From: Sphingomonas sp. SUN039
GTDB lineage: Bacteria; Pseudomonadota; Alphaproteobacteria; Sphingomonadales; Sphingomonadaceae
Length of the DNA: 64,000 nt
Reading direction: 5' to 3'
Assembly: GCF_024758725.1 (NCBI RefSeq)
Contig: NZ_CP096972.1
Location: 292,001-356,000, forward strand
The translations under genes were made by a program, and so were the position numbers. Numbering within the stretch: the stretch's first letter is position 1; each line of letters opens with the position of its first letter. This document shows, in pieces, positions 1 to 64,000 of the stretch. The notes below the pieces were generated by a model. That model was given only the letters and a program-made list of their open reading frames with translations. It did no database searches and was not told the origin of the DNA.

Positions 1-35
1 AGGTCGAAGTTATTTTCCTTTGGGAAGTTCGCCAT
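1..35 (-). CDS. start of a further gene leaving the window (partial)
   Basis: An ATG read on the minus strand at bases 33-35 opens a frame that begins MANFPKENNFDL and runs off the left edge. It lies 26 bases downstream of the hisF-like stop and in the same direction, so it would be the next gene of the wbpG-hisH-hisF operon. Only eleven codons are visible, so no family can be assigned. In comparable loci this position often holds a flippase or glycosyltransferase, but that is a guess. Confidence 0.3.
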   Translation of the reverse strand, partial: MANFPKENNFD

Positions 36-61
36 GCTGACTGTCCGACCTGTCCGAACGG

Positions 62-805
62 TCAATCGGGACGTGCGTAGCTGATCAAGACGGCCTTGTA
101 CTGCCCCTTGAAAACGAACAGGCTTCCCGCCGCGGCGCCGGCGGTGCCTATCCTGTCGAGCAGCGCGCGCATGTCGGCAGGACTCCCGGCGCCACCGAGG
201 ATCGTCAACGGGCCGCTAATGGCGTTGCGGATGCGCTGTGCCAGATCGAGATCGTACCCGCTCATCGTGCCGTCACGATCAACCGAATTGACCACGACTT
301 CGCCCGCGCCAAGCCGTTCGGCTTCGGCTGCGAAATCGACGGGGTCCAGCTTCGTGCGGCGCGAAGCGTTGTGCGTGACAACTGCATTCGACCTCAACAA
401 TCCGCCCTTCTGAACGTCGATGACGACCGCGACGCTTTGCCGACCAATTGCGTCGGCCATTTCGGCGATCAGCGCCGGACGCGCCACGGCAGCCGCGCTG
501 ATGGCAACCTTTTCCACACCAAGGGAGACGATTTTGGCAGCCTGCTGGGCAGAAGTGACTCCCCCTCCATAACATAACGGCATCCGGCATTCGTCGGCCA
601 AGTTCTTGATCATGCCATAGTCGGGTTCGCGGCCCTCGACGGTTGCGTCGATATCGAACACCGCAAGCTCGTCGACCTGCTTTTCGTTGAAGATCCGGAC
701 AGCATTTATCGGGTCGCCGACATATTTTGAGTCGGTGAACTTAACAGTCTTCACCAGTCCCTTTTTATGCACGAGCAGACAAGGAATTATCCGGGAGCGC
801 AGCAT
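62..805 (-). CDS. hisF2: HisF-like subunit of sugar amidotransferase (WbuZ/HisF2 type)
   Basis: A 247-residue (beta/alpha)8 protein of the HisF family, starting MLRSRIIPCLLV. It keeps HisF landmarks such as FDIDAT, CYGGGV, VVNSVDRDGTMSGYD and GGAGS. The context is not histidine biosynthesis: it lies 3 bases after a hisH-like gene, which overlaps a wbpG-like gene. In Pseudomonas O-antigen loci the same trio (WbpG, HisH2, HisF2) turns an N-acetyl group of a diamino uronic acid into an acetamidino group, with HisH/HisF supplying ammonia. I infer the same cytosolic role here. The divergence from histidine HisF (for example MLRSRIIPCLLVHKKGLVKT at the N-terminus, typical of the WbuZ group) supports this. 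Confidence 0.87.
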   Translation of the reverse strand: MLRSRIIPCLLVHKKGLVKTVKFTDSKYVGDPINAVRIFNEKQVDELAVFDIDATVEGREPDYGMIKNLADECRMPLCYGGGVTSAQQAAKIVSLGVEKVAISAAAVARPALIAEMADAIGRQSVAVVIDVQKGGLLRSNAVVTHNASRRTKLDPVDFAAEAERLGAGEVVVNSVDRDGTMSGYDLDLAQRIRNAISGPLTILGGAGSPADMRALLDRIGTAGAAAGSLFVFKGQYKAVLISYARPD

Positions 806-808
806 AAT

Positions 809-1423
809 CTATAGGGCCAGGAAATTGCCGATGAGCCGGACACCATTGTCATGGCTCTTTTCGGGATGGAACTGAACGCCGAGCACACGGCCCCGCCCGA
901 TGACCGAGTGGAATGCTTTGCCATGTGTCGAAGTGGCGATGACGTCGTTGTCGGTGTCGCAGGCGTAACGATAGCCGTGTAGAAAGTAGAAACCCTGTGC
1001 GGCATCCAGCCCTTCCAGCAAGCGATGCGGGCGCACGGTTTCCAGAGTGTTCCAGCCCATGTGGGGAATGCGGGGTTTTTCGGCGATGTCTTCGTCGCGA
1101 AACCGCCGGACGTGTCCAGGTATCAGTCCTAAACCGCTTCTGGAGCCTTCGTCGCTGCCGTTCGCCAGAACGTGCATGCCCACGCAGATGCCCAGGCACC
1201 ACACGTCGGGGTGTTCGAGCCGTGCCGTCAACGCCCCTGCCAAGCCTGAAGAAACAAACGCCTCCATCGTCCGGTCGAACGCGCCGACACCTGGAAGCAG
1301 GATATGCCGGGCGTCGGCGAGGTCGGCGGGGCCAGTTGCTACGCGCGTCTCCACGTTCGACAGCTTGGCGAGCCGAACGATCGCTGAAATATTTCCCGAT
1401 CCATAGTCGAGAATCGTGATCAT
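809..1423 (-). CDS. hisH2: HisH-like glutamine amidotransferase subunit
   Basis: A 204-residue class I glutamine amidotransferase. The nucleophile is in CLGICVGMH and the His-Glu pair in QFHPEKSH, so glutaminase activity should be intact. The start MITILDYGSGN is preferred over an upstream codon because it overlaps the stop of the wbpG-like gene in an ATGA (1420-1423), showing translational coupling. It should release ammonia from glutamine and pass it through the HisF-like partner to the WbpG-like enzyme. The alternative, a true histidine-pathway HisH, is unlikely because no other his gene is nearby. Confidence 0.88.
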   Translation of the reverse strand: MITILDYGSGNISAIVRLAKLSNVETRVATGPADLADARHILLPGVGAFDRTMEAFVSSGLAGALTARLEHPDVWCLGICVGMHVLANGSDEGSRSGLGLIPGHVRRFRDEDIAEKPRIPHMGWNTLETVRPHRLLEGLDAAQGFYFLHGYRYACDTDNDVIATSTHGKAFHSVIGRGRVLGVQFHPEKSHDNGVRLIGNFLAL

Positions 1424-2553
1424 CGCTTGATTGATCGCTCGACGCCGAGGAGCCTGAGCGCCTTGGCACCGAGGTTGAACATCCACTCGTTCGATTTGTA
1501 ATCGCGATGGCTTTTGAGTGGCATGTCGCGATACCCGATGAGCTCGTCGGTCGTGATGCCGAGCTTTGTCGCAATAAAGTCGAGCTCGTGCGGAATTTCT
1601 TCCACCGGAATCGCAGGCCTCGACAGCGCGTCGAGAGCGGCCTCGCGGGTCATCTGTCCGGTAAGGATCAGGCTGGAAAACTGGATTTTACGGGTATCGT
1701 AGCCAAAACGGGCAGGCAGCCAATAGCCCTCGTAAAATCGCGTGAACCGTGACTCGAAATGCTTCTGTGGATAAGGTGTCCAGCCATATTCGCGTGACAT
1801 CAGTTCTTGGGCGTCGGCCTTGATATACGGTCCCAGGTTCAAGGGCTTGATGACCGAAATTCGTCGGATATATCGCAAATACAGCTTGTGATACAAAATG
1901 CTGCTGATCGGGTAGTCCTTGAGCGGCACAGTTCCGAATTTTTTCTGAATGTCCTTTAGCTGCGCCATATCCGTACCGTAATAAATCCAGTTCAGTGGAT
2001 TTCGCACACATTCCGTTGAATAGTTCGTACCGTTCAGAATATATTTGATGTTGTGCTTAGCGGCGAACTTATAAAGGGTCGCAATGAACGCCATATCCTG
2101 CGGGATATCGATATGCGGAACGCCGGACTTGAAAAATGCAAGCTGGAAGTCCTTCATTTCTTCCCAGTTGATGACTTCGGTATACAGATCGAGGCCGAGC
2201 TTTTCGACAACGCACTCGATGTTGTGGACCGCGACCTGCGTATTCCAACCACCATCGACATGAAAGACCAACGGACGCAGCTTCATTTTCGTCGCTGCGA
2301 TATGCAACATGTACGAGCTGTCGAAGCCGCCGCTCATGCCGAGAATGCAGTCGAACTCGCGGTCCTTGCCGTCGGCGCGGATTTTTTCGGCGATCGCCAT
2401 CAGCTCGGCTTCGCCCCGCTCGTCGGTATGCCAGTTCGGCGCGACGTGATCGCGGAAATTATGACAATGGTCGCAGACACCGTCCGCATCGAAACTGATG
2501 TTCTCGTCGGTCGTATCCATCACGCAGTTCGAGCAGACTTGATACGCAGTCAT
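1420..2553 (-). CDS. wbpG: N-acetyl sugar amidotransferase, WbpG/WbuX family
   Basis: A 377-residue PP-loop ATPase. The ATP-binding motif SGGFDSS is near residue 74. Paired cysteines CSNCVMDT near the N-terminus and CDHC further on look like a zinc site, as in this family. It is expected to activate the acetamido oxygen of a UDP-2,3-diacetamido uronic acid with ATP and replace it with ammonia from HisH/HisF, giving an acetamidino sugar in the cytoplasm. A good ribosome site (AAGGGAAT) precedes the start. First gene of a minus-strand operon wbpG-hisH-hisF. By eye the coding sequence is more AT-rich than the housekeeping genes of this window, which may mean it was acquired. Confidence 0.9.
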   Translation of the reverse strand: MTAYQVCSNCVMDTTDENISFDADGVCDHCHNFRDHVAPNWHTDERGEAELMAIAEKIRADGKDREFDCILGMSGGFDSSYMLHIAATKMKLRPLVFHVDGGWNTQVAVHNIECVVEKLGLDLYTEVINWEEMKDFQLAFFKSGVPHIDIPQDMAFIATLYKFAAKHNIKYILNGTNYSTECVRNPLNWIYYGTDMAQLKDIQKKFGTVPLKDYPISSILYHKLYLRYIRRISVIKPLNLGPYIKADAQELMSREYGWTPYPQKHFESRFTRFYEGYWLPARFGYDTRKIQFSSLILTGQMTREAALDALSRPAIPVEEIPHELDFIATKLGITTDELIGYRDMPLKSHRDYKSNEWMFNLGAKALRLLGVERSIKR

Positions 2554-2804
2554 TCGGATTCCCTTGGTGTAGGCGATGGCGTTGCCGACCCGCAGAATGC
2601 GGCCTTGGCGAAGAAGGTTGGCGAAGGAGGATAGTGACGCTGGTCCCCGAAACGGCAGTGCGAGCGAATCCCATCAGAACAGTGCGCGATGGAGCGGTTG
2701 TGGCCGCCGTCATTCGTAAAGTCCCTTTAATCTCGCGCTCAAAGCTGTAAAGCCCCCGCGTCGCCGTGTGGCGGCAATCAGCAAATGGGAAGAAGACAAC
2801 CGAT
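2554..2804. promoter_or_regulatory. divergent intergenic region between wbpG and wbpA
   Basis: About 250 bases between the minus-strand amidotransferase operon and the plus-strand dehydrogenase operon. It must contain promoters for both. I can point to the two ribosome sites (AAGGGAAT for wbpG and GGGAAGAAG for wbpA) but to no convincing -35/-10 pair or operator. Confidence 0.45.
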
Positions 2805-4073
2805 ATGGATTGCGTCGGCATACTGGGCTTGGGCTACGTCGGCATCCCGTTGGCGCTGCGTGTCGCCGAAACAGGGGCGCGGGTTATCGGTTTCGATGTG
2901 GATCTCGATCGTGTCGCGCAACTGAACCAAGGGCAAAGCCCACTGAAGCATGTAGGACACGGCGAAATCGAAAAAATGCGCGCGTCGGGTTTCGAGGCGA
3001 CCTCCGATTTCTCGAGAGCCGCCGATTGCGACGCGCTCATCATTTGTGTGCCAACGCCGCTCAGCAAGGCGCGCGAACCCGACCTGCGTTTCGTCGAGGG
3101 CACCATGCAGATGGTCGCACCGTACCTGCGCGCCGGACAGCTGCTATCGCTCGAAAGCACGACCTGGCCCGGCACGACCGAGGAAATCCTGCGTCCTTAT
3201 GTGGAGCGCGCGGGCCTGACTCCCGGCAAGGATTTTGCACTGGTGTATTCGCCCGAGCGCGAAGATCCGGGCAATCCCGACTTCACGACCCGCACGATTC
3301 CCAAGGTCGTCGGGGGATCGACGCCCTCGTGTCTGGCTCAGGGTGTCGCGCTCTACTCGCGCTTCATCGACCGCGTCATTCCCGTGAGTTCGACGCAGGC
3401 CGCCGAGATGGTGAAGCTGCTTGAAAATATCCATCGGTCCGTGAACATCGGCCTAGTCAACGAGTTGAAAATCGTTGCCGACCGGATGGGCCTAGATATT
3501 TTCGAGATCATCGACGCGGCGAAGACCAAGCCGTTCGGCTTTACGGCCTATTATCCGGGCCCCGGCATCGGCGGGCACTGTATTCCGGTCGATCCATTTT
3601 ACCTGACATGGAAGGCGCGCGAATACGGTGTCGATACGCGGTTCATCGAGCTAGCCGGCGAGGTCAACGCTGCCATGCCGCAATATGTCGTCGACAAGAT
3701 CGTCTATGGACTGAACACGCACAAAAAGGCGCTCAGCGATGCGCGAATCCTGATTCTGGGCATCGCGTACAAGCCGAACGTCGACGACATGCGCGAAAGT
3801 CCGTCGGTGTTCGTCATGGAAATTCTTCGCAAATGGGGTGCCGACCTCAGCTACCACGACCCTTATGTCCCGCTATTCCCAAAGATGCGCGAACACAAGT
3901 TCGACCTGGCTTCGGTTGATTGCACACCCGAGTCTGTCGCCGGTTACGATGCGGTGGTGCTGCTCACCGATCACAGCGATTTCGACTATGCCATGATCAA
4001 ACAGCATGCGCAGCTGCTGATCGACGCGCGGGGCCGCTATCGCGAAACTGCCGACCACATCGTCAAGGCTTGA
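2805..4073 (+). CDS. wbpA: UDP-N-acetyl-D-glucosamine 6-dehydrogenase, WbpA type
   Basis: A 422-residue nucleotide-sugar dehydrogenase. It has an N-terminal Rossmann motif [11 protein letters not shown], the substrate signature [10 protein letters not shown] that is typical of WbpA enzymes, and the catalytic cysteine in [11 protein letters not shown]. It should oxidise UDP-GlcNAc to UDP-GlcNAcA with two NAD+. The start at MDCVGILG is chosen over one 13 codons upstream because GGGAAGAAG sits just ahead and the Rossmann strand begins at once. First gene of a run wbpA, wbpB, acyltransferase, wbpE with gaps of 2-5 bases, which defines a diamino-uronate pathway. Confidence 0.88.
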
Positions 4074-4078
4074 TCGAC

Positions 4079-5050
4079 ATGGCCAAAATCGCTCAGGTCG
4101 GCTGCGGCTATTGGGGCAAGAACCTGTGCCGCAACTTCGCCGAACTCGGTTTGCTCGGTGCCGTGGTCGATGGTGATCCCGAGACCGCAGCAAAAATGGC
4201 GGCGACCTATGGCGTGCCCGTCCTGACCTTTGACGAGGTGCTGGCGGACCCGGAGATCGGCGGAATCTGTCTGGCAACCCCCGCGCCGACCCATGCGTCG
4301 CTTGCGCTGCGGGCTATCGCGGCTGGAAAAGGAGTCATGATCGAAAAGCCCCTCGCGCTGACCAGCGACGACGGCGCGGCGGTGGTCGACGCGGCCCGCC
4401 AAGCGAATGTCCCGCTGATGGTCGGGCATCTGCTTCAGTATCACCCCGTGTTCGTCGCGCTCCGCGAACTCGTCCGCGGCGGCGAACTGGGTGCCCTGCG
4501 CTATGTGTATTCGAACCGGATGAGCCTCGGCAAATTCAGGATCGAAGAGAACGTCCTGTGGTCATTTGCGCCGCACGACATTTCGATGCTCCTGGCGCTG
4601 ACGGACAGCCCCGTCGCCACCGTAGCCGCACAAGGTGCGGCAATTGTGACACCGGGCATCGCCGATTGGTGCACCGTCCAACTGGCGTTCGAGAACGGCT
4701 TGCGCGGACATGTCCAGGTGTCATGGCTGCATCCGTTCAAGGAACACCGACTAGTCGTCGTCGGTGATCGCGCAATGGCCGTCTTCGACGACAGCGAACC
4801 GGACTGGGACCGCAAGCTGAGCCTGTACGATCACGGGATCGACCGCACAGGCAGTGCGCCGGTGCCGGTCAAGGCCGACGCCCGTTATGTCCGGGTTGAG
4901 CGCGGGGAACCGTTGCGGACCGAATGTGCCCATTTCGGCGCGTGTGTCGCAAACGGAACGACGCCGCAGACCGACGGGGTCGAGGCGCTCGCGGTCTTGC
5001 GCGTACTCGAGCAGGCCGAGGCGCAATTGGCGCGGTCGCTGGCGCGCTAG
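4079..5050 (+). CDS. wbpB: Gfo/Idh/MocA oxidoreductase, WbpB-like 3-dehydrogenase
   Basis: A 323-residue Gfo/Idh/MocA protein. It begins MAKIAQVGCGYWGKN, a GxGxxG-like NAD site, and carries the EKPLAL catalytic lysine motif near residue 92, followed by the GHLLQYHP and APHDIS blocks. By analogy with WbpB it oxidises the C3 hydroxyl of UDP-GlcNAcA to a 3-keto sugar that the neighbouring aminotransferase can aminate. It starts 5 bases after wbpA. A longer frame open upstream overlaps wbpA and is not used. The exact substrate is inferred from the gene set, not from the protein alone. Confidence 0.82.
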   Translation: MAKIAQVGCGYWGKNLCRNFAELGLLGAVVDGDPETAAKMAATYGVPVLTFDEVLADPEIGGICLATPAPTHASLALRAIAAGKGVMIEKPLALTSDDGAAVVDAARQANVPLMVGHLLQYHPVFVALRELVRGGELGALRYVYSNRMSLGKFRIEENVLWSFAPHDISMLLALTDSPVATVAAQGAAIVTPGIADWCTVQLAFENGLRGHVQVSWLHPFKEHRLVVVGDRAMAVFDDSEPDWDRKLSLYDHGIDRTGSAPVPVKADARYVRVERGEPLRTECAHFGACVANGTTPQTDGVEALAVLRVLEQAEAQLARSLAR

Positions 5051-5053
5051 GCA

Positions 5054-5965
5054 ATGTTTTCGGGCGCTACGATCAAGCTTTCCGAGCTGGCGGTGGGGCT
5101 ACCGATGGATGTCGTGCGCGATTGCGACATAGCCTATGTCGCGAAAATCCCGTCGCGGCTCGATGCCCGGCTGGTGTTTGCGACCAAAGCGGCGCATGTC
5201 GACGAAATGCTGGGGTGTCCGGGCATTGCGGGCGCGCTTGTTCCCGCTGTCATTGCCGAGCTGATACCGGCTGGGCTCGGCCTTGCCGTTTCTGCCCGCC
5301 CCTTGGCGGTCGCGATGGACCTCCACGACAAGCTGGCAGGGCTGACGGACCTCCAGTGGCGGTCGTTCGCGACCGAGATCCATCCCTCTGCCGATGTTCA
5401 TCCGACCGCGATTATTACCGCGCGCGACATCAGGATCGGTGCCGGAACGCGGATCGGCCCCAATGTTTGCATCGAACCCCGCACGTTGGTTGGGGAGAAC
5501 TGCACGATTGGTGCTCATTGCGTCATTGGCGCAGGCGGCTTCGACGCGCGGCCGGCGACCCAGCCCCGGCGGCTCATCAGCGCCTCTGGCGGGGTCCGGA
5601 TTGCCGACAATGTCACGGTCGCAGCCGGGACGACGATCGACCGCGCAAGCTTTGGCGGCTTTACGGACATCGGTGCCGAAACGCTGATCGACAAGCAGGT
5701 GTATATTGCACACGACTGCGTGATCGGGACGGGCGTGACGATCACGTCGGGCACGCGCATCATGGGCCGTGCGACCGTCGCTGACGGGTGCTATTTCGGG
5801 CCGGGCGCGGTTGTCGCCAACGGGCTGAGCATCGGCGCCGCTGCCTATGTCACCATGGGCGCGATCGTCACCCGCGACGTCGCCGCAGGCGAAAAAGTCA
5901 GCGGCAATTTTGCCGTGCCGCATGCGCGCTGGCTCGACTTCATCAAATCACTGGTTCGGGGATAA
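5054..5965 (+). CDS. LpxD-like left-handed beta-helix N-acyltransferase
   Basis: A 303-residue protein with an N-terminal domain of about 110 residues followed by hexapeptide repeats (for example ADVHPTAIITARDIRIGAG). This is the architecture of LpxD, which adds an acyl chain from acyl-ACP to a UDP-amino sugar. The likely catalytic His220 is in IAHDCVIG, aligned with the LpxD HNVxIG block. The gene sits where wbpD (a plain acetyltransferase of about 190 residues) would be, between wbpB and wbpE. It therefore probably acylates the 3-amino group of the UDP-sugar. Whether the donor is acetyl-CoA or an acyl-ACP is open. A second true lpxD for lipid A is unlikely because no lpx or fab genes are nearby. 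Confidence 0.75.
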   Translation: MFSGATIKLSELAVGLPMDVVRDCDIAYVAKIPSRLDARLVFATKAAHVDEMLGCPGIAGALVPAVIAELIPAGLGLAVSARPLAVAMDLHDKLAGLTDLQWRSFATEIHPSADVHPTAIITARDIRIGAGTRIGPNVCIEPRTLVGENCTIGAHCVIGAGGFDARPATQPRRLISASGGVRIADNVTVAAGTTIDRASFGGFTDIGAETLIDKQVYIAHDCVIGTGVTITSGTRIMGRATVADGCYFGPGAVVANGLSIGAAAYVTMGAIVTRDVAAGEKVSGNFAVPHARWLDFIKSLVRG

Positions 5966-5967
5966 TC

Positions 5968-7092
5968 ATGGAATTTATCGATCTTGGCGCACAACAGCGC
6001 CGTATCCGCGACCGGCTCGACGCGCGTCTCGCCGCGGTTCTCGACGCCGGCAAGTACATCATGGGGCCCGAGGTGGCCGAATTCGAACGCGAGCTGGCCA
6101 GTTTCTGCGGCGCCCGCCATGCGCTCGGGTGCGCCAATGGCACCGATGCGCTGCAACTTGCGCTGATGGCCTTGGGCGCGAAGGCGGGCGACGCGGTGTT
6201 CTGCCCCTCGTTCACTTTCGCCTCGACCGCAGAGATCGTGCCGATGACCGGTGCGACCCCGGTCTTTGTCGATGTGACGCCGGCGAGCTTCAACATGGAC
6301 GCCGAAAGCCTGAAGCGTGCCATCGTCTATGCGCGCAGTCTGGGTCTGCGTCCCGCCGGGGTTATTCCGGTCGATCTGTTCGGGTTGCCCGCAGACTATG
6401 ACGCCATCTCGGATATAGCGCGCGAGAGCGGGATGTGGATCGTGGCAGACAGCGCCCAGGGGTTCGGCGCGACCTATCGCGGCCGGATTACGGGTTCGAT
6501 CGGCGATATTGCCACGACCTCGTTTTTTCCAGCCAAGCCGCTTGGCTGTTACGGCGATGGCGGAGCGGTGTTTACGGGCAACGACGAATTGCGCGCCCTT
6601 ATGGAATCCTACCGGGTTCACGGGAAGGGCAGCCACAAATACGATAACGAACGCATCGGCATAAATTCGCGTCTCGACACGCTCCAAGCCGCGATCCTGC
6701 TCGAAAAGCTGGCGATTTACGCCGACGAGATCGATGCCCGTCAACGGGTCGCCGCACGCTATACCACCGCGTTGCACAATGTGATCCAGACGCCCGAAGT
6801 GCCGGACGATTGCCGTTCGGTCTGGGCGCAATACACGCTGACATGTTCGGCCGGGCAGGACCGTGCGGCGGTTCTGGCCTCGCTTTCGGCAGCTTCGGTT
6901 CCAACGGCGGTCTATTATCCGCGCCCGCTCCACCAGCAGACCGCGTACCGGGACTTTCCGTGCGATCCCCAGGGGCTGGCGCACAGCGAGACGCTTGCGC
7001 TCAACGTCTTCAGCCTGCCGATGCACCCCTATCTGAGCGAGAGCGATCAGGACCGAGTCATCGATGCCGTCCGGGCCGCTGTTACCGTCTGA
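5968..7092 (+). CDS. wbpE: DegT/DnrJ/EryC1 aminotransferase, WbpE-like
   Basis: A 374-residue PLP-dependent sugar aminotransferase beginning MEFIDLGAQQRRIRD. The PLP lysine is in FFPAKPLGCYGDGG, with the family blocks GCANGTDALQLAL and GINSRLDTLQAAIL. It is expected to aminate the 3-keto UDP-uronic acid made by WbpA and WbpB, using glutamate. It begins 2 bases after the LpxD-like gene, so the order is oxidise C6, oxidise C3, acylate, aminate. Its stop overlaps the convergent glycosyltransferase by 11 bases. Confidence 0.87.
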   Translation: MEFIDLGAQQRRIRDRLDARLAAVLDAGKYIMGPEVAEFERELASFCGARHALGCANGTDALQLALMALGAKAGDAVFCPSFTFASTAEIVPMTGATPVFVDVTPASFNMDAESLKRAIVYARSLGLRPAGVIPVDLFGLPADYDAISDIARESGMWIVADSAQGFGATYRGRITGSIGDIATTSFFPAKPLGCYGDGGAVFTGNDELRALMESYRVHGKGSHKYDNERIGINSRLDTLQAAILLEKLAIYADEIDARQRVAARYTTALHNVIQTPEVPDDCRSVWAQYTLTCSAGQDRAAVLASLSAASVPTAVYYPRPLHQQTAYRDFPCDPQGLAHSETLALNVFSLPMHPYLSESDQDRVIDAVRAAVTV

Positions 7093-8317
7093 GCCCAGCA
7101 GCCTGTTCGAGGGTCGCAACGAACCGTGCCGCGAGGAGGGCACGGTCGAACTCCCGGGCACCAAGTGCTGCGCTGGCAGTCTTGCGCGCGACAAGCGTGC
7201 CCCGGTCCTTTTCGGCGAGCAGCGCCTGTAGCGCATCGGCAAAGCTTTCCGGGTCGCGCGGCTTGACCGCGATGCCGGCCCCCGACTGGCTGACGAGGTC
7301 GGCGACCCACCCTGGGTAGTTTGTCAAAATAGGTAAACCGGCGGCGAGATAATCGAAAAATTTGTTCGGCGATGTGCCCTCATAAAAGGCAGGAACATCG
7401 GCCAGTATCTGCATGCCGATATCGCTGCATTTCATAAGGCCCGGCAGGGCGCGCTTGGGCATCGGTTCGGCAAAACGGACGATATTCCACAGATTTTCGG
7501 CGGCAGTCCGCGCCACCAACGATGCCTTGTCCTTGCCGTCGCCGACCAGCAACAGCTTTACCCGCCGCTCGCCCCGCGCTTTGAGAACTGCGGCAGCATC
7601 GAGCACGGCGTCGAGACCGTTTGCCGGGCCGTGCGTCCCGGTGAATACCGCCAGCAGATCATCGGCGGCGATACCGTCGGAACGGACAGCGGCCGCGCCA
7701 TCGCTGAACATCTGGATATCGCAGCCATTGGGGATGAGCGTAATTCGCTCAGGCGGCACGCCAAGGCGGGCGATCCCGCGTACAATTCCCGGCGCGAGGC
7801 CGATAAGGTGGCTGGCCGAGCGGTAGCCCACCCATTCAAGCGCGCCGAGCATCGCCAGTGTCACGGGATTACGGATGACACCCATCTCACGCGGAATTTC
7901 TGGCCACAGGTCGCGCACCTCGAAGACAAATCTGCGACCTCTCAGCCACCGCGCCGCGATACCGGGAAGCGCGGCAGTCAGCGGCGTGGTCGTGGCGAAT
8001 ACCAGGTCGGCTCGCCTTGTCACCGCGATCTGCATAGCCCGTGCGGCAAAGCGCAAGAACGCGATCGAGCGTTTGAGCAGCCCGTCGTTATTGGCGTAGG
8101 GGAGTTCGAGCTCGACGATATGGATGCCTTCGACATCGCCTTCGCGACGCCCCCGGCGAAACGGGCCGGTGAGACCGGTTCGCCCCTGCGCCGCCGATCC
8201 GCAGACCATGGTGACGTCGTGTCCCGCTGCAACGAGTGCCTTGGCCATTTCGTACGAGCGGGTCCCCCATGACCCGTCTGGGGTGGTGAAATGCTGATGA
8301 AAGTAGAGCAACTTCAT
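7082..8317 (-). CDS. family 4 glycosyltransferase, WbuB-like
   Basis: A 411-residue GT-B enzyme. The N-terminus MKLLYFHQHFTTPDGSWGTR is typical of WbuB-type transferases that add amino-deoxy sugars to lipid-linked oligosaccharides. The C-terminal donor-binding half contains AVFTGTHGPANGLD and EGTSPNKFFDYLAAGLP, the latter holding a glutamate typical of retaining GT4 enzymes. It probably transfers one of the amino uronic acids made by this locus, at the inner membrane face. The acceptor and donor cannot be read from sequence. Last gene of the minus-strand run wecB-wecC-wbuB. Confidence 0.82.
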   Translation of the reverse strand: MKLLYFHQHFTTPDGSWGTRSYEMAKALVAAGHDVTMVCGSAAQGRTGLTGPFRRGRREGDVEGIHIVELELPYANNDGLLKRSIAFLRFAARAMQIAVTRRADLVFATTTPLTAALPGIAARWLRGRRFVFEVRDLWPEIPREMGVIRNPVTLAMLGALEWVGYRSASHLIGLAPGIVRGIARLGVPPERITLIPNGCDIQMFSDGAAAVRSDGIAADDLLAVFTGTHGPANGLDAVLDAAAVLKARGERRVKLLLVGDGKDKASLVARTAAENLWNIVRFAEPMPKRALPGLMKCSDIGMQILADVPAFYEGTSPNKFFDYLAAGLPILTNYPGWVADLVSQSGAGIAVKPRDPESFADALQALLAEKDRGTLVARKTASAALGAREFDRALLAARFVATLEQAAGLRR

Positions 8318-8336
8318 AGCGGCGCGGCGATTTTGC

Positions 8337-9605
8337 TCATTGGCCCTCGAACAATCCGCAGGGGTCGATCACGGCGCGGCCAGCCAACTGGGCGGGCTCG
8401 ATCGACTTGAAGACCGTATGGGCCGTCAGAAAGACGATTACATCGGCCTCCAGCGCTGCGGCGAGATCGACAAGCGGGACCTGTGCCTGGCCAAGTTCGG
8501 GCGGCGCAACTTCGGCGAACGGATCGCAGGCAATCACCCGGCCGATGCCCATGGCCGCAGCCAGCGCCGTCACCTCGACGGCGGGGCTTTCGCGGAAATC
8601 ATCGACGTCGGGTTTATAGGCGAGGCCCATGCAGGCAATGGTCGGCTCCTGCTTGCCGCAGGTCAGCGCCGCCTCGCGGATCTTGTCGGCCACCCAATGC
8701 GGCTTTGCATCGTTGATACGCCGTGCGGTGGCGATCAGCCGCGACAGACCGGGTGCCATATCGACGATGAACCAGGGGTCGACCGCGATACAATGGCCGC
8801 CAACGCCGGCACCGGGACGCAGGATCTCGACCCGGGGATGTTTGTTGGTCAGCCCGATCAATTCCCAGACATCGATCCCGAATTTGTCGCAGATGAGCGA
8901 CAATTCATTGGCGAAAGCGATATTCACATCGCGAAACGCATTCTCTGACAATTTGCAGAGTTCGGCCGTGCGGGCGTTGGTGACGTGGCAGGCTCCCTTG
9001 ACCGCCAGACTGTAGAATTCGACCGCCAGTTCGCTGCACCGCGCTGTCATGCCGCCAACGATCCGGTCGTTATGCACGACTTCGTGGAGCACGCGTCCTG
9101 GCAGGATACGCTCGGGACAATGAGCGATATGGACCGAGCAATTCTTCCCGTCCTGATGCGGGAATACCAGATCGGCGCGCTCTTCGGCCAGCCAGCGCGA
9201 GATCTGCTCCGTCGTTCCCACAGGGGACGTCGATTCCAGAATGACAAGATTGCCGGGCTGCAGCTGCGCCGCGATCATCCGCGATGCGGATTCGACAAAG
9301 CGCAGATCAGGTTCCTTATCGCCCTTGAACGGGGTCGGGACGGCGATGAGAAACACATCGGCCGGTGCCGGCACTATGGTCGCGCGCAACTTACCGCGCT
9401 CGACGACGCGGCCGAGTACTTCGTCCAGGTTGGTTTCAACGATATGCGCCCGACCGTTGTTGATGCTGGCGACAGCGGCCTCGTTAACGTCGACACCGAT
9501 AACCGTGATCCCGGCGTCGGCAAGTACCGCAGCCGTGGGCAGCCCGACATAGCCGAGACCATAAATCGAAGCGGTCACTGTAGCGGGATCGCGGAAGCTT
9601 TTCAT
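8337..9605 (-). CDS. wecC: UDP-N-acetyl-D-mannosamine dehydrogenase, WecC-like
   Basis: A 422-residue nucleotide-sugar dehydrogenase with Rossmann motif [12 protein letters not shown], the [10 protein letters not shown] block of WecC-type enzymes and catalytic Cys in [13 protein letters not shown]. It should oxidise UDP-ManNAc to UDP-ManNAcA. Its start overlaps the stop of the wecB-like epimerase in an ATGA (9602-9605), so the two steps are translationally coupled. It differs from the WbpA-type enzyme of this window in the CPER/SPER block. A second paralogue lies at 27945-29198. Confidence 0.88.
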
Positions 9606-10747
9606 ACCTGTGCCTCTTGCATCGATTGGTTGGCCAGAGCGTCCAGAATGCGTCTGGTGGCAAGGCCGTCGCCATAGGGGTTATGGGCTTTTGCCATGGC
9701 CTGATAGGCTAGCGGATCGTCGAGCAGGCGGGTCGCCTGTTCGATGAGCGCGGCGGAAGACGTGCCGGTGAGCAAAACAGTGCCCGCTTCGACGGCCTCG
9801 GGCCGCTCGGTGGTATCGCGGGTAACGAGAACTGGCTTGCCCAGACTTGGCGCTTCTTCCTGAACGCCGCCGGAGTCGGTGACGATCAAATGGGCGCGGG
9901 TCATTAGCCATATGAACGTCAGATAGGGGACGGGTTCGATCAGATGCACGTCATCGACGCCGGCCAGAATGGGATCGACTGCCGCACGAACCTTTGGATT
10001 AAGGTGAACGGGATAAACGATCTGGACGTCGCCGCGTTGCGCGAGAATGGCCAGCGCCTGGCAGACCCGCGCAATCCCGCCGTCGTGATTTTCGCGCCGG
10101 TGACCGGTGACAAGAATCAACTTTTTACCGGCCGCCAGCGGCGGCAGGCCAGCTTCGATTTCACGCTTCAGCCGGGTGTCGTTTTCGAGCTTGGACTGCG
10201 CGATGAACAGGGCATCGATCACCGTATTGCCGGTCACGAAGATTGCCTCAGGCGCGACGGCCTCTTCGGCCAGATTCTGCCGCGACAACTCGGTCGGCGC
10301 GAAATGCAGGCTGGCCAGTCGACCGGTAATCTGACGGTTTGCCTCTTCAGGCCATGGCGATTTCAGGTTTCGCGTCCGAAGTCCGGCTTCGACATGCCCG
10401 ACCGGGATATGGCTATAAAATGCTGCCAGCGCTGCGGCGGTCGATGTCGTCGTGTCGCCATGAACCAACACCCAGTCGGGCCGCCAATCGGCAAAGACGC
10501 GCTCCATGCCTTCGAGCACAGCCGTGGTTATGTGTGTCAGCCCCTGGCCCTCACGCATGATTTGCAGATCATCGTCTGCGGTCATCCCGAAAATATCCAT
10601 GACCTGATCGAGCATCGCCGCATGTTGACCGGTCACGCAGAGACGCCCCTCGAAACGAGGGTCGTCCGCAAGCGCGAGGACCACGGGGGCCATCTTTATG
10701 GCTTCCGGCCGCGTTCCGAACACGGTCAGCACTTTAACAGGTTTCAT
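9602..10747 (-). CDS. wecB: UDP-N-acetylglucosamine 2-epimerase (non-hydrolysing), WecB/WbpI-like
   Basis: A 381-residue epimerase beginning [19 protein letters not shown]. It contains [15 protein letters not shown] and [18 protein letters not shown], the UDP-binding and catalytic blocks of the non-hydrolysing family. It converts UDP-GlcNAc to UDP-ManNAc for the coupled WecC. Because WbpI, which epimerises the diacetamido uronate, belongs to the same superfamily, this protein could also serve the diamino-uronate branch. The start used here is the conserved one; an in-frame codon 100 codons upstream lies in the divergent promoter region. Confidence 0.88.
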
Positions 10748-10891
10748 CGTATCTCTTTGAGTGCGGCGCAGGCGCGCAACGCGACCGCCTATAGCAATGA
10801 ATTGCGCGCGCAAAAGGAGAAAGGTAACTGGACACCGTGCAAGATTTCGGCTTGGGGGAGCGCCGAGCAAGACAAGGCCTTTTACCGGACT

Positions 10892-12070
10892 ATGTTGAAC
10901 ACCCCATTTGCGCCGTGGCCGAGCTTTTCCGAAGAGGAAGTGGAGGCAGTGGCGGGCGTCCTGCAATCGAACCGGGTCAATTACTGGACGGGCAACGAAG
11001 GTCGCGTGTTCGAGGCGGAATTCGCGGCTTGGACGGGCACGGATCACGCCATCGCGCTTTCGAACGGGACGCTGGCGCTCGATCTTGCTCTCAAGGGATT
11101 GGGGATCGGACCGGGTGACGAGGTGATCGTTACGCCACGGACATTCATTGCATCGGTTTCATCGGTCATTACCGCCGGCGCCCGACCGGTGTTTGCCGAT
11201 GTCGATGCCGACAGCGGCAACATTACGGCCGACACTATTGCCGCCGTAACGTCCGACTGCACGCGGGCCGTGCTGCCTGTGCATCTGGCGGGCTGGCCGT
11301 GCGACATGGGGCCAATCATGGCGCTTGCCGCTGTGCGTGATCTCAAGGTGATCGAGGATTGCGCGCAAGCCCATGGGGCAACGGTCGATGGCACACATGT
11401 AGGCGCGATTGGCGATGTCGGCGCATGGTCGTTCTGCCAGGACAAGATCATGACGACGGGCGGGGAAGGGGGCATGGTCACCTGCAACGATCCCGACGTC
11501 TGGGCCAAAATGTGGTCGTACAAGGATCACGGCAAGAGCTGGGATGCGGTCTACGAACGCACCCACCCGCCGGGTTTTCGCTGGGTGCACGAAAGCGTCG
11601 GGACCAACTGGCGCATGCTCGAGATGCAAGCGGCGATCGGCCGCATCCAGCTTCGCCGCATGACGGATTGGACCGCACGTCGCACGGCCATTGCCGTGCG
11701 TATTGCCGATGCGCTGCAGCCGTTTGCTGGGGCCGTGCGTGTCCCGATGCCGCGTGCCGGACTAACTCATGCCTTTTACCGGCTGTACGCCTATGTGCGC
11801 CCCGATAACCTTCAGCCGGGGTGGAGCCGCGACCGGATCGTTGCCGAGGTCGTCGCAGCGGGTGTTCCGCTGCTTCAGGGCAGCTGCTCGGAGGTCTATC
11901 TCGAAAAGGCGTTCGATGACACCGGCTTCCGCCCCGCGCGCCCGCTCGAAGTCGCCCGCGAGCTTGGCGCGACGAGCCTGATGTTCCTCACGCATCCCAC
12001 GCTGACCGATGCCGAGGTCGACAAATGCTGCGCCGTCGTGTCGCAAGTATTTGCGTCGGCGAGCCGGTAA
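10892..12070 (+). CDS. DegT/DnrJ/EryC1 sugar aminotransferase (second)
   Basis: A 392-residue PLP aminotransferase starting [16 protein letters not shown]. The PLP lysine is in [14 protein letters not shown] and the blocks [15 protein letters not shown] and [14 protein letters not shown] are typical. It opens a plus-strand run with the phosphoglycosyl transferase, formyltransferase, deacetylase and acetyltransferase. It probably makes an amino sugar (perhaps a 4-amino-4,6-dideoxy hexose) that the formyltransferase or acetyltransferase then caps. The 4,6-dehydratase and the keto-sugar source are not in the window, so the substrate is open. An in-frame extension far upstream overlaps wecB and is not used. 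Confidence 0.86.
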
Positions 12071-12113
12071 GCTTGGGGTTCGCCCAGTTCTCGACCGCCC
12101 GACGTCGTGCAGC

Positions 12114-12734
12114 ATGAAGGATGAGTCGCATTCCTATTTGAAGCGCGGTTTCGATCTTGTCGCTGGGGTGCTAGGCTTTGTCGCGCTTTCGCCGGTCATG
12201 ATCGCCGTGGCTCTGGCCGTCGTGGCGACGATGGGGATGCCGCTGTTTTTCGTGCAATCACGGAGCGGCCTTGGCGGCAAGGCGATCAACTTGCTGAAGT
12301 TTCGCAGCATGACCGACGCGCGCGACGCGAATGGCCAATTGCTTCCCGATGACCATCGGACGCCATCGGTAGGATTCCTGATCCGGCGTTATCGCGTAGA
12401 TGAGCTGCCCTCGCTGTTCAACATCGTCCGGGGCGACATTTCGCTGGTTGGCCCGCGCCCCCTTTTGAAAACGTCGGAAGCAAATGTTACCGGTGGCATG
12501 CGGCGACTGTCGGTCAAGCCCGGATTGACCGGGCTCTCGCAGATATCGGGCAACACATTGCTCAGCGAACATGAGAAGCTCGCCGTCGATCTCTACTATA
12601 TCGCGAACCGGTCGATGGCCTTCGACCTCAGAATTGTCTTGCAGACGCTGATGACGGTCATCCATGGTGAGCGACGAGACGAGGCGCTCATTTCGCGCGC
12701 GCTGGCCTTGATGGCGATGGACACCGCACGATGA
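12114..12734 (+). CDS. PglC/WcaJ-family phosphoglycosyl transferase
   Basis: A 206-residue monotopic phosphoglycosyl transferase. A single hydrophobic segment (about residues 14-36) with flanking KRGFDL is followed by the KFRSMTD block, the catalytic Asp-Glu dyad in YRVDELPSLFN, then VGPRPLL and KPGLTGLSQISG. It moves a phospho-sugar from a UDP-sugar to undecaprenyl phosphate at the inner face of the membrane and so starts repeat-unit synthesis. The length matches small PglC-type enzymes and not the large WcaJ/WbaP type with an N-terminal membrane domain. It overlaps the formyltransferase start by 4 bases (12731-12734). Confidence 0.9.
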   Translation: MKDESHSYLKRGFDLVAGVLGFVALSPVMIAVALAVVATMGMPLFFVQSRSGLGGKAINLLKFRSMTDARDANGQLLPDDHRTPSVGFLIRRYRVDELPSLFNIVRGDISLVGPRPLLKTSEANVTGGMRRLSVKPGLTGLSQISGNTLLSEHEKLAVDLYYIANRSMAFDLRIVLQTLMTVIHGERRDEALISRALALMAMDTAR

Positions 12735-13663
12735 CCCGATCCGCAATTGTTGTCGGGGCGGTGCAGTCTACCGCCATATTGCTCGAAGCGATGCGCGCGG
12801 CCGGCTGGCTGCCAAAGCTGATCATTACCGTGCCCGATGACCGCTCTGCGATGCATTCGGACTATGTCGATCTGGGTGCATGGGGTGCTGTGCATGGTGT
12901 CGAGGTCGCCAAAAGCCTGAACGTCGAGCAGCCCGATATTCTCGCCCGCGTACGCGATCTCGATCCCGACTTTATTTTCGTGGTCGGATGGTCGCGCCTT
13001 TGCGGTCCCACGTTTCAGGCGTGCGCGCGCAGCGGCGTGATGGGCTATCATCCGGCTCCGCTGCCGCGCCTGCGGGGTCGCTCTGCCTTGTCATGGACCA
13101 TCCTGCTGCAACTCGAACGGACGGCGGGGAGCCTGTTCTGGATCGATGAGGGCACCGATGCAGGCGCGCTGCTCGCGCAGGAGACGTTCGAGCTGGACGA
13201 ACGCGTGCGACTGGGCGAGCTGCTCGACTTGCACATGCTCGCGCTGAGGAAGATGCTGGACAGGGTATTGCCGAGGTTGATTGAGGGCGACGTCAGTGCC
13301 GCAGTGCAAGACGAAAGTGCGGCGACATATCTGTCGGCGCGGCGGCCCGAAGACGGCCTTATCAATTGGAATGATGACGCGCTTTCTATCGACCGGCTGA
13401 TCCGTGCAGTCGGCCGTCCCTATCCGGGCGCCTTTACATGGCTGGGTCGCAAAAAGGTCACCATCTGGGATGCCAAACCCGTCGCTCGGCCTGAGTGGAT
13501 CGCGCAGGTCGGGCAGATATTCGACTATGCAGCCGGCGCACCGATCGTCCGGTGCGGCAATGGAAGTTCGCTCTGCCTTGTGGAATATGACATCAGCGAA
13601 GGAGGGGAACCCGTCGAGTCCCGCCTGAAAGGGCAGCCACGTTTTCGGGAGAGATCGAATTGA
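12731..13663 (+). CDS. formyltransferase-fold sugar-modifying enzyme
   Basis: A 310-residue protein with the formyltransferase fold shared by methionyl-tRNA formyltransferase and sugar N-formyltransferases. The block GYHPAPLPRLRGRSAL aligns with NxHxSLLPxxRG; histidine and RGR are kept, but the catalytic-triad Asn position reads Gly. The third triad residue is in DEGTDAGALL. The C-terminal half resembles the OB-like domain of the family (YLSARRPEDGLINW). In context it probably formylates an amino sugar made by the preceding aminotransferase, using N10-formyl-tetrahydrofolate. A housekeeping fmt is unlikely because there is no def neighbour and the triad is changed. Confidence 0.78.
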   Translation: MTRSAIVVGAVQSTAILLEAMRAAGWLPKLIITVPDDRSAMHSDYVDLGAWGAVHGVEVAKSLNVEQPDILARVRDLDPDFIFVVGWSRLCGPTFQACARSGVMGYHPAPLPRLRGRSALSWTILLQLERTAGSLFWIDEGTDAGALLAQETFELDERVRLGELLDLHMLALRKMLDRVLPRLIEGDVSAAVQDESAATYLSARRPEDGLINWNDDALSIDRLIRAVGRPYPGAFTWLGRKKVTIWDAKPVARPEWIAQVGQIFDYAAGAPIVRCGNGSSLCLVEYDISEGGEPVESRLKGQPRFRERSN

Positions 13664-14334
13664 ATCGGGTTCTGGTTATCGCGCCGCATGCCGACGACGA
13701 GACGCTGGGAATGGGCGCAACGATTGCACGGTTCTCTGCCGAAGGTCGAGCGGTGACCGTTGCTATCATGACGGGGCATGGAAGCGAGCCGAACGTGCTC
13801 GGCCCGCCGAGTCTTTGGGACGGTATCCGCGCGGAAGCAGCACTCGCGTGCAAGGTGCTTGGCGTTCATGAGCTCGTGTTCGATGAATTGCCTGCCGTCG
13901 GTCTCGATCGCCATCCTACACATATTACCAACCGGCGTGTGGCCGATCTGGTCGCTCGTGTCGCGCCGACCGAACTCTACCTGCCGTACTATCACGATTT
14001 GCACGGCGACCACGGGGCGCTGGCCTATGCCGGTTTTGTCGCCACCAGACCCTATCAGTCGCACTCGGTAAAACGGGTGGCTATGTACGAAACGCCGACC
14101 GAAACACATTTGCTGCCACATTCGGTCGTCAACGCCTTTGCACCTACGCTCTTTGTCGATGTTTCGGAGTCGATCGGCAAAAAGACCGATGCCTGGAATT
14201 GTTATGCATCGCAGCATCATGCCGGTCATTCGCCGCGGTCTGCGGCGGCGATCGAGGCACTTGCCACATGGCGGGGCGCGTATATCGGCGTCGCGCACGC
14301 CGAGGCCTTTCATGTCGTGTATGACGCCCAATAG
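13660..14334 (+). CDS. PIG-L family deacetylase (LmbE-like)
   Basis: A 224-residue zinc-dependent N-deacetylase. The metal motif is the N-terminal APHADDETLG, and the third ligand is in the late YYHDLHGDHG block. Start is a TTG coupled to the preceding stop in a TTGA (13660-13663). PIG-L enzymes remove an acetyl group from an N-acetyl sugar. Its coupling to the formyltransferase suggests a deacetylate-then-formylate step on a nucleotide sugar or lipid-linked sugar; that order is inference. Confidence 0.85.
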   Translation: MNRVLVIAPHADDETLGMGATIARFSAEGRAVTVAIMTGHGSEPNVLGPPSLWDGIRAEAALACKVLGVHELVFDELPAVGLDRHPTHITNRRVADLVARVAPTELYLPYYHDLHGDHGALAYAGFVATRPYQSHSVKRVAMYETPTETHLLPHSVVNAFAPTLFVDVSESIGKKTDAWNCYASQHHAGHSPRSAAAIEALATWRGAYIGVAHAEAFHVVYDAQ

Positions 14335-14375
14335 GGGCCTCCCACGGGCGGCGACACACGCGGGGAGCCGCTGAA

Positions 14376-15029
14376 ATGGCAGAATTGATCGGCGTTTATG
14401 GTGCGGGCGGCTGCGGTCGCGGACTCATGCCGCTTGTGCGCGATCAATTTGCTGTGTCTGAAAATGTCGAACTAGTGTTCGTAGACGACGGGCAAGCGGG
14501 GCGGTTCGTCAACGGACAGCGGGTCGTGTCCTTCGCCGACTTTTGTGTGCGACCGGCGCGGGCCAAACGCATGGTCTTGGCCGTCGCCGACGGTGGTGTG
14601 AGGCGGCGGCTTGCTGTCGAATGCGAAGCGGCGTCGATCGACTTTTTCGAGGTGCGGGCGGCAAATGTCGTCATCATGGACGATGTGTCGATCGGGGTCG
14701 GCGCGGCACTGTCGCCCGGGGTCGTCGTCACCAGCAACATCCGGATCGGCCACCATTTCCACTGCAACATCGGCAGCATCGTCGAGCACGACTGCGTCAT
14801 CGGCGACTATGTCACCTTCGCACCCGGCGTCCGGTGCAATGGCAACATCGAGATCGGCGACGGTGCCTATATCGGCGCCGGAGCGATGATCAGGCAGGGC
14901 AGGCACAATGCGCGGCTGAAGATCGGAGCGGGCGCGACCATTGGAATGGGCGCGGTCGTGATCGCCGATGTGCCGGACGGAGTCACCATCGTGGGGAATC
15001 CGGGACGCCCGATTGCACGTTCGTCCTGA
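14376..15029 (+). CDS. PglD/NeuD-family sugar O/N-acetyltransferase
   Basis: A 217-residue protein with an N-terminal Rossmann-like domain (LIGVYGAGGCGRGLMPLV) followed by left-handed beta-helix repeats. The likely catalytic His is in EHDCVIGDY, as in PglD. Such enzymes use acetyl-CoA to acetylate a 4-amino sugar or, as in NeuD, assist sialic-type sugars. It ends the plus-strand run that begins with the second aminotransferase and converges with the unknown gene at 15052. Confidence 0.84.
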   Translation: MAELIGVYGAGGCGRGLMPLVRDQFAVSENVELVFVDDGQAGRFVNGQRVVSFADFCVRPARAKRMVLAVADGGVRRRLAVECEAASIDFFEVRAANVVIMDDVSIGVGAALSPGVVVTSNIRIGHHFHCNIGSIVEHDCVIGDYVTFAPGVRCNGNIEIGDGAYIGAGAMIRQGRHNARLKIGAGATIGMGAVVIADVPDGVTIVGNPGRPIARSS

Positions 15030-15051
15030 GCGGCGCTTGGCCGTCGGGCCG

Positions 15052-16311
15052 TTACAGACTTCGCTGTGGCAAACGCGCGAGCCGGAGGCCTGAGATGACT
15101 GCCTCGGTTGCGCTCGTGCTTCCACCACGGGTCGTAATGGTGACCGACTGGACGGGGCATGCCGCCGTGACATTGGCCGAAAAATCGGCCTTCACCCGTC
15201 CGACGGCGGTACTCGGCACGGACTGCGCTGCAATGACAGTCTGCCCGGTCTTCGCCTCGCAATTGAGATTGAAGGTAACCGAGCCACCTAGGGCCGACGT
15301 GGCGAATTCCACGACTGCGCTGACCTTGATCGGGCCGGCAGCCGCATAGAGCAGCTTTTGGCCCACGACCCCGCCGACATTGGGCTGCGCGAAAATTACG
15401 AGCCGATTTTCGCCTGCGCTGTCGGCTTCGCTTTCGATCTCCGCGCCCTTTTCGGCATCGACAAAAAACTTCCAGCTTATCGGCGCGCGATTCTTGTCCA
15501 GATTTGCCGGCGTCAGTTCAATCGTCGTCAGCGTCTGCGGGTCCGACCTTGGAATCAGGCGATAGACTGTGCGCGCCGCGTCGAAATCACGCACGACGGC
15601 GAGCCGGTCGAGCAGAAAACCCTCCCGACCGCGATACTCCGGTGCTTTGGGAAATCCGCCCGCGCGCTGGGCAAGATCGGCGAATACCGATGTTGCCTTG
15701 CTCTGGTCAATCGCAAAATCGAGAAACGTCGGCAGCCAGGGCGGCGGCTTGTGGAAATATGGCACGAACGCCTGGCGAATTTCGGCATCCTCCAACGCGG
15801 TGGTCAGGGTTGAAAAAAGCAGTGTGTGCGCTTCTTTCGTCGTCCGGATCGCAATATCGTATTGGTAGAGCGTCGCAGCCAGATTACCCGATTGCGAGGC
15901 ATCTTCGATATGCCACAGGTTGGTGGCAAGGTCCCTGCGTGTGGCTCGCTGTGCCAGCTGGAAAAAGGGTCTGGATCCGGCGGGGTTCCCCCGCAAATCG
16001 GCAACCAGCCCGAGAGCACGCAGCGCGGCGGGATTTACCGGGTCGCTGCGTAATGCCGCATGCGCCAATCGGTCGGCGGTACTGGCATCGGGCTTGCCCG
16101 TGGAAACGAGGATTTTGTTATTTGCGCTGGCGGCCAGCGCATAGCCATTCGACGGCAAAATGCCCAACCCCGCGCGTGAATTAGTGACGAGGGCGATGGT
16201 CGCAAGCGCATCACCGAACGACAGCGAGGCCATGGTCGCGGCGAGGACCGCCACGAGTCCGCGGAAGCCCAGTGTAATGTGCCGGCTGGGCCCTGCCGCA
16301 AGCGCACTCAC
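15052..16311 (-). CDS. unknown exported or membrane protein in the wza-wzc operon
   Basis: A 419-residue protein that I do not recognise. Residues 15-45 form one hydrophobic segment, so most of it is probably periplasmic. Residues about 75-190 look helical and tetratricopeptide-like (AAHAALRSDPVNPAALRALG style). The last 150 residues are beta-rich, with strands such as ISWKFFVDAEKGAEI and VSAVVEFATSALGGSVTF, resembling a carbohydrate-binding jelly roll. Its start overlaps the wzc stop in an ATGA (16308-16311), so it is co-translated with the export kinase and probably acts in polymer assembly or export. Confidence 0.72.
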   Translation of the reverse strand: MSALAAGPSRHITLGFRGLVAVLAATMASLSFGDALATIALVTNSRAGLGILPSNGYALAASANNKILVSTGKPDASTADRLAHAALRSDPVNPAALRALGLVADLRGNPAGSRPFFQLAQRATRRDLATNLWHIEDASQSGNLAATLYQYDIAIRTTKEAHTLLFSTLTTALEDAEIRQAFVPYFHKPPPWLPTFLDFAIDQSKATSVFADLAQRAGGFPKAPEYRGREGFLLDRLAVVRDFDAARTVYRLIPRSDPQTLTTIELTPANLDKNRAPISWKFFVDAEKGAEIESEADSAGENRLVIFAQPNVGGVVGQKLLYAAAGPIKVSAVVEFATSALGGSVTFNLNCEAKTGQTVIAAQSVPSTAVGRVKADFSANVTAACPVQSVTITTRGGSTSATEAVISGLRLARLPQRSL

Positions 16312-18500
16312 GCCGATTGGTCGGTGCTGCCATAGCCATAGCCGTAGCCATAGCCATAACCGTAACCGGCGTGGTTCGCCTTGAGCTTGGTCAGCACGGC
16401 ACCGGCAATCTGGGCGTGCACCGCTCTCAGTCGGTCGATCGACGTCTTGAGCCCGCGGACGGCGACCCCTTCGACCTCGATGATGAAAACACAGCCTTCG
16501 ACGGCGCGGGCGAGCAACGGCGCGTCGGCCAGGCCGAGCACGGGTGGCGAATCGATCACGACATGATCGAACTGGCCGAGGAGCTGGGTCACCAGCATCT
16601 TCATGCGATCGCTGCTGAGCAATTCGGCAGCGCTCGGCGGGGTCGGACCGGCCGGAAGCAACTGCAGACCGCGCGAGTTCGTTGGCTTCAGATACTTCGC
16701 CCAGTCATTGTCGCCCGCAAGGATGTTGCTGAGGCCCGACGCATTGCCGACTTCGACAAAGCTATGCAGCGACGGGGAGCGCATGTCGGCATCGATCAGC
16801 AGGACATTTTTCCCCGTGCGACCAAGCACCGTTGCCAACGCAAGACTGGTCGTACTCTTCCCTTCGGCAGGCCGGGTACTGGTTATCATCAGCGAGCGTG
16901 GCACGCCGTGATCGGTCGAAAACGCCAGGCTGGAACGGATTGAAATATATGCTTCGGACAGCGACGACTTCGCATCGTTCAGCATCGCTATGACGTCGGC
17001 ATCGGGCGCATCGGGCACGCTGCCCAGCAAGGGGATGTGCAACAGGCGATTGACGTCGCCCGGATCGCGCAGTCCCTCGTCGATCTGCTCGAGCGCGAAT
17101 GTCGCAGCGCCCGCAACGACGAGTCCTGCGAGCAGGGCCAACGCCATGTTGACCGGCAGTTTCGGGGATGAAGGCGAGTCCGGCACATCGGCGGCGTTGA
17201 CGATGGAAATGTTATTCGCCGCAACACCCGCGACGCCGATTTCCTTGTAGCGCTGGAGCAGACCGTCATACAGTTCGCGGTTCGTGTCGGCTTCGCGCTG
17301 ATAAATATTATACTGAATGCTGTCGCGCTGCTGGACATCCATCTGCTCGCGCAGTCCGTCGACCCGTGCTCTGAGCCCAGCTTCACGCTTTGCAGCTTCC
17401 GAATATTCGCTCGACCGCGTCGATTGAACGCGCGAAACCTCACGCGCAATACTGGTGTCTAGCGCGCGCACCTGTTCGGCTAACGCACGTGCCGCAGGAT
17501 AACCCGGCTCGAACTGAACCATCAACTTGGCATATTCCGATGCGACTTCCGCGCGCTTTTGGCGCAGCGACGAGATTGCGACGTTGCTCAACGCCTCCGC
17601 ATTCGCCCCGTTGCCGGAATTTTCGCGTGAACGGCTTTCGGCGTTGATCCGGTCTGCTGTCGCTTTGGCCAAAGCATCGTTAAGCGCCTCGAGATCGCTC
17701 GACACAAGAGTCCGTTCGACCTTCGTCTTGCCATCGGCGCTTTCGGATTTTCCCAGCGCAACGATGCCCTTTTGCGACGCATAGTTGACCAGATCGCGTT
17801 CCGAGGATTCGAGCCGGGCGCGGAGCTCGGCGAGCCTTCCTTCGAGGAACCTGCGCGCATCAGCGGTCGACTCGAACCGGCGGTCCATGCTCGACTGGAT
17901 ATATTGTTGCGACCAGACATTGGCGATCTGCGCCGAGATCTTCGGTGACGCGCTGGTATAGACGATATCGATCAGACTCGACCCGCGAATGGGCACGATC
18001 GAGATATTACCGATAAGCAGATTGACGGCGAGCTTTTCGCGGTTCGCCCGTTCGGCCGGCGAGAGCGCCCGATCGCTCTTGTTGAAGAACATGGACTCGT
18101 TCGTCGTGTCCACGCCGTGCGCTGCCATAAAATCGCGGTTCGAGGAGAGCCGCAAGGTTTTCGATACACGTTGGGCCAGCGAGCGGTCCGAAAGCAGTGA
18201 ATATTGGGTCTGGTAGAATTCGAGCTCGCGTCCGACTCCTTCGGACTCGACGCCTTCGACCTTCGTGATGTTCTTCTGTTCGCGACTTATCTCGATACGA
18301 GCCGCAGCCGAATATTTGGGCGTGGCGAGCAGTGTCGCGATCAGCCCTATGACTAGCGATGCCGCGACGATGCCAGCGATCAACCATTTCCACCGCAATG
18401 CCACCTGCCAATATTGCAGCAGAATCGGCGGGGCTATGCCGGGTCGCTGTTGCGCCATAGCCGGCGAATTCATCATCTCGATCGGTACTGAGTTTGGCAT
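16308..18500 (-). CDS. wzc: Wzc-type polysaccharide co-polymerase with tyrosine autokinase domain
   Basis: A 730-residue BY-kinase. A Wzz-like N-terminal part has transmembrane segments near residues 38-58 and 455-475, with a long coiled periplasmic region between. The cytoplasmic kinase has Walker A STRPAEGKSTT (about 545), Walker A' LLIDADMRSP (about 567) and Walker B VIDSPPVLG (about 650). The C-terminus ends in a tyrosine cluster GYGYGYGYGYGYG, the expected autophosphorylation tail. It should control chain length and export together with Wza. It lies 37 bases after wza in the same operon. Confidence 0.92.
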   Translation of the reverse strand: MPNSVPIEMMNSPAMAQQRPGIAPPILLQYWQVALRWKWLIAGIVAASLVIGLIATLLATPKYSAAARIEISREQKNITKVEGVESEGVGRELEFYQTQYSLLSDRSLAQRVSKTLRLSSNRDFMAAHGVDTTNESMFFNKSDRALSPAERANREKLAVNLLIGNISIVPIRGSSLIDIVYTSASPKISAQIANVWSQQYIQSSMDRRFESTADARRFLEGRLAELRARLESSERDLVNYASQKGIVALGKSESADGKTKVERTLVSSDLEALNDALAKATADRINAESRSRENSGNGANAEALSNVAISSLRQKRAEVASEYAKLMVQFEPGYPAARALAEQVRALDTSIAREVSRVQSTRSSEYSEAAKREAGLRARVDGLREQMDVQQRDSIQYNIYQREADTNRELYDGLLQRYKEIGVAGVAANNISIVNAADVPDSPSSPKLPVNMALALLAGLVVAGAATFALEQIDEGLRDPGDVNRLLHIPLLGSVPDAPDADVIAMLNDAKSSLSEAYISIRSSLAFSTDHGVPRSLMITSTRPAEGKSTTSLALATVLGRTGKNVLLIDADMRSPSLHSFVEVGNASGLSNILAGDNDWAKYLKPTNSRGLQLLPAGPTPPSAAELLSSDRMKMLVTQLLGQFDHVVIDSPPVLGLADAPLLARAVEGCVFIIEVEGVAVRGLKTSIDRLRAVHAQIAGAVLTKLKANHAGYGYGYGYGYGYGSTDQSA
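16331..16366 (-). repeat. six tandem hexanucleotides encoding the Wzc tyrosine tail
   Basis: Six in-frame 6-base units (CATAGC-like, with variants CGTAGC, CATAAC and CGTAAC) encode alternating Tyr-Gly at the C-terminus of Wzc. Each copy gained or lost would add or remove one phosphorylatable tyrosine without breaking the frame. Units are imperfect copies, so the tract is older than a recent slippage event. Confidence 0.85.
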
Positions 18501-18537
18501 CTGCGTTTCGTTCTTTCGAGGGAGTCCGGCGGCGAGC

Positions 18538-19281
18538 TCAGTTTCTCAACAGCAGGATGAGGGGGGTCGCGACGGCCGGAATAACCTGCAGGGCGTCCTT
18601 GAACAGACGACGTGCACTTGAATCCCCGACCACGACCACATCATTGGCGAAGATCTCGGGATCTTCATAGTTGCCGCGACGGATGGCTTTCAAATTATAC
18701 AGCGCGGCCATCGGCTGGCCCTTGACAGTTCTAAACACGACAACATCATCGAGCTTAGCGAATTCGGAAACACCTTTGGCTCGCGCGACGGCGCGCATAA
18801 GCGTGAGTTTGCCGACGACGGGATAGAGCCCGGGCTCGCGCACCTCGCCATCGACAGTGACTACCTGGCTGACCGTCTCGCGCAGATTGACGGTCACTTG
18901 GGGGTCACGGACGAACCGACCGCGTAGGCGTTCTTCGAGGATATCCTCAAGCTCGCCCGGCGTCTTGCCAGCTGCCTCGACAACGCCGGCGAGCGGAAAG
19001 GAAATTCTGCCGCCCGCGTCGGTTTGCACTTGCTTGCGGCTCAGATCCTCGATTCCGAATACGTCAATCGTCAGCTGGTCGAAGGGACCGATCAGATAAG
19101 GGCGGTTCTGGCCGAACAAATCGCTCCGTTCGGGCGGCGGAAGCACATTGGTTGGCGCGACCTGCACCTGTCCAGCGGCCTGCCCACCGCCCCGCGCGCC
19201 ACCGGCCGAACCCAGTTTCGACGGGCCGACGCACGCCGATAGGCAGGCGATGCCTACAATCAAACACCAGCGGAAGGACAT
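18538..19281 (-). CDS. wza: Wza/GumB-type outer-membrane polysaccharide export lipoprotein
   Basis: A 247-residue export protein. It has a signal peptide with lipobox LSAC (Cys17), a Gly/Ala-rich linker, a Poly_export domain from about residue 60 (YLIGPFDQLTIDVFG) and a SLBB-like domain (VTVDGEVREPGLYPV). A hydrophobic C-terminus, PAVATPLILLLRN, could cross the outer membrane. The length is that of the short GumB/BexD type, not the 380-residue E. coli Wza. It forms the export channel that works with the downstream Wzc. Confidence 0.9.
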   Translation of the reverse strand: MSFRWCLIVGIACLSACVGPSKLGSAGGARGGGQAAGQVQVAPTNVLPPPERSDLFGQNRPYLIGPFDQLTIDVFGIEDLSRKQVQTDAGGRISFPLAGVVEAAGKTPGELEDILEERLRGRFVRDPQVTVNLRETVSQVVTVDGEVREPGLYPVVGKLTLMRAVARAKGVSEFAKLDDVVVFRTVKGQPMAALYNLKAIRRGNYEDPEIFANDVVVVGDSSARRLFKDALQVIPAVATPLILLLRN

Positions 19282-19335
19282 GAAGAAACCCTTGAAATTT
19301 GAGGTGGCGCTAGCGGATTGCGCGACCGACTTCCA

Positions 19336-20739
19336 TTACTTTTCTGACCCTAGCGGGGATTTCGCTGGCAATCGAAACGGTACGTTCATCCAAAGTGCTG
19401 CCATCACTGCCAGCACCATGATCGATGGGGTGCGTAGCGGATAATCGCTGAAGCTGCCAATAGCGAACAGCAAAAGCACGGTCGATCCCAGCCTTGCGTA
19501 GATGTCGTCGGTTGAATTCGCGCCACGACCCAGCCACACTTTGGCGCTAACCATTGCCCAGGCCACGACGATGACCGCTAGCACCGCGCCGCCGAGCAAG
19601 CCGCCGGTCATCAGCATTTCGAGCCAATCATTGTGGGCATGGTTGATATAGCTCAAGCCGAGCATGTCGTGCGCCTCTTGAATCTGGTACACCTCGACAA
19701 AGGAACCCATTCCCGAGCCGAACGGGAAATAGCTCCGTGCTGCCTCGAGCGTCGGCATCCACAGCGAGAAGCGCAGATCGTCGAGCTGGCCGGGCGCGGC
19801 AAGGCGCTCGATCGACATAGCGCGCGAAAACATAATCGAGAGCATGACAAGGACGCACGCCGCGACTGCGGCGCCGACATAGGCTAGGTAGCTCTTCATG
19901 CCGGAGCGTTTTTTTACCGCGACACGTATTGATCGTGTGCCCAGCCGGTACGCAGCGCCTCCGGCCAAGATGCCGACCAGTGCCACTGCCAGCCCGGAGC
20001 GCGACCCCGTGATGAGGATGAACGGAATCATCGCAATGGCAACCACAAGGGCGATCCATCCGAACAGCGACTGCGCTTGCGGGGTCCGTGCGTAGACTGC
20101 AGCCAAAGTACCGATCATGACGAACAGGCCCGCGAGGAAATAGGCATGATGATTGCGGTTGACGAACAGCCCTATCGCCGAGCCATCATTCGAAAGTTCG
20201 TGAAAATACAACGGACTGCTCGATGTCCCGACCGCCTGCAGCAGCCCAATCAGCGCGCTCACGAGGCCGAGAATAAGGACAATCGGCAATATCCGCTGCT
20301 GCTCTTCACGAGGGATAGAGATGCCCAGCAGAAAAGCGGCTAGGGGTACGCTGAGCGAAAAGAGGGCATTTCTGGTCGCGGAGGGCACCATCGTGATACA
20401 TCGCCACGCGTCGATGCCTGCGGCCTTGTCGATGTCGGCGATGAGCCCGTGCCCGGGAAGCAGATGAGCCAATCCGGGCGGCAGGGGTATGAGTTGCAAC
20501 AAGGGCAAAGCGATGATCGCGCCGCCAAGCCAGGCGAGTGTCTTGTAACTGCCCAGCGCACCTTTGGGCAGCGCGATTATGGCAGCGCCGCACACCAGAA
20601 TGGCGACCGGTCGCAGGACCAACAGGTAGATGCTGTCGGCGCGCGACGCGCCGCCGATCAGGAAGACAAAAACGATAAAGGCTGCGAGGAACCAAAAGCG
20701 CAACGAAAGGTGTTTGTCGGACTTGGTTCGACCAATCAC
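19336..20739 (-). CDS. O-antigen ligase/polymerase-family membrane protein (Wzy/WaaL)
   Basis: A 467-residue polytopic membrane protein with about ten hydrophobic segments. A large periplasmic loop contains the Wzy_C signature around NHAHNDWLEMLMTGG, and an earlier NRNHHAYFLAG block is also typical. The family includes Wzy polymerases, WaaL ligases and protein O-glycan ligases, which cannot be separated by eye. First gene of the minus-strand operon with wza, wzc and the unknown gene, so a polymerase of the local polysaccharide is most likely. Confidence 0.84.
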   Translation of the reverse strand: MIGRTKSDKHLSLRFWFLAAFIVFVFLIGGASRADSIYLLVLRPVAILVCGAAIIALPKGALGSYKTLAWLGGAIIALPLLQLIPLPPGLAHLLPGHGLIADIDKAAGIDAWRCITMVPSATRNALFSLSVPLAAFLLGISIPREEQQRILPIVLILGLVSALIGLLQAVGTSSSPLYFHELSNDGSAIGLFVNRNHHAYFLAGLFVMIGTLAAVYARTPQAQSLFGWIALVVAIAMIPFILITGSRSGLAVALVGILAGGAAYRLGTRSIRVAVKKRSGMKSYLAYVGAAVAACVLVMLSIMFSRAMSIERLAAPGQLDDLRFSLWMPTLEAARSYFPFGSGMGSFVEVYQIQEAHDMLGLSYINHAHNDWLEMLMTGGLLGGAVLAVIVVAWAMVSAKVWLGRGANSTDDIYARLGSTVLLLFAIGSFSDYPLRTPSIMVLAVMAALWMNVPFRLPAKSPLGSEK

Positions 20740-20905
20740 TATGCACCACCAACCCTTGGCGCTTCCGAAGCCGCGCTTGTCGTATTACAGGGGGTGCCGG
20801 ATAAGGCCTGATGGTCTCAAGTCAATGTGCGCGACGTTTTCGGCGGGGGCGGACCAGCTCGGCAAGACGGCGGCAGGCAATTATGAAACAAAGGAATTTA
20901 CAGCA

Positions 20906-21451
20906 ATGAGTACCGAAACCACGACGCTTGCTGCAGGATGTTTCTGGTGCATCGAGGCAGTGTTCGATGGCCTTGCCGGGATCGACAGTGTCGAGAGCGG
21001 ATATATTGGCGGGCATGTGCCTGACCCGACTTACAAAGAGGTCTGCGGCGGGGCGACCGGCCATGCCGAGGCCGTGCGCATAACATTCGATTCCGACGTG
21101 GTAAGCTACGACGAAATTCTCGACATTTTCTTTGAGATTCACGACCCAACGCAGCTCAACCGGCAAGGCAATGATGTCGGCACGCAATACCGATCGGCGA
21201 TCTTTCCGCATTCGCCCGCGCAGGAAGCTGCAGCCCGCGCTGCTATCGTCCGCGCGCAAGCTGTACGAAATACCCCGGTCGTCACCACCGTCGAGCCGCT
21301 GTCCGACTGGTATGTCGCCGAAGACTATCACCAGGAATATTTCGAACGAGAAGGGGCCGCAAACCCCTATTGCCAGATCGTGGTCGCACCAAAACTCGCG
21401 AAATTTCGCCAGCGGCATGCCGCGCGGCTGAAAGACGGGGTCACGGCGTAG
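20906..21451 (+). CDS. msrA: peptide methionine (S)-S-oxide reductase
   Basis: A 181-residue MsrA. The catalytic cysteine is in AAGCFWCIEAVF, with ESGYIGGHVPDPTYKEVCGGATGH and DPTQLNRQGNDVGTQYRSAI as family blocks. It repairs oxidised methionine. The ATG at MSTETTTLAAG is chosen because the family domain begins right after; longer in-frame versions reach into the promoter region shared with the divergent polymerase gene. It lies 110 bases upstream of the ligase operon and may or may not share its transcript. Confidence 0.93.
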   Translation: MSTETTTLAAGCFWCIEAVFDGLAGIDSVESGYIGGHVPDPTYKEVCGGATGHAEAVRITFDSDVVSYDEILDIFFEIHDPTQLNRQGNDVGTQYRSAIFPHSPAQEAAARAAIVRAQAVRNTPVVTTVEPLSDWYVAEDYHQEYFEREGAANPYCQIVVAPKLAKFRQRHAARLKDGVTA

Positions 21452-21561
21452 CGGCAAGGATCGCCCGCCACAAACTCTCTTGGACAGCGGCGTTGGCCCC
21501 TTGCATCGGTGAAGTCTGCGGGTAAGCCGCGCGGGATGAACGTCGCGATCACCCGCCGGCT

Positions 21562-22779
21562 ATGACCGACCGCTCCAACGTCGCGTTGCCAGCGCCCGTG
21601 CCTGGCTTTCTGCGGAGCGACGTCGCAGCAAAGCTCGCCTATCTCGATCGCCGCGATGTATCGGCGAGGCTCGCGCCCGACGGCGCTTCGGTCAGCTTTA
21701 GCGTGACCGACATTCCCGACGCCGACCGTGAGCAGATTGCCAACCGTGTCCTGAAGCTCGTTCACGACATGACGACCGATGCGTTCGAACCCGAAATCGA
21801 AGTTATGGAGGTCCGCGCCGGCGGGTCGGCCTTCCGCGACGATCCGATGCCCGCGCTCGCTGCACGGGGGGAGGTGTTTCGGGAAGGTGACGGTTATTAT
21901 TCGCTCGGGCCGCAACTTTCCGCGGTTATCGCCCATGTCGATGATCGCTTGGTGCAAGTCGCGGCGGCGATGTCCGCGCGTACCTATCGATTCCCGGCGC
22001 TGATCTCGCCCGCATATCTGGAACGCGTCCAGTATTTCAAAAACTTTCCGCACTCGCTGAGTTTCGTAACCCACCTCAACGCCGACATAGATGACATCCA
22101 GAGCTTCAGTTCCGACGCCTGTTGCATCGACGGCCGTGTCCATGCCGATCCTGCCGTGTTCGCGCGGGCCCCGGCCATGCTGTCGCCGACGGTGTGCCAT
22201 CATCTTTACGCTATGCTCGAAAATCAACGGATCGAGGCACCCGGCCTCGTTGCCACGGCGCACGGGCATTGTTTCCGCTTCGAAGCAAGCAACATGTACG
22301 CGCTCGAGCGGGCGTGGAACTTCACGATGCGCGAAATCATGTTCGTCGGCGATGAAGACTTCGTTGCCGCGCAGCTCGAGCATGTTCGTGCCGCTGTCGC
22401 ACCGATCTTGGCAGAACTCGATCTGAGCTACAGCGTGGAGACGGCGAACGACCCGTTCTTCGTCGATACGTTCCGCGATCAGGCCGCTTATCAGGCGGCG
22501 TTCGAACTCAAGCAAGAAGTGCGCGCCGACATCCCCTATCGGGGCAAGTCGCTGGCCATCGCGTCGTTCAACCGGCACGGAAATTTTTTCGGGCGAACGC
22601 TCGATATTCGCGATGCCAACGGCGAGTTCGCTTGCACCGGATGTTTTGGCGCGGGGTTCGAACGCATCGCCTTTGCGCTGGTCGCGCAACACGGACCCGA
22701 TCCACAGGGGTGGCCGTCCGCCATACGCGCCGTTGCCGATGGCGTGACCCCAGAATTATCGACAGGAGGCAGCGCGTGA
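21562..22779 (+). CDS. class II synthetase-like amino acid:[carrier protein] ligase
   Basis: A 405-residue protein resembling the catalytic core of archaeal-type seryl-tRNA synthetase without a tRNA-binding arm. Family members known from Bradyrhizobium and Agrobacterium load glycine or alanine onto a carrier protein. Motif 2 is around FRFEASNMYALERAWNFTMRE (residues 238 on) and motif 3 is GAGFERIAF (363-371). Cys212, Glu241 and Cys361 are plausible zinc ligands. About 80 N-terminal residues exceed the usual length. The stop overlaps the carrier gene's GTG start (22776-22779). It takes the DltA role in the proposed polymer aminoacylation system. Confidence 0.82.
   Translation: MTDRSNVALPAPVPGFLRSDVAAKLAYLDRRDVSARLAPDGASVSFSVTDIPDADREQIANRVLKLVHDMTTDAFEPEIEVMEVRAGGSAFRDDPMPALAARGEVFREGDGYYSLGPQLSAVIAHVDDRLVQVAAAMSARTYRFPALISPAYLERVQYFKNFPHSLSFVTHLNADIDDIQSFSSDACCIDGRVHADPAVFARAPAMLSPTVCHHLYAMLENQRIEAPGLVATAHGHCFRFEASNMYALERAWNFTMREIMFVGDEDFVAAQLEHVRAAVAPILAELDLSYSVETANDPFFVDTFRDQAAYQAAFELKQEVRADIPYRGKSLAIASFNRHGNFFGRTLDIRDANGEFACTGCFGAGFERIAFALVAQHGPDPQGWPSAIRAVADGVTPELSTGGSA
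22764..22769 (+). promoter_or_regulatory. strong ribosome-binding site for the carrier-protein gene
   Basis: A perfect AGGAGG lies six bases ahead of the GTG at 22776, inside the end of the ligase gene. It fixes the GTG as the start of the carrier protein and suggests the carrier is made in excess over the ligase. Confidence 0.75.
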
Positions 22780-23018
22780 CCGAAGACGAGATATATGCCG
22801 GCATAGCGACTGTGTTCAGGCAGCAGCTAAAAATGCCAGACCTGATGGTTTCGCCCGGCATGACGGCGGGCGATGTCAAAGGATGGGATAGTTTGACCCA
22901 TATTCGCCTAATCCTCGCAGTAGAAAAGCAGTTCGGCGTGAAATTCCGCACGAGCGAGGTTTCCAGCTTTCGCAACGTCGGCGATCTGGCGGAATTGGTG
23001 CGGGCCAAGATCGGTTGA
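22776..23018 (+). CDS. dedicated acyl carrier protein (DltC-like role)
   Basis: An 80-residue carrier protein. The phosphopantetheine serine is in GWDSLTHIRLI, about residue 38, and the four-helix pattern with the terminal DLAELVRAKIG is normal. A GTG start overlapping the ligase stop is supported by AGGAGG upstream. It should carry glycine, alanine or a related amino acid as a thioester from the upstream ligase to the membrane acyltransferase. It needs a phosphopantetheinyl transferase encoded elsewhere. Confidence 0.88.
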   Translation: MTEDEIYAGIATVFRQQLKMPDLMVSPGMTAGDVKGWDSLTHIRLILAVEKQFGVKFRTSEVSSFRNVGDLAELVRAKIG

Positions 23019-23605
23019 GCGATTTCGGTACAGCGCGCTCGACCATCGTTCAGGACTTGAGCTTCGAACAGCGGCTGGTTGCCGCGCCCCTGCTCATCGA
23101 ATCGCTTGCTGGCTATTATGCTCTGCTCGCCCTTGCCCGAGACGATTTGATCGAGGCGCTCGTCGCCGAAATGACCGAAACCACGACCGAGCTCGGCAAT
23201 GGCGTGGCCCTGATCGATGCCGATGACGTGCTCGTCGGGGTGTTCTGCGGATATCCTGCCGAAGAGCTGCCGCCCCGGCAGGTTGCCAGTCTCTACCACC
23301 TCGTGTCGAGGGTCGATGCGGATACGGGATTGCAGATACTGGAAGCTAGCGCGCGCCACGCTGCTGGCATTGAGCGCGTCCCGGATAATAGCTACTACAT
23401 GGCGCGGATGGGTATCGCGCCAGCGTACCGGGGCAGGGGAGTGTCGTCCTATTTCTATCGGGTCGCGCGGGCGGCGGCAGCGGGTCGTTTGTTGTCGCTG
23501 CATGTCGAGGCGGCGAACGGCGGGGCTGTCGGCCTCCATCATCGCGAGGGACTCTCTCTCTACGGGGCGAGCGACGGACCATTCCTGTGCATGACCGGAC
23601 CTTGA
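23015..23605 (+). CDS. GNAT-family N-acetyltransferase
   Basis: A 196-residue GNAT. The acetyl-CoA loop is APAYRGRGVSSYF and the later strand is LLSLHVEAANGGAVGLHHREGL. The TTG start is coupled to the carrier stop as TTGA (23015-23018). Its position between the carrier and the MBOAT suggests that it acetylates the amino group of the carrier-bound amino acid, or of the finished ester, giving an N-acyl-aminoacyl substituent. No dlt operon I know of has this gene. Ribosomal-protein acetylation is possible but fits the coupling poorly. Confidence 0.82.
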   Translation: MSDFGTARSTIVQDLSFEQRLVAAPLLIESLAGYYALLALARDDLIEALVAEMTETTTELGNGVALIDADDVLVGVFCGYPAEELPPRQVASLYHLVSRVDADTGLQILEASARHAAGIERVPDNSYYMARMGIAPAYRGRGVSSYFYRVARAAAAGRLLSLHVEAANGGAVGLHHREGLSLYGASDGPFLCMTGP

Positions 23606-23621
23606 GCCGGGTGGCCAGCGC

Positions 23622-24800
23622 ATGATTTTTCAACTTGAGTTCCGTTTCTGGATCTGCGCGTTCGTCATCTTCGTGCTGATCCGGTTGCGCCCGCCGATGC
23701 CGCCATCGACGTGGTTTGCCCTGCTCAACCTAATCGCGTTGTTCCTGCTTCTCGGCCTTGCAGCAACGCTGGCGATTGCGGGGTTCGCCGCGCTGTTGTG
23801 GCTCTGCCTTTTTGCCGCCCGCAGGCAAGACGGGCGCACAGCCGGTGCCGTGCTGCTTGTTGCTGGTGCGGCAGCAGTCGGTTGCGTCATCGTCTGGCAG
23901 AAGGCGATGTTCGAATTCACCGCAGCCGGTGCCACGGTTCCTTGGCCAAGATCGACGAAATTGCTGGCGTTGGTCTCGTTTTCTTATGTCGCACTTCGCG
24001 CTTGGGACGCGATCTCGGCAGTCCGTGACGGGGCTCCGTTGCTCGACCCCCTAGCGCTGAGCGGCTATCTCGCGCCGTTCTTCATGATGCCTGCCGGGCC
24101 AGTCAATGTGTATCGCGACCATCTGGGTGTCGATGCGCGAGGGGCCTTGTCGGCACCCGACTGGCGCGCCTTTCTCGGCGGTGTCCAGACCATCGTCACA
24201 GGGCTGTTCGTGAAATTCGTTCTTGCCGAGCTTCTTCGCCTGTTTGTCGTTGGCGTGAACGGCGACTGGCCGAGCGGAGGTCTGGGCGATACCTTAATAT
24301 CGTTCATTTACATCTATTTGGATTTTGCTGGATATTCGTTGATCGCGCTCGGCGTCGGGCGGCTTCTGGGCGTGCCCACCCCGGTCAATTTCGATCGTCC
24401 CTTGCTTGCGACCTCGCTGACCGACTTTTGGAGCCGCTGGCATATGTCGCTGGGCAACTGGATACGACGGCATCTGTATCTGCCAATCCAGCTCAGCTTC
24501 ATGCGCCGGTTTTCGGGCGGCAGCGAATATGTCGTCAACGGGGTCAGCCTGATGGTGGCATTCACCTTTGTCGGCCTGTGGCACCGCTTCACCTTGCCAT
24601 TCCTCGTCTGGGGTATCGTTTTCGGCTGTCTGCTGGCCCTCGAAAAATATGTGCGCGATACGGTCGGTGTGGCGTTACTCGAACGGCACCCGGGCGTCGG
24701 GATATGGCTGCGGATCATCGGACCCTTTTACGTGCTGGCGACGATTGTCGTCATGCTCCACCTCACCGCGATGCAGCAGATGGTCGGGACCGCACGATGA
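23622..24800 (+). CDS. MBOAT acyltransferase (DltB/AlgI-like)
   Basis: A 392-residue polytopic protein of the membrane-bound O-acyltransferase family. Family blocks are LDFAGYSLIALGVGRLLG, FWSRWHMSLGNWIRRHLYLP (His274) and FVGLWHRFTLPF with the probable catalytic His321. It should accept the acyl group from the carrier thioester on the cytoplasmic side and move it across the membrane, as DltB does. It lies 16 bases after the GNAT and its stop overlaps the microprotein start (24797-24800). Its C-terminus lacks a FxYxxF tail, in keeping with a separate shuttle protein. Confidence 0.9.
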   Translation: MIFQLEFRFWICAFVIFVLIRLRPPMPPSTWFALLNLIALFLLLGLAATLAIAGFAALLWLCLFAARRQDGRTAGAVLLVAGAAAVGCVIVWQKAMFEFTAAGATVPWPRSTKLLALVSFSYVALRAWDAISAVRDGAPLLDPLALSGYLAPFFMMPAGPVNVYRDHLGVDARGALSAPDWRAFLGGVQTIVTGLFVKFVLAELLRLFVVGVNGDWPSGGLGDTLISFIYIYLDFAGYSLIALGVGRLLGVPTPVNFDRPLLATSLTDFWSRWHMSLGNWIRRHLYLPIQLSFMRRFSGGSEYVVNGVSLMVAFTFVGLWHRFTLPFLVWGIVFGCLLALEKYVRDTVGVALLERHPGVGIWLRIIGPFYVLATIVVMLHLTAMQQMVGTAR

Positions 24801-24922
24801 AGCTGTTCGTGCCGACTCCCCTTCGAATCGTCGCCCGCATCGCCTGGATTTTGGCGATGCTGAGCGCGGTCGTCGTCATGACCCAAACGGCGAGCACCCC
24901 GTTTGTGTACGGCGCGTTCTGA
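24797..24922 (+). CDS. DltX-like membrane microprotein with C-terminal acyl-shuttle motif
   Basis: A 41-residue protein with a basic N-terminus, one hydrophobic segment (about residues 11-28) and the C-terminal hexapeptide FVYGAF. Charge distribution predicts the C-terminus outside the cytoplasm. In the Gram-positive Dlt pathway the microprotein DltX ends in a FxYxxF-type hexapeptide whose tyrosine carries the acyl group between DltB and DltD; Tyr38 would do so here. It overlaps the MBOAT stop (ATGA) and the SGNH start (TGATG), so the three are translationally coupled. The gene is easily missed because of its size. Confidence 0.85.
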   Translation: MKLFVPTPLRIVARIAWILAMLSAVVVMTQTASTPFVYGAF

Positions 24923-26055
24923 TGCGCTGGGCGGGTTTGAGCGAGGCAATACGCGCCGCAACGATGCTAGTTGTTGCGCTCTTAGCGATGGCGGCTTTTG
25001 CCGCAACGCTCCGCTTCGTCGCGGGGTCGCAGTTGCTTGGCACCTATGTGACGCGGTTCGAGTTCGTGCCGGGTCAGTGGTTCGCCAGAAGCGTTATCGA
25101 TCTGAAACGTGACCCCGCCAGCACCTGTGTCGTTCTGGGGGCCTCGAACGGTCGCGAGGGCTTCGACCCGGCAATCCTCGCGCGCAACGCGCCCGGCACT
25201 GCATTCGTGAACGCGGCCACGACGGGCGGCAACAACGAGGTTGTCGATATTCAATCGACGATTCTTGAGCGTTATGGCCTACATCCGCGCTGTGCGATTG
25301 CCGCGTTCAGCACCTGGACGATGTTCCGCGACGGCAGCCCGGACCTCGCCGCCGAGGAATATCTGGCATTGCTCGATTGGGAAGGGGTGCTCTCGCTGAC
25401 CTCTCGTCCGCTGCTGACGCGCAAAGGGCATCATATCGCTGCAGGTCTCATGCTCCCGCTTCGCACCAATGCCCGCCAGCTCAACCTGCTAATGCGCGTA
25501 AGCGTGTCGCATGCGCGCAAGCGCGTGCTGGGGCCCCTCCCGCTCAACCGCTACGAAAGTTACGCAGGGGAATTGCAGTCCCCCGATACCTATAATTACC
25601 AGCACACCCCGTCGCATTTGCTGGCCGACTGGGACAGGCTGGTTGCCCGGTCACGACCCTTTTACCCGGCCTCGCGCTACGGAGGCGCGATGCAGGAATC
25701 CGCGATGCGCCGGTCGCTCGATCGCCTGTTGCGGTTGACCGGCGGCCATGTCGCAATCGTCGTGACGCCGCAGACGCCTATTCTCGATCCAGCGTCGCGG
25801 GCTGCCAAACCGCATTTCGACCGCGTCGTGCAGGCGTATGCCGGCCAGGTTGCCCTGATCGATTGTACGGCGCTGCGCGATATGGCGCTTTTTGTGGATG
25901 AGGGGCATCTAACCGCCGACGGACGTGCCATCCTTTCCGCTGAAGTGGGGCAGATCGTTGCCGCCGGGGTCATGTCTGGCCGGAAGGGGTCATCAGCCCA
26001 TTGTACCGCTTCACCGTCCAGTCCGGCCGCTAAATCTGTCGCGAATAGCGACTGA
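24922..26055 (+). CDS. membrane-anchored SGNH transferase (DltD/AlgJ-like role)
   Basis: A 377-residue protein with one N-terminal membrane segment (about residues 10-36) and a periplasmic SGNH-hydrolase-like domain. The nucleophile is Ser75 in VLGASNGREGFD and the Asp-His pair is Asp326/His329 in DEGHLTADGRA. This is the arrangement of DltD and the alginate acetylation proteins, which move an acyl group onto a polymer. It completes the six-gene operon. The stop lies 26 bases inside the convergent epimerase gene, so the last eight or so codons are shared DNA. Confidence 0.82.
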   Translation: MRWAGLSEAIRAATMLVVALLAMAAFAATLRFVAGSQLLGTYVTRFEFVPGQWFARSVIDLKRDPASTCVVLGASNGREGFDPAILARNAPGTAFVNAATTGGNNEVVDIQSTILERYGLHPRCAIAAFSTWTMFRDGSPDLAAEEYLALLDWEGVLSLTSRPLLTRKGHHIAAGLMLPLRTNARQLNLLMRVSVSHARKRVLGPLPLNRYESYAGELQSPDTYNYQHTPSHLLADWDRLVARSRPFYPASRYGGAMQESAMRRSLDRLLRLTGGHVAIVVTPQTPILDPASRAAKPHFDRVVQAYAGQVALIDCTALRDMALFVDEGHLTADGRAILSAEVGQIVAAGVMSGRKGSSAHCTASPSSPAAKSVANSD

Positions 26056-27028
26056 ACCACTCGACGAACTTCGGCAGCCCCACCTCCAGCCCGGTCGTTG
26101 GCGCATAGCCCATGTCGCGGGCGATCGCGTCGATGTCGGCGTAGGTTGCGGGGACGTCGCCGGGTTGCATCGGCTGGAAGTCCTTGATCGCGGTCTTGCC
26201 GGTTGCCTGCTCGATGATCTCGATGAAGCGCAGCAGTTCCTCAGGGCTATTGTTGCCGATGTTGTAGAGCGCGTGCGGCGCGACGCTGCCGCCGGGTTTG
26301 GCCGCGCCGTCGTCGAGCGGCGGCTTGTCGACGCACGCCAGCACCCCCGCCACGATGTCGTCGATATAGGTGAAGTCGCGCTGCATCTTGCCGTGATTGA
26401 ACACCTTGATCGGCTCGCCCTTCAGCACGGCCTCGGTGAACAGCCAGGGGGCCATGTCGGGCCGCCCCCACGGACCATAGACGGTGAAGAAGCGCAGGCC
26501 CGTCAGCGGCACGCGGTAGAGGTGCGCGTAGGTTTCGCTCATCAACTCGTCGGCCTTCTTGGTCGCGGCGTAGAGCGAGACGGGGTGATCGACGCGGTCG
26601 TCGACGCTGAACGGCATCTTGGCATTGCCGCCATAAACCGACGAGGACGAGGCATAGACCATCGGCACGGCGCGGGCGCGGGCGAGTTCGAGCAGGTTGA
26701 GGTGACCGGTCAGGTTCGAGCGGACATAGGCGCGCGGGTTCTGGAGCGAGTAGCGTACCCCGGCTTGCGCGCCGAGATGGACGATGCGGTCGAATTGCGC
26801 GCCCGCAAGCGCCGTTTCGAGCGCCGTCTCGTCTGCAAAATCGACCTTGTGGAACACGAACGGCGCGTTGGTCGGCCGGTCGAGATCGGCAAGCCGCGCT
26901 TCCTTCAGCGCGACGGGGTAATAGTCGTTGAGATTGTCGATGCCGACCACGGCATCGCCCCGCGCGCGCAGGGCCTTGGTCACGGCATGGCCGATAAATC
27001 CGGCAGCCCCGGTGACGAGGATGTTCAT
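26030..27028 (-). CDS. NAD-dependent epimerase, probable UDP-glucuronate 4-epimerase
   Basis: A 332-residue extended SDR enzyme. The NAD site is GAAGFIGHAV, the active-site pair is Tyr-Lys in YAATKKADE, and blocks such as QAGVRYSLQNPRAYV and RFFTVYGPWGRPDMA are characteristic of UDP-GlcA 4-epimerases (LspL/Cap1J type), giving UDP-GalA. Its start overlaps the stop of the tsaC gene (27025-27028). With the dehydrogenase at 27945 it forms a second sugar-nucleotide operon. Confidence 0.88.
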   Translation of the reverse strand: MNILVTGAAGFIGHAVTKALRARGDAVVGIDNLNDYYPVALKEARLADLDRPTNAPFVFHKVDFADETALETALAGAQFDRIVHLGAQAGVRYSLQNPRAYVRSNLTGHLNLLELARARAVPMVYASSSSVYGGNAKMPFSVDDRVDHPVSLYAATKKADELMSETYAHLYRVPLTGLRFFTVYGPWGRPDMAPWLFTEAVLKGEPIKVFNHGKMQRDFTYIDDIVAGVLACVDKPPLDDGAAKPGGSVAPHALYNIGNNSPEELLRFIEIIEQATGKTAIKDFQPMQPGDVPATYADIDAIARDMGYAPTTGLEVGLPKFVEWFSRYSRQI

Positions 27029-27948
27029 GCGCGGCCCCCCGAACCGACCGCTGCGCGCCGCAGGCGGTCGTTGATCGCCATGCCTATGCCGGTGTCGGGG
27101 ACCGGCGCAATGGCGATGCGCGGGCGGTGCTGTGTGTCGGCCTGGTGGAGCATGTCGAACAGGCGCGATGCTGCCTCGCTCAGACTGCCGGTGGCGCTAA
27201 GCGTCGCATCGCCGGGGATGGAGCCGAAGCCGATATGCCACTCGTCGACGTTTGCGGTCTGGGCATCGATGCGGAGCCGTTTCGCAGGCGCGTAATGGGC
27301 CGCGAGTTGCCCGGGGGCTTCGATCTTGGCTTTGGAATTTGCAACTGCGTCGTCGATGACGACGGGGCCAGGGCGGAGCAGGCGGACCTGTCCATCCCCG
27401 ACCGCAACAATCGTCGATTCGATCCCGCCCGAGGTCGCGCCGTCATCGATGGCCATCGGGATACGCCCGCCGAGGCTACGGAGCACATGTTCGGCACGGG
27501 TCGGGCTGATGCCGCCGCTGGCATTGGCGCTGGGGGCGGCGAGGGGCTTACCGGTCGCGGCGAGCAGCGACTGCATGGCGCGATGGGCGGGGACGCGGAT
27601 TGCGACGGTCGGGAGGCCTGCTGTCACCGCCTTCGCAAGGCCGGCATCGCCGCGAACGGGCAGAACCAGTGTCAGCGGCCCCGGCCAATGCGCCGCAGCG
27701 AGTTTCTCCGCGTCGGCATCGAACACCGCCAGCGTCCTTGCGTGCGCCAGATCGCGGACATGCACGATCAGCGGATTGAAGCTCGGTCGCCCCTTCGCGG
27801 CATAAATTGCCGCAACTGATGCGTCGCTCGTTGCGTCGCCTGCCAAGCCGTAAACTGTCTCGGTCGGCACCGCGACCGGTTGCCCTGCGGCGATCAATCG
27901 TGCGGCTTCGGCGATGCTTTCGTCGCTATACGCCAGAACGCGGGTCAA
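27025..27948 (-). CDS. tsaC: L-threonylcarbamoyladenylate synthase (Sua5/TsaC)
   Basis: A 307-residue Sua5-type protein: a YrdC domain (PTETVYGLAGDATSD, KGRPSFNPLIVHV, APSANASGGISPT) followed by a C-terminal Sua5 domain after the linker PGQLAAHYAPAKRL. It makes threonylcarbamoyl-AMP from threonine, bicarbonate and ATP for t6A in tRNA. The TTG start is preferred because it couples to the stop of the preceding dehydrogenase as TTGA. A longer in-frame version overlaps that gene. It sits between two sugar-nucleotide genes. Confidence 0.93.
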   Translation of the reverse strand: MTRVLAYSDESIAEAARLIAAGQPVAVPTETVYGLAGDATSDASVAAIYAAKGRPSFNPLIVHVRDLAHARTLAVFDADAEKLAAAHWPGPLTLVLPVRGDAGLAKAVTAGLPTVAIRVPAHRAMQSLLAATGKPLAAPSANASGGISPTRAEHVLRSLGGRIPMAIDDGATSGGIESTIVAVGDGQVRLLRPGPVVIDDAVANSKAKIEAPGQLAAHYAPAKRLRIDAQTANVDEWHIGFGSIPGDATLSATGSLSEAASRLFDMLHQADTQHRPRIAIAPVPDTGIGMAINDRLRRAAVGSGGRA

Positions 27949-29198
27949 TTGGCCCCCCAGATGCCCCGCGTGTCGTAGACGATCTTGCCCGCCCGCTCGT
28001 CGGCGGGGACGGATTTGAAGATGTCGTGGTCGACCAGCACGACCATCGTTTCGCATTCGGCGAGCGCAGTGTCGATATCGATCAGCGTTGCGCCGGTTGC
28101 GGCGAGCGAAGCCGGCAGCTCGGCGATGTGCGGCTCGACAATGGCGATGCGGTCGCCGAACTTCGCCGCCAGCGCCTTGGCGACCTTCATCGCCGGGCTC
28201 TCGCGGAAGTCATCGACGTTTGCCTTGAACGCGAGACCGAGCAGCGCGACCCGGCCTGCTTCCGCCTCGATCAGCTTGCCTGCGCGCGCGATGACATGGT
28301 CGGTCTTGCCGTCGTTGACGTTGCGCGCGGTACGGATCAGCGGGGTCAGTTCGGGGGCTGAGTGAACGATGAACCACGGGTCGACCGCGATACAGTGCCC
28401 GCCGACGCCGGGGCCGGGCGACGGGATGTTGACGCGCGGATGCCGGTTGGCGAGCGCGATCACGTCCCACACATCGATGCCCATTTTGTCGGCGACGAGG
28501 CTCAGCTCGTTGGCAAAGGCGATATTGACGTCGCGGAAGGCATTTTCGCTGAGCTTGACCATTTCGGCGACCTTGGCCGTCGTCGTGATGCACGCGCCGC
28601 GCACGAACGTCCGGTAGAACGCCAGTGCCTTGCGCGCGCAACGTGGGGTGATGCCGCCGATGCAGCGATCGTTGTCGATCAGCTCGACGAGGATGCGACC
28701 CGGCAGCACGCGCTCGGGGCAATAGGCGATGGCGACATCCGCCGCACCGTTCCCGGCGTGGGGGAATTTCAGATCGGGGCGAAGGGCCTCCAACGCATCG
28801 CGGACCTGGTCAGTGGTGCCGACCGGCGAGGTCGACTCCAGGATCACGACATCGCCCGCTTTGAGTACTGGCGCGATGCCGCGCGCGGCGGTCAGGACGT
28901 GACGGACATCGGGCGCGTGATCGTCGTCGAACGGCGTCGGCACGGCGATGATGAAGACGTCGGCGGCCTCCAGCGTCACGGACGCACGCAGCAGCCCGCA
29001 CTGGACGACGCCCTGAACCAGTGCGTCGAGATCGACCTCTTCGATATGAACGCCGCCCGAATTGACCGTGTCGACGACCGACTGGTGGATATCGATGCCC
29101 AGCACCGACGCGCCCGACCGCGCCACGACGGCGGCGGTGGGCAGGCCGATATAGCCGAGGCCGAGGACGGCGACTTTGGTCTGGTGCTTGGGGGCCAT
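27945..29198 (-). CDS. UDP-N-acetyl-D-mannosamine dehydrogenase, second WecC-like copy
   Basis: A 417-residue nucleotide-sugar dehydrogenase. Rossmann motif is LGLGYIGLPTAA, the family block is YCPERVLPGR, and the catalytic Cys is in [13 protein letters not shown]. It is a paralogue of the enzyme at 8337-9605 with clearly different surface sequence. It probably makes UDP-ManNAcA, or a related uronic acid, for another polysaccharide or as backup. It leads an operon with tsaC and the epimerase, each joined by a 4-base overlap. Confidence 0.88.
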   Translation of the reverse strand: MAPKHQTKVAVLGLGYIGLPTAAVVARSGASVLGIDIHQSVVDTVNSGGVHIEEVDLDALVQGVVQCGLLRASVTLEAADVFIIAVPTPFDDDHAPDVRHVLTAARGIAPVLKAGDVVILESTSPVGTTDQVRDALEALRPDLKFPHAGNGAADVAIAYCPERVLPGRILVELIDNDRCIGGITPRCARKALAFYRTFVRGACITTTAKVAEMVKLSENAFRDVNIAFANELSLVADKMGIDVWDVIALANRHPRVNIPSPGPGVGGHCIAVDPWFIVHSAPELTPLIRTARNVNDGKTDHVIARAGKLIEAEAGRVALLGLAFKANVDDFRESPAMKVAKALAAKFGDRIAIVEPHIAELPASLAATGATLIDIDTALAECETMVVLVDHDIFKSVPADERAGKIVYDTRGIWGAN

Positions 29199-29268
29199 GA
29201 AATCCTGAAATCCTGCGCGTTTAGGCAGACGCCTTAGCGCAGTTCCGTTGTGCTTGGGTAAACGCGCC

Positions 29269-30024
29269 TCAGGTGGACAGGAACCAGCGTTCGCTACCTT
29301 CCAGCCCGATCGCGGTCAGCCGCCCGCTGGCATAGGCACCCGTATCGATCCCGATGCGATTGGGGCGTTCGTCGATCCCCGCCGTGATCGAATGGCCGTG
29401 GACGACAATGACCCCATGATCGCGCGGGTCGTCGAGGAACCGGTCGCGGATCCAGCGCATGTCGGCAGGGCGCTGTTCCTCGATGGGCGTCCCCGGCTTG
29501 ATCCCGGCATGGACGAACAGATAATCGCCCGAACGCCACGTATCGCGAAAACCGCGCAGGAAGGCGATATGGTCGGCGGGCACATGGGTCGCGAGCAGGG
29601 TCACCAGCAGCGTAAAATCGGCACTGTCGTAATCGGCTGCGCTCACACCATAGCTCAGCAACGTCTCGCGCCCGCCGATGCGGTGGAAAAGCCGCGCCGC
29701 CGCTTCGTCGCCCTCCCACGCGTCGATGAACACCTCCTCATGGTTGCCCATCAAAAAGATGCAGGGACGCGCTTTGGACAGTTGCGTCAGCCGCTCGATC
29801 ACGCCGCGCGATTCGGGGCCGCGGTCGACAAGATCGCCCAGCAGAACCAGCGTCGTGTTGGCCGGGCCACGCTCGCGGTCGTCCTCGCCGATGCGAAGCA
29901 GCAACTCGTCGAGGCAGTCACGACGCCCGTGGATGTCACCGATCGCATAAAGGCGTTCGCCCGCCGCGATGGTGCGGGGCGGCGGCAGGGGCGTCTTGCG
30001 GGAAAAGAGCGATTTCAGAGCCAT
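29269..30024 (-). CDS. PPP-family metallophosphoesterase (serine/threonine phosphatase-like)
   Basis: A 251-residue phosphoesterase. The metal-binding series is complete: GDIHGR, GDLVDRGP, GNHEE, and the late histidines in VHAG and VHGHS. This is the PrpA/lambda-phosphatase type, acting on phosphoproteins or small phosphates in the cytoplasm. It lies downstream of a GntR regulator with a 59-base gap. A link to the Wzc kinase cannot be shown from position. Confidence 0.85.
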   Translation of the reverse strand: MALKSLFSRKTPLPPPRTIAAGERLYAIGDIHGRRDCLDELLLRIGEDDRERGPANTTLVLLGDLVDRGPESRGVIERLTQLSKARPCIFLMGNHEEVFIDAWEGDEAAARLFHRIGGRETLLSYGVSAADYDSADFTLLVTLLATHVPADHIAFLRGFRDTWRSGDYLFVHAGIKPGTPIEEQRPADMRWIRDRFLDDPRDHGVIVVHGHSITAGIDERPNRIGIDTGAYASGRLTAIGLEGSERWFLST

Positions 30025-30083
30025 GGCGCGCGATTACCGGCTGTCGATGAACCGGCGGTGACGGTCAAGGCTGGAATGTTGGG

Positions 30084-30440
30084 TTAGGCGAAGTGCGTTT
30101 CGACCAGCTCGCGGGGATCGAGACCGAGCCGGTCGATCTGGGCGCGGACACTGGGCCAGGTGTGCCGCAGGAAAACCTCGCGCTCCTGATCGCGCAGCCG
30201 CTCGCTTGCGCCCTCGGCGACGAACATGCCGACGCCGCGACGGACCGCGACAAAGCCCTCGTCCTGCAACGTCTGGTACGCCTTGGCGACGGTCAGCGGA
30301 TTAGCGCCGTGCTCGGCGGCAAAGGCACGGACCGAGGGGAGCTGGTCGCCTTCGCGATACTCGCCCGCAAGGATCGAGCCTGCCAGCAGCCCGCGGAGGC
30401 GCAGGTAGACGGGGGCAGGTGTATTTTCCACGGCTGTCAT
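30084..30440 (-). CDS. GntR-family transcriptional regulator, YtrA-like
   Basis: A 118-residue regulator consisting almost only of a winged helix-turn-helix (YREGDQLPSVRAFAAEHGANPLTVAKAYQTLQDEGF) plus a short helical tail. The lack of a large effector domain is typical of the YtrA subfamily. It lies 55 bases after a nitroreductase gene. YtrA regulators often sit with ABC transporters, but none is visible here, so its target is unknown. Confidence 0.85.
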   Translation of the reverse strand: MTAVENTPAPVYLRLRGLLAGSILAGEYREGDQLPSVRAFAAEHGANPLTVAKAYQTLQDEGFVAVRRGVGMFVAEGASERLRDQEREVFLRHTWPSVRAQIDRLGLDPRELVETHFA

Positions 30441-30495
30441 GCGACACTAATACACCGCAATCGCTACAGAGTCACGCATTTAATCGGGTGATGGA

Positions 30496-31074
30496 CTATT
30501 TGGTCCATTCGCGCACGACGGTTTCAAAGTCGGGACGCGGACGTTCTTCCATTTCGCGCGATGGCGAGCCGAGGAAAACAAACCCGGCAATGCGTTCGTC
30601 TGCAGTTCCGAAGGCATCGCGGACGGCATCGCTATAGGCTGCCCAGCCGGTAAGCCAGCCGCCGACGAAGCCGGACGCATGCGCGGCGTTCAACAGGTTC
30701 ATGATCGCCGCACCGGCCGACAGTTCCTGTTCCCAGACGGGAATCTTGCTGCCCGCGACCGGCGAAGACAGGGCGACGACCAGCGACGGTGCCTGATGCG
30801 CGAACTGTTCCATCGCCTCGATCTCGAGGCGACCGGCTTCGGGTTTTTCCGCGCGATAGGCGTCGGTCAGCAATCCGGCGAGCGCCGCGCGTTGGTCCGC
30901 GCGGACAATGACGAAGCGCCACGGCGCGAGCTTGCCATGATCGGGCACCCGGATCGCCGCGGCCAGAATGGCGTGGAGCTGGTCCGCATCGGGGCCGGGA
31001 CCGATCATGTCGCGCGGCTTGCCCGAACGTCGGGTGTGGAGAAGGGCGAGCGGCGATGAGATATCGTTGAACAT
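30496..31074 (-). CDS. nitroreductase-family flavoprotein (YdjA-like)
   Basis: A 192-residue nitroreductase. The N-terminal LLHTRRSGKPRDM and the APDHGKLAPWRFVIV block identify the YdjA-like group, and GAAIMNLLNAAHASGFVGGW is the conserved core. It is expected to bind FMN and use NAD(P)H to reduce nitro or quinone compounds; the physiological substrate is unknown. The start at MFNDISSPLALL is used because everything upstream in frame is antisense to the following plus-strand gene. Confidence 0.87.
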   Translation of the reverse strand: MFNDISSPLALLHTRRSGKPRDMIGPGPDADQLHAILAAAIRVPDHGKLAPWRFVIVRADQRAALAGLLTDAYRAEKPEAGRLEIEAMEQFAHQAPSLVVALSSPVAGSKIPVWEQELSAGAAIMNLLNAAHASGFVGGWLTGWAAYSDAVRDAFGTADERIAGFVFLGSPSREMEERPRPDFETVVREWTK

Positions 31075-31131
31075 GAGCGCGCGGCTAACAGCGGCCTCGC
31101 CTAGCGGCAAGCGCGCGGCTAGGACGACATC

Positions 31132-32034
31132 GTGTTTGCGATCGCGCTTGCCCTTGTTCTGACGCCCCAGCAGGCGGCGATCCGCGCCCTTGCCGATCAG
31201 GACATGCGTGTGGCGACGGTCGGGACGCGGCTGGCGCAGGGGGCGGCGGCGATGTGCCCCGGCCAGCATCTCAGCACCGCGGGATTGGTTATCCAGGACG
31301 CGGCGCAATATTCGGCGGCGACCCGCGACGATGCGCGCTCGGCCCTGATGCTCGGCGAGGGGCCGACGGTTGTCGGCGTCGTCGAGGGCGCGGGGCTGGC
31401 CGCACGGATCGGCGATGTCGTGGTGGCAGTCGACGGGGCGACGGTCGCGGCCAGGCCGCGCGCGGGCGCTTACGACCGCGTGGCGCAGGTCGAGGACGCC
31501 ATCGAGGGGGCAACGGCACCCAAGGTCGCGCTCGACATCCGTCGCGGCGGCGCGTCGCTGCCGATCGATCTGGCGGTTGTCGCGGGCTGCCGCTCGCGGT
31601 TTCAGATCGTGCAGGGCGGCCTCGACAAGACGCAGGCCGATGGGCGCTATGTCCAGATTTCGGAGCGGATGCTGTCGCTTGCGCCTACCGACGACGCGCT
31701 GGCGGCGATTATGGCGCACGAACTCGCGCACAACATCCTGCGCCACGCCGCGCTGAAGACACCGTCGAAGCTGGCCGAGTACGAGGCCGATCGACTAAGC
31801 GTATGGCTGGTTGGACGGGCAGGATATGATCTCGGTGCGGTCATGCCGTTCTGGGAAGCGCTGAAAAAACGCAGCGATTACGGCATCTTCTCGGACGGAA
31901 CCCACCCAGGGTGGAAAAATCGTCTGGCGGCGATCGCGGCGACGCTGGCCGAAGTACGTGCACAAAAAGCCGCAGGCGCACCGCTCGTTCCTTCGCCGCA
32001 AGAAGACGCTTCACAGCCGCCGAAAGCGCGCTAG
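31132..32034 (+). CDS. M48-family metalloprotease with PDZ-like domain
   Basis: A 300-residue protein with an N-terminal hydrophobic stretch, a PDZ-like region (about residues 78-150: VVGVVEGAGLAARIGDVVVAV) and an M48 zinc site HELAH near residue 196 with the third ligand in EYEADRLS. It is probably a periplasmic or membrane-tethered protease for damaged envelope proteins. The start is a GTG. It lacks the multiple membrane spans of HtpX. Confidence 0.83.
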   Translation: MFAIALALVLTPQQAAIRALADQDMRVATVGTRLAQGAAAMCPGQHLSTAGLVIQDAAQYSAATRDDARSALMLGEGPTVVGVVEGAGLAARIGDVVVAVDGATVAARPRAGAYDRVAQVEDAIEGATAPKVALDIRRGGASLPIDLAVVAGCRSRFQIVQGGLDKTQADGRYVQISERMLSLAPTDDALAAIMAHELAHNILRHAALKTPSKLAEYEADRLSVWLVGRAGYDLGAVMPFWEALKKRSDYGIFSDGTHPGWKNRLAAIAATLAEVRAQKAAGAPLVPSPQEDASQPPKAR

Positions 32035-32100
32035 TCTCACGCGCAACAATGTTACGCTTCGGCGCGCAAACGCCGGACGTCAGCCAAGGGGTCGGATATC

Positions 32101-33660
32101 TTGAAGAACATGTCGCTGTGGAGTGAGTCCGACTGGATCGCGGCCATCGCCGTGGTCGTACTCGGCGTTTTCCTTGCCATGGGGGCCAAGATCGCGGTCC
32201 AGCGCGAGCCGGAGTTCGCCGGGCACCCCAAGGGCCTCTACATGCTGTTCTTCGCCGAAATGTGGGAGCGGTTCTCCTATTACGGCATGCGGGCGATCCT
32301 GATTTTCTATCTCACGCAACACTGGCTGTTCTCGGATTCGAAATCGTCGCTGATTTATGGTGCCTACACGGCGCTCGTGTACATCACACCGGTCCTCGGG
32401 GGCTATCTCGCCGACCGCTATCTGGGGCAGCGCCGGGCCGTGGTTTTCGGCGGTATCCTACTCGCGGCCGGACACAGCCTGATGGCGGTCGAGGGCGTCG
32501 GCGGGCAGAACGACCCGACGATCAACGTCTTCTGGGCCGCGCTTGCTTTCATTATCGTTGGCTCCGGGTTCCTGAAGGCCAACATCTCGGTGATGGTCGG
32601 GCAACTCTACAAGCTGACCGACATCCGCCGCGACGGTGCCTACACGATTTTTTACATGGGCATTAACGTGGGCGCGGCGCTCGGTACGATCCTTGTCGCC
32701 TATCTCGGCCAGACAATCGGCTGGGGCTATGGCTTTGGTCTCGCGGGTATCGGGATGGTGCTCGGGCTCGTCGTGTTCGTGCTCGGCAAGGGTGCCCTAA
32801 AGGGTGCGGGCGAGGCACCTGCACCGCTGGCCAAGTCGAAGGAGTGGACTCTTTATGCCATCGGCGTCGGCGCGGTCGCGGTGATCTGGGCGCTGGTCCA
32901 GTCGCAGGGCATCATCCAGACGCTGCTCGGCATCTCGGGTGTCGCGTTGCTGCTCTATGTCCTCTACGAAAGCTTCAAGCTGCCCAAGGAACCGCGCGAG
33001 CGCATGTTCGCGATCTTGTTCCTGATTTCGCTCAATCCGATTTTCTGGGGCTTGTTCGAACAAGCAGGCGGGTCGATGAACCTGTTCACCGACCGCTTCG
33101 TCGAGCGCGGCAATGTGCCCGCAGGCATCTTCCAGTCGATCAACCCGATCTACATTATCCTGTTCGCGCCGTTCTTCGCGGCGCTTTGGCAATGGCTTGG
33201 ACGCAAGGGTTTGGAGCCATCTGCACCCGCCAAATTCGGCTTGGCGCTCCTCCAGATGGGCATTGCCAACCTCGTGCTGGTCTGGGGCGCATCGACCTTT
33301 GGCGTGGCGGCGATGACGCCGGTGCTGTTCGTGTTCCTCTACTACGCGTTCGCGACCACGGCCGAACTTTGCCTGTCGCCGGTCGGCCTGTCGGCGATGA
33401 ACCGGCTCGCGCCGAAGCATCTGGCCTCTCTCATCATGGGCGCATGGTTTTACATGACCGCAGTCGGCAACTTCGTCGCGGGAAAAATCGGCGAGGCGAC
33501 CGGCGGCGAAAGTGGCGAGATGACCAAGCAGGGTCTGCTCGACATCTACAATTTGTTCGGCTGGATCGCGATCGGCGTCGGTGTCGGCGTGCTGCTGCTC
33601 TCGCCGATCGTGAAACGCTGGATGCACCTCGATACGCTCAAGGACGAGGAGGCGGCCTGA
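32101..33660 (+). CDS. proton-dependent oligopeptide transporter (POT/PTR2 family)
   Basis: A 519-residue major-facilitator protein. The family signature is AEMWERFSYYGMRAILIFYL near residue 52, followed by the FYMGINVGA block. It should import di- and tripeptides with protons. The TTG start is supported by AAGGGG upstream; an ATG three codons later is possible. Its stop overlaps the start of the next gene (TGATG), and that gene encodes an exported amidohydrolase, which suggests joint use of peptides or amides. Confidence 0.9.
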   Translation: MKNMSLWSESDWIAAIAVVVLGVFLAMGAKIAVQREPEFAGHPKGLYMLFFAEMWERFSYYGMRAILIFYLTQHWLFSDSKSSLIYGAYTALVYITPVLGGYLADRYLGQRRAVVFGGILLAAGHSLMAVEGVGGQNDPTINVFWAALAFIIVGSGFLKANISVMVGQLYKLTDIRRDGAYTIFYMGINVGAALGTILVAYLGQTIGWGYGFGLAGIGMVLGLVVFVLGKGALKGAGEAPAPLAKSKEWTLYAIGVGAVAVIWALVQSQGIIQTLLGISGVALLLYVLYESFKLPKEPRERMFAILFLISLNPIFWGLFEQAGGSMNLFTDRFVERGNVPAGIFQSINPIYIILFAPFFAALWQWLGRKGLEPSAPAKFGLALLQMGIANLVLVWGASTFGVAAMTPVLFVFLYYAFATTAELCLSPVGLSAMNRLAPKHLASLIMGAWFYMTAVGNFVAGKIGEATGGESGEMTKQGLLDIYNLFGWIAIGVGVGVLLLSPIVKRWMHLDTLKDEEAA

Positions 33661-35057
33661 TGTACCGACGGATCGGCGCGAGCGCGCTTGTTGTCGCCCT
33701 TGCGGCCTGTTCGGCAGCCCCCGCGCCGAAACCGGCGAGCGTCTCGACCAAACCGGCAACGACCGCCGTCAAATGGAACGCCGACCCGTATCCGTCGACC
33801 TACAAACCCTATCCCGCCGCCCCGACCGCCATTCGCGGCGCGACCATCCTCGACGGCGAGGGCGGACGGATAGAGCGCGGCGTCGTGTTCATGTCGGGCG
33901 GCAAGATCACCAGTATCGGCGGGCCCGACACCCCGATCCCGGCCGATATCGCGGTGTTCGACGGCACCGGCAAATATGTAACGCCGGGCATCATCGATAT
34001 CCATTCGCACCTCGGCGACTATCCGAGTCCGCAGGTCGATGCGCTGTCGGACGGCAATGAGGCGACGGGGCCGGTGCGGCCCGAGGTATGGGCCGAACAT
34101 AGCGTCTGGCCGCAGGATCCGGGGTTTAGCCGGGCGCTGGTCAACGGAGGTATCACGTCGCTGCAGATCCTGCCCGGTTCGGCAAATTTGTTCGGCGGGC
34201 GTTCGGTCGTGCTCAAGAACGTCTATGCCCGCACCGTGCAGGGCATGAAATTTCCCGGCGCGCCCTATGGCCTGAAAATGGCGTGCGGCGAGAACCCCAA
34301 GCGCGTGTACGGCAGCCGGGGCCAGATGCCTGCGACCCGCATGGGCAATATGGCGGTCAACCGCGGTGTCTGGGCCAAGGCGGTGGAATATAAAAAGAAG
34401 CTCGACAAGGGCGGCGACGTGACGCGCGACATCGCGATGGACACGCTTGCAGGCGTGCTGGCGGGCGATATCCTCGTCCAGAACCATTGCTACCGCGCCG
34501 ACGAAATGGCGCAGATGATCGATCTGTCGAAGGAGTTCGGCTACAAGATCACCGCGTTCCACCACGCCGTCGAAAGCTACAAGATCGCCGATCTGTTGAA
34601 AGCGAACGGCATTTGTTCGGCAATGTGGGCCGACTGGTGGGGCTTCAAGATGGAGGCCTATGACGCCATTCCGGAGAATATCCCGCTCGTCCATAACGCC
34701 GGGGCGTGCGCGATCGTCCATTCGGACGACGCCAACGGGATCCAGCGGCTCAATCAGGAAGCGGCCAAGGCGCTCGCCAGCGGACGACGGGCGGGGATCG
34801 TTATCCCCGAAGAAATCGCGTGGACCTGGCTCAGCTGGAACCCGGCCAAGGCCATGGGGATCGGCGACCGGACGGGCAGCCTGAAGGTCGGCAAGATGGC
34901 CGATGTCGTCCTGTGGAACGGCAATCCGTTCAGCGTTTACACCCGCCCCGAGCGCGTCTGGATCGACGGTGCGCTGATGTACGACGCCAACGATCCGAAG
35001 CGGCGGCCGGTGAGCGATTTCGAGCTGGGCCAGGCCGGTGAGGGAGACACGAAATGA
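33660..35057 (+). CDS. exported lipoprotein amidohydrolase
   Basis: A 465-residue amidohydrolase-superfamily protein, related to the imidazolonepropionase-like group. The N-terminus has a lipobox LAAC (Cys17). The metal motif is DIHSHLGDY, further ligands are in NHCYRADEMA and AFHHAVES, and the catalytic aspartate is in VHSDDAN. The C-terminal composite domain reads GSLKVGKMADVVLWNGNPF. It is coupled to the peptide transporter on one side and to a degenerate paralogue on the other (ATGA, 35054-35057). The substrate is likely a peptide or cyclic amide. Confidence 0.85.
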   Translation: MYRRIGASALVVALAACSAAPAPKPASVSTKPATTAVKWNADPYPSTYKPYPAAPTAIRGATILDGEGGRIERGVVFMSGGKITSIGGPDTPIPADIAVFDGTGKYVTPGIIDIHSHLGDYPSPQVDALSDGNEATGPVRPEVWAEHSVWPQDPGFSRALVNGGITSLQILPGSANLFGGRSVVLKNVYARTVQGMKFPGAPYGLKMACGENPKRVYGSRGQMPATRMGNMAVNRGVWAKAVEYKKKLDKGGDVTRDIAMDTLAGVLAGDILVQNHCYRADEMAQMIDLSKEFGYKITAFHHAVESYKIADLLKANGICSAMWADWWGFKMEAYDAIPENIPLVHNAGACAIVHSDDANGIQRLNQEAAKALASGRRAGIVIPEEIAWTWLSWNPAKAMGIGDRTGSLKVGKMADVVLWNGNPFSVYTRPERVWIDGALMYDANDPKRRPVSDFELGQAGEGDTK

Positions 35058-36385
35058 GCCCGCGTCGTCGCATCTCTCCCCTCGGCATGTTCGGCATGAT
35101 GTGCGGTGTCATGGGTGGCTTCATCGGCTATCGCGCGAACGCCGAAACGGTCGCAATCACCGGCGGCACCGTCGCCATCGGCGACGGCTCGGCGCCTGTT
35201 GCAGGCACTGTCGTCGTCCGTGACGGGCGGGTCGTTGCGGCGGGTGCGGGGGTGGCCGTCCCACCAGGCGCGCGCGTCGTCGACGCAACCGGCAAATGGG
35301 TTGCGGCGGGAATCGTCGCCGGGTTTTCGCGGCTGGGCTTGGTCGAGGTCGATGCCGTCGATCCGACCAACGACGGTGCGGCGCGCAATACCGTGTTCAA
35401 CGCGTCGTTAGATGTCGCCAACGGGCTGAATGCCCGCGTGCCCGCGATTGCGATCAACCGGTCGCACGGCATCACCCGCGCGGTCGTCGCGCCCGATGCG
35501 GCGGGCAGCATGTTTGCAGGCCAAGGCGCGGTGATCGACCTGTCGGGCAACGCCAACGACGTGACGCGTCCGCGTGCGTTCCAGTTCATAGAGTTCGGCG
35601 AAGCGGGTGCGCGGATCGCGGGCGGCAGCCGCCCGGCAAGCCATGCGATGTTCCGCAACATGCTGGCGGAGGCGCGCGACTATGCGCGCAATCCCGGCGG
35701 TTACGACGGGCGGAGTAAGGACGCGATGCTCCAGCGCCGCGATGCCGAGGCATTGCTGCCGGTCATCGACGGGCGAATGCCGCTGGTCGTCCATGTCGAG
35801 GGCGGACCCGACATTCTCAAGGTTCTGGCGCTCCGCACGGAATTCCCAAAACTCCGTCTCGTCCTCGTCGGTGCGACCGAGGGCTGGACGGTGGCGCGCG
35901 ACATCGCGGCGGCGGGCGTTCCGGTGATCGCCTCTGCGCTCAACGACCTGCCTGCCGGGTTCGAACAACTGGCGGCCACGCAATCGAACATCGGGCGGAT
36001 GAAAGCAGCAGGCGTGCAAGTCTCGATCGGCACCATCGACGACGACGACCCGCGCATGCCGATCCGCACGACGCAATATGCCGGCAATCTGGTTGCGCTG
36101 ACCAGAATCCCCGGCGCGACCGGTCTCGACTGGGCAAGCGCCTTTGCCGCGATCACGTCGAAGCCTGCCGAGGCACTGGGCCTCGGCGGCGAGATCGGCT
36201 CGCTGCGTCCCGGGCGGCGCGGCGATGTGGTGATCTGGTCGGGCGACCCGCTCGAAGTGTCGAGCGCGCCCGAGCGGCTGTGGATCGACGGGGTCGAACA
36301 ATCGCTCGCCACCCGCCAGACGCGGCTGCGCGACCGCTATCTGAAACCGCAGGAAGGCGCATTGCCCAAAGCCTACGACCGCTGA
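35054..36385 (+). CDS. amidohydrolase-family protein lacking the HxH metal motif
   Basis: A 443-residue exported protein with the amidohydrolase N- and C-terminal composite domain (ITGGTVAIGDGSAPVAG at the start, GSLRPGRRGDVVIWSGDPLEV near the end). Where the HxH metal ligands should follow the AAGIV turn, the sequence reads VAGFSRLGLVEV, with no histidines. One later histidine remains in LVVHVEGG. It is coupled to the intact amidohydrolase before it, so it may be a structural partner. Catalysis by it alone seems unlikely. Confidence 0.8.
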   Translation: MSPRRRISPLGMFGMMCGVMGGFIGYRANAETVAITGGTVAIGDGSAPVAGTVVVRDGRVVAAGAGVAVPPGARVVDATGKWVAAGIVAGFSRLGLVEVDAVDPTNDGAARNTVFNASLDVANGLNARVPAIAINRSHGITRAVVAPDAAGSMFAGQGAVIDLSGNANDVTRPRAFQFIEFGEAGARIAGGSRPASHAMFRNMLAEARDYARNPGGYDGRSKDAMLQRRDAEALLPVIDGRMPLVVHVEGGPDILKVLALRTEFPKLRLVLVGATEGWTVARDIAAAGVPVIASALNDLPAGFEQLAATQSNIGRMKAAGVQVSIGTIDDDDPRMPIRTTQYAGNLVALTRIPGATGLDWASAFAAITSKPAEALGLGGEIGSLRPGRRGDVVIWSGDPLEVSSAPERLWIDGVEQSLATRQTRLRDRYLKPQEGALPKAYDR

Positions 36386-36399
36386 CCGGGGGGATCATC

Positions 36400-37092
36400 A
36401 TGCCGCAACTCATCACCGCACTCGCGCTGTTCGTGGGCACGCATTTCGCGATGTCGCATCCGTTGCGCGCGCCGCTGGTTGTACGGCTGGGGACGGCGGG
36501 CTTTCAGCTGCTCTATACCTTTGTGTCGTTCGCGACGCTCGGAGCAGCGGTGGTGGCGTTCCGCAGCGTCCCCGTCGGCGAGCCGTTGTGGGCGGTCGGC
36601 GATGGATTATGGGCTGTCTCGACGGTCGTGATGCTGGCCGCGAGTATCCTTCTGCTCGGCTCGTTCGTCCGCAATCCGGCGCTGCCTGCACCGGGTGCCA
36701 AGGAGCTTGCGGCGCAACCCGCACGCGGCGTGTTCGCAATCACGCGGCACCCGATGATGTGGAGCTTTGCGCTGTGGTCGCTGTCGCATGTCCTGATTGC
36801 CCCGCGCCCGCCCGTGATCGTGCTGTGCGCGTTCGTCGCGTTCCTGGCCCTTGTCGGGGCGGCGGGGCAGGACCACAAAAAGGCGGCGCTGATGGGCGAT
36901 GCCTGGCGGGACTGGGAATCGCGCACCAGCTATTGGCCGTTCGGCGGGCAGATCTCGGGCCGCATTCCTTGGGGTGCGGCAACGCCGGGGATGCACGCGC
37001 TCGGCGGCGGACTGGTCGTGTGGCTGCTCGCGACTTGGGCGCACCCGCTGGCCGGGGCAGACATGTCAGCCGGGATTTGGCGCTGGTTCTGA
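36400..37092 (+). CDS. NnrU-family membrane protein
   Basis: A 230-residue integral membrane protein with about six hydrophobic segments. VFAITRHPMMWSFALWSLSHVLI and the following GQDHKKAALMG block match the NnrU/isoprenylcysteine-methyltransferase-like family. NnrU is linked to nitric oxide metabolism in some denitrifiers, but its function is not settled. It starts 14 bases after the amidohydrolase stop and its end overlaps the convergent symporter by 27 bases. Confidence 0.85.
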   Translation: MPQLITALALFVGTHFAMSHPLRAPLVVRLGTAGFQLLYTFVSFATLGAAVVAFRSVPVGEPLWAVGDGLWAVSTVVMLAASILLLGSFVRNPALPAPGAKELAAQPARGVFAITRHPMMWSFALWSLSHVLIAPRPPVIVLCAFVAFLALVGAAGQDHKKAALMGDAWRDWESRTSYWPFGGQISGRIPWGAATPGMHALGGGLVVWLLATWAHPLAGADMSAGIWRWF

Positions 37093-38316
37093 TTCGCCCA
37101 CACGCCTCGCCACGGCGGCGGTAACAGCGACATCCATCGTCACATTGCCGACGGTCCGGAAAATATCGGGTATCGTTTCGACTGCCACGAGCAGCGCCAG
37201 CGGCTCGATCGGGACGCCCAGCGCCAGCGCGACCGGGGCGATGTTGAGGAAGAAGGTCAGCGTCCCCGGCAGGCTGACCGACCCCATGGTCGTTATCGCG
37301 GAGACCGCGACCCCTGCCGCCAGCGCCGCCGGCGGGACCGGTATCCCGTACCAATGCGCGACATAAAGCGCGACCGCCAGGTTCATCGACGGGCTCGTCG
37401 CGCGGAAAATCGCGACCGCGAGCGGCAGCACGACATCGGCGACGCCGTCGCGCACGCCGAGTTCCTTGCTCGCCGCGAGCATCGCCGGCAGCGAAGCCAG
37501 CGACGACTGGGTACTGATCGCAACCGCCTGCGGCCCTGATGCTGCCTTGGCGAACCGCGCCAGCGACAGCCGCGCGCCGAGGACGGCGACGAAATAGGCG
37601 GACACCAGCACCGCGAAACCCATCGCCGAGACCGTCAACATATAGTGCAAAAAGGCCCCGACCGCCGCCGCACCGGTTCGGGCCCCGACGATGAAGGCGA
37701 GCAGGAACACGCCTGCCGGTGCGACTGCCAGCACCCAACCGATGATGACCAGCATCGCATCTGACACCGCCGACATGAATCCCACGATCCGCTCGCGTGA
37801 TTCGGGCGGCAGGCGCAGCGTGGCAAAGGCGAAGAAGGCGGCGAAGACGACGAGCGGCAGAATGGCGTCGTTTGCCGCCGCCGCGATCGGGTTCGACGGG
37901 ATCAGCGACTGGACGAACTCGCCGATGCCCACGACCGGTCCCGGCGGCGGCGTGCCGGTCAGCGCTGATTTCAGCGATTCTCCTGCGCCCGCCGACAACG
38001 GCCATAAGTCGAGGAAGGCCGGAACGGCCAGTGCTGCAGCAATCGTCGTGATCCAAAGGATCGCGACGAACCAGATCATCGCCCGGGCTGTCAGCCGTCC
38101 GGCTCGCGCGGCATCGGCGCTTTGTGCGATCCCGACGACCAGCAACGCGAACACCAGCGGGACCACGGTCATGCGGAGTGCATTGAGCCAGAGCGTCGCG
38201 ATGGGGTTCGCATAGTCGGCGGCCTGCGTTGCCATTGTCGGGTTCAGGTCGGCCCAGCCGATCCCCAGCCCCAGGCCGAGAACGAGCGCGATGAGGATGC
38301 GGGTGGCGTTGGACAT
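37066..38316 (-). CDS. dicarboxylate/amino acid:cation symporter (DAACS family)
   Basis: A 416-residue membrane transporter. The family blocks are NALRMTVVPLVFALLV, STQSSLASLPAMLAAS (the serine-rich hairpin) and ATSPSMNLAVALY in place of the usual NMDG region. It imports dicarboxylates or acidic amino acids with Na+ or H+. Substrate choice cannot be read. Divergent from glmM with a 69-base gap. Confidence 0.87.
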   Translation of the reverse strand: MSNATRILIALVLGLGLGIGWADLNPTMATQAADYANPIATLWLNALRMTVVPLVFALLVVGIAQSADAARAGRLTARAMIWFVAILWITTIAAALAVPAFLDLWPLSAGAGESLKSALTGTPPPGPVVGIGEFVQSLIPSNPIAAAANDAILPLVVFAAFFAFATLRLPPESRERIVGFMSAVSDAMLVIIGWVLAVAPAGVFLLAFIVGARTGAAAVGAFLHYMLTVSAMGFAVLVSAYFVAVLGARLSLARFAKAASGPQAVAISTQSSLASLPAMLAASKELGVRDGVADVVLPLAVAIFRATSPSMNLAVALYVAHWYGIPVPPAALAAGVAVSAITTMGSVSLPGTLTFFLNIAPVALALGVPIEPLALLVAVETIPDIFRTVGNVTMDVAVTAAVARRVGESEPAPNPG

Positions 38317-38385
38317 GGGCAGTTGCTAACCCGCACGCACCCGCTGTCAAAGCGGCAATGACAGTTTTTGACGCGGCGGGGACAG

Positions 38386-39723
38386 ATGGCACGCAAATTC
38401 TTTGGCACCGACGGCATCCGCGGACTGACAAATACCGCGCCGATGACGCCCGAAATCGCAATGAAGGTCGGACAGGCGGCCGGCACTTATTTCCTGCGCG
38501 GCGACCATCGTCACCGTGTTGTGATCGGCAAAGACACCCGGCTGTCGGGCTATATGGTCGAATCGGCGATGCAGGCGGGTTTCACAAGCGTCGGCATGGA
38601 CGTCACGCTGGTCGGCCCTCTGCCGACGCCCGCCATCGGCATGTTGACGCAGTCGCTTCGCGCGGACCTTGGGGTGATGATTTCGGCGAGCCATAACGCG
38701 TTTCAGGATAACGGTATCAAGCTCTTTGGGCCTGACGGATATAAACTGTCGGATACTGCCGAGGGCGAGATCGAAGCCCTGATCGAGGGCAACGTCGACC
38801 TTGCACCGGCTTCCGAAATCGGGCGGGTTCGGCGGATTGACGACGCCAAGGGCCGCTATATTCATTCCGCCAAATCGACTTTCCCCGAACACTTGCGCCT
38901 AGACGGCCTGAAGATCGTTATCGATTGCGCCAATGGGGCGGCGTATCAGGTGGCACCGTCCGCGCTGTGGGAACTAGGCGCAGAAATCGTGGCGATAGGC
39001 GTCGCGCCCGACGGCAAGAACATCAACAAGGGATGCGGATCGACCGCACCGGCGCTGCTTCAGGAAACCGTGGTTGCCAGCGGCGCGCATATCGGCATTG
39101 CGCTCGACGGCGACGCCGACCGGCTGATCGTCGTCGATGAAAAGGGGCAGGTTGTTGATGGCGACCAGTTGATGGCGCTGATCGCGACCAGCTGGGCGCG
39201 GAGCGGCATGCTGGCAGGGGGCGGGCTGGTCGCCACCGTCATGTCGAATCTCGGCCTCGAACGGCGGCTGGCGAGCGAGGGGCTGACGCTCGAACGCACG
39301 GGCGTGGGCGACCGTTATGTCCTTGAACGGATGCGCACCAAGGGGTTCAACGTCGGCGGCGAGCAATCGGGGCACATCATCCTGTCGGACTATGCCACGA
39401 CCGGCGACGGACTTGTTGCGGCGCTGCAAATCCTTGCCGAGCTGGTCGCCACAGGCAAGCCAGCCAGCGAACTGCTCCACCTGTTCGACAAAGTGCCGCA
39501 GTTACTGAAAAACGTGCGCTTTTCGGGCGGCAAGCCGCTCGATGACGCGCGCGTAAAGGCCGCGATTGCCGAGGCCGAGGCCGAATTTGTCGGGCGCGGA
39601 CGGCTGGTCATCCGTCCGTCGGGCACCGAACCGCTCATCCGCGTGATGGCCGAAGGGGACGATGAGGCACAGGTGCACCGGCTGGTCGATATGATCTGCG
39701 ACACGGTGAAGGACGCGGCCTAG
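38386..39723 (+). CDS. glmM: phosphoglucosamine mutase
   Basis: A 445-residue GlmM beginning [13 protein letters not shown]. The phosphoserine is in [15 protein letters not shown], the metal loop is [10 protein letters not shown], and the phosphate-binding C-terminus is [15 protein letters not shown]. It interconverts glucosamine 6- and 1-phosphate on the way to UDP-GlcNAc, the precursor of the wbp and wec sugars in this window as well as peptidoglycan and lipid A. Its stop overlaps the DUF1272 start. Confidence 0.96.
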
Positions 39724-39947
39724 TGCTGGAGATGCGCCCCGATTGCGAACGCTGCGGCACCGATTTGCCGCCGTCAGCAGGTGGGGCATTCATTTGCTCG
39801 TTCGAATGCACCTTTTGCGCGGATTGTGCCGAAGCGCTCGATGAGCGGTGCCCGAATTGCGGCGGCGAATTGCTCGACAGGCCGACGCGGGCGAAGGCGC
39901 TGCTGGACAAGTTTCCGGTATCGGCAGTGCGGAAATTCAAGGGGTGA
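39723..39947 (+). CDS. DUF1272 small zinc-ribbon-like protein
   Basis: A 74-residue protein starting MLEMRPDCERCGTDLPP. Eight cysteines are arranged in pairs (CERC, ICSFECTFCADC, CPNC), as in DUF1272. It probably binds zinc; its function is unknown. A GTG start shares its G with the glmM stop, and its own stop overlaps the thiD start (GTGA, 39944-39947), so it is firmly inside this operon. Confidence 0.88.
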   Translation: MLEMRPDCERCGTDLPPSAGGAFICSFECTFCADCAEALDERCPNCGGELLDRPTRAKALLDKFPVSAVRKFKG

Positions 39948-41086
39948 CCCCCCGCATTCTTGTTATCGCCGGGTCGGACAGCGGCGGCGGCGCGGGCATC
40001 CAGGCCGATATCAAGACAGTCACGATGCTCGGCGGTTTTGCGATGACCGCCATTACCGCGATCACCGCGCAGAATACGCTCGGCGTTATGGCCGTACACC
40101 CTGTGCCGACCGATATGGTTATCGCGCAGATCGATGCCGTGCTCAGCGATATCGGCGCTGACGCAATCAAGATCGGGATGATCGGCAGCGCCGAGACCGC
40201 CAATGCGGTCGCCGACCGGCTGGCACATGTCGATCTGCCCATCGTCTTCGATCCGGTCATGATCGCGACCAGCGGGGCGAAGCTGGCCGATGCGGCGACG
40301 ATCATGGCGTTCCGGCGACTGATGGCGCTTGCCACCGTCACGACGCCTAATATTCCGGAGGCCGAGGCGCTGGGCGGGGCCGAAGCTATCGGACGGCATG
40401 GCTGCCATGTCGTGGCAAAAGGCGGCCACGCCGACGGCAAGTGGATTATCGACCGGCTGCTCGCACCTGACGGCAGCGAGGTCACGCGACTTGAAGCCAA
40501 GCGCTTCGACACCGACGACACGCACGGTACCGGCTGCACCTTTGCCAGTGCGCTCGCCTACGGGCTGGGCGCGGGCCTGTCGATTGAAGAGGCTTTCGGC
40601 CACGCTATCCGCTTCGTGCGCCTCGCTATCCTGTCCGCGCCGGGGCTGGGAGGCGGCGCGGGACCGCTTGGCCACCAGAATGTTACCGATTTCCGCGACG
40701 AGGATGCCATTCCCCTGATGTCGCTCAACCAGATTACTGTCGGTGCGCGCGACTATGCGGCTTCCGTCGCCTTTTACGAAAAGCTGGGATTACGCCTGAT
40801 CGTCGATAGCCCGGATAATGGCTATGCCCGCTTTGAAGCACCAAATGAGGCGACGATGTCGCTGCATGTCGAGGCGGATGCGACACCCGGACCGACGACG
40901 GTCTATTTCGAGTGCGTCGGACTCGACGCCCGCGTCGCAGAGTTGAAGCGCGCGGGCTTTAACTTCGACAGCGAGCCTGTCGATCAAAGTTGGCTGTGGC
41001 GTGAAGCGTCGCTGCGCGACCCCTTCGGCAATCGTATCATCCTCTACAAAGCGGGCGAGAACCGACTTTATCCGCCTGGCGCGTGA
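39944..41086 (+). CDS. thiD: ThiD hydroxymethylpyrimidine (phosphate) kinase fused to a VOC/glyoxalase domain
   Basis: A 380-residue fusion. Residues 1-255 are ThiD: the start VTPRILVIAGSDSGGGAGIQ, TPNIPEAEALGG, and the anion hole DTHGTGCTFASALA. It makes HMP-PP for thiamine. From about residue 259 (MSLNQITVGARDYAASVAFY) a glyoxalase/VOC domain follows, with the pattern of a ring-cleaving or lactoylglutathione-type fold. There is no stop between them. An ATG at 40718 could serve as an internal start that makes the VOC domain alone. The VOC substrate is unknown. Confidence 0.87.
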   Translation: MTPRILVIAGSDSGGGAGIQADIKTVTMLGGFAMTAITAITAQNTLGVMAVHPVPTDMVIAQIDAVLSDIGADAIKIGMIGSAETANAVADRLAHVDLPIVFDPVMIATSGAKLADAATIMAFRRLMALATVTTPNIPEAEALGGAEAIGRHGCHVVAKGGHADGKWIIDRLLAPDGSEVTRLEAKRFDTDDTHGTGCTFASALAYGLGAGLSIEEAFGHAIRFVRLAILSAPGLGGGAGPLGHQNVTDFRDEDAIPLMSLNQITVGARDYAASVAFYEKLGLRLIVDSPDNGYARFEAPNEATMSLHVEADATPGPTTVYFECVGLDARVAELKRAGFNFDSEPVDQSWLWREASLRDPFGNRIILYKAGENRLYPPGA

Positions 41087-41087
41087 G

Positions 41088-41693
41088 ATGATTGTCGGCG
41101 TCGATGAAGCAGGGCGAGGGCCGCTCGCGGGGCCGGTGGTCGCGGCGGCAGTCGTGCTGTGCAAACCGCGTCCGGCGGGACTCGATGATTCGAAGAAACT
41201 TTCGGTCAAACGACGGGCCGAACTGGAAGCCGCGATCAAACGGCGGTGTCGATGGGCCGTGGGTGTCGCGGACGTGGAGGAGATCGACCGGCTGAATATC
41301 TTCGGCGCGACGATGCTGGCGATGACACGGGCGGTCGCGGCGCTGAATTGTTGCGACGACATTGTCGAAGTGCGGGTGGATGGCAACCTCACGCCTGCGG
41401 GCCGCGTCGCGGGCTGGCGCTGGACGGCACGCGCGATCGTCGGCGGGGATGCGATCGAACCGTGCATCTCGGCAGCGAGCATCATCGCCAAGGAACACCG
41501 CGACCGGATCATGCGCGCGGCGGCAGTCGCGCACCCGCATTACGGCTGGGCCACCAACATGGGCTATGGCGCGCCCGAACATCTGCGCGGTCTCGCCGAA
41601 CATGGCCCGACACCGCTCCATCGCCGCAGTTTCGCGCCCGTCGCAAAATATTTTTTGCAGCTGAGTCCTGATGGGCACACCCCCATTAGTTGA
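41088..41693 (+). CDS. rnhB: ribonuclease HII
   Basis: A 201-residue RNase HII beginning MIVGVDEAGRGPLAGPVVAA, with the active-site DEAGRGP, the DDSKKLS block and AASIIAKEHRDRIM. It removes ribonucleotides from DNA. The ATG lies 1 base after the thiD fusion stop. The 3' end already contains the first of the GANTC sites that continue into the ccrM promoter region. Confidence 0.95.
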   Translation: MIVGVDEAGRGPLAGPVVAAAVVLCKPRPAGLDDSKKLSVKRRAELEAAIKRRCRWAVGVADVEEIDRLNIFGATMLAMTRAVAALNCCDDIVEVRVDGNLTPAGRVAGWRWTARAIVGGDAIEPCISAASIIAKEHRDRIMRAAAVAHPHYGWATNMGYGAPEHLRGLAEHGPTPLHRRSFAPVAKYFLQLSPDGHTPIS

Positions 41694-41813
41694 GTCCGGA
41701 TGTGAAGCGAGTCGCTACATATCGACACAGACTCGTTTCGTTCCGTTTGCGATAGACGTCGATCTTCAGACTCTGTGTGAACTTCGCGCTTGACGCGGGA
41801 CTCGGGCGGACTC
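41663..41813. promoter_or_regulatory. GANTC cluster in the ccrM promoter region
   Basis: Seven GANTC sites occur at 41663, 41692, 41709, 41730, 41769, 41799 and 41809, the first at the end of rnhB and the rest in the 149-base gap before ccrM. About 0.6 would be expected by chance in 151 bases. GANTC is the CcrM methylation target, and methylation of the ccrM promoter is known to limit its own transcription in Caulobacter. The cluster is the likely autoregulatory element here. Confidence 0.82.
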
Positions 41814-41839
41814 ACTCATGGCCGCCAATCGGGGGGTGA

Positions 41840-42955
<1,116 letters not shown>

Positions 42956-42969
42956 GCGGGAGAACGACA

Positions 42970-43404
42970 ATGCTGAACACCAACATTGCGCTGTTTCTGG
43001 GCCTCGCGGTCTTTGGCGTCTCAACGTCATCGGGGCCCGAAGCGGCACCAACGCGCTACAACGTCGAAATGACCGTCAGCGACCGTGGCGAAGTGATCGC
43101 GTCGCCGCGTCTCGTCACCACGGCGGGCGAACCCGCGCGGATGAAATTCGATGGCAAGGACGGCAGCCGGATCGACATGTCGTTGACGGCGTCACCGGCC
43201 GCACCGGGCAAGATCGCGGTCCGCTCCGACATCGTCACTACGGCGGCGAACGGCGTTGCCCGCAAATCGTCGCCGATGCTTGTGGTCGCCGAGGGCGAGC
43301 TGGGCACGATCGAATATGGATCGGTCTACGAGGGCAAAGGCGCGCCCGTGCGCGACCTGAAGCGCATCCAGTTCCGCGTCCGGGCGCTGGTAGACGGCGC
43401 TTAG
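42970..43404 (+). CDS. small secreted protein, unknown
   Basis: A 144-residue protein with a probable signal peptide (MLNTNIALFLGLAVFGVSTSS) and a beta-rich mature part. I recognise no family. The stretch VVAEGELGTIEYGS suggests an outer-membrane or periplasmic beta-sandwich. It follows ccrM by 14 bases and may share its transcript. Confidence 0.72.
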   Translation: MLNTNIALFLGLAVFGVSTSSGPEAAPTRYNVEMTVSDRGEVIASPRLVTTAGEPARMKFDGKDGSRIDMSLTASPAAPGKIAVRSDIVTTAANGVARKSSPMLVVAEGELGTIEYGSVYEGKGAPVRDLKRIQFRVRALVDGA

Positions 43405-43451
43405 CGGCATTCGGGCTATCGGCGCGGCTGGTCCTCGCCTAATCGGATGTC

Positions 43452-43850
43452 ATGACCATTCATCAGCTGATCTACATGTCCGAACCGTTCGGCTTCGACG
43501 ACGGGATCCTCAATGGCATCCTGTCGATCTCTCGCCGCAATAATCCGCGCGACGGTGTCACGGGGGCGCTGATCGTGCGGCGTGATATCTATCTGCAATT
43601 GCTTGAGGGGCCGGAGGCGGCGGTCGAGGCGGCGTTTGGGCGGATCAGCGGCGACGACCGGCATCTGGCGGTTCACCGGCTGTGCTCGGGCGCGGTCGCC
43701 GCGCGCCTGTTCCCCGACTGGGCGATGCGCGATGACCCTGCGCGGTCGTGGCTGTGGAGCGAGGCGCAGGTCGGCGCAGGTGCCGTGCAGGCGGCCAGCG
43801 CTACAGAAGTGCGCGGCGTGTTCGAACGCGTCGCGCGCGAGACGGTCTGA
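43452..43850 (+). CDS. BLUF-domain blue-light sensor
   Basis: A 132-residue protein that is essentially one BLUF domain. The flavin-contacting residues are present: Tyr8 (QLIYMS), Asn31 (RRNNPRDGVTGAL) and Gln49 (YLQLLEGP), spaced as in AppA with one residue less; SWLWSEA occupies the Met/Trp switch area. No output domain is attached, so it should signal through a partner protein. It lies 2 bases before folP, an unexpected neighbour. Confidence 0.87.
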   Translation: MTIHQLIYMSEPFGFDDGILNGILSISRRNNPRDGVTGALIVRRDIYLQLLEGPEAAVEAAFGRISGDDRHLAVHRLCSGAVAARLFPDWAMRDDPARSWLWSEAQVGAGAVQAASATEVRGVFERVARETV

Positions 43851-43852
43851 CG

Positions 43853-44917
43853 ATGGCTCTCTACCTCCGGCCCACCGCGTTCATCGATTCACCGGTCGGA
43901 TTCGACGGCCAGTTCATGCGGCTGGCGGGCGGGATGTCGTTCTTTTCGGCGTTCGAAGCTATCACGGTCGAGGGCGGCGCGCGGGTGTCGAAGCGGCTGG
44001 TGCCCGTCGGCGAGATCGACGCGGTCGTGGCGGGCGATGGAGCCGCCGCTGCAACGCTTTCCCGCCTGACCAGCCCGCGTGCGCCGCTTGTCCTTGGCGA
44101 GCGCACGATCCGTCTCGACCAGCCCCAGGTCATGGGGATTCTCAACATGACGCCCGACAGCTTTTCAGATGGCGGCAAGCATCTGGGCGATGCCGAGGCG
44201 GCGGCAAGCGCAGGGGTCGCGATGGCAGCGGCGGGGGCGGCCCTTGTCGACGTCGGCGGTGAGTCGACCCGACCGGGCGCGAAGGACGTGTGGGAAGGCG
44301 ACGAGATCGCGCGCACCGTGCCGGTGATCGAGCGGCTGGCACGCGCGGGTGTCGCGGTCAGCATCGACACCCGCAAGGCCGCTGTGATGAGCGCGGCGTT
44401 GGCGGCAGGGGCGGCGCTGGTGAACGACGTGTCGGCGCTGGGCCATGACGCCCAGGCGCTGGCGCTGATGGCCGGGGCGACCTGTCCCGTCGTCATCATG
44501 CACTGGCCCGACACCAAGACGCACGAGGGCGCGTACCGCGATCCGCTGATCGAAACCTATGACTGGCTGGCCGATCGCATCTTGGCGCTCGAAGCGGCCG
44601 GTATCGTGCGCAGCCGGTTGATCGTCGATCCCGGCATCGGCTTCGGAAAGGGTGTCGCGGAAAACCTGGCGCTACTCAACGGCCTGTCGCTGTTTCACGG
44701 CCTCGGCTGTCCGCTGCTGGTGGGGGCAAGCCGCAAACGCTTCATCGGCGCGCTGGCAGGCGAAGCGCCGGTCGAGGCGCGGCTGGCAGGGAGTCTGGCC
44801 GTCGCCCTTAAAGCTGCCGAACAAGGCGCGCAGATCGTGCGGGTGCACGATGTGGCGGAAACTGTACAGGCGCTAAGGGTGTGGCGGGGGATGCGCGATC
44901 AGGGGCTGAGTGGGTGA
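43853..44917 (+). CDS. folP: dihydropteroate synthase
   Basis: A 354-residue DHPS. Core motifs are GILNMTPDSFSDGG, DVGGESTRPGA, SIDTRKAAV, DPGIGFGKG and VGASRKRFIG. It joins p-aminobenzoate to dihydropterin pyrophosphate in folate synthesis. An N-terminal extension of about 80 residues (ALYLRPTAFIDSPVGFDG) precedes the core. The ATG at 43853 is used because a longer frame overlaps the BLUF gene. Confidence 0.94.
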   Translation: MALYLRPTAFIDSPVGFDGQFMRLAGGMSFFSAFEAITVEGGARVSKRLVPVGEIDAVVAGDGAAAATLSRLTSPRAPLVLGERTIRLDQPQVMGILNMTPDSFSDGGKHLGDAEAAASAGVAMAAAGAALVDVGGESTRPGAKDVWEGDEIARTVPVIERLARAGVAVSIDTRKAAVMSAALAAGAALVNDVSALGHDAQALALMAGATCPVVIMHWPDTKTHEGAYRDPLIETYDWLADRILALEAAGIVRSRLIVDPGIGFGKGVAENLALLNGLSLFHGLGCPLLVGASRKRFIGALAGEAPVEARLAGSLAVALKAAEQGAQIVRVHDVAETVQALRVWRGMRDQGLSG

Positions 44918-44920
44918 CGG

Positions 44921-44997
44921 AGGGGCTTCGACAAGCTCAGCCAAGTCGGGTGTAGAATGATCGTCAAACCGACTTGGCTGAGCTTGTCGAAGCCTCT
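44921..44997. repeat. long inverted repeat, terminator or REP-like element
   Basis: Two arms of 29 bases (44921-44949 and 44969-44997) are complementary with one mismatch and are separated by 19 bases. The core GCTTCGACAAGCTCAG resembles an intergenic repeat I know to be common in sphingomonads and other GC-rich bacteria. It lies between the ends of folP and the minus-strand regulator and could terminate both transcripts. Confidence 0.82.
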
Positions 44998-45020
44998 TCT
45001 GTAGGCCCGAACGAGCGATT

Positions 45021-46424
45021 TTACGCCGCGTCCTGAATCCCCAGTTCCGCCAGCTTGCGGTAAAGCGTGGACCGCCCGATCCCCAGCCGCCGTGCGACTT
45101 CGGTCATGCGCCCCCTGTAGTGCCCGATCGCCAGCCGGATCACATCCGCCTCGATGGCATCGAGCGCGCGGAGATTGCCGTCAGGCTGGTAGAGCGCCAC
45201 GCCCGCGCCCGAGGGTTCGCCGGGCTGCGGCGTGCTGAGCGATTGTGCGGCGATATGCGGGAAGTCGCTGGCGGTCAGCGCATCGCCCTCGCAAAGCACC
45301 GCCGCGCGGAACAGCACGTCGTGGAGCTGGCGGACATTGCCCGGCCAGACATAGCCCGAGAGCAATGCCATCGCCTCGTCGGTAATGCCCAGATCACGGA
45401 GACCCGGCTGGCGCGCGATGCGGCTGAGCAAATGGCGGGCCAGCGCGGGGACGTCGCCGCGCCGTTCGCGCAAGGGAGGAATCGTTAGCTGGACCGCCGC
45501 AAGCCGGTAATACAGGTCTTCGCGGAAATGCCCGGCCGCGACGCGGTCGAGCAAAGTGCGGTTGGTCGCGGCAACAATGCGGACATCGACTTCGCGCGGG
45601 TAGCGCGCGCCCGCCGCGATAACTTCGCCCGATTGCAGGACGCGGAGCAATTTGACCTGGGCGTCGACCGGCAGCTCGCCGACCTCGTCGAGGAACAGCG
45701 TCCCACCATCGGCGTCGATCAGCTTGCCAATCTGGCTAGTGAACGCACCCGCGAACGCGCCTTTTTCATGGCCGAAAAGTTCGGACTCGATCTGGTTGAC
45801 CGGCATCGACCCGCAATTGACGACGACCAGCGGGCGTTTGGCGCGGGGAGAGGCCGCGTGGATGGCCTCGGCAATCACTGCCTTGCCGACGCCGGTTTCG
45901 CCCTCGACCAGCATCGGCACGCGCGCACGCGCAGCCTTGGCCGCAATCGCGAGCGCGGCCCGGAATTTGGGCGCCGAGCCGACGATCTCGTCGAAGCCCA
46001 GGGCCGCGCCGATCTTTTCGGTCAGCGGGCGCAATTCGCCGCCGTCGGTGCCGTTCTGGATCGCGGCTTCGAGTGCCGCGAGCAAACGCTCGGGTGCAAT
46101 CGGTTTGACGAGGAAGTCCGAAGCTCCTGCGCGCATCGCCGTGACCGCGACATCGATGCTGTTGTTCGCGGTCAGCATCAGGATGGGCAGTGCGGGGCGG
46201 CGCGCGCGCAATTCCTCGATCATCGGGGCGATATCGTCGCCCACGTCGATCAGGATCGCGTCGAGCATCATGCCGTCGCGGGTGCCCAGCGTCGCAATCG
46301 CAACCTCGCCCTCGGGCGCGACGATGGTACGCCAGCCCGCGCGCGCGGCAAGCGCCGACACCAGCCGCGCCTGCGCGGGCTCGGCATCGACGAGCATCAA
46401 CATGCGGGTCCCGTTCGGCGTCAT
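45021..46424 (-). CDS. NtrC-type response regulator with altered GAFTGA loop
   Basis: A 467-residue protein: receiver domain (residues about 8-120, phosphoacceptor in ILIDVGDD, conserved LVKPIAP), AAA+ domain with EGETGVGKA and GGTLFLDEVGELP, and a Fis-type helix-turn-helix at the end (GRMTEVARRLGIGRSTLYRKL). The sigma-54-contacting loop reads GAFAGA; the key Thr is replaced by Ala. It may therefore act without sigma-54 or have a different partner. The start at MTPNGTRMLMLV is chosen to begin close to the receiver; MGIVQGKSG, 14 codons upstream, is possible. Confidence 0.83.
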   Translation of the reverse strand: MTPNGTRMLMLVDAEPAQARLVSALAARAGWRTIVAPEGEVAIATLGTRDGMMLDAILIDVGDDIAPMIEELRARRPALPILMLTANNSIDVAVTAMRAGASDFLVKPIAPERLLAALEAAIQNGTDGGELRPLTEKIGAALGFDEIVGSAPKFRAALAIAAKAARARVPMLVEGETGVGKAVIAEAIHAASPRAKRPLVVVNCGSMPVNQIESELFGHEKGAFAGAFTSQIGKLIDADGGTLFLDEVGELPVDAQVKLLRVLQSGEVIAAGARYPREVDVRIVAATNRTLLDRVAAGHFREDLYYRLAAVQLTIPPLRERRGDVPALARHLLSRIARQPGLRDLGITDEAMALLSGYVWPGNVRQLHDVLFRAAVLCEGDALTASDFPHIAAQSLSTPQPGEPSGAGVALYQPDGNLRALDAIEADVIRLAIGHYRGRMTEVARRLGIGRSTLYRKLAELGIQDAA

Positions 46425-46584
46425 CGTGTTTGCGTGCTGTCCACTCTTGCCCTGAACGATCCCCATAGCGCGCGGGAGTAAAGGGGGGCTTAAGGTCCGA
46501 CCGAACCTTGGGGTGAAACCCTTGACCCGCCTTGGCGCGTGGCTAAGGACGGGCGAGGGCATTCATCGATCAAGAGGGTAGGAC

Positions 46585-46734
46585 ATGGCCGGACACGGCG
46601 AGACGAACGGCGAAGCTGGGGCAATGGACATCACGGCCCACCGCGCCTCGTACGAGGGCTTTCTCGGCTGGTTCAAATGGGGCGCGATCGTCTCGTTCAT
46701 CGTCGCCGCCATCGTTGTGGTAATCATCGCCTGA
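46585..46734 (+). CDS. aa3-type cytochrome c oxidase subunit IV-like small protein
   Basis: A 49-residue protein with a short polar N-terminus (AMDITAHRASYEGFLGWFKW) and one membrane helix (VSFIVAAIVVVIIA). This is the pattern of the alphaproteobacterial oxidase subunit IV family, which packs against aa3 oxidase. It overlaps the pntAA start (TGATG), and the same small gene often precedes pnt in related genomes. AGAGGG precedes the ATG. Confidence 0.8.
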   Translation: MAGHGETNGEAGAMDITAHRASYEGFLGWFKWGAIVSFIVAAIVVVIIA

Positions 46735-47855
46735 TGAAAATCGGCGTCCTCAAGGAAACCGCCGAGGGCGAGCGCCGCGTCGCTGCCAGCGCTGAAACCG
46801 TCAAGAAATTCGTGGCGCTGGGCGCGACGGTGGCGGTCGAGGCGGGCGCGGGCGCGGGCGCGAACATCGCCGATGGCGCATTTGCAGACGCGGGCGCGAC
46901 GGTCGGGTCGCGGGGAGAAGTTCTGAACGACGCCGACATCCTGCTCGGCGTTGCGGGACCGACGCCGCCGTCGCTCAAGGGTGTCAAAAAGGGTGCCTGG
47001 CTGGCGGCGGGACTCAATCCCTTCGGCGAGCGCGCACGGGTCGACGAATATGCGCTGCTCGGCATCGAGGCGCTGGCGATGGAATTCATGCCGCGCATCA
47101 CCCGCGCGCAGTCGATGGACATCCTGTCGTCGCAGTCGAATTTGAGCGGCTACAAGGCAGTGCTCGATGCCGCGTCGGAATACGGTAAGGCCTTTCCGAT
47201 GATGATGACGGCGGCGGGCACGGTGAATGCCGCGCGCGTCTTCGTGATGGGCGTCGGCGTCGCGGGGCTACAGGCGATTGCGACCGCGCGGCGGCTGGGC
47301 GCGCAGGTTTCGGCGACCGACGTGCGCTCGGCGACCAAGGAACAGATCGAGTCGCTCGGTGCGAAGGCGATCTTCGTCGAGGACGTGAAGGGTATCGAAG
47401 GCGAAGGTGCGGGCGGTTACGCCACCGAAATGTCGGACGAGTATAAGGCGGCACAGGCGGCGCTCGTGTCGAGCCATATCGCCAAGCAGGACATCGTCAT
47501 CACCACCGCGCTGATCCCCGGACGGCCCGCGCCGCGCCTGATTTCGGATGCCCAGATCGCGAGTATGAAGCCGGGCAGCGTGATCGTCGATCTCGCGGTC
47601 GAGGCAGGCGGCAATGTCGAGGGCGCGGTGGCAGGTCAGGTCGTCGAGGTGCACGGCGTCAAGATCGTCGGGCACAAGAACGTGCCGTCGCGGCTGGCGA
47701 CCGACGCGAGCGCGCTGTTCAGTCGCAACCTCTACAACTTCCTCAGTGCCTTCTGGGACAAGGAAGCGGGCAAGCCTGTGCTCGACGAAGAAATCGGCAA
47801 CGCGATCCGCCTGACGCAGGGCGGCAAGGTCGTGAACGAGCGGTTGTTGGGGTGA
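46734..47855 (+). CDS. pntAA: NAD(P) transhydrogenase subunit alpha part 1
   Basis: A 373-residue soluble dI subunit that binds NAD(H). It begins MKIGVLKETAEGERRVAAS and carries the RTRAQSMDILSSQSNLSGYKA region and the GMGVAGLQAIATARRLGA-like nucleotide fold. With PntAB and PntB it uses the proton gradient to drive NADPH formation. Its stop overlaps the start of an extra small gene, not pntAB as is usual. Confidence 0.94.
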   Translation: MKIGVLKETAEGERRVAASAETVKKFVALGATVAVEAGAGAGANIADGAFADAGATVGSRGEVLNDADILLGVAGPTPPSLKGVKKGAWLAAGLNPFGERARVDEYALLGIEALAMEFMPRITRAQSMDILSSQSNLSGYKAVLDAASEYGKAFPMMMTAAGTVNAARVFVMGVGVAGLQAIATARRLGAQVSATDVRSATKEQIESLGAKAIFVEDVKGIEGEGAGGYATEMSDEYKAAQAALVSSHIAKQDIVITTALIPGRPAPRLISDAQIASMKPGSVIVDLAVEAGGNVEGAVAGQVVEVHGVKIVGHKNVPSRLATDASALFSRNLYNFLSAFWDKEAGKPVLDEEIGNAIRLTQGGKVVNERLLG

Positions 47856-48190
47856 TAGCGATTGTCGCCTTACTTGCAGCTGTGACGCCGGCAGTCGATG
47901 CACAGCCAGCATCATATGACGCGTTCTATAATGTGAATGCTTTCATCACGGGATTCAGCCTTGAAGGCTGTCGACGTCCGGATCTTGATCGGCGCACACG
48001 CGACATAGGCGCGAGACTAACCCGTCTGAACAGCATTTACTGGAGCCGATTGCCCGCAAAAAGCCTGTGGGCCGCACCCCCAATCGTTGTCACTACGCCG
48101 CCGGACTGCGCAAATGCCTCGTCGAATATTGTTCGACTGAGTCATCTCATAGACGATTTCGCCAAAGCGCTTGGGCGCAGGAGCCGCTAA
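47852..48190 (+). CDS. small secreted protein inserted between pntAA and pntAB
   Basis: A 112-residue protein with a signal peptide (MIAIVALLAAVTPAVDAQ) and a mature part with two cysteines (EGCRRPD and PPDCANA) that may pair in the periplasm. I do not recognise it. The GTG start overlaps pntAA (GTGA) and the TAA overlaps the pntAB ATG (TAATG). Its base composition looks less GC-rich than its neighbours. It is fully embedded in the operon, so it is expressed with the transhydrogenase. Confidence 0.7.
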   Translation: MIAIVALLAAVTPAVDAQPASYDAFYNVNAFITGFSLEGCRRPDLDRRTRDIGARLTRLNSIYWSRLPAKSLWAAPPIVVTTPPDCANASSNIVRLSHLIDDFAKALGRRSR

Positions 48191-48471
48191 TGGACTTCAT
48201 CAGCATCCTTTCCATATTCGTGATGGCCTGTTTCGTCGGCTATTATGTCGTCTGGTCGGTCACACCCGCGCTGCACACGCCGTTGATGGCGGTGACCAAT
48301 GCGATTTCGAGCGTCATCATCGTCGGCGCGCTGATCGCGGCGGCGGCGGCGGGGAGCGCGTCGAGCAAATGGCTCGGGTTGCTCGCGGTGGTGATGGCGA
48401 GCGTCAACATTTTCGGCGGGTTCGCGGTCACCTCGCGGATGCTGGCGATGTACAAGAAGAAGGACCGCTAG
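48190..48471 (+). CDS. pntAB: NAD(P) transhydrogenase subunit alpha part 2
   Basis: A 93-residue membrane subunit with three hydrophobic helices, beginning MDFISILSIFVMACFVGYYVVW, followed by TPLMAVTNAISSVIIVGAL, the conserved PntAB core. It forms the proton channel with PntB. It lies 1 base ahead of pntB. Confidence 0.93.
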   Translation: MDFISILSIFVMACFVGYYVVWSVTPALHTPLMAVTNAISSVIIVGALIAAAAAGSASSKWLGLLAVVMASVNIFGGFAVTSRMLAMYKKKDR

Positions 48472-48472
48472 G

Positions 48473-49957
48473 GTGGAACACGTTGCGGTCCCCGCTTGGG
48501 TCTCGATCGCCTATCTGGTCTCGGGCATCCTGTTCATCCTCGCGCTACGCGGGCTGTCGTCGCCGTCGACCAGCCAGGCGGGCAATCGCTATGGTATGAT
48601 CGGCATGGCGATTGCGGTGGTGACGACGCTGGTCACCCATGTGCCTTACCTCGCCGGAGAATGTGTGCCCCGCGCCGGGGAGTACGGATGCGAGCCAGCG
48701 CCTTTGCTGGATGTCATTACGCTGGGCCAAATCCTCGCCGCCATCGCTATCGGCGCAGTCATCGGCATCGTCACGGCGCGTCGCATCAAGATGACCGACA
48801 TGCCGCAACTCGTGGCGGCGTTCCACTCGCTCGTCGGCATGGCGGCGGTGCTGGTTGCGGCGGCGGCGTTCCTCAATCCGGCGGCGTTCGGCATCACCGG
48901 CCCCGATGGCGCGATCCTCGTCCAGAGCCGCATCGAAATGGGCCTCGGCGTCGCCATCGGCGCGATCACGTTCAGCGGTTCGGTCATCGCCTTCCTGAAA
49001 CTCGCGGGCAAGATGTCGGGCAAGCCGATCATGCTGCCGGGGCGCCATGTCATCAATCTGGGGACGCTCGCCGCGATCCTCGGACTGGTCGGCTATTTCA
49101 CTGTCGATCAATCGCCCTGGGTGTTCTGGACGATCGTCGCGCTCAGCTTCCTGATCGGTTTCCTGCTCATCATCCCCATCGGCGGGGCGGACATGCCGGT
49201 CGTGGTGTCGATGCTCAACAGTTATTCGGGCTGGGCTGCGGCGGCGATGGGCTTCACCTTGCACAACACTGCGATGGTCATCACCGGCGCGCTGGTCGGG
49301 TCGTCGGGTGCGATCCTGAGCTACATCATGTGCAAGGCGATGAACCGCAGCTTTATCAGCGTCATCGCGGGCGGCTTCGGCGGCGACAGCGGCGGCGGTG
49401 CGGGTGGCGAGGCCAAGGAACAGCGCCCGTGGAAGCGCGGCAGTGCCGAGGACGCGGCGTACATGATGAAGCAGGCCGACAGCGTCATCATCGTGCCCGG
49501 TTACGGCATGGCGGTCGCGCAGGCGCAGCACGCGCTGCGCGAAATGGGCGACTTGCTCAAGAAGGAAGGCGTCAGCGTCAAATACGCGATCCATCCCGTC
49601 GCAGGGCGCATGCCCGGGCACATGAACGTGCTGCTTGCCGAAGCGAACGTCCCCTATGATGAGGTGTTCGAGCTGGAGGATATCAACAGCGAATTCGCGC
49701 AGGCCGATGTCGCGTTCATCATCGGCGCGAACGACGTCGTGAACCCGGCGGCAAAGACCGACAAATCGTCGCCGATCTATGGCATGCCGGTGTTCGACGT
49801 CGACAAGGCGAAATCGGTGTTCTTCATCAAGCGGTCGATGGGCGGTGTGGGCTATGCGGGCGTCGATAACGACGTGTTCTACATGGACCAGACGATGATG
49901 TTGCTGGCCGATGCGAAGAAGATGGTCGAGGATATTAACAAGGCGATGGCGCACTGA
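48473..49957 (+). CDS. pntB: NAD(P) transhydrogenase subunit beta
   Basis: A 494-residue subunit: eight or nine membrane helices, then a C-terminal NADP(H)-binding domain with IVPGYGMAVAQAQHAL, PVAGRMPGHMNVLLAEA and GANDVVNPAA. The start is a GTG. It completes the proton-pumping transhydrogenase. Confidence 0.95.
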   Translation: MEHVAVPAWVSIAYLVSGILFILALRGLSSPSTSQAGNRYGMIGMAIAVVTTLVTHVPYLAGECVPRAGEYGCEPAPLLDVITLGQILAAIAIGAVIGIVTARRIKMTDMPQLVAAFHSLVGMAAVLVAAAAFLNPAAFGITGPDGAILVQSRIEMGLGVAIGAITFSGSVIAFLKLAGKMSGKPIMLPGRHVINLGTLAAILGLVGYFTVDQSPWVFWTIVALSFLIGFLLIIPIGGADMPVVVSMLNSYSGWAAAAMGFTLHNTAMVITGALVGSSGAILSYIMCKAMNRSFISVIAGGFGGDSGGGAGGEAKEQRPWKRGSAEDAAYMMKQADSVIIVPGYGMAVAQAQHALREMGDLLKKEGVSVKYAIHPVAGRMPGHMNVLLAEANVPYDEVFELEDINSEFAQADVAFIIGANDVVNPAAKTDKSSPIYGMPVFDVDKAKSVFFIKRSMGGVGYAGVDNDVFYMDQTMMLLADAKKMVEDINKAMAH

Positions 49958-49979
49958 CGATTTAGTGTAAGCTAAATCG
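49958..49979. terminator. AT-containing hairpin after pntB
   Basis: Eight-base complementary arms (CGATTTAG and CTAAATCG) flank a 6-base loop immediately after the pntB stop. There is no T-run, so it may act as an mRNA 3'-end stabiliser instead of a strict terminator. Confidence 0.5.
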
Positions 49980-50021
49980 CGATGCGCCAAGCCCGGACGG
50001 CGTTGCGAAACTAACGACCGA

Positions 50022-50042
50022 CGACGCGGCTTTGCCGCGTCG
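50022..50042. terminator. GC-rich hairpin between convergent genes
   Basis: Nine-base arms (CGACGCGGC and GCCGCGTCG) with a TTT loop lie between pntB and the convergent minus-strand gene. The position suits a bidirectional transcription stop. Confidence 0.55.
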
Positions 50043-50059
50043 CCCGCCACCACCGCGCC

Positions 50060-50539
50060 TCAACTATGCCGGGCGTAGCTCGCGTCCTGCCGCGCATCCA
50101 TGAACATCGACGACACGATCCGCCACGCGCCGTCGCCCTGACGTGACACGACATGCAGCGAACGATTGTCGCGTAGCGCGATGCTGCCACCGCCGACCAG
50201 ACCTTGGCCCGACACCTGCAAATGGCACGACACCACCGCATGGTCGCGGTCGAGCCGCCGCAGCGCTAGTGCGGGCGGCGCGACCGGCTCGCCGTCGTTG
50301 AAATTGTTGTCGGCGAACAAGCCGCTGAGATACTCAACGATCTCAGCGCCGCCGCGTTTGACGCTGCCAAATGCGTTCACCCAGTCGGCATCATCCGAAT
50401 AGACGCTCTGCAGCAGCGCGACGTTGCGGCTGGCAAACGCCATCAGCGCGCGGCCGATGGTCCCGCCGATTGCGGCGCGGTCGGCTTCGTCCATCGCTTC
50501 GATCCCGTTGATGCGGAGCATGGTCTGTGTCTCGGTCAT
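50060..50539 (-). CDS. SnoaL/DUF4440-like (NTF2-fold) protein
   Basis: A 159-residue NTF2-like protein. The pattern AFASRNVALLQSVYSDDADWVNAFG and DGAWRIVSSMFMDAR is typical of the SgcJ/DUF4440 group. Such proteins bind small ligands or act as simple isomerases or hydrolases; the role here is unknown. The start MTETQTMLRING is preferred, with AAGGAACT ahead of it. Third gene of a minus-strand run behind the truncated haemoglobin. Confidence 0.8.
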   Translation of the reverse strand: MTETQTMLRINGIEAMDEADRAAIGGTIGRALMAFASRNVALLQSVYSDDADWVNAFGSVKRGGAEIVEYLSGLFADNNFNDGEPVAPPALALRRLDRDHAVVSCHLQVSGQGLVGGGSIALRDNRSLHVVSRQGDGAWRIVSSMFMDARQDASYARHS

Positions 50540-50571
50540 GATAAGTTCCTTTCGGTTTGGGGTGCGCAAAC

Positions 50572-51027
50572 TCAGAAGGCGAATGCGCGGATTGCGACCA
50601 GCGCGACGCCGAACAGCGCGAAGCAGGCAGGGACGGTCAGCACCTGTGCGGCGACGGTGGTGGTATCCATCGGCCCGGTCCAGGTCAGGAGCGGGCCGAT
50701 GCCGCGTGCGAACGGTGATGGCGTTACGGCTGGGTTCTGCCGCACCAGAATGCGTGCCGTGCCGAAATACATGACGGCATAGGCGACGCTGATCGCGATC
50801 ATGAACAGCGCGCCGCGATCGTGACCCGTCGCCAACAGGAGTCCGGTAAAGAACACGCCGTAACAGCCGAGCATCGTGCGCCAGATCCAGCGCGGCATTT
50901 TGAGGTCGGCGCTTTCGGGTTGCACATGGCGTGGCGCAGCCGGTTCAGGGTGGAGGATCGCAAGCGCGGTTGCATCGACGCAATCGGGCAGGTCGACATC
51001 GAACGCTGCGGCACGGTCTTCAAACAT
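50572..51027 (-). CDS. unknown membrane protein in the NsrR-linked operon
   Basis: A 151-residue protein with a polar N-terminal 45 residues and three hydrophobic segments (WRTMLGCYGVFFTGLLLAT, ALFMIAISVAYAVMYFGTA and a C-terminal one). I recognise no family. Its start overlaps the end of the truncated haemoglobin gene by 8 bases, so it is co-translated and probably belongs to the same stress response. Confidence 0.7.
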   Translation of the reverse strand: MFEDRAAAFDVDLPDCVDATALAILHPEPAAPRHVQPESADLKMPRWIWRTMLGCYGVFFTGLLLATGHDRGALFMIAISVAYAVMYFGTARILVRQNPAVTPSPFARGIGPLLTWTGPMDTTTVAAQVLTVPACFALFGVALVAIRAFAF

Positions 51028-51487
51028 GGCTCAGTCCCCTCATGGCAGACACGTCGGTGCGGTTGTCGCGCTGGATGCGGATGCCGGTCAGCAGGCTGTC
51101 GGCGATCATGCGGGCGCGGGCGGAAATGAGGGTGCTGGCGGCGGGATCGCGTTCGATCTCGCCGAGCGTTTCGTCGAAGAGGGCGAGCCAGCGGAGGAAT
51201 TCCGGGCGTTCGATCTGCGGGATCGCGGCGTGGAGGCGCATCGGGCTGCCCTCGAACTGCCCGTCGCCACGCAGGACCGCGGCCCAGAATTGCTTCATCC
51301 GCAAGAGGTGTGGGGTCCAGTCATCGACGCGGCTGGCAAAGACCGGGGCAAGGACGGCGTCGGCACGAACGCGGGCATAAAACCCCTCGACGAGGGCGTT
51401 GATGAACCCGGCATCGATCCCGAGCGCATCGGCTTCGGCGCGTTTGGCGGCGCGGGCACGGTCGGCGTGAGTGGCAGTCTCGGACAT
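51020..51487 (-). CDS. group III truncated haemoglobin
   Basis: A 155-residue globin of the group III truncated type. VEGFYARVRADAVLAPVF, LLRMKQFWAAVLRG and the proximal His in SPMRLHAAIP are diagnostic. It should bind haem and handle nitric oxide or oxygen in the cytoplasm. It is divergent from an NsrR-like repressor, and a palindrome in the shared gap sits just upstream of its start, which suggests NO-controlled expression. Confidence 0.87.
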   Translation of the reverse strand: MSETATHADRARAAKRAEADALGIDAGFINALVEGFYARVRADAVLAPVFASRVDDWTPHLLRMKQFWAAVLRGDGQFEGSPMRLHAAIPQIERPEFLRWLALFDETLGEIERDPAASTLISARARMIADSLLTGIRIQRDNRTDVSAMRGLSHV

Positions 51488-51500
51488 CGAAACGACTCGC

Positions 51501-51525
51501 TAAGTGGTAATTGATATGCCACTTA
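51501..51525. promoter_or_regulatory. candidate NsrR/Rrf2 operator
   Basis: A perfect inverted repeat with arms TAAGTGG and CCACTTA separated by 11 bases lies between the divergent haemoglobin and nsrR genes. It is 14 bases from the haemoglobin start, well placed to block that promoter. The size fits a dimeric Rrf2 regulator. Confidence 0.62.
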
Positions 51526-51533
51526 TAGCGCGC

Positions 51534-51562
51534 TTGCCGATCAAAGCAACATCTAATATACT
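51534..51562 (+). promoter_or_regulatory. probable nsrR promoter, leaderless transcript
   Basis: TTGCCG and TATACT are separated by 17 bases. The start of transcription expected 6-7 bases after the -10 box falls at the ATG of nsrR (51569), so the mRNA would have little or no leader. Confidence 0.55.
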
Positions 51563-51568
51563 ACTTTA

Positions 51569-52042
51569 ATGCAGCTAAATCTCCAGACCGACTATGCGCT
51601 CCGCGCGCTCATGTTTCTCGCCACCGAAAACCGGCAGGCCTCGGTCGACGAAATCGCCTCGGCCTATGGCATCTCGCGGCATCACCTGATGAAGGTCGTG
51701 CAGCGGCTGGCGGCGCTCGGCTATGTGACGGCGCGGCGCGGGCGCGGCGGCGGGTTGCTGCTCGCGCGCGAGGCGCAGGACATCAACGCGGGCGAAGTCG
51801 TCCGCGCCTTCGAGCCGACGGGCACATTCGTCGAATGCTTCGACCGCACGACCAACACCTGCCCGGCGGCTGGCGCGTGCGGCTTGCAGGGGGCTCTCAA
51901 CCTTGCCTTGCGCGACTTCCTGACGCGGCTCGACGGCTACACCATCGTGGACCTCATCCCAGCCAAGGACCGGTTTCGCGCACGGCTGTTCCCGGCGTTG
52001 ACAGCGATCGATGCGAAGAGGGATGAACCCGCATCGATTTGA
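51569..52042 (+). CDS. nsrR: Rrf2-family repressor, NsrR-like
   Basis: A 157-residue Rrf2 regulator. The winged helix is at residues 1-75 (MQLNLQTDYALRALMFLA, GISRHHLMKVVQRL). Three cysteines in ECFDRTTNTCPAAGACGLQ have NsrR-like spacing and should hold an Fe-S cluster that nitric oxide disrupts. It faces the truncated haemoglobin operon across a shared operator, the usual NsrR arrangement. IscR is a less likely identity because no isc genes are near. Confidence 0.87.
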   Translation: MQLNLQTDYALRALMFLATENRQASVDEIASAYGISRHHLMKVVQRLAALGYVTARRGRGGGLLLAREAQDINAGEVVRAFEPTGTFVECFDRTTNTCPAAGACGLQGALNLALRDFLTRLDGYTIVDLIPAKDRFRARLFPALTAIDAKRDEPASI

Positions 52043-52059
52043 GCAACAGGGAGACCGTC

Positions 52060-53574
52060 ATGACCGATGCGAGCCGTAGAGACATTCTGACCCACGGCAT
52101 CATCGGCGCGTCGCTCGCCGCCGCGCCCTCGCTTACGCTCGCGCAATCGGGCGATATGGCAAAGCTCCGTAAAGCGGTCGACGCGGGCAACGACGCTGCG
52201 ATCAAGCGCATCCAGGAATGGATATCGCTGCCCTCGATTGCCGCCGAGAACCGCGACATGTTGAAGGGCGCGCAATATATGGCAGCGCTCGCCAAGGACG
52301 CCGGATTTCAAAAGGCCGAGATCGTGCCCACCAAGGGGCATCCGGCGGTTTTCGCGACGCTCGATGCGGGCGCGAAGCGGACGATGGGCATCTATTTCAT
52401 GTACGACGTGAAGCAGTTCGACCCCGCCGAATGGTCGTCGCCCCCCTTGGAAGCGCGGATCGTCGACAAGCCCGGCTGGGGCAAAGCCATCGTCGGGCGC
52501 GGTGCGATCAACCAGAAGGGGCCGGAGGCGACGTTCCTGGCGACGCTGCACGCGTTCCGCGCGGCGGGGGTAAAGCTGCCGGTCAACCTCGTGCTGCTGG
52601 CGGAAGGGGAGGAGGAGATCGGCTCGCCCAATTTCAGCGATGCGGCGACGCGGCCCGACGTGCTGGCTGCGCTGAAGCGGTGCGAGGGCATCATCATCCC
52701 CGCCGCCTGGCAAGACAAGCAAGGGAACGTCGACGTCAATCTGGGGTCAAAGGGCATCATCGAACTCGAACTGATCGCGAGCGGGGCGAAGTGGAAGCGC
52801 GGCCCCGCGAAAGACCTGCATTCGAGCTATAAAGCGATGGTCGATTCGCCGTCGTGGCGGCTGGTACAGGCGTTGCAGACGCTCGTGACGCCCGACGGCA
52901 ATACGCCCGCCATCGACGGCTGGTTCGAGAATGTCCGGCCCCTGTCGGCGCGCGAAAAGGCCTTGATCGCGGAGAATGCGAAGCGGTCGAACGAGGCCGA
53001 TATGAAGACGTCGATGGGCGTGCCCGTGTGGATCGACGATCTGCCGTTCCAGCAAGCGCTCGAACGCCTCGCGTCGCAGCCGACGGTCAATATCGAAGGG
53101 CTTGTCGCAGGCTACACCGGCCCGGGCGGCAAGACCGTGCTGCCCGCGCGTGCTGTCGCGAAAATCGACTGCCGCCTCGTCCCTAACCAGACGCGGGCGG
53201 AGGCGACGCGGAAGCTGCGCGCGCACCTCGACAAGCGCGGGTTCACCGATATCGAGGTCAATGTCTCGGGCGGCTACGACCCGACCGAGACCGCCGAGGA
53301 CAGCCGCGTCATCCGGGCTGAACTGGCGACCTATAAAAAGGCAGGGTTGACCGCGACGCTCAACCCGCGGCTTGCGGGGTCGTGGCCGGGGGCTGTGTTT
53401 ACAGCACCCCCGGTGTCGCTCCCCGCCGGACATTTCGGCCTTGGCCACGGCTCGGGTGCGCACGCGCCGGACGAATATTATGTGATCGAATCGACCAATC
53501 CCAAGGTCGCGAGCCTGCCGCAGGCAACGATGGGTTTTGCCGATTTCCTGTACCAGATTGCGGCAATTTCCTGA
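52060..53574 (+). CDS. exported M20-family protein with altered metal site
   Basis: A 504-residue protein with a twin-arginine-like signal (SRRDILTHG, then a hydrophobic stretch to SLTLAQ). The M20 fold is clear from EEWSSPP-like, GRGAINQKGPEATFL, EGEEEIGSP and HGSGAHAPDEYYV regions. Two metal positions differ: the usual HxDV reads MYDV, and GRGAxDDKG reads GRGAINQKG. The acidic pair EGEEE and the late His remain. The enzyme may bind one metal or none. AGGGAG precedes the ATG; a TTG seven codons upstream overlaps the nsrR stop. Confidence 0.8.
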   Translation: MTDASRRDILTHGIIGASLAAAPSLTLAQSGDMAKLRKAVDAGNDAAIKRIQEWISLPSIAAENRDMLKGAQYMAALAKDAGFQKAEIVPTKGHPAVFATLDAGAKRTMGIYFMYDVKQFDPAEWSSPPLEARIVDKPGWGKAIVGRGAINQKGPEATFLATLHAFRAAGVKLPVNLVLLAEGEEEIGSPNFSDAATRPDVLAALKRCEGIIIPAAWQDKQGNVDVNLGSKGIIELELIASGAKWKRGPAKDLHSSYKAMVDSPSWRLVQALQTLVTPDGNTPAIDGWFENVRPLSAREKALIAENAKRSNEADMKTSMGVPVWIDDLPFQQALERLASQPTVNIEGLVAGYTGPGGKTVLPARAVAKIDCRLVPNQTRAEATRKLRAHLDKRGFTDIEVNVSGGYDPTETAEDSRVIRAELATYKKAGLTATLNPRLAGSWPGAVFTAPPVSLPAGHFGLGHGSGAHAPDEYYVIESTNPKVASLPQATMGFADFLYQIAAIS

Positions 53575-53650
53575 CGCCTGAGCGACGGGATTTTGACGCT
53601 TTCGCCAGTGCACTGACGCTTTCGAACGCCCTTATCGTGGTTAACGCGGC

Positions 53651-53666
53651 TGGCACGGCGATTGCT
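53651..53666 (+). promoter_or_regulatory. sigma-54 (-24/-12) promoter of the FliA-like gene
   Basis: TGGCACGGCGATTGCT matches the sigma-54 consensus TGGCACG-N4-TTGC, with 10 bases between GG (53652-53653) and GC (53664-53665). Transcription would start near 53677, 30 bases ahead of the ATG at 53707, which also rules out an in-frame start at 53662. Confidence 0.8.
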
Positions 53667-53706
53667 GTGGTTCGTTCGCCTGCATCCCGCAGGCGGGGGA
53701 CCGACC

Positions 53707-54258
53707 ATGGCTTCTGCCGCACCTGCCTATGCCCGAACCGACCGCACCGAACGGCTTGTGCATGACCATATGCGGCTCGTCCGCAAACTGGCGTGGCACA
53801 TTCACGGACGCATCGCCCGCGCGGTCGAAGTCGATGACTTGACCCAGACGGGCATGGTCGCGCTGGTCGAAGCGGCGCGGCGGTACGAGGATCGCGGGTT
53901 CAGCTTTGCGACCTATGCCAGCGTGCGCGTGCGCGGGGCGATGCTGGACGCCATGCGGGCGCAGCGGCCCGGCGGGCGCGGTGCGGCCGTTCATGTCGGG
54001 CCGCTCGACCAGCCCGAGGTCGAAAACATTGCCGATACGGCGCCGCTAGCGGACGAGGTGTTCGACACCGGTGGCCGCGCCGCTGACATGACCGTCGCCA
54101 TGGCGCAGTTGCCGCCGCGCGAGGCGCAAATCCTGTCGCTTTATTTTGTCGAAGGCCTGGGCCTCGACGACATCGGCGCACGGCTCGGTATCGGCGCGGC
54201 GCGGGTGTGCCAGATCAAGAAAGCCGGTGTCGCTCGGTTGCGGGCAGTGCTCGCCTAG
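53707..54258 (+). CDS. FliA-like sigma factor with shortened middle
   Basis: A 183-residue sigma-70-family protein. Region 2 (LVHDHMRLVRKLAWHIHGR, DLTQTGMVALVEAARRY, FATYASVRVRGAMLDAMR) and region 4 (LPPREAQILSLYFVEGLGLDDIGARLG) are clear and most like FliA. The section between them is about 45 residues instead of about 90, so region 3 is largely missing. A sigma-54 promoter drives it. It may be a degenerate FliA or a specialised sigma. No flagellar structural operon is in the window. Confidence 0.83.
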   Translation: MASAAPAYARTDRTERLVHDHMRLVRKLAWHIHGRIARAVEVDDLTQTGMVALVEAARRYEDRGFSFATYASVRVRGAMLDAMRAQRPGGRGAAVHVGPLDQPEVENIADTAPLADEVFDTGGRAADMTVAMAQLPPREAQILSLYFVEGLGLDDIGARLGIGAARVCQIKKAGVARLRAVLA

Positions 54259-54302
54259 GCCCGGTTTCAGTTTTTAGAGCCCGCACTGTCCCCTCCCAAG
54301 CC

Positions 54303-54327
54303 ACGACTTGGGCAAAGCCCAAGTCGT
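54303..54327. terminator. hairpin after the FliA-like gene
   Basis: Arms ACGACTTGGGC and GCCCAAGTCGT with an AAA loop form a perfect 11-base stem in the gap between convergent genes. It is a likely transcription stop. Confidence 0.6.
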
Positions 54328-54367
54328 CAGTCACGGCTTTGCCGCGCTGGCCGAGCTTGCCGCTTCG

Positions 54368-54388
54368 CGGATTAGCGCCGCTAATCCG
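54368..54388. terminator. second hairpin before the TonB receptor stop
   Basis: Arms CGGATTAGC and GCTAATCCG with a GCC loop lie 15 bases beyond the end of the minus-strand receptor gene and could end its transcript. Confidence 0.55.
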
Positions 54389-54402
54389 TCGGGCGGCTAC
54401 GC

Positions 54403-56871
54403 CTAGAATCGCTTCCTGAAATCCAGCACCACATACCGCCCGCGCGGATCGAGATATCCCGGCTGATAGCTGAGCGGCACGGCACCCGATCCATCTCGTA
54501 CGTCGCGGATGGTGTCGAAGATATTGGTCACGCCCAGCCTTACCCGGGCACCCTTGAGGAAGGGAATGTCCTGGACCAGCTTTTTCTTGCTGTCGAAGTT
54601 CAGGAACACGTTCAGGTTGAACGTCGCCAGATCGCCGAACCGCAGCGTCGAGGCAGCGGTCGAGCCGGTCACGACCGATCCGCTCTGATAGCTGCCGGTC
54701 AGGCGCATCCCGAGGCCCTTATTGAACCATCCGGTATCGAGATCGAAGCTGTGGCGCGGGCTGCCGCCATTGCTGCCCGTCGCGTCGCCGCCGAGCAAGT
54801 CGAGCACCGGCAGGCCGGGGCGGATCTGGATCTGGTCCATGAAGCGGATGTTGTCGTAGAGCGCGACCGTCCAGCGTCCGCCGTCGCCGCCGCGCCCGAA
54901 ACCGCCGCCGCCGAAACCTCCACCGCCCGGACCTCCGGGACGCGGTCCGGCGCCGGGCGGTGGACCGCCACCGCCACCGGGGAAGCCGCCCGGGCCGCGC
55001 CCGCCCGCAGGTTGGCCGAACTCCTTCTGGAAGGTGAAACCGACGCGCAGCACATCGCTGCGGGTCGCGGCGAAATTGACCGGGCGTCCGTCGATGCTGA
55101 CCAGCCGCCCGCTCGCGTCACGTGTTGCGCGGCCGGGGAAGGCGGCTTCGATGTCGGGGGTCAGCACGGGGAAGCTCGCGACCGGATTGGTGCTACGGTT
55201 GCGGAAATAATCGACCCCGATCGTCAACCCTTTCAGGCTGGGCGGCTGGTAGTTCACCGAGACTTTGGTGTCGCGCTGGCGCTCCTTGAGCAGCGCGGGA
55301 TTGCCGCCCGAGGTGCGTGTGACCAGCACGGTTTCTCCGCGCGTATAATCATAGGTCGGCACCAGCGGCGTCGAGACGACCGGATTGCCGAGATCGCCGA
55401 TCCCCGGCTCGGTATCCGCGCCGAGCGCGCTCGCGAGAAAGGTCAGCCCTTCGACCGGTTGCCAGTTGAGGCCATAGCCAAAGCTCAGCAATCCGCCGAA
55501 ATCCGACAGCTTGCGATAGGCAATGTTGCCGTTGACCGTCAGTTTGCCGAGCACCGCCGCGACGTCCCGATCCCGGCTGGCAAGCGGTATGTCGATGTTG
55601 ACGCGTCCGTTGGCTTCATCGCGCGCCAGCCGTGTCGCTTGTCCGATACCGCTACGCACCGACTGGCTGTTGAGCCGCGTCGTGGCAAACCCCGCGCGGA
55701 ATGTCGTACGGACTGCACCCGCAGGCAAGTCCAGCGGCGAACCGGACAGCGTGTAGATGGCGTTCGATGTGTCGGTCTGCGTCCGCGCGGAATCGATGGC
55801 CAGATAAGGCAGAGGGCTCGCCGTTGCCGTCGAGAACGGATTGAACGTCGTGCCCGGTGCCGTCGCCAGCGCCTGAAGCGCAACAGTATCGACCCCGCGC
55901 CCCGTAACCGAGCGCGCGATATTGCGGTCGTAATTGCCGGTCAGCGACCAGAGCCACTTCGACAAATTTCCGTTGATCGTTAGCCCCGCGTGAAGCGCAT
56001 CGGTGGTACCGGTGCGAGTCAGTGTCGGAAGGAAACCTCGCGTGATCGTCTGCCCGCCGCTCGTCAGTGTCGCAGTCTGTACGCCGAGCAGGGCATTGCT
56101 GGTATCGCGCTGCCAGCTTGCGTTGATCGTTGCCGATACGGTGTCGGTCAGCTTGCGGCTGAGAACGCCGTTCAGCTTGATCGAGTCGGAACCGGGAAGC
56201 AGCGTCCGGTACAGACCGCTATCTGCAAACGGGAATATCGTGGCGCGCTGAACGATGTTGCGCTGGCTTTCGAGGACGCTGGTGCCGGTCTCGTAGGTGC
56301 CGCCCAGTGTCAGGCGACCCGACTTCCCGATCCGCACCAACGTGCCCTGGAGCTCGCTTTCGCGCCGCACGCCCGCTGTCGAGCCGCCGTATTCAGTGTC
56401 GGTCGTAAACGCCCGGAAATTGTCTTTGAGGATGAAATTGACGACGCGCTGGTCGGCGGAATAGCCGTACTGCAGCGCGACTTCTTCGGGCAGGATCTGG
56501 ACACGCTTGATTGCCTCCGGTGGCAGGTCGCGGAGTTCGCCGAACCCCGATACCCGCATGCCGTTGAGCAGCACGACGGGACCGCCGCCACCCCGCCCCC
56601 GCCCCGGACCGGTTTGCGGCGCGAGTGCCGACAGCAGTTCGGTGATCGACGCGGCACCGAAACTTTCAACTGCGTTTTCATCGAGCTCGACGATCGGTGG
56701 CACGTCGCTGATCACCGAACCGCTGATCCGTTCGGCCGTAACGACGATTTCGGGCGTGGCAGATGGATCGGCACCGGTCGCCGGCACCGCTTCGGCGACT
56801 GCAGAAGGGGCGGCCAGTGCTGGCACAGACAGTCCGGCAAGCGCCAGCGCGGCTACAGATACGAATCGCAT
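54403..56871 (-). CDS. TonB-dependent receptor with Gly/Pro-rich loops
   Basis: An 822-residue outer-membrane receptor. The signal peptide is MRFVSVAALALAGLSVPALA; the plug contains VVLLNGMRVSGFGELRDLPPEAIKRVQ; the barrel ends in the terminal Phe (VVLDFRKRF). Two Gly-rich stretches are unusual: GPGRGRGGGG in the plug and a stretch of about 45 residues of Gly, Pro and Arg in the late barrel. It imports an unknown large substrate (siderophore, carbohydrate or peptide). An alternative start 12 codons upstream (56907) is possible; the one used gives a clean signal peptide. Confidence 0.87.
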   Translation of the reverse strand: MRFVSVAALALAGLSVPALAAPSAVAEAVPATGADPSATPEIVVTAERISGSVISDVPPIVELDENAVESFGAASITELLSALAPQTGPGRGRGGGGPVVLLNGMRVSGFGELRDLPPEAIKRVQILPEEVALQYGYSADQRVVNFILKDNFRAFTTDTEYGGSTAGVRRESELQGTLVRIGKSGRLTLGGTYETGTSVLESQRNIVQRATIFPFADSGLYRTLLPGSDSIKLNGVLSRKLTDTVSATINASWQRDTSNALLGVQTATLTSGGQTITRGFLPTLTRTGTTDALHAGLTINGNLSKWLWSLTGNYDRNIARSVTGRGVDTVALQALATAPGTTFNPFSTATASPLPYLAIDSARTQTDTSNAIYTLSGSPLDLPAGAVRTTFRAGFATTRLNSQSVRSGIGQATRLARDEANGRVNIDIPLASRDRDVAAVLGKLTVNGNIAYRKLSDFGGLLSFGYGLNWQPVEGLTFLASALGADTEPGIGDLGNPVVSTPLVPTYDYTRGETVLVTRTSGGNPALLKERQRDTKVSVNYQPPSLKGLTIGVDYFRNRSTNPVASFPVLTPDIEAAFPGRATRDASGRLVSIDGRPVNFAATRSDVLRVGFTFQKEFGQPAGGRGPGGFPGGGGGPPPGAGPRPGGPGGGGFGGGGFGRGGDGGRWTVALYDNIRFMDQIQIRPGLPVLDLLGGDATGSNGGSPRHSFDLDTGWFNKGLGMRLTGSYQSGSVVTGSTAASTLRFGDLATFNLNVFLNFDSKKKLVQDIPFLKGARVRLGVTNIFDTIRDVRDGSGAVPLSYQPGYLDPRGRYVVLDFRKRF

Positions 56872-57206
56872 GACTGCCGCCATAGCCGGACGACATGAAT
56901 GCTGCATTGCGGCAGGTGTTCATGTGGCTCCCGATGCGGGTGGGGAACCGGGGAATGCACCGGGAGCCATTTGGGGCGAATGCGATCGTCGGGGACCAGA
57001 CCTCCGATCGCATCCTCGATGCAGAGCAAACCAGTCCCGCATCATTCCCTTTAACGGCACGGGTGGGTGAAACTTTAGGCAGCCAAAAATCCGGCGGTAC
57101 CGTCAAGAAAATGACGCTGCGGCCGGTGCGGATTGCAGCACTGGCGAGGGGAAGCGGCTTGGCACGGGAATTGCCACCGCTGCGGCGAAGCTATGAAAGC
57201 CATGCC
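56872..57206. other. intergenic region with receptor and fliH-like promoters
   Basis: About 335 bases without a convincing gene. It must hold the promoter of the minus-strand receptor and contains a sigma-54 promoter for the plus strand. Open frames here are antisense or precede the mapped promoter. Confidence 0.6.
57160..57175 (+). promoter_or_regulatory. sigma-54 (-24/-12) promoter of the FliH-like gene
   Basis: TGGCACGGGAATTGCC matches the consensus with GG at 57161-57162 and GC at 57173-57174, 10 bases apart. It places the transcription start near 57186 and fixes the next ATG, at 57207, as the gene start. Confidence 0.78.
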
Positions 57207-57491
57207 ATGCGACACGCCTCTGCCCGGTCTCCGAATTTTCATCGCGCATTGCCTGACGATGCTTATTCGCGCGGTGTTGCCGATGGACGGCGTACGGTCG
57301 AGGCTGAAATCGAAGCCGAACGGCAAGCCGTTGCGATTTTGGCTAACTCACTGGCTTCATTGGCTGACGAGCTGGTCGTGTACCTCAACCCGCAAGACAT
57401 TGCCAGGATCGGCGAAGCGCACTTTGATATCCGGACGTTGCCCGATGCGACAGTTCCGCCGGGGGGCGTCCGTGCGGCGGGACGGGCATGA
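57207..57491 (+). CDS. FliH-like fragment
   Basis: A 94-residue protein. Residues 19-50 (YSRGVADGRRTVEAEIEAER and the following helix) resemble the coiled region of alphaproteobacterial FliH, and VVYLNPQDIARIG resembles its later HPDD block. About 80 residues expected between them are missing and the C-terminus is short. It is therefore a reduced FliH or a remnant. It is preceded by a sigma-54 promoter and overlaps the next gene (ATGA, 57488-57491). Resemblance is judged by eye and is moderate. Confidence 0.6.
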   Translation: MRHASARSPNFHRALPDDAYSRGVADGRRTVEAEIEAERQAVAILANSLASLADELVVYLNPQDIARIGEAHFDIRTLPDATVPPGGVRAAGRA

Positions 57492-57676
57492 ACAGCAGCG
57501 AAGTCGACGCACATGTGTCGTCGGTGGTCGTCGACGACCTTCGCCGCGTCGCCCAACAATGCACCGAGGCGGGACTCGCCCGCGAGGGCGCGCGGTTGTC
57601 ACGCGCTGCAAACCGGCTGTGGCAATTCGTCGAAACATGTCCGGCACGCCGAGAGACTGATCCGATCTGGACCTAA
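57488..57676 (+). CDS. unknown 62-residue protein coupled to the FliH-like gene
   Basis: A small, mostly helical, soluble protein (SSVVVDDLRRVAQQCTEAGL, then SRAANRLWQFVETC). I do not recognise it. Its start overlaps the preceding stop and its own stop overlaps the convergent activator by 4 bases. The tight coupling and the sigma-54 promoter upstream argue that it is real. Confidence 0.6.
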   Translation: MNSSEVDAHVSSVVVDDLRRVAQQCTEAGLAREGARLSRAANRLWQFVETCPARRETDPIWT

Positions 57677-58713
57677 ATCGGGGTCGCCAGTCCGGCCGCG
57701 AATGGGCGACCGAGATCGAAGCGGCGCATCTTCTCGACCAGCGTCGTCCGCCGGAGGCCAAGCTGGCGCGCGGTCGCCGCAACGACGCCGCCCGAGCGTT
57801 CGAGTGCAGTACGGATATAGTCGGCCTCGATCCGGGCGAGTTCGCTTGCGAGGTCGATCGGCCGGTCGATCCGTAGTTGCGGCGCAGCTGTCGGCTCGGC
57901 GGTGGTCCGCCGACTGCGGCGCGCGATAAGGGCCTCGACATCGCAGGCGTCCAGGGTTTTGCCGGGATGCAGGACCGCCGCGCGCTCGATCAGGTTGCGC
58001 AGTTCGCGGACATTGCCGGGCCAGTCATGCGCCTCCAGCCGGTCGAGCCCGCTGTCGCCGATTCGCAACCGGCCGGGGGCGAGCCGCGCAATGAAATGTG
58101 CCGTCAGCAGTGCAATGTCTTCGCGCCGCTCGGCAAGCGGTACCAGTGAGATGGGCACTACCGCCAGCCGGTAAAACAGGTCCTCGCGAAACAGGCCCTG
58201 TCCGATCATCATGTCCAGATCACGGTGGGTGGCCGACACGATGCGGACGTCGACCGGAATCGGCGTTCTGCCACCGATACGCTGGACCGACCGGTCCTCG
58301 ATCACGCGGAGCAGCCGGACCTGCACGTCGAGGGGCATGTCGCCGATCTCGTCGAGGAACAACGTGCCCCCGTCGGCTTGCTCGAATTTGCCGATATGGG
58401 TGCCATGCGCGCCGGTGAAGGCACCGCGCTCATGGCCGAACAGCTCCGATTCGATCAGGTCGCGGGGAATGGCGCCGCAATTTATCGCGACAAACGGCTT
58501 GTCGGCGCGGACGCCGCGCAGGTGGAGCGCGCGCGCGACGCATTCCTTGCCGCTCCCCGACGGGCCGGTAATCACGACCGATGCGGTTTCGCCGGCGACC
58601 AGATCGATCCGGGTCCGGACAGCGCGAATAGAAGCGCTTTCGCCGAGCAGAAGCTCCGTCGCTACGCTTTCCCGCTGCCGGAAGTCAGTATTCAACATGA
58701 ATTCGTCTTTCAT
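57673..58713 (-). CDS. sigma-54 activator without receiver, FlbD/FleQ-like
   Basis: A 346-residue enhancer-binding protein. The AAA+ domain starts almost at once (LLGESASIRAVRTRI), with GPSGSGKECVARAL, an intact GAFTGA loop, GGTLFLDEIGDMPL, and a Fis-type helix-turn-helix at the C-terminus (VAATARQLGLRRTTLVEKM). The absence of a receiver domain means it is controlled by level or by a partner. It is the best candidate to activate the two sigma-54 promoters at 53651 and 57160. Confidence 0.86.
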   Translation of the reverse strand: MKDEFMLNTDFRQRESVATELLLGESASIRAVRTRIDLVAGETASVVITGPSGSGKECVARALHLRGVRADKPFVAINCGAIPRDLIESELFGHERGAFTGAHGTHIGKFEQADGGTLFLDEIGDMPLDVQVRLLRVIEDRSVQRIGGRTPIPVDVRIVSATHRDLDMMIGQGLFREDLFYRLAVVPISLVPLAERREDIALLTAHFIARLAPGRLRIGDSGLDRLEAHDWPGNVRELRNLIERAAVLHPGKTLDACDVEALIARRSRRTTAEPTAAPQLRIDRPIDLASELARIEADYIRTALERSGGVVAATARQLGLRRTTLVEKMRRFDLGRPFAAGLATPI

Positions 58714-58853
58714 TTGACCGAACGCGATCGATCATGCGGGACGAGACATCACAGATGGATAATGCTTCCTCCGCTTCGGAGGGGAATAGGACTGATTCTG
58801 TCGAATAAAATGTCCACATGGGAGCTATTGACCCCAGAGGAGGCTTGTCACAG

Positions 58854-59822
58854 ATGTTCGAAACCTTGTCGAAAGCCGAGCAGATGGCCCTTGCCGATAT
58901 TGCCGACCGTCGCCGTGCCGTCTGGGTCGTTACGGACGATTTGGTCATGCGCGGGGAAATGCAGGGCGCGGTGGCTGCGGCTGGCGGGCGCGTTTCCCGC
59001 GCGATGTCGATCGATGAGGCGTTGGCCGCTTTAGGTGATCGTCCTTATGAGACGCTCGTCCTGCTCGATACTGGCGACGTCGTTTCTGGTGCGGTGGCCA
59101 CTCTGCTCGATCGCATCGATGCCGACGCGAGCGACGGGGGTCGCGCCGCCATCATCAGCTTCCCCCTGTCGGCCATCGACTTTGTCACGTCCAGGATTTC
59201 GGCTCCGTTTGCGAGTTTGTTGTGCGCGCCGTCGATAGCGGAACGTGCGGCCGCGATCGGGCTGGCCGATATTCCGGCTGCCCTGCATCTCGCCGAAGTC
59301 GACCGCGCTGTCGATACGATCCGGTTGCAGCAACTCGCCGAAGAGGTTGGGCGGATCGCACGGGTGCTGGCTGGCTATGCCGAACCGGGTGCCGAACCGC
59401 CTCGACGGACGGTATCCGACGGCCTGATCGGATATCGTGCCGGTCCGCCCCAGTCGCCATCGGGTGCGCCGCAGAATGTCCGCGCCGAAGATGTCCGCAC
59501 GATGCTGCGCCTGCGCCGTCAGCGCGATTCGTTGTTCGCCGGAGAGCTGTTCGCCGATCCCGCATGGGACATGATGCTCGACCTGATGGCGGCGCGGATC
59601 GAGCGGCTGAAAGTCGCGGTGTCGAGCCTGTGCATCGCGGCGGCCGTCCCGCCGACGACCGCGTTGCGCTGGATCCGGACTCTGACCGATCTCGGTATTT
59701 TCGTGCGCGTCGCCGACCCGACCGACGGGCGGCGGGTGTTTATCGAACTGTCCGACACGACCGCTGCAAAGTTGCTCGACTACCTCGGCGAAGCGAAGCA
59801 CGCCGGGACGGCGATGCTATAA
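58854..59822 (+). CDS. pseudo-receiver and winged-helix protein
   Basis: A 322-residue protein. Residues about 20-140 have the alternating strand-helix pattern of a response-regulator receiver (RRAVWVVTDDLVM, TLVLLDTGDVV), without a clear conserved lysine. Residues about 220-320 form a MarR-like winged helix (PPTTALRWIRTLTDLGIFVRVADPTDGRRVFIEL). It probably binds DNA. The start is chosen because AGAGGAGG (58836-58843) lies 10 bases ahead; an ATG 12 codons upstream lacks one. It is divergent from the sigma-54 activator and ends 1 base before convergent cysK. Confidence 0.75.
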   Translation: MFETLSKAEQMALADIADRRRAVWVVTDDLVMRGEMQGAVAAAGGRVSRAMSIDEALAALGDRPYETLVLLDTGDVVSGAVATLLDRIDADASDGGRAAIISFPLSAIDFVTSRISAPFASLLCAPSIAERAAAIGLADIPAALHLAEVDRAVDTIRLQQLAEEVGRIARVLAGYAEPGAEPPRRTVSDGLIGYRAGPPQSPSGAPQNVRAEDVRTMLRLRRQRDSLFAGELFADPAWDMMLDLMAARIERLKVAVSSLCIAAAVPPTTALRWIRTLTDLGIFVRVADPTDGRRVFIELSDTTAAKLLDYLGEAKHAGTAML

Positions 59823-59823
59823 C

Positions 59824-60738
59824 CTACTCGGGCAGGAAGTCGGGCACCGACAGATAGCGCTCGCCAGTGTCGTAGTTGAAGCCCAGCACGCGCGAACCCG
59901 AAGGAAGGTCCGGAAGTTTTTGCGCGATAGCCGCCAGCGTCGCCCCCGACGAAATGCCGACGAGCATCCCTTCCTCGGCAGCGGCGCGCTTCGCCATTGT
60001 CTTGGCATCGGCGGGATCGACCTTGATGACGCCGTCGAGCAATTGCGTGTGGAGGTTGGCGGGTACGAAACCGGCCCCGATGCCTTGAATCGGGTGCGGA
60101 CCCGGCTGGCCACCCGAGATGACCGGTGACAGCGTCGGCTCGACCGCGAACACCTTGAGGTTCGGCCAGGCAGCTTTGAGTACCTGCGCGCAGCCTGTGA
60201 TATGCCCACCGGTGCCGACGCCGGTAATCAGCGCGTCGAGCCCTTCGGGGAAATCGGCGAGGATTTCCTGCGACGTCGTGCGGACATGCACGTTGATGTT
60301 CGCCGGGTTCTCGAATTGCTGCGGCATCCACGCGCCGGGCGTCGAGTCGACTAGCTCGATGGCGCGTTCGATGGCGCCCTTCATCCCCTTTTCGCGCGGG
60401 GTCAGGTCGAAGGTCGCGCCATAGGCGAGCATCAGGCGGCGGCGCTCGATGCTCATGCTTTCGGGCATGACGAGGACGAGCTTATAGCCCTTGACCGCCG
60501 CGACCATGGCGAGCCCGATACCGGTGTTGCCGCTGGTCGGTTCGACGATCGTCCCGCCCGGTTTCAGCGCGCCGGACTTCTCCGCGTCCTCGATCATGGC
60601 GAGCGCGATACGGTCCTTGATCGATCCGCCCGGGTTGCTGCGCTCGGACTTGATCCAGACTTCGGCATCGGGAAACAGCTTGCTCACGCGGATATGCGCG
60701 GTGTTGCCGATGGTTTCGAGGATGTTGGCGGCTTTCAT
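59824..60738 (-). CDS. cysK: cysteine synthase A (O-acetylserine sulfhydrylase)
   Basis: A 304-residue PLP enzyme. The PLP lysine is in [12 protein letters not shown], the substrate loop is [12 protein letters not shown], and the phosphate-binding loop is [10 protein letters not shown]. It makes cysteine from O-acetylserine and sulfide. Its start overlaps the stop of the MFS gene (60735-60738), so it is translated after that gene. Confidence 0.94.
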
Positions 60739-62042
60739 GCGGGTCTCTCCTGCAAATCGGCGTTGCTCAAAAGGCTCTCTGGCGGGGCAAAGGTGCGGGC
60801 GCGCCTGAGTTCGGGGAAGATATAGGCCCAGCCGAGCGCCACCGCCACTGCCGCGACGCCGCCGAAGACGACCGCGCCGACCGGCCCGAGCAGCGCCGCA
60901 AACAGGCCCGACTGGACCTCGCCCAATTCGTTCGACGCGGAGATCGCGACGCCCGAAACCGCCGACACCCGTCCACGCATTGCATCGGGGGTGTGGAGCT
61001 GGACGAGGCTGGAGCGGACATAAACCGAGAACATGTCGCACGCGCCGATGCCCGCCAGCGCAACCAGCGACAAGGGCATCGAGGTCGACAGACCGAACAC
61101 GGCCGTAAACGCACCAAAGGCTGCAACGGCGGCAAGCATCTTTACGCCGACGTTGTTCTTCAGCGGGCGGAAGGCGAACCATAGCGCGACTGCCGCCGAG
61201 CCAATGGCGATGGCAGCGCGAAACGCGCCCAGCCCTCCCGAGCCGACTTTCAGAATGTCATAGGCATAAACCGGCAACAACGCGGTCGCACCGCCGAGCA
61301 GCACCGCGAACAGGTCGAGCGTGATCGCGCCGAGCAGGAACTTGTGCCCGCCGACATAGGTTAGCCCGTCGAGCATCTGGCGCAGCGGATGCCGATCTGC
61401 GGCCATCGGCGGCGGCACCACCCGGCGAATGGGCGTGAGCGCGAGGATCGAGATCGCCAGCGAGACGCTCGACATGACATAGGGGGCCGTCGTGTTCGCG
61501 GCATAGAGATAACCGGCAATGGCGGGGCCGCTGATCGCTGCCCCCTGCCAGGCAATCGTGCTCATCGCGATCGCGCGGGGCAGCAGTTCCGGCGGCACGA
61601 TATTGGGCACGATCGACGAGCTTGCCGGACCGATGAACCCGCGCGCAGCCCCGTGCAGCGCCGCGAGCGCGAACAGTAGGGGCAGCGTCAGCGTACCCGA
61701 CCAGGTTGCCGCGGCCAGCGCCACCGAGATCAGCAGATCGACCCCGTTCGCCGTCCGCACCACAGTGCGCCGTTCGAACCGGTCGGCGGTCCAGCCCGTG
61801 ACCGGTGCCAGCAGGAACAGCGGCACGAACTGGACCAGCCCGAGTAGCCCGAGCAGGAACGCGGCATCGCGGATACCCATGCCATAGAGCGGCCCGCGCG
61901 CGGTCTCGTAAAGCTGATAGCCGAGGATGACGACCATCGGGATCGTCCCCCAGTTCGCGAAGAAGCGGGCGAGCAGGAAGAACCTGAAATCGGGGATCGC
62001 CAGCGGGGACTCGGGCGGCGAAGCGGGTTGGGGAGACGTCAC
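60735..62042 (-). CDS. MFS transporter, EntS-like
   Basis: A 435-residue major-facilitator protein with twelve hydrophobic segments. The loop [18 protein letters not shown] carries the MFS motif A variant, and the block [20 protein letters not shown] is typical of the EntS/MFS_3 exporters. Its coupling to cysK suggests export of a cysteine-related or sulfur metabolite, but this is inference. Confidence 0.86.
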
Positions 62043-62118
62043 CTGCTCCCTTTGGCCGCTCGACGCCCGGGCCGCAACGGGGTCAAGCCTTGGGCAGGCG
62101 ATAGCCGTGCTATAGTGC

Positions 62119-62802
62119 TCAGGCGGCGGGGACGCTGTTCCCGACCTGCATCACCGCGCCGTCGGTGATGATGACGCGGTCGCCGACCTTGGTCGCGCCG
62201 AACAGTTTCTCGGCGAACGCGTCAGGGATGCCGACACAGCCGTTGCTGCCCCAGTCGATACGGATTTTCGCGCCGTGGATGAACACGCCAGAGGTGGTCA
62301 ACTGCTGCGCCCAGGGCATCGGCGCGCCGCGGCCCGAGTCGTCGACATACGTCCGGGAGCGATAATCGGCGTGCTTGGCGAGGATGTTGAACGCGCCCAG
62401 CGGGGTCGGCTTGTCGCTCGCGCCGTGTTCGATCACCGCGACGCCGATCTCGTGCCCGCCCCGGAACACCGACATCATCTGCGCCTTCAGGTCGACGGTG
62501 ATCAGCACGACATCGCCATCGGGGCCGCCGACGGGAGCAGGGGCTTCGTTCCACACCCATTCGCCGTGCTTCATCTTGTGGTCGATGGTGAGGGCGGAAC
62601 GGATGGGATAAAGCGCGGGGTCGGTGGGCGCGGGCGGCGTCGCGGGCTTGGCGACCGGTTTCGGCGGGGCGGAGACGACCTGTGTCGCAGCGGGCTTCGC
62701 CATCGGCCACAGGGCGATCACGCCCGCGCCGAGCAGGGCGGTGCCGATCAGTGCCGCAGCGACACGGTTGAGCGAGAGCGAAGAGGAACGTGCCATAGTC
62801 AT
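62119..62802 (-). CDS. L,D-transpeptidase (YkuD family)
   Basis: A 227-residue periplasmic enzyme with an N-terminal membrane anchor (about residues 13-33), a Pro/Ala/Lys-rich linker and a YkuD domain. The catalytic motif is HGAKIRIDWGSNGC with the Cys nucleophile in SNGCVGIP. It makes 3-3 cross-links in peptidoglycan or attaches proteins to it. It is a single-gene unit. Confidence 0.9.
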   Translation of the reverse strand: MTMARSSSLSLNRVAAALIGTALLGAGVIALWPMAKPAATQVVSAPPKPVAKPATPPAPTDPALYPIRSALTIDHKMKHGEWVWNEAPAPVGGPDGDVVLITVDLKAQMMSVFRGGHEIGVAVIEHGASDKPTPLGAFNILAKHADYRSRTYVDDSGRGAPMPWAQQLTTSGVFIHGAKIRIDWGSNGCVGIPDAFAEKLFGATKVGDRVIITDGAVMQVGNSVPAA

Positions 62803-63091
62803 GATCCCGATAGCACCGGCATCTTAACGCAACGCCACCACGCCCGCCACGGGGTGCAGGGCGGTGTCCCGTGCGGGGACGGTAAGCATAACCCGAAACA
62901 CACGCAAAACCGCCAAAGGTCACAAAGGTCACACCTGAAACGCTGTTGCGCGAGACCGGACCGATGTTCGTGTGCGGTGGCCGGACTGTCGGGGATTGAG
63001 TGAGGCGCGGCGAATCGGTCATCGACGAGTCTATGCTTGAAACGATGGGCTGTAGGACAGGGCTTTTTTTGGAAGCACTCGAAGCAGGAAA
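62803..63091. other. intergenic region with a short tandem repeat
   Basis: About 290 bases without a convincing gene. A 9-base unit AAAGGTCAC occurs twice in tandem at 62915-62932. I see no RNA gene or clear promoter. Confidence 0.5.
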
Positions 63092-63517
63092 TCAGACCTC
63101 GGCAACGTCCAAGCCCACTGCCAGACAGGCGCTTTTCAATCGCTCATCGAACGTCACCATTGTTGCCCCAGCTGCTTCGGCAATTGCCAGATGCAAGGCA
63201 TCGGGCGCGCGCAAGCCGAGTGTGTAGCGGTCCACAAGCGCGGCGGCGCGGATGAAATTTGCTTGATCGACCGCAAGTGTGCGGAAACTGTCGCGCGAGA
63301 GCCGGTTCCAGGTCGACAGGGCGTAATCGCGTCCCGCAGCCGTCAGCACGTCCCGTCGAATGCGGATGGCAAGTGCGCTCGACACCTCCGGGGCCGTCCA
63401 ATGGCTGATGCAGATGTCGCCGCCGTCATGCTCGGCCAGCCAGGCATTGGCGCGGTCGGAGTGATCGTCTCCGACCAGCACCGATATGATCGCCGAGGTG
63501 TCGAGATAGAAACTCAA
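63092..63517 (-). CDS. vapC: PIN-domain toxin, VapC-like
   Basis: A 141-residue PIN-domain ribonuclease. Conserved acidic residues are in YLDTSAIIS, the central WTAPEVSSAL, RAPDALHLA and VTFDERL. It should cleave a specific RNA when freed from its antitoxin. It overlaps the antitoxin gene by 4 bases. Confidence 0.9.
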   Translation of the reverse strand: MSFYLDTSAIISVLVGDDHSDRANAWLAEHDGGDICISHWTAPEVSSALAIRIRRDVLTAAGRDYALSTWNRLSRDSFRTLAVDQANFIRAAALVDRYTLGLRAPDALHLAIAEAAGATMVTFDERLKSACLAVGLDVAEV

Positions 63518-63759
63518 TACCCCTCGTCCCGCATTTCGCGGATGAGGTCGGCGGCAGTCTGCGTCTGATAGGGCAAGCTCTCGCGAAGCTTTCTGAGCGC
63601 CTCAAGGTCGATCGGCTTTCTCGGTTGGTCGGTCGTGGGCGGCACGATCCGCGCGGCGAGTTTGCCGCGACGGGTAATCTCGATGCTCTCGCCCGCTTCG
63701 GCGCGGTCGACGATCTCGCTGAAGCGGGCCTTGGCGTCGGCGAGGTTGATGCTTTCCAT
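63514..63759 (-). CDS. vapB: Phd/YefM-type antitoxin (VapB role)
   Basis: An 81-residue antitoxin. The N-terminal MESINLADAKARFSEIVDRA is the Phd/YefM DNA-binding fold, and the acidic C-terminal helix (AADLIREMRDEGY) should wrap the PIN toxin. It is first in the operon, coupled as ATGA (63514-63517), and likely represses it. Confidence 0.9.
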   Translation of the reverse strand: MESINLADAKARFSEIVDRAEAGESIEITRRGKLAARIVPPTTDQPRKPIDLEALRKLRESLPYQTQTAADLIREMRDEGY

Positions 63760-63835
63760 GGGCGAGGCCTTCGTGACTAGTTTGGTGACTATATCGGATT
63801 TCGGTCGCGAATGCCAACCTTACCCGATTTCTATC

Positions 63836-63865
63836 CGTCACCCCGGCCTCCGAGCCGGGGTGACG
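63836..63865. repeat. REP-like palindrome
   Basis: Twelve-base arms (63836-63847 and 63854-63865, core GTCACCCCGGC) flank a 6-base centre. This form is a common intergenic repeat in alphaproteobacteria. It directly precedes a HigA-like fragment. Confidence 0.75.
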
Positions 63866-64000
63866 GTGACTTGGGTACGGCTACGCGTGACGCGGCAGGC
63901 GATGAGCAATTTGCTCAATGGCAACGCGGGCCTGTCGGCGGAAATGGCGATCCGGTTCGAAAAGGCGTTCGGGGTGCGGGCCGACACGATGATGCGGATG
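63866..64000 (+). pseudogene. HigA-like antitoxin fragment, N-terminally truncated and cut by the window
   Basis: The frame reads TRQAMSNLLNGNAGLSAEMA and then IRFEKAFGVRADTMMRM, the second half of the helix-turn-helix of HigA-type XRE antitoxins. The first 35-40 residues expected (metal-free N-terminal helices) are absent; their place is taken by a REP-like palindrome. The gene continues beyond the window. It is probably a remnant, though a late alternative start cannot be excluded. Confidence 0.65.

Follow-up and report, generated by a model that had tools for sequence, protein, structure and literature searches.

A predicted Dlt-like polymer acylation cassette with a class II synthetase-like ligase in a Sphingomonas polysaccharide locus

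Six coupled genes within a polysaccharide locus of Sphingomonas sp. SUN039 raise the question of whether a Dlt-like relay can be powered, in a Gram-negative bacterium, by an activating enzyme other than DltA, and of what such a relay would deliver and where. DltA is an ANL (AMP-binding) enzyme; the first gene of this cassette encodes a relative of class II aminoacyl-tRNA synthetases, and because this enzyme is unrelated to DltA the cassette is not Dlt. It is likely, on balance of the evidence below, that the cassette encodes a trans-membrane polymer acylation system that is Dlt-like in its working but has a different activating enzyme.

Gene content and setting of the cassette

In the window (the whole analysed stretch of 64,000 nucleotides), all six ORFs are open where an earlier note had placed them (21562-26055), and their coordinates confirm the coupling and overlaps that it described (Table 1): the ligase and carrier genes overlap by GTGA, the carrier and GNAT genes by TTGA and the MBOAT and microprotein genes by ATGA; the microprotein and SGNH-like genes meet at TGATG; and 16 bp separate the GNAT gene from the MBOAT gene, the widest spacing in a cassette where every other gene overlaps the next. 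The same note's placement of the cassette beside polysaccharide genes also holds, the cassette lying inside a Wza/Wzc/Wzy locus that contains amino-sugar genes (WbuX amidotransferase, aminotransferase, NeuD-like). The sugar epimerase gene on the right flank is convergent and overlaps the end of the SGNH-like gene by 26 bp. The ligase is present in one of 298 genomes of the host family, the window's own, and absent from the same-genus relatives among them, so the cassette looks acquired.

Table 1. Features of the cassette and its surroundings in the window
Feature	Length (aa)	Coordinates	Strand	Basis
Wzc-type chain-length/tyrosine kinase		16308..18500	-	TIGR01007 over cut-off
Wza-type polysaccharide export protein		18538..19281	-	PF02563 4.8e-23
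Wzy/O-antigen ligase-type polymerase		19336..20739	-	PF04932 5.4e-19
MsrA, left flank of cassette		20900..21451	+	PF01625 3.7e-61
Class II aaRS-like amino acid:[carrier protein] ligase	405	21562..22779	+	phmmer, fold, metal-ligand alignment
Phosphopantetheine carrier protein, GTG start	80	22776..23018	+	PF00550 4.1e-07, over cut-off
GNAT acyltransferase, TTG start	196	23015..23605	+	PF00583 1.1e-05, over cut-off
Short DltB-like MBOAT	392	23622..24800	+	PF03062 1.9e-13, over cut-off
DltX-like membrane microprotein, ends TPFVYGAF	41	24797..24922	+	translation, motif control
Putative SGNH transferase	377	24922..26055	+	motifs and context
NAD-dependent sugar epimerase, right flank		26030..27028	-	PF01370 5.7e-51

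The ligase, PF00587-like with a class II fold, matches the carrier-protein ligase Bll0957 (3MEY) in phmmer (1.4e-32), and its AlphaFold model (pLDDT 82) aligns with 3MEY over 269 residues (Z 27.7, rmsd 2.7) at about 29% identity; the six top fold rows are all entries of Bll0957. These matches uphold the view that a class II synthetase relative stands in place of DltA. C212, E258 and C361 align with what we take to be the zinc ligands of the solved enzyme, at a site that presumably holds the amino group of the substrate, and are invariant in 13/13 sequences (alignment A3, window's ligase included). Against PRK07080 the ligase scores 160.4 bits (5.1e-47) under a cut-off of 357; judged by sequence it is a relative of that family, not an equivalog. 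A role as an ordinary tRNA synthetase was rejected on these folds and on a SerRS over cut-off elsewhere in the host genome, and identity as a DltA equivalog on score or fold; a search with all six proteins gave no PF00501 (ANL type) match at E 1. The carrier has Ser39 within GWDSL, its nearest PDB entry is 2lml (2.7e-12), and its match to the DltC model (E 0.16) is under cut-off. The GNAT that the earlier note had added to the Dlt set is borne out by PF00583; its best PDB match has E 0.29, a Pfam search gave no match to Fem or MprF families, and no plasmid homologue was found at E 1e-3.

The MBOAT, the sole PF03062 match in the host genome (E 0.001), has two matches among PDB sequences at E up to 1, both DltB (5e-25), but its score against TIGR04091 (1.4e-41) is under the curated cut-off, which rules out a DltB equivalog. 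It has histidines H274 (RWHMS) and H321 (GLWH), corresponds to DltB in length, and has no C-terminal shuttle tail or FxYxxF end. Such an end (FVYGAF), matching that of DltX, is found exactly on the adjoining microprotein, which has one hydrophobic segment, a weak match to DUF5989 (0.0017, below cut-off) and, in Tyr38, a predicted acyl carrier. The motif exceeds chance, since no ORF of at least 30 residues with an FxYxxF end arose when the window was shuffled 60 times at the mononucleotide level, and since 20 of the 21 such ends in 1.594 Mb of surveyed loci are at MBOAT-linked ligase loci, the other being at L053.

The first five assignments thus have profile, structure or exact-motif support, as the earlier note's identities for them would require, and the SGNH call is motif-level. 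The putative SGNH protein has an N-terminal hydrophobic helix, Ser75 in a GAS motif, a DEGH block with Asp326 and His329, and its genetic context. It has no Pfam or NCBIfam match, no credible PDB match and no plasmid homologue at E 1e-3; in 372 genomes of the class the search returned, besides itself, three short matches (E 3e-4 to 5e-3), all with internal stops. Its model is of low confidence (pLDDT 40), and 0/298 Foldseek rows reach E 0.001; the non-significant rows include TesA, PatB, 1j00 and 7tjb, whose SGNH members were not counted because the alignment already contained other SGNH-like proteins. In hhalign against three L097-type relatives only the last block aligned (E 0.026, probability 1.9%).

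Recurrence in other genomes

The survey comprises 93 distinct ligase loci, after removal of the duplicates L097, L106 and L112, from a scan that covered 80 of 125 relatives and may leave out records near the window's own genome. Among the matches listed, the nearest ligase is 53% identical to that of the window. An MBOAT lies within 6 kb of the ligase at 25/93 loci, which span about four clades of the ligase and three named phyla; this fraction is not a population frequency, the scan query having been built from four MBOAT-linked ligases. Some of these loci also served as seeds for the survey profiles (carrier, SGNH and others). With these profiles, all 25 MBOAT-linked loci show a carrier match inside 4 kb and 19 an SGNH match inside 6 kb, to which motifs add the window and L105. 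The Tyr shuttle motif, free or fused, occurs in 22 of the 25 (20 exact FxYxxF; L034 and L036 end in AYQQF). Joint conservation, which the earlier note had made a test of its proposal, is therefore found for the functional set, which recurs in several clades, and not for the gene order, which among the surveyed loci is unique to the window; all six functions, with SGNH called by motif, come together on a single Planctomycetaceae contig. In a sample of the class not chosen by neighbourhood, 3/15 non-window ligase loci are MBOAT-linked, two of them in one genome, versus 0.034 expected within 5 kb (P ~6e-6), an estimate that uses 18 MBOATs and 15 fetched regions, with L016 and L017 scanned as short loci only.

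The linkage is not uniform. On the ligase tree, from which L081 was left out as too short, nine label changes are partly artefact, some rows without MBOAT being contig ends, and the grouping of L105 with L019 and three other loci may be a long-branch effect; L098 and L101 have about 1 kb or less of sequence before the ligase. L035 and L074, two of the nearest tree neighbours of the window's ligase, have a carrier nearby and no MBOAT in the stretch examined, and the same is true of L083 and L110, which fall within other clades with MBOAT linkage. At L071-L073, from Verrucomicrobiota, an MBOAT is present, and neither shuttle motif nor SGNH protein was found; the AMP-binding set of L144 has no convincing shuttle by motif nearby and no carrier among the called genes. 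The unique gene order, the motif-level SGNH call, the scarcity of GNAT-profile matches described below, the absence of shuttle and SGNH from L071-L073 and of MBOAT from L035, L074, L083 and L110, and the PRK07080 and TIGR04091 scores under their cut-offs count against the preferred reading of a Dlt-like acylation system.

Proposed relay and its alternatives

From this gene set we infer the chemistry, cargo, acceptor and SGNH activity as follows. In the cytoplasm, the ligase would activate an amino acid with ATP and load it onto the carrier as a thioester; the GNAT would probably N-acylate the carrier-loaded aminoacyl group; and the MBOAT would move the acyl group to Tyr38 in the FVYGAF end of the microprotein. 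On the periplasmic side the microprotein would pass the group on to the putative SGNH protein's serine, and from there it would go in ester linkage to an exported glycan, for which the exopolysaccharide of the locus around the cassette is the likeliest candidate. An ester so placed on a Gram-negative exopolysaccharide is predicted to alter polymer charge.

Dlt supplies a close parallel, with a ligase and carrier, a short MBOAT, an FxYxxF microprotein on its own ORF, the same predicted relay and, as a putative counterpart of its SGNH protein, the last gene product of the cassette, and the earlier note's proposal of such a relay in a Gram-negative without DltA is sustained by the ligase, carrier, MBOAT and microprotein; the cassette differs in its class II synthetase relative, its extra GNAT and its Gram-negative exopolysaccharide locus. 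PatA/PatB and AlgI/AlgJ/AlgX are likewise Gram-negative systems with an MBOAT, a Tyr hexapeptide and SGNH chemistry, the last predicted for the cassette by motif, but the cassette has its Tyr motif on a separate ORF and a carrier and ligase as coupled genes. Bll0957 (3MEY, 4H2S) shares the fold, the conserved metal-site residues and a neighbouring carrier, and the cassette ligase departs from it in sequence, in some 90 additional residues at the N terminus and in its coupling to an MBOAT relay. In the AlmEFG system AlmE belongs to the DltA-type adenylating enzymes and AlmG is not known to be an MBOAT/SGNH relay, unlike the class II ligase and MBOAT relay of the cassette. The final acceptor of amino acid:[carrier protein] ligases is, to our knowledge, unsettled, and the cassette offers them a concrete candidate role. 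As far as the accessible part of PMC12930378 goes, AlmEFG of Vibrio cholerae resembles the cassette in carrying an amino acid via a carrier to an envelope glycolipid of a Gram-negative (lipid A glycylation). The accessible part of a 2025 account (PMC12148441) describes MBOAT/SGNH systems other than Dlt as having neither carrier protein nor DltX-like microprotein, PatA/PatB and AlgI-type pairs evidently lacking a carrier because they use acyl-CoA and having the hexapeptide fused to the MBOAT. Cassette-type loci are a gene-level exception to that rule, and point to the MBOAT-Tyr-SGNH relay as an export module to which an unrelated activating enzyme has been joined several times. The claim that no such system had been described stands for the MBOAT coupling, of which no description was found in the open-licence literature searched, including the accessible parts of PMC6594144 and PMC2824669 (the latter on animal amino acid ligases of the ATP-grasp type that have a fused esterase); it does not stand for amino acids on surface sugars, since relatives of the Bll0957-type ligase were predicted in 2010 to place them there as amides, according to the accessible part of PMC2922099.

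What the relay carries is the point on which the alternatives come closest. The same relay might transfer a free aminoacyl group, like the D-alanine of Dlt, with the GNAT acting elsewhere, for example in acylating a sugar nucleotide from the adjacent pathway; this has somewhat less than an even chance. In clade III 15/18 loci are MBOAT-linked, and neither in these 15 nor in L034 and L036 do the GNAT profiles match within 2.5 kb, so N-acylation can scarcely be a general requirement; GNAT-profile matches are near only 5/25 MBOAT-linked ligases, and since the same profiles miss the window's own GNAT, that protein may have another job. The amino-sugar genes of the surrounding locus also favour this alternative. 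On the other side, a GNAT gene adjoins the ligase gene in five other MBOAT-linked loci (L019, L022, L108, L071 and L105; Pfam for three of five), 34/40 Chloroflexota loci have a GNAT-profile match no farther than 2.5 kb from the ligase, and the start of the window's GNAT gene overlaps the carrier stop. A changed ligase specificity, for a hydroxy acid or another acid (glycerate, for instance) that the cassette would then add, is improbable: glycerate occurs on some sphingomonad polysaccharides and the identity to the solved enzyme is low, but the residues of the presumed amino-group metal site are invariant.

The cassette could also be two sets of chance neighbours, in which ligase, carrier and GNAT make a small molecule or N-linked sugar substituent, as the Chloroflexota loci suggest for their own set, and the MBOAT, microprotein and SGNH protein acetylate a polymer from acetyl-CoA. 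Chloroflexota ligases, which have an Antibiotic_NAT-type transferase within 6 kb in 37/40 loci, NeuB within 8 kb in 28/40 and an MBOAT within 8 kb in 0/40, accord with this, as does the acyl-CoA use ascribed to non-Dlt MBOAT/SGNH pairs and shown for PatA (PMC12148441, accessible part); yet the recurrence of MBOAT linkage in about four ligase clades, at a class-sample rate far above chance, and the tight spacing in the window make it unlikely. A ligase that charges a tRNA or free acceptor, with the GNAT as a Fem/MprF-like aminoacyl transferase and the carrier incidental, is very improbable. Archaeal-type SerRS are the next folds after the carrier-protein ligases (four alignments span the N-terminal part, rmsd near 10), and tRNA-dependent pathways of such a type exist (PMC2922099, accessible part), but carrier-protein ligases fill the top six fold rows, every MBOAT-linked locus has its carrier, and the GNAT belongs to PF00583, not Fem or MprF. 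A broader proposal, put forward tentatively as possible rather than probable, extends the Dlt-like reading: ligase, carrier and GNAT may form a portable module that makes an N-acyl-aminoacyl-carrier and has two delivery ends, a cytosolic Antibiotic_NAT-type transferase acting on the amino sugar of a nonulosonic acid in Chloroflexota, and the MBOAT-Tyr-SGNH relay forming an exported polymer ester in Pseudomonadota and Planctomycetota. If true, former tRNA synthetases would drive a new class of glycan decoration with N-acyl-aminoacyl groups, spread over several phyla.

The cassette and its standing relative to Dlt

The six genes of the cassette read as open frames of the window with the coordinates and overlaps claimed for them in the earlier note. 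That note had also called the ligase a relative of the class II synthetases, which is borne out by a match to the sequence of 3MEY, the solved Bradyrhizobium ligase Bll0957 (1.4e-32), and by a fold match. The ligase scores slightly below the cut-off of Pfam tRNA-synt_2b, and at 5.1e-47 against the amino acid--[acyl-carrier-protein] ligase model, yet below its equivalog cut-off. The best folds for its AlphaFold model (pLDDT 82, pTM 0.82) are six entries for glycine:[carrier protein] ligase from Bradyrhizobium (Z 27.3-27.7 over 269-271 residues, rmsd 2.7-2.9), one of them an engineered form of the enzyme; the next is Methanosarcina SerRS, in an alignment with rmsd near 10 that also covers the extra N-terminal stretch of the ligase. 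The window's genome encodes its own SerRS elsewhere, outside the cassette. Counted on the 3MEY sequence alignment, C212, E258 and C361 of the ligase correspond to C151, E196 and C299, the zinc ligands of the solved enzyme, and are invariant across an alignment of 13 ligases.

The carrier (serine 39 within GWDSL), the GNAT and the MBOAT exceed the Pfam cut-offs for PF00550, PF00583 and PF03062, respectively. The MBOAT has the length of DltB and matches two PDB sequences, both DltB; its H321 aligns with the histidine of DltB GFWH, and H274 lies within RWHMS. The microprotein has a single hydrophobic stretch and ends in TPFVYGAF, an exact fit to FXYXXF, the acyl-shuttle motif published in PMC12148441 (available excerpt). 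A six-frame scan of 93 loci (1.594 Mb, window included) found 21 ORFs of at least 30 residues with such an end, 20 of them in MBOAT-linked ligase loci and one elsewhere (L053); no such ORF turned up in a control set of 60 mononucleotide-shuffled windows. The last protein combines an N-terminal hydrophobic helix with a GAS block (Ser75) and a D326-E-G-H329 block, and Ser75 and His329 are invariant among seven aligned SGNH-like proteins from ligase-MBOAT loci; searches of family models (Pfam, NCBIfam) and structures (PDB) gave no match, so its SGNH identity is a motif call. The microprotein also has a weak match to Pfam DUF5989 (E 0.0017, below cut-off), an unexplained family that may include other acyl-shuttle microproteins.

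In the proposed pathway, the ligase would use an amino acid and ATP to form aminoacyl-carrier, which the GNAT may optionally N-acylate. By analogy with the chemistry that the same excerpt gives for Dlt and PatAB, the MBOAT would transfer the acyl group to Tyr38 of the microprotein, from which it would pass to the serine of the SGNH protein and form an ester on the exported glycan. As proposed, the cassette works like Dlt; the defining DltA is replaced by a synthetase-like ligase, which excludes it from Dlt membership. According to that excerpt, neither a carrier nor a DltX-like microprotein occurs in MBOAT/SGNH pathways outside Dlt, whereas the MBOAT-linked ligase loci have a carrier with either a microprotein or a fused motif. 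In the available part of PMC2922099, a synthetase-like ligase pathway was predicted to join an amino acid to the amino group of a surface sugar; its Acknowledgements section names another acceptor enzyme and mentions no MBOAT. Gram-negative Dickeya is reported, in the excerpt of PMC10931765, to have a gene annotated DltB. The replacement of DltA by a synthetase-like ligase recurs among the MBOAT-linked loci.

Features of the window and of surveyed loci (L numbers, with coordinates local to each locus)
Feature	Coordinates	Strand
Ligase	21562-22779	plus
Carrier	22776-23018	plus
GNAT	23015-23605	plus
MBOAT	23622-24800	plus
Microprotein	24797-24922	plus
SGNH-like protein	24922-26055	plus
His_biosynth-family, HisH-like (by reading) and WbuX N-acetyl sugar amidotransferase genes, together	62-2553	
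Two small neighbouring genes, putative PIN-domain toxin and antitoxin pair (by reading)	63092-63759	minus
IS3-type transposase-like genes (by reading) adjoining the epimerase in a same-genus locus, near the window's cassette site	L155:4889-6138	
KAS III-like gene near ligase-MBOAT set	L034:6026-7048 (PF08545); L036:11225-12256	
Adjacent ligase and carrier in a glycan locus of an AT-rich alphaproteobacterial genome	L074:2146-3545	
AMP-binding enzyme, SGNH-like protein (by reading) and short MBOAT in one run, another class genome	L144:6039-9765	

Distribution and gene order of MBOAT-linked loci

Among 298 genomes of the family, the ligase occurs in just one, that of the window; in the class, Alphaproteobacteria, it occurs in 17 of 385, again counting that genome. 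A four-sequence alignment, run as query against 84,980 species genomes, gave 125 relatives, of which 80 were kept; among these 80, the closest (53-51% identity) come from three MAGs named Rhodospirillaceae or Magnetospira and the next (40-46%) mostly from Chloroflexota. Home-made profiles were applied to 93 distinct loci (the window, 15 class regions and 77 non-duplicate scan loci), and an MBOAT was found within 6 kb of the ligase in 25, which is not a population frequency since the query ligases were MBOAT-linked. All 25 have a carrier match within 4 kb, 19 have an SGNH match within 6 kb (profiles seeded from seven sequences of the same loci), and five have a GNAT match, with profiles whose seeds include L071, L097 (a duplicate of L019) and L108 and which missed the window's own GNAT; the GNAT calls in L071, L097 and L105 are confirmed by Pfam. 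On a maximum-likelihood tree of 92 ligases the MBOAT label changes nine times, partly as an artefact of contig ends. In the class sample, picked irrespective of neighbourhood, 18 PF03062 matches occur across the ~80 Mb of the 17 ligase-bearing genomes; three MBOATs lie within 5 kb of the 15 fetched non-window ligases, against 0.034 expected (P ~6e-6), two of them in one genome.

The MBOAT-linked loci form four groups. Group I comprises the window, L034 and L036, the latter two with the order carrier, shuttle ending AYQQF, SGNH (AlgX-type match in L034), MBOAT, ligase. L035 and L074 fall within this group in the tree and lack an MBOAT in the stretches examined; the L074 ligase groups with that of the window (100/89, long branch). 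Group II, Verrucomicrobiota L071-L073, has the order carrier, ligase, MBOAT, with a GNAT in between in L071; the first histidine motif of these MBOATs has WN instead of the usual WH, and neither a shuttle motif nor an SGNH gene was detected nearby. Group III covers 15 of the 18 loci in a clade that is mostly alphaproteobacterial and includes one Ramlibacter, with the order MBOAT with fused F(L/I/V)YY(K/Q)F, ligase, carrier, and an upstream SGNH-profile match in all except L096 (14/15). Group IV joins L019, L022 and L108 (carrier, ligase, GNAT, MBOAT with fused FIYFRF, SGNH) to L105 of Planctomycetaceae, perhaps by a long-branch effect. In L105 all six functions are present: a GNAT and carrier are divergent from ligase, SGNH (by motif), a separate 57-residue shuttle ending FIYEGF, and MBOAT.

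The KAS III-like gene of L034 and L036 takes the position occupied by a GNAT in some other loci, and its product may modify the loaded carrier in place of a GNAT. The L144 run resembles Dlt and includes an ANL enzyme; among its called genes no carrier was seen, and motifs gave no convincing shuttle.

Ligase loci of Chloroflexota

In Chloroflexota (40 loci), no MBOAT-profile match falls within 8 kb of a ligase. A carrier match was obtained within 3 kb in 37, and, with profiles seeded from two or three of the same loci (GNAT also from L071) and some contigs truncated, a GNAT match within 2.5 kb in 34, an Antibiotic_NAT-type match within 6 kb in 37 and NeuB within 8 kb in 28; Pfam searches of L044 and L075 back these gene calls. 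This arrangement suggests that ligase, carrier and GNAT are one module, able to deliver to a sugar amine instead, and is the main reason for assigning the GNAT to aminoacyl-carrier. Across L037-L070, L075-L079 and L081 a carrier-ligase-GNAT-Antibiotic_NAT-DUF4910 set recurs, often adjoining NeuB; no published description of it was found in the literature searched. It probably makes (N-acyl-)aminoacyl-substituted nonulosonic acids.

The polysaccharide locus and the origin of the cassette

To the left of the cassette are Wza, Wzc and Wzy genes; WecB, UDP-ManNAc dehydrogenase and WbuX amidotransferase genes, over their own cut-offs; and aminotransferase, formyltransferase, NeuD-like and sugar phosphotransferase genes, below theirs. 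The amidotransferase gene group at the window's left end hints that the local polymer contains an acetamidino sugar. To the right are epimerase, Sua5 and UDP-sugar dehydrogenase genes. The same-genus loci L154 and L155 both keep the epimerase and Sua5 genes, with the dehydrogenase in L155 and a fragment match in L154; no cassette gene occurs in the stretches of them examined, and the ligase is absent from all five same-genus genomes searched. On these grounds the cassette looks acquired. Its GC content, 0.614, is inside the range of its surroundings.

Follow-up and report, generated by a model that had tools for sequence, protein, structure and literature searches.

A probable Dlt-like surface-polymer aminoacylation operon with an aaRS-type loading enzyme in Sphingomonas sp. 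SUN039

The six-gene operon and the adjoining polysaccharide genes

The window, i.e., the whole stretch of DNA that was analysed, comprises 64,000 nucleotides of the genome of Sphingomonas sp. SUN039 (contig NZ_CP096972.1, positions 292,001 to 356,000). It contains an operon of six genes, all of which overlap or are at most 16 nt apart:

21562..22779, + strand: putative amino acid:[carrier protein] ligase, class II aaRS-like, long form, 405 aa; ATG start, TGA stop
22776..23018, + strand: carrier protein, 80 aa; GTG start, TGA stop; phosphopantetheine serine S39 (WDSL)
23015..23605, + strand: GNAT-family acyltransferase, 196 aa; TTG start; PF00583 above the cut-off
23622..24800, + strand: DltB-like MBOAT, 392 aa; PF03062 with 50.8 bits; His 274 (RWH) and His 321 (GLWH) conserved
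24797..24922, + strand: DltX-like microprotein, 41 aa; one predicted transmembrane helix; C-terminus FVYGAF; candidate shuttle tyrosine Y38
24922..26055, + strand: DltD-like SGNH acyltransferase, 377 aa; N-terminal transmembrane segment; G-A-S75 and D326-x-x-H329 motifs

The ligase and carrier genes overlap by 4 nt, as do the carrier and GNAT genes (TTG at 23015), and the sequence AGGAGG is present at 22764-22769, six bases 5′ of the carrier GTG. After a gap of 16 nt (23606-23621) the MBOAT gene follows, which overlaps the microprotein gene by 4 nt (ATGA at the MBOAT stop), and the microprotein gene overlaps the SGNH gene by 1 nt (TGATG at the SGNH start). The ligase-carrier pair had been recognized in the initial annotation and was verified, as both proteins matched family profiles. 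It had also been claimed that gene overlap ties the pair to membrane acyl-transfer genes. The linkage within one operon was indeed found, but the carrier gene overlaps the GNAT gene and not the MBOAT gene. The 41-aa microprotein between the MBOAT and the SGNH protein was absent from that earlier finding.

A gene for the peptide methionine sulfoxide reductase MsrA is localized 110 nt upstream of the ligase gene on the same strand (20930-21451). In Sphingopyxis bauzanensis, its place just upstream of the operon is taken by a UDP-glucose/GDP-mannose dehydrogenase-family gene.

The region from 15 to 21 kb of the window harbors Wza/Wzc/Wzy polysaccharide genes:

16308-18500: Wzc-type kinase (Pfam Wzz/GNVR/AAA_31)
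18538-19281, - strand: Wza-type export protein (Pfam Poly_export)
19336-20739, - strand: Wzy/O-antigen ligase-type polymerase (Pfam Wzy_C)

Sugar genes are found from 2.7 to 15 kb, including genes for UDP-sugar dehydrogenases, a 2-epimerase, DegT aminotransferases, a formyltransferase and a PIG-L deacetylase. More specifically, the region 2766-15029 contains WbpA/B/D/E/I-type genes together with genes for the sugar formyltransferase, the PIG-L deacetylase, an initiating sugar transferase and a hexapeptide acyltransferase. This gene content suggests a polymer with a di-N-acylated uronic acid and an N-formyl sugar.

The putative loading enzyme and its N-terminal extension

For aaRS-like amino acid:carrier ligases structures and in vitro activities are known, and the known enzymes of the family load glycine or alanine. 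To our knowledge, no physiological destination has been agreed upon. Members such as Bll0957 were reportedly characterized by Mocibob et al. in 2010 and 2013. A comparison of the window ligase with the NCBIfam amino acid--[ACP] ligase model NF005479 yielded an E-value of 5e-47 and 160 bits. This is below the equivalog cut-off of 357 bits, and therefore the protein is a relative of the NF005479 family and not a member of that equivalog. The solved structure of Bll0957 (3mey) was matched with an E-value of 1.4e-32 by the single sequence and of 5e-58 by the profile, and a SerRS-type class II catalytic core related to that of Bll0957 is present. With the AlphaFold model (pLDDT 82), Foldseek retrieved 2cim and 4h2s, the latter over 317 columns. 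The residues C212, E258 and C361 align with the Cys/Glu/Cys zinc-ligand positions of the family, including Bll0957, and we take these positions to be zinc-binding in this ligase family. In an alignment of 22 relatives, C212 and C361 are invariant and E258 is nearly invariant. The conservation of these residues makes a small alpha-amino acid a plausible substrate. SerRS and the glycine and alanine enzymes have a common core, and beyond the zinc-ligand positions the sequence does not decide between glycine, alanine and serine; judging from the known enzymes, it is a reasonable guess that glycine or alanine would be the most likely substrate. The motif around the zinc-ligand glutamate is M-W-E in the Magnetococcales ligases (L010-L015) and in locus L004 and M-R-E in most other ligases. 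Because the arginine beside the glutamate is replaced in the Magnetococcales ligases, their chemistry may differ.

The initial annotation had located the extra length of the ligase at the N-terminus, and this was in agreement with the profile alignment, in which residues 102-391 correspond to positions 29-314 of the 318 positions of NF005479 and about 73 more residues lie ahead. The catalytic core begins near residue 100. Bll0957 aligned to the ligase with an offset of 56-61, within the crystallised chain of 346 aa. In the AlphaFold model the N-terminal unit is a small alpha/beta structure (strands 3-8, 34-37, 43-48 and 81-85; helices 15-25 and 53-71) with pLDDT values of roughly 77-88. Positions 42-86 of the ligase profile align with the SerRS of M. 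kandleri from residue 130, continuous with the core alignment, and therefore a truncated remnant of the tRNA-binding N-terminal domain seems to have been kept. The NCBIfam model of archaeal-type SerRS matches the ligase from residue 25. From these alignments, the likeliest origin of the extension is a truncated SerRS N-terminal domain, which the long subfamily would have retained and which would be reduced in enzymes of the Bll0957 type.

The extension is not special to this operon, because Chloroflexi and Magnetococcales, too, have long-form ligases with this extension, and no MBOAT gene lies near them. For the same reason an adaptation to this pathway was rejected, and the extension is no marker of the pathway. 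It marks a widespread subfamily of long-form ligases.

Transfer genes and their linkage to the ligase

Ligase loci for comparison were collected in a genome scan and from a sample of genomes, which gave 51 non-redundant loci. Loci referred to below include L002 from Sphingopyxis bauzanensis, L126 from a second Sphingopyxis genome and L003 from a Rhodospirillaceae MAG. The carrier protein reached 30.6 bits with PF00550 (cut-off 20.8); its orthologues adjoin the ligase in L002 and L126, and the arrangement is changed in L003. One ACPS-type phosphopantetheinyl transferase was found in the source genome. L002 and L126 encode GNAT orthologues in the corresponding position, and thus in all three full operons the GNAT gene lies between the carrier and MBOAT genes, whereas no GNAT match was found in the L003 set. 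The motif A region contains an R-G-R-G loop of the pyrophosphate-binding type, which suggests the use of acyl-CoA and which is generic to GNATs. GNAT genes also follow or lie near long-form ligase genes in Chloroflexi and in some Magnetococcales (L014 and L098) without MBOAT. In the Chloroflexi loci L004-L009 and L018 carrier, long-form ligase and GNAT are consecutive in seven of seven cases, and no MBOAT was found; L004 has capsule-type and AAC(3)-like genes as neighbors. An N-aminoacyl-sugar pathway is possible for these Chloroflexi loci. At another locus (L046:1237-9646) a long-form ligase and a carrier lie within a nonulosonic-acid-like cluster (NeuB-like and PIG-L-like genes, identified by eye).

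The only PDB sequence matches of the MBOAT were DltB structures (6bug/8jem, E 5e-25), and the histidines of the RWH and WH motifs were aligned. With the NCBIfam DltB model TIGR04091 it reached 143 bits, below the cut-off of 375; this model is not diagnostic of DltB, because MBOATs with a fused motif match as well. The protein ends with QQMVGTAR and thus has no C-terminal shuttle motif, which is encoded on a separate ORF. This ORF encodes the microprotein MKLFVPTPLRIVARIAWILAMLSAVVVMTQTASTPFVYGAF of 41 aa, which has a single hydrophobic helix with basic residues N-terminal to it. Due to the positive-inside rule, its C-terminus is predicted to be outside. The end FVYGAF is an exact match to FxYxxF-COOH. 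The window contains 1241 stop-terminated frames with a length of 25 codons or more, and none of them other than the microprotein ends with this motif. In L002 a homologue of 36 aa was found at the same place (E 7e-7), and L126 has a homologue at that place, too; both end with FVYGGF. Within the last 24 codons, window and L002 differ by 11 synonymous and 8 replacement changes. The microprotein of L003 ends with VAYQQF, with a degenerate first motif position. A PDB search with the microprotein sequence gave no match. A chance ORF was rejected based on the rarity of the motif, its conserved position in both Sphingopyxis genomes and the synonymous bias. The FxYxxF motif is the "acyl shuttle" of DltX: its tyrosine receives the acyl group from the MBOAT and passes it to the serine of the SGNH protein (PMC12148441). 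DltX is the microprotein form that works with the carrier-fed MBOAT DltB, whereas carrier-independent MBOATs have a fused motif and no separate DltX-like microprotein (PMC12148441). A similar end, YIYAMF, which is close to FxYxxF, was observed in a one-transmembrane protein of 54 aa in a Magnetococcales locus (L098:12005-12169, - strand). It belongs to DUF5989 (PF19451, function unknown), and the neighboring gene codes for a carbamoyltransferase that has an SxtJ-like tail. Perhaps DUF5989 proteins serve as shuttle microproteins for acyl-type groups of another kind.

The SGNH protein had no sequence match in Pfam, NCBIfam or PDB, and therefore a structure model was made. The model, which was built from three sequences (pLDDT 59, low TM), retrieved DltD structures as all five best PDB matches (E 2e-3 to 3e-2), which gives weak but specific support for a DltD identity. 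The Asp and His of the SGNH motif, and also the Gly, are kept in L002 and in the distant L003. Ser75 is kept in L002, and in L003 the serine is placed elsewhere in a shaky alignment.

An MBOAT gene was found near the ligase gene in seven of the 51 non-redundant loci (window included), and the distance was always within 1 kb. On the ligase tree, a quick tree with SH-aLRT support only, this linkage required at least four changes (mean of shuffled data 6.6), which are forced by supported branches. The adjacent MBOAT is the sole one of the genome in four cases, i.e., the window genome, Sphingopyxis bauzanensis, the Rhodospirillaceae MAG and the alphaproteobacterial genome G766, while genome G579 has two ligases, each next to its own MBOAT. 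Frequency, number of changes and sole MBOATs thus bear out that the ligase-carrier pair is tied to membrane acyl-transfer genes, and the DltX-like shuttle microprotein needed for such a role is encoded in the window as well. The ligases of the window, L002 and L003 form one clade (SH-aLRT 99), and its set consists of ligase, carrier, MBOAT, microprotein and SGNH protein. The order of the six genes is identical in the two Sphingopyxis genomes, and in L003 it is rearranged to carrier, microprotein, SGNH, MBOAT, ligase. Distant ligases in L045, L047, L048 and L110, from three more genomes, adjoin longer MBOATs with a fused motif, which end with FIYFRF, FLYYQF, FIYFRF and FIYFQF, respectively. SGNH-like genes (identified by eye from G-S-S or G-N-S motifs) adjoin the ligase or MBOAT gene in L045, L048 and L110. 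As ligases adjoin both sets with a separate microprotein and MBOATs with a fused end, both known forms of the shuttle motif occur together with the ligase. None of the short-form ligase loci examined had MBOAT, microprotein or SGNH genes nearby.

In two cases the set of ligase, carrier, SGNH and MBOAT is accompanied by a ketoacyl-synthase-III-like gene (L003:9225-10256 and L110:4011-5021, the latter in the Magnetococcales genome G874), which suggests a second use of the aminoacyl-carrier.

When 398 genomes from the family were sampled, the ligase had a close relative only in the window's own genome, and one further genome contained a distant, short-form ligase. Relatives were present in two of 398 genomes of the order and in two of 80 Sphingopyxis genomes and were absent from six further genomes of the genus. 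This rare and patchy distribution fits with horizontal spread or with loss. Phage and plasmid origins were considered and rejected: a search for close relatives revealed none in viral contigs, and ligase relatives on plasmids had less than 60% identity, with no MBOAT match covering 80% of the query.

Proposed surface-polymer aminoacylation and its alternatives

In Gram-positive bacteria the Dlt system (DltA, DltB, DltC, DltD, DltX) is responsible for the D-alanylation of teichoic acids. The presence of the FVYGAF microprotein together with the MBOAT, the carrier and the SGNH protein means that the set matches DltB/C/D/X, with DltA replaced by an aaRS-like ligase. The likeness includes a carrier, a short DltB-like MBOAT, a separate one-transmembrane FxYxxF microprotein and a DltD-like SGNH protein with an N-terminal transmembrane segment. 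In contrast, the loading enzyme is class II aaRS-like and not an adenylation-domain enzyme like DltA, the MBOAT is below the DltB equivalog cut-off, and there is an additional GNAT, for which the Dlt scheme has no role. A DltA adenylation-domain ligase is not encoded in the operon, and the 20 AMP-binding matches of the genome are all outside the window. The host is a Gram-negative bacterium, belonging to the same family as Sphingopyxis, and presumably has no teichoic acid. Without DltA and teichoic acid the operon does not fall under a strict definition of Dlt. Taken together, the operon probably encodes a Dlt-like system for the aminoacylation of a surface polymer, with an aaRS-type loading enzyme in the place of DltA.

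By homology, the ligase would activate a small amino acid with ATP and load it on the phosphopantetheine at S39 of the carrier. By analogy to Dlt, the aminoacyl-carrier would dock at the cytoplasmic side of the MBOAT, which would move the aminoacyl group across the membrane to Y38 in the extracytoplasmic FVYGAF end of the microprotein. From this shuttle tyrosine the group would be passed to Ser75 of the SGNH protein and then form an ester with a hydroxyl of an exported polymer. The acceptor is probably the neighboring Wza/Wzc/Wzy polysaccharide, as judged from gene proximity. It is tempting to speculate that the GNAT N-acylates the carrier-bound aminoacyl group prior to export.

Several known systems share parts of this scheme. 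Bll0957-type ligases have the SerRS-like core, the three aligned zinc-ligand residues and an adjacent carrier gene in common with the window ligase, which differs by its longer N-terminus, a score below the NF005479 cut-off and the link to MBOAT, microprotein and SGNH genes. PatA/PatB, which O-acetylate peptidoglycan, use the same relay from an MBOAT via an FxYxxF tyrosine to an SGNH serine, but PatA makes use of acetyl-CoA and has the motif at its own C-terminus instead of a carrier and a separate microprotein. In Vibrio cholerae, AlmE/AlmF/AlmG put glycine on lipid A, another case of a Gram-negative bacterium in which glycine is loaded on a carrier to modify the surface; however, AlmE belongs to the adenylation-domain enzymes, and AlmG is not part of an MBOAT/SGNH relay. 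A paper from 2025 presents acylation with a carrier plus a microprotein as a peculiarity of Dlt within the MBOAT-SGNH systems (PMC12148441). The literature searched, with incomplete coverage, contained no earlier description of the present gene set.

Two alternative explanations center on the GNAT. Because it is absent from L003 and because GNAT-ligase loci without MBOAT exist, both N-acylation of the aminoacyl-carrier and a separate transfer to a sugar are possible roles. In the latter case ligase and carrier would feed the GNAT, an N-aminoacyl sugar would be formed on a cytoplasmic nucleotide-sugar, and MBOAT, microprotein and SGNH protein would move another acyl group, e.g., acetyl from acetyl-CoA. 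The overlap of the carrier and GNAT genes would fit with this, as would the MBOAT-free loci of the seven Chloroflexi and of L014/L098, which have a GNAT after or near the ligase and lie in polysaccharide contexts (capsule synthesis, polysaccharide deacetylase), and also the amino-sugar, PIG-L deacetylase and formyltransferase genes of the polymer cluster in the window. However, the L003 set comprises ligase, carrier, microprotein, SGNH and MBOAT and lacks a GNAT match, the linkage of ligase and MBOAT occurs on at least four branches, mostly without a GNAT, and the microprotein is separate, whereas the motif is fused in carrier-independent MBOATs (PMC12148441). We regard such a GNAT-fed sugar modification as unlikely.

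The other role would leave the relay intact. The GNAT would acetylate the aminoacyl group on the carrier at its amine, and the MBOAT, the microprotein and the SGNH protein would then transfer an N-acyl amino acid, e.g., an N-acetyl amino acid, as an ester. The invariable position of the GNAT gene between carrier and MBOAT in the full operons and the R-G-R-G loop argue for this, while its absence from L003 and the generic nature of the loop argue against it. This variant is thus a tentative option, and its probability overlaps with that of the Dlt-like system, because it is a subset thereof with a different final product. Much less probable, and in our view improbable altogether, is that a small diffusible metabolite or a modified lipid, and not a decorated polymer, is the product of the cassette. 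The ketoacyl-synthase-III-like genes beside the sets in L003 and L110 would be in accordance with such a product, and L003 has radical SAM-like and asparagine-synthase-like genes as well; yet genes of this kind are missing from the window operon, which adjoins Wza/Wzc/Wzy, and from both Sphingopyxis operons.

The Dlt-like reading, a surface polymer aminoacylated with the help of an aaRS-type ligase, can be extended in a more speculative manner. Possibly, aaRS-like ligases have been repeatedly recruited for acylation via MBOAT, shuttle and SGNH protein and represent a distinct Gram-negative branch of Dlt-type systems, and in the present operon the GNAT would perhaps give rise to an N-acylaminoacyl ester on an exopolysaccharide; this is a conjecture that we put forward with reservation. 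The recurrent linkage to MBOAT, shuttle and SGNH genes offers a destination for aaRS-like ligases, namely the aminoacylation of surface polymers. It suggests that unrelated adenylating folds can replace each other at the loading step in Dlt-type systems, and acylation with a carrier plus a microprotein would be extended to Gram-negative bacteria.
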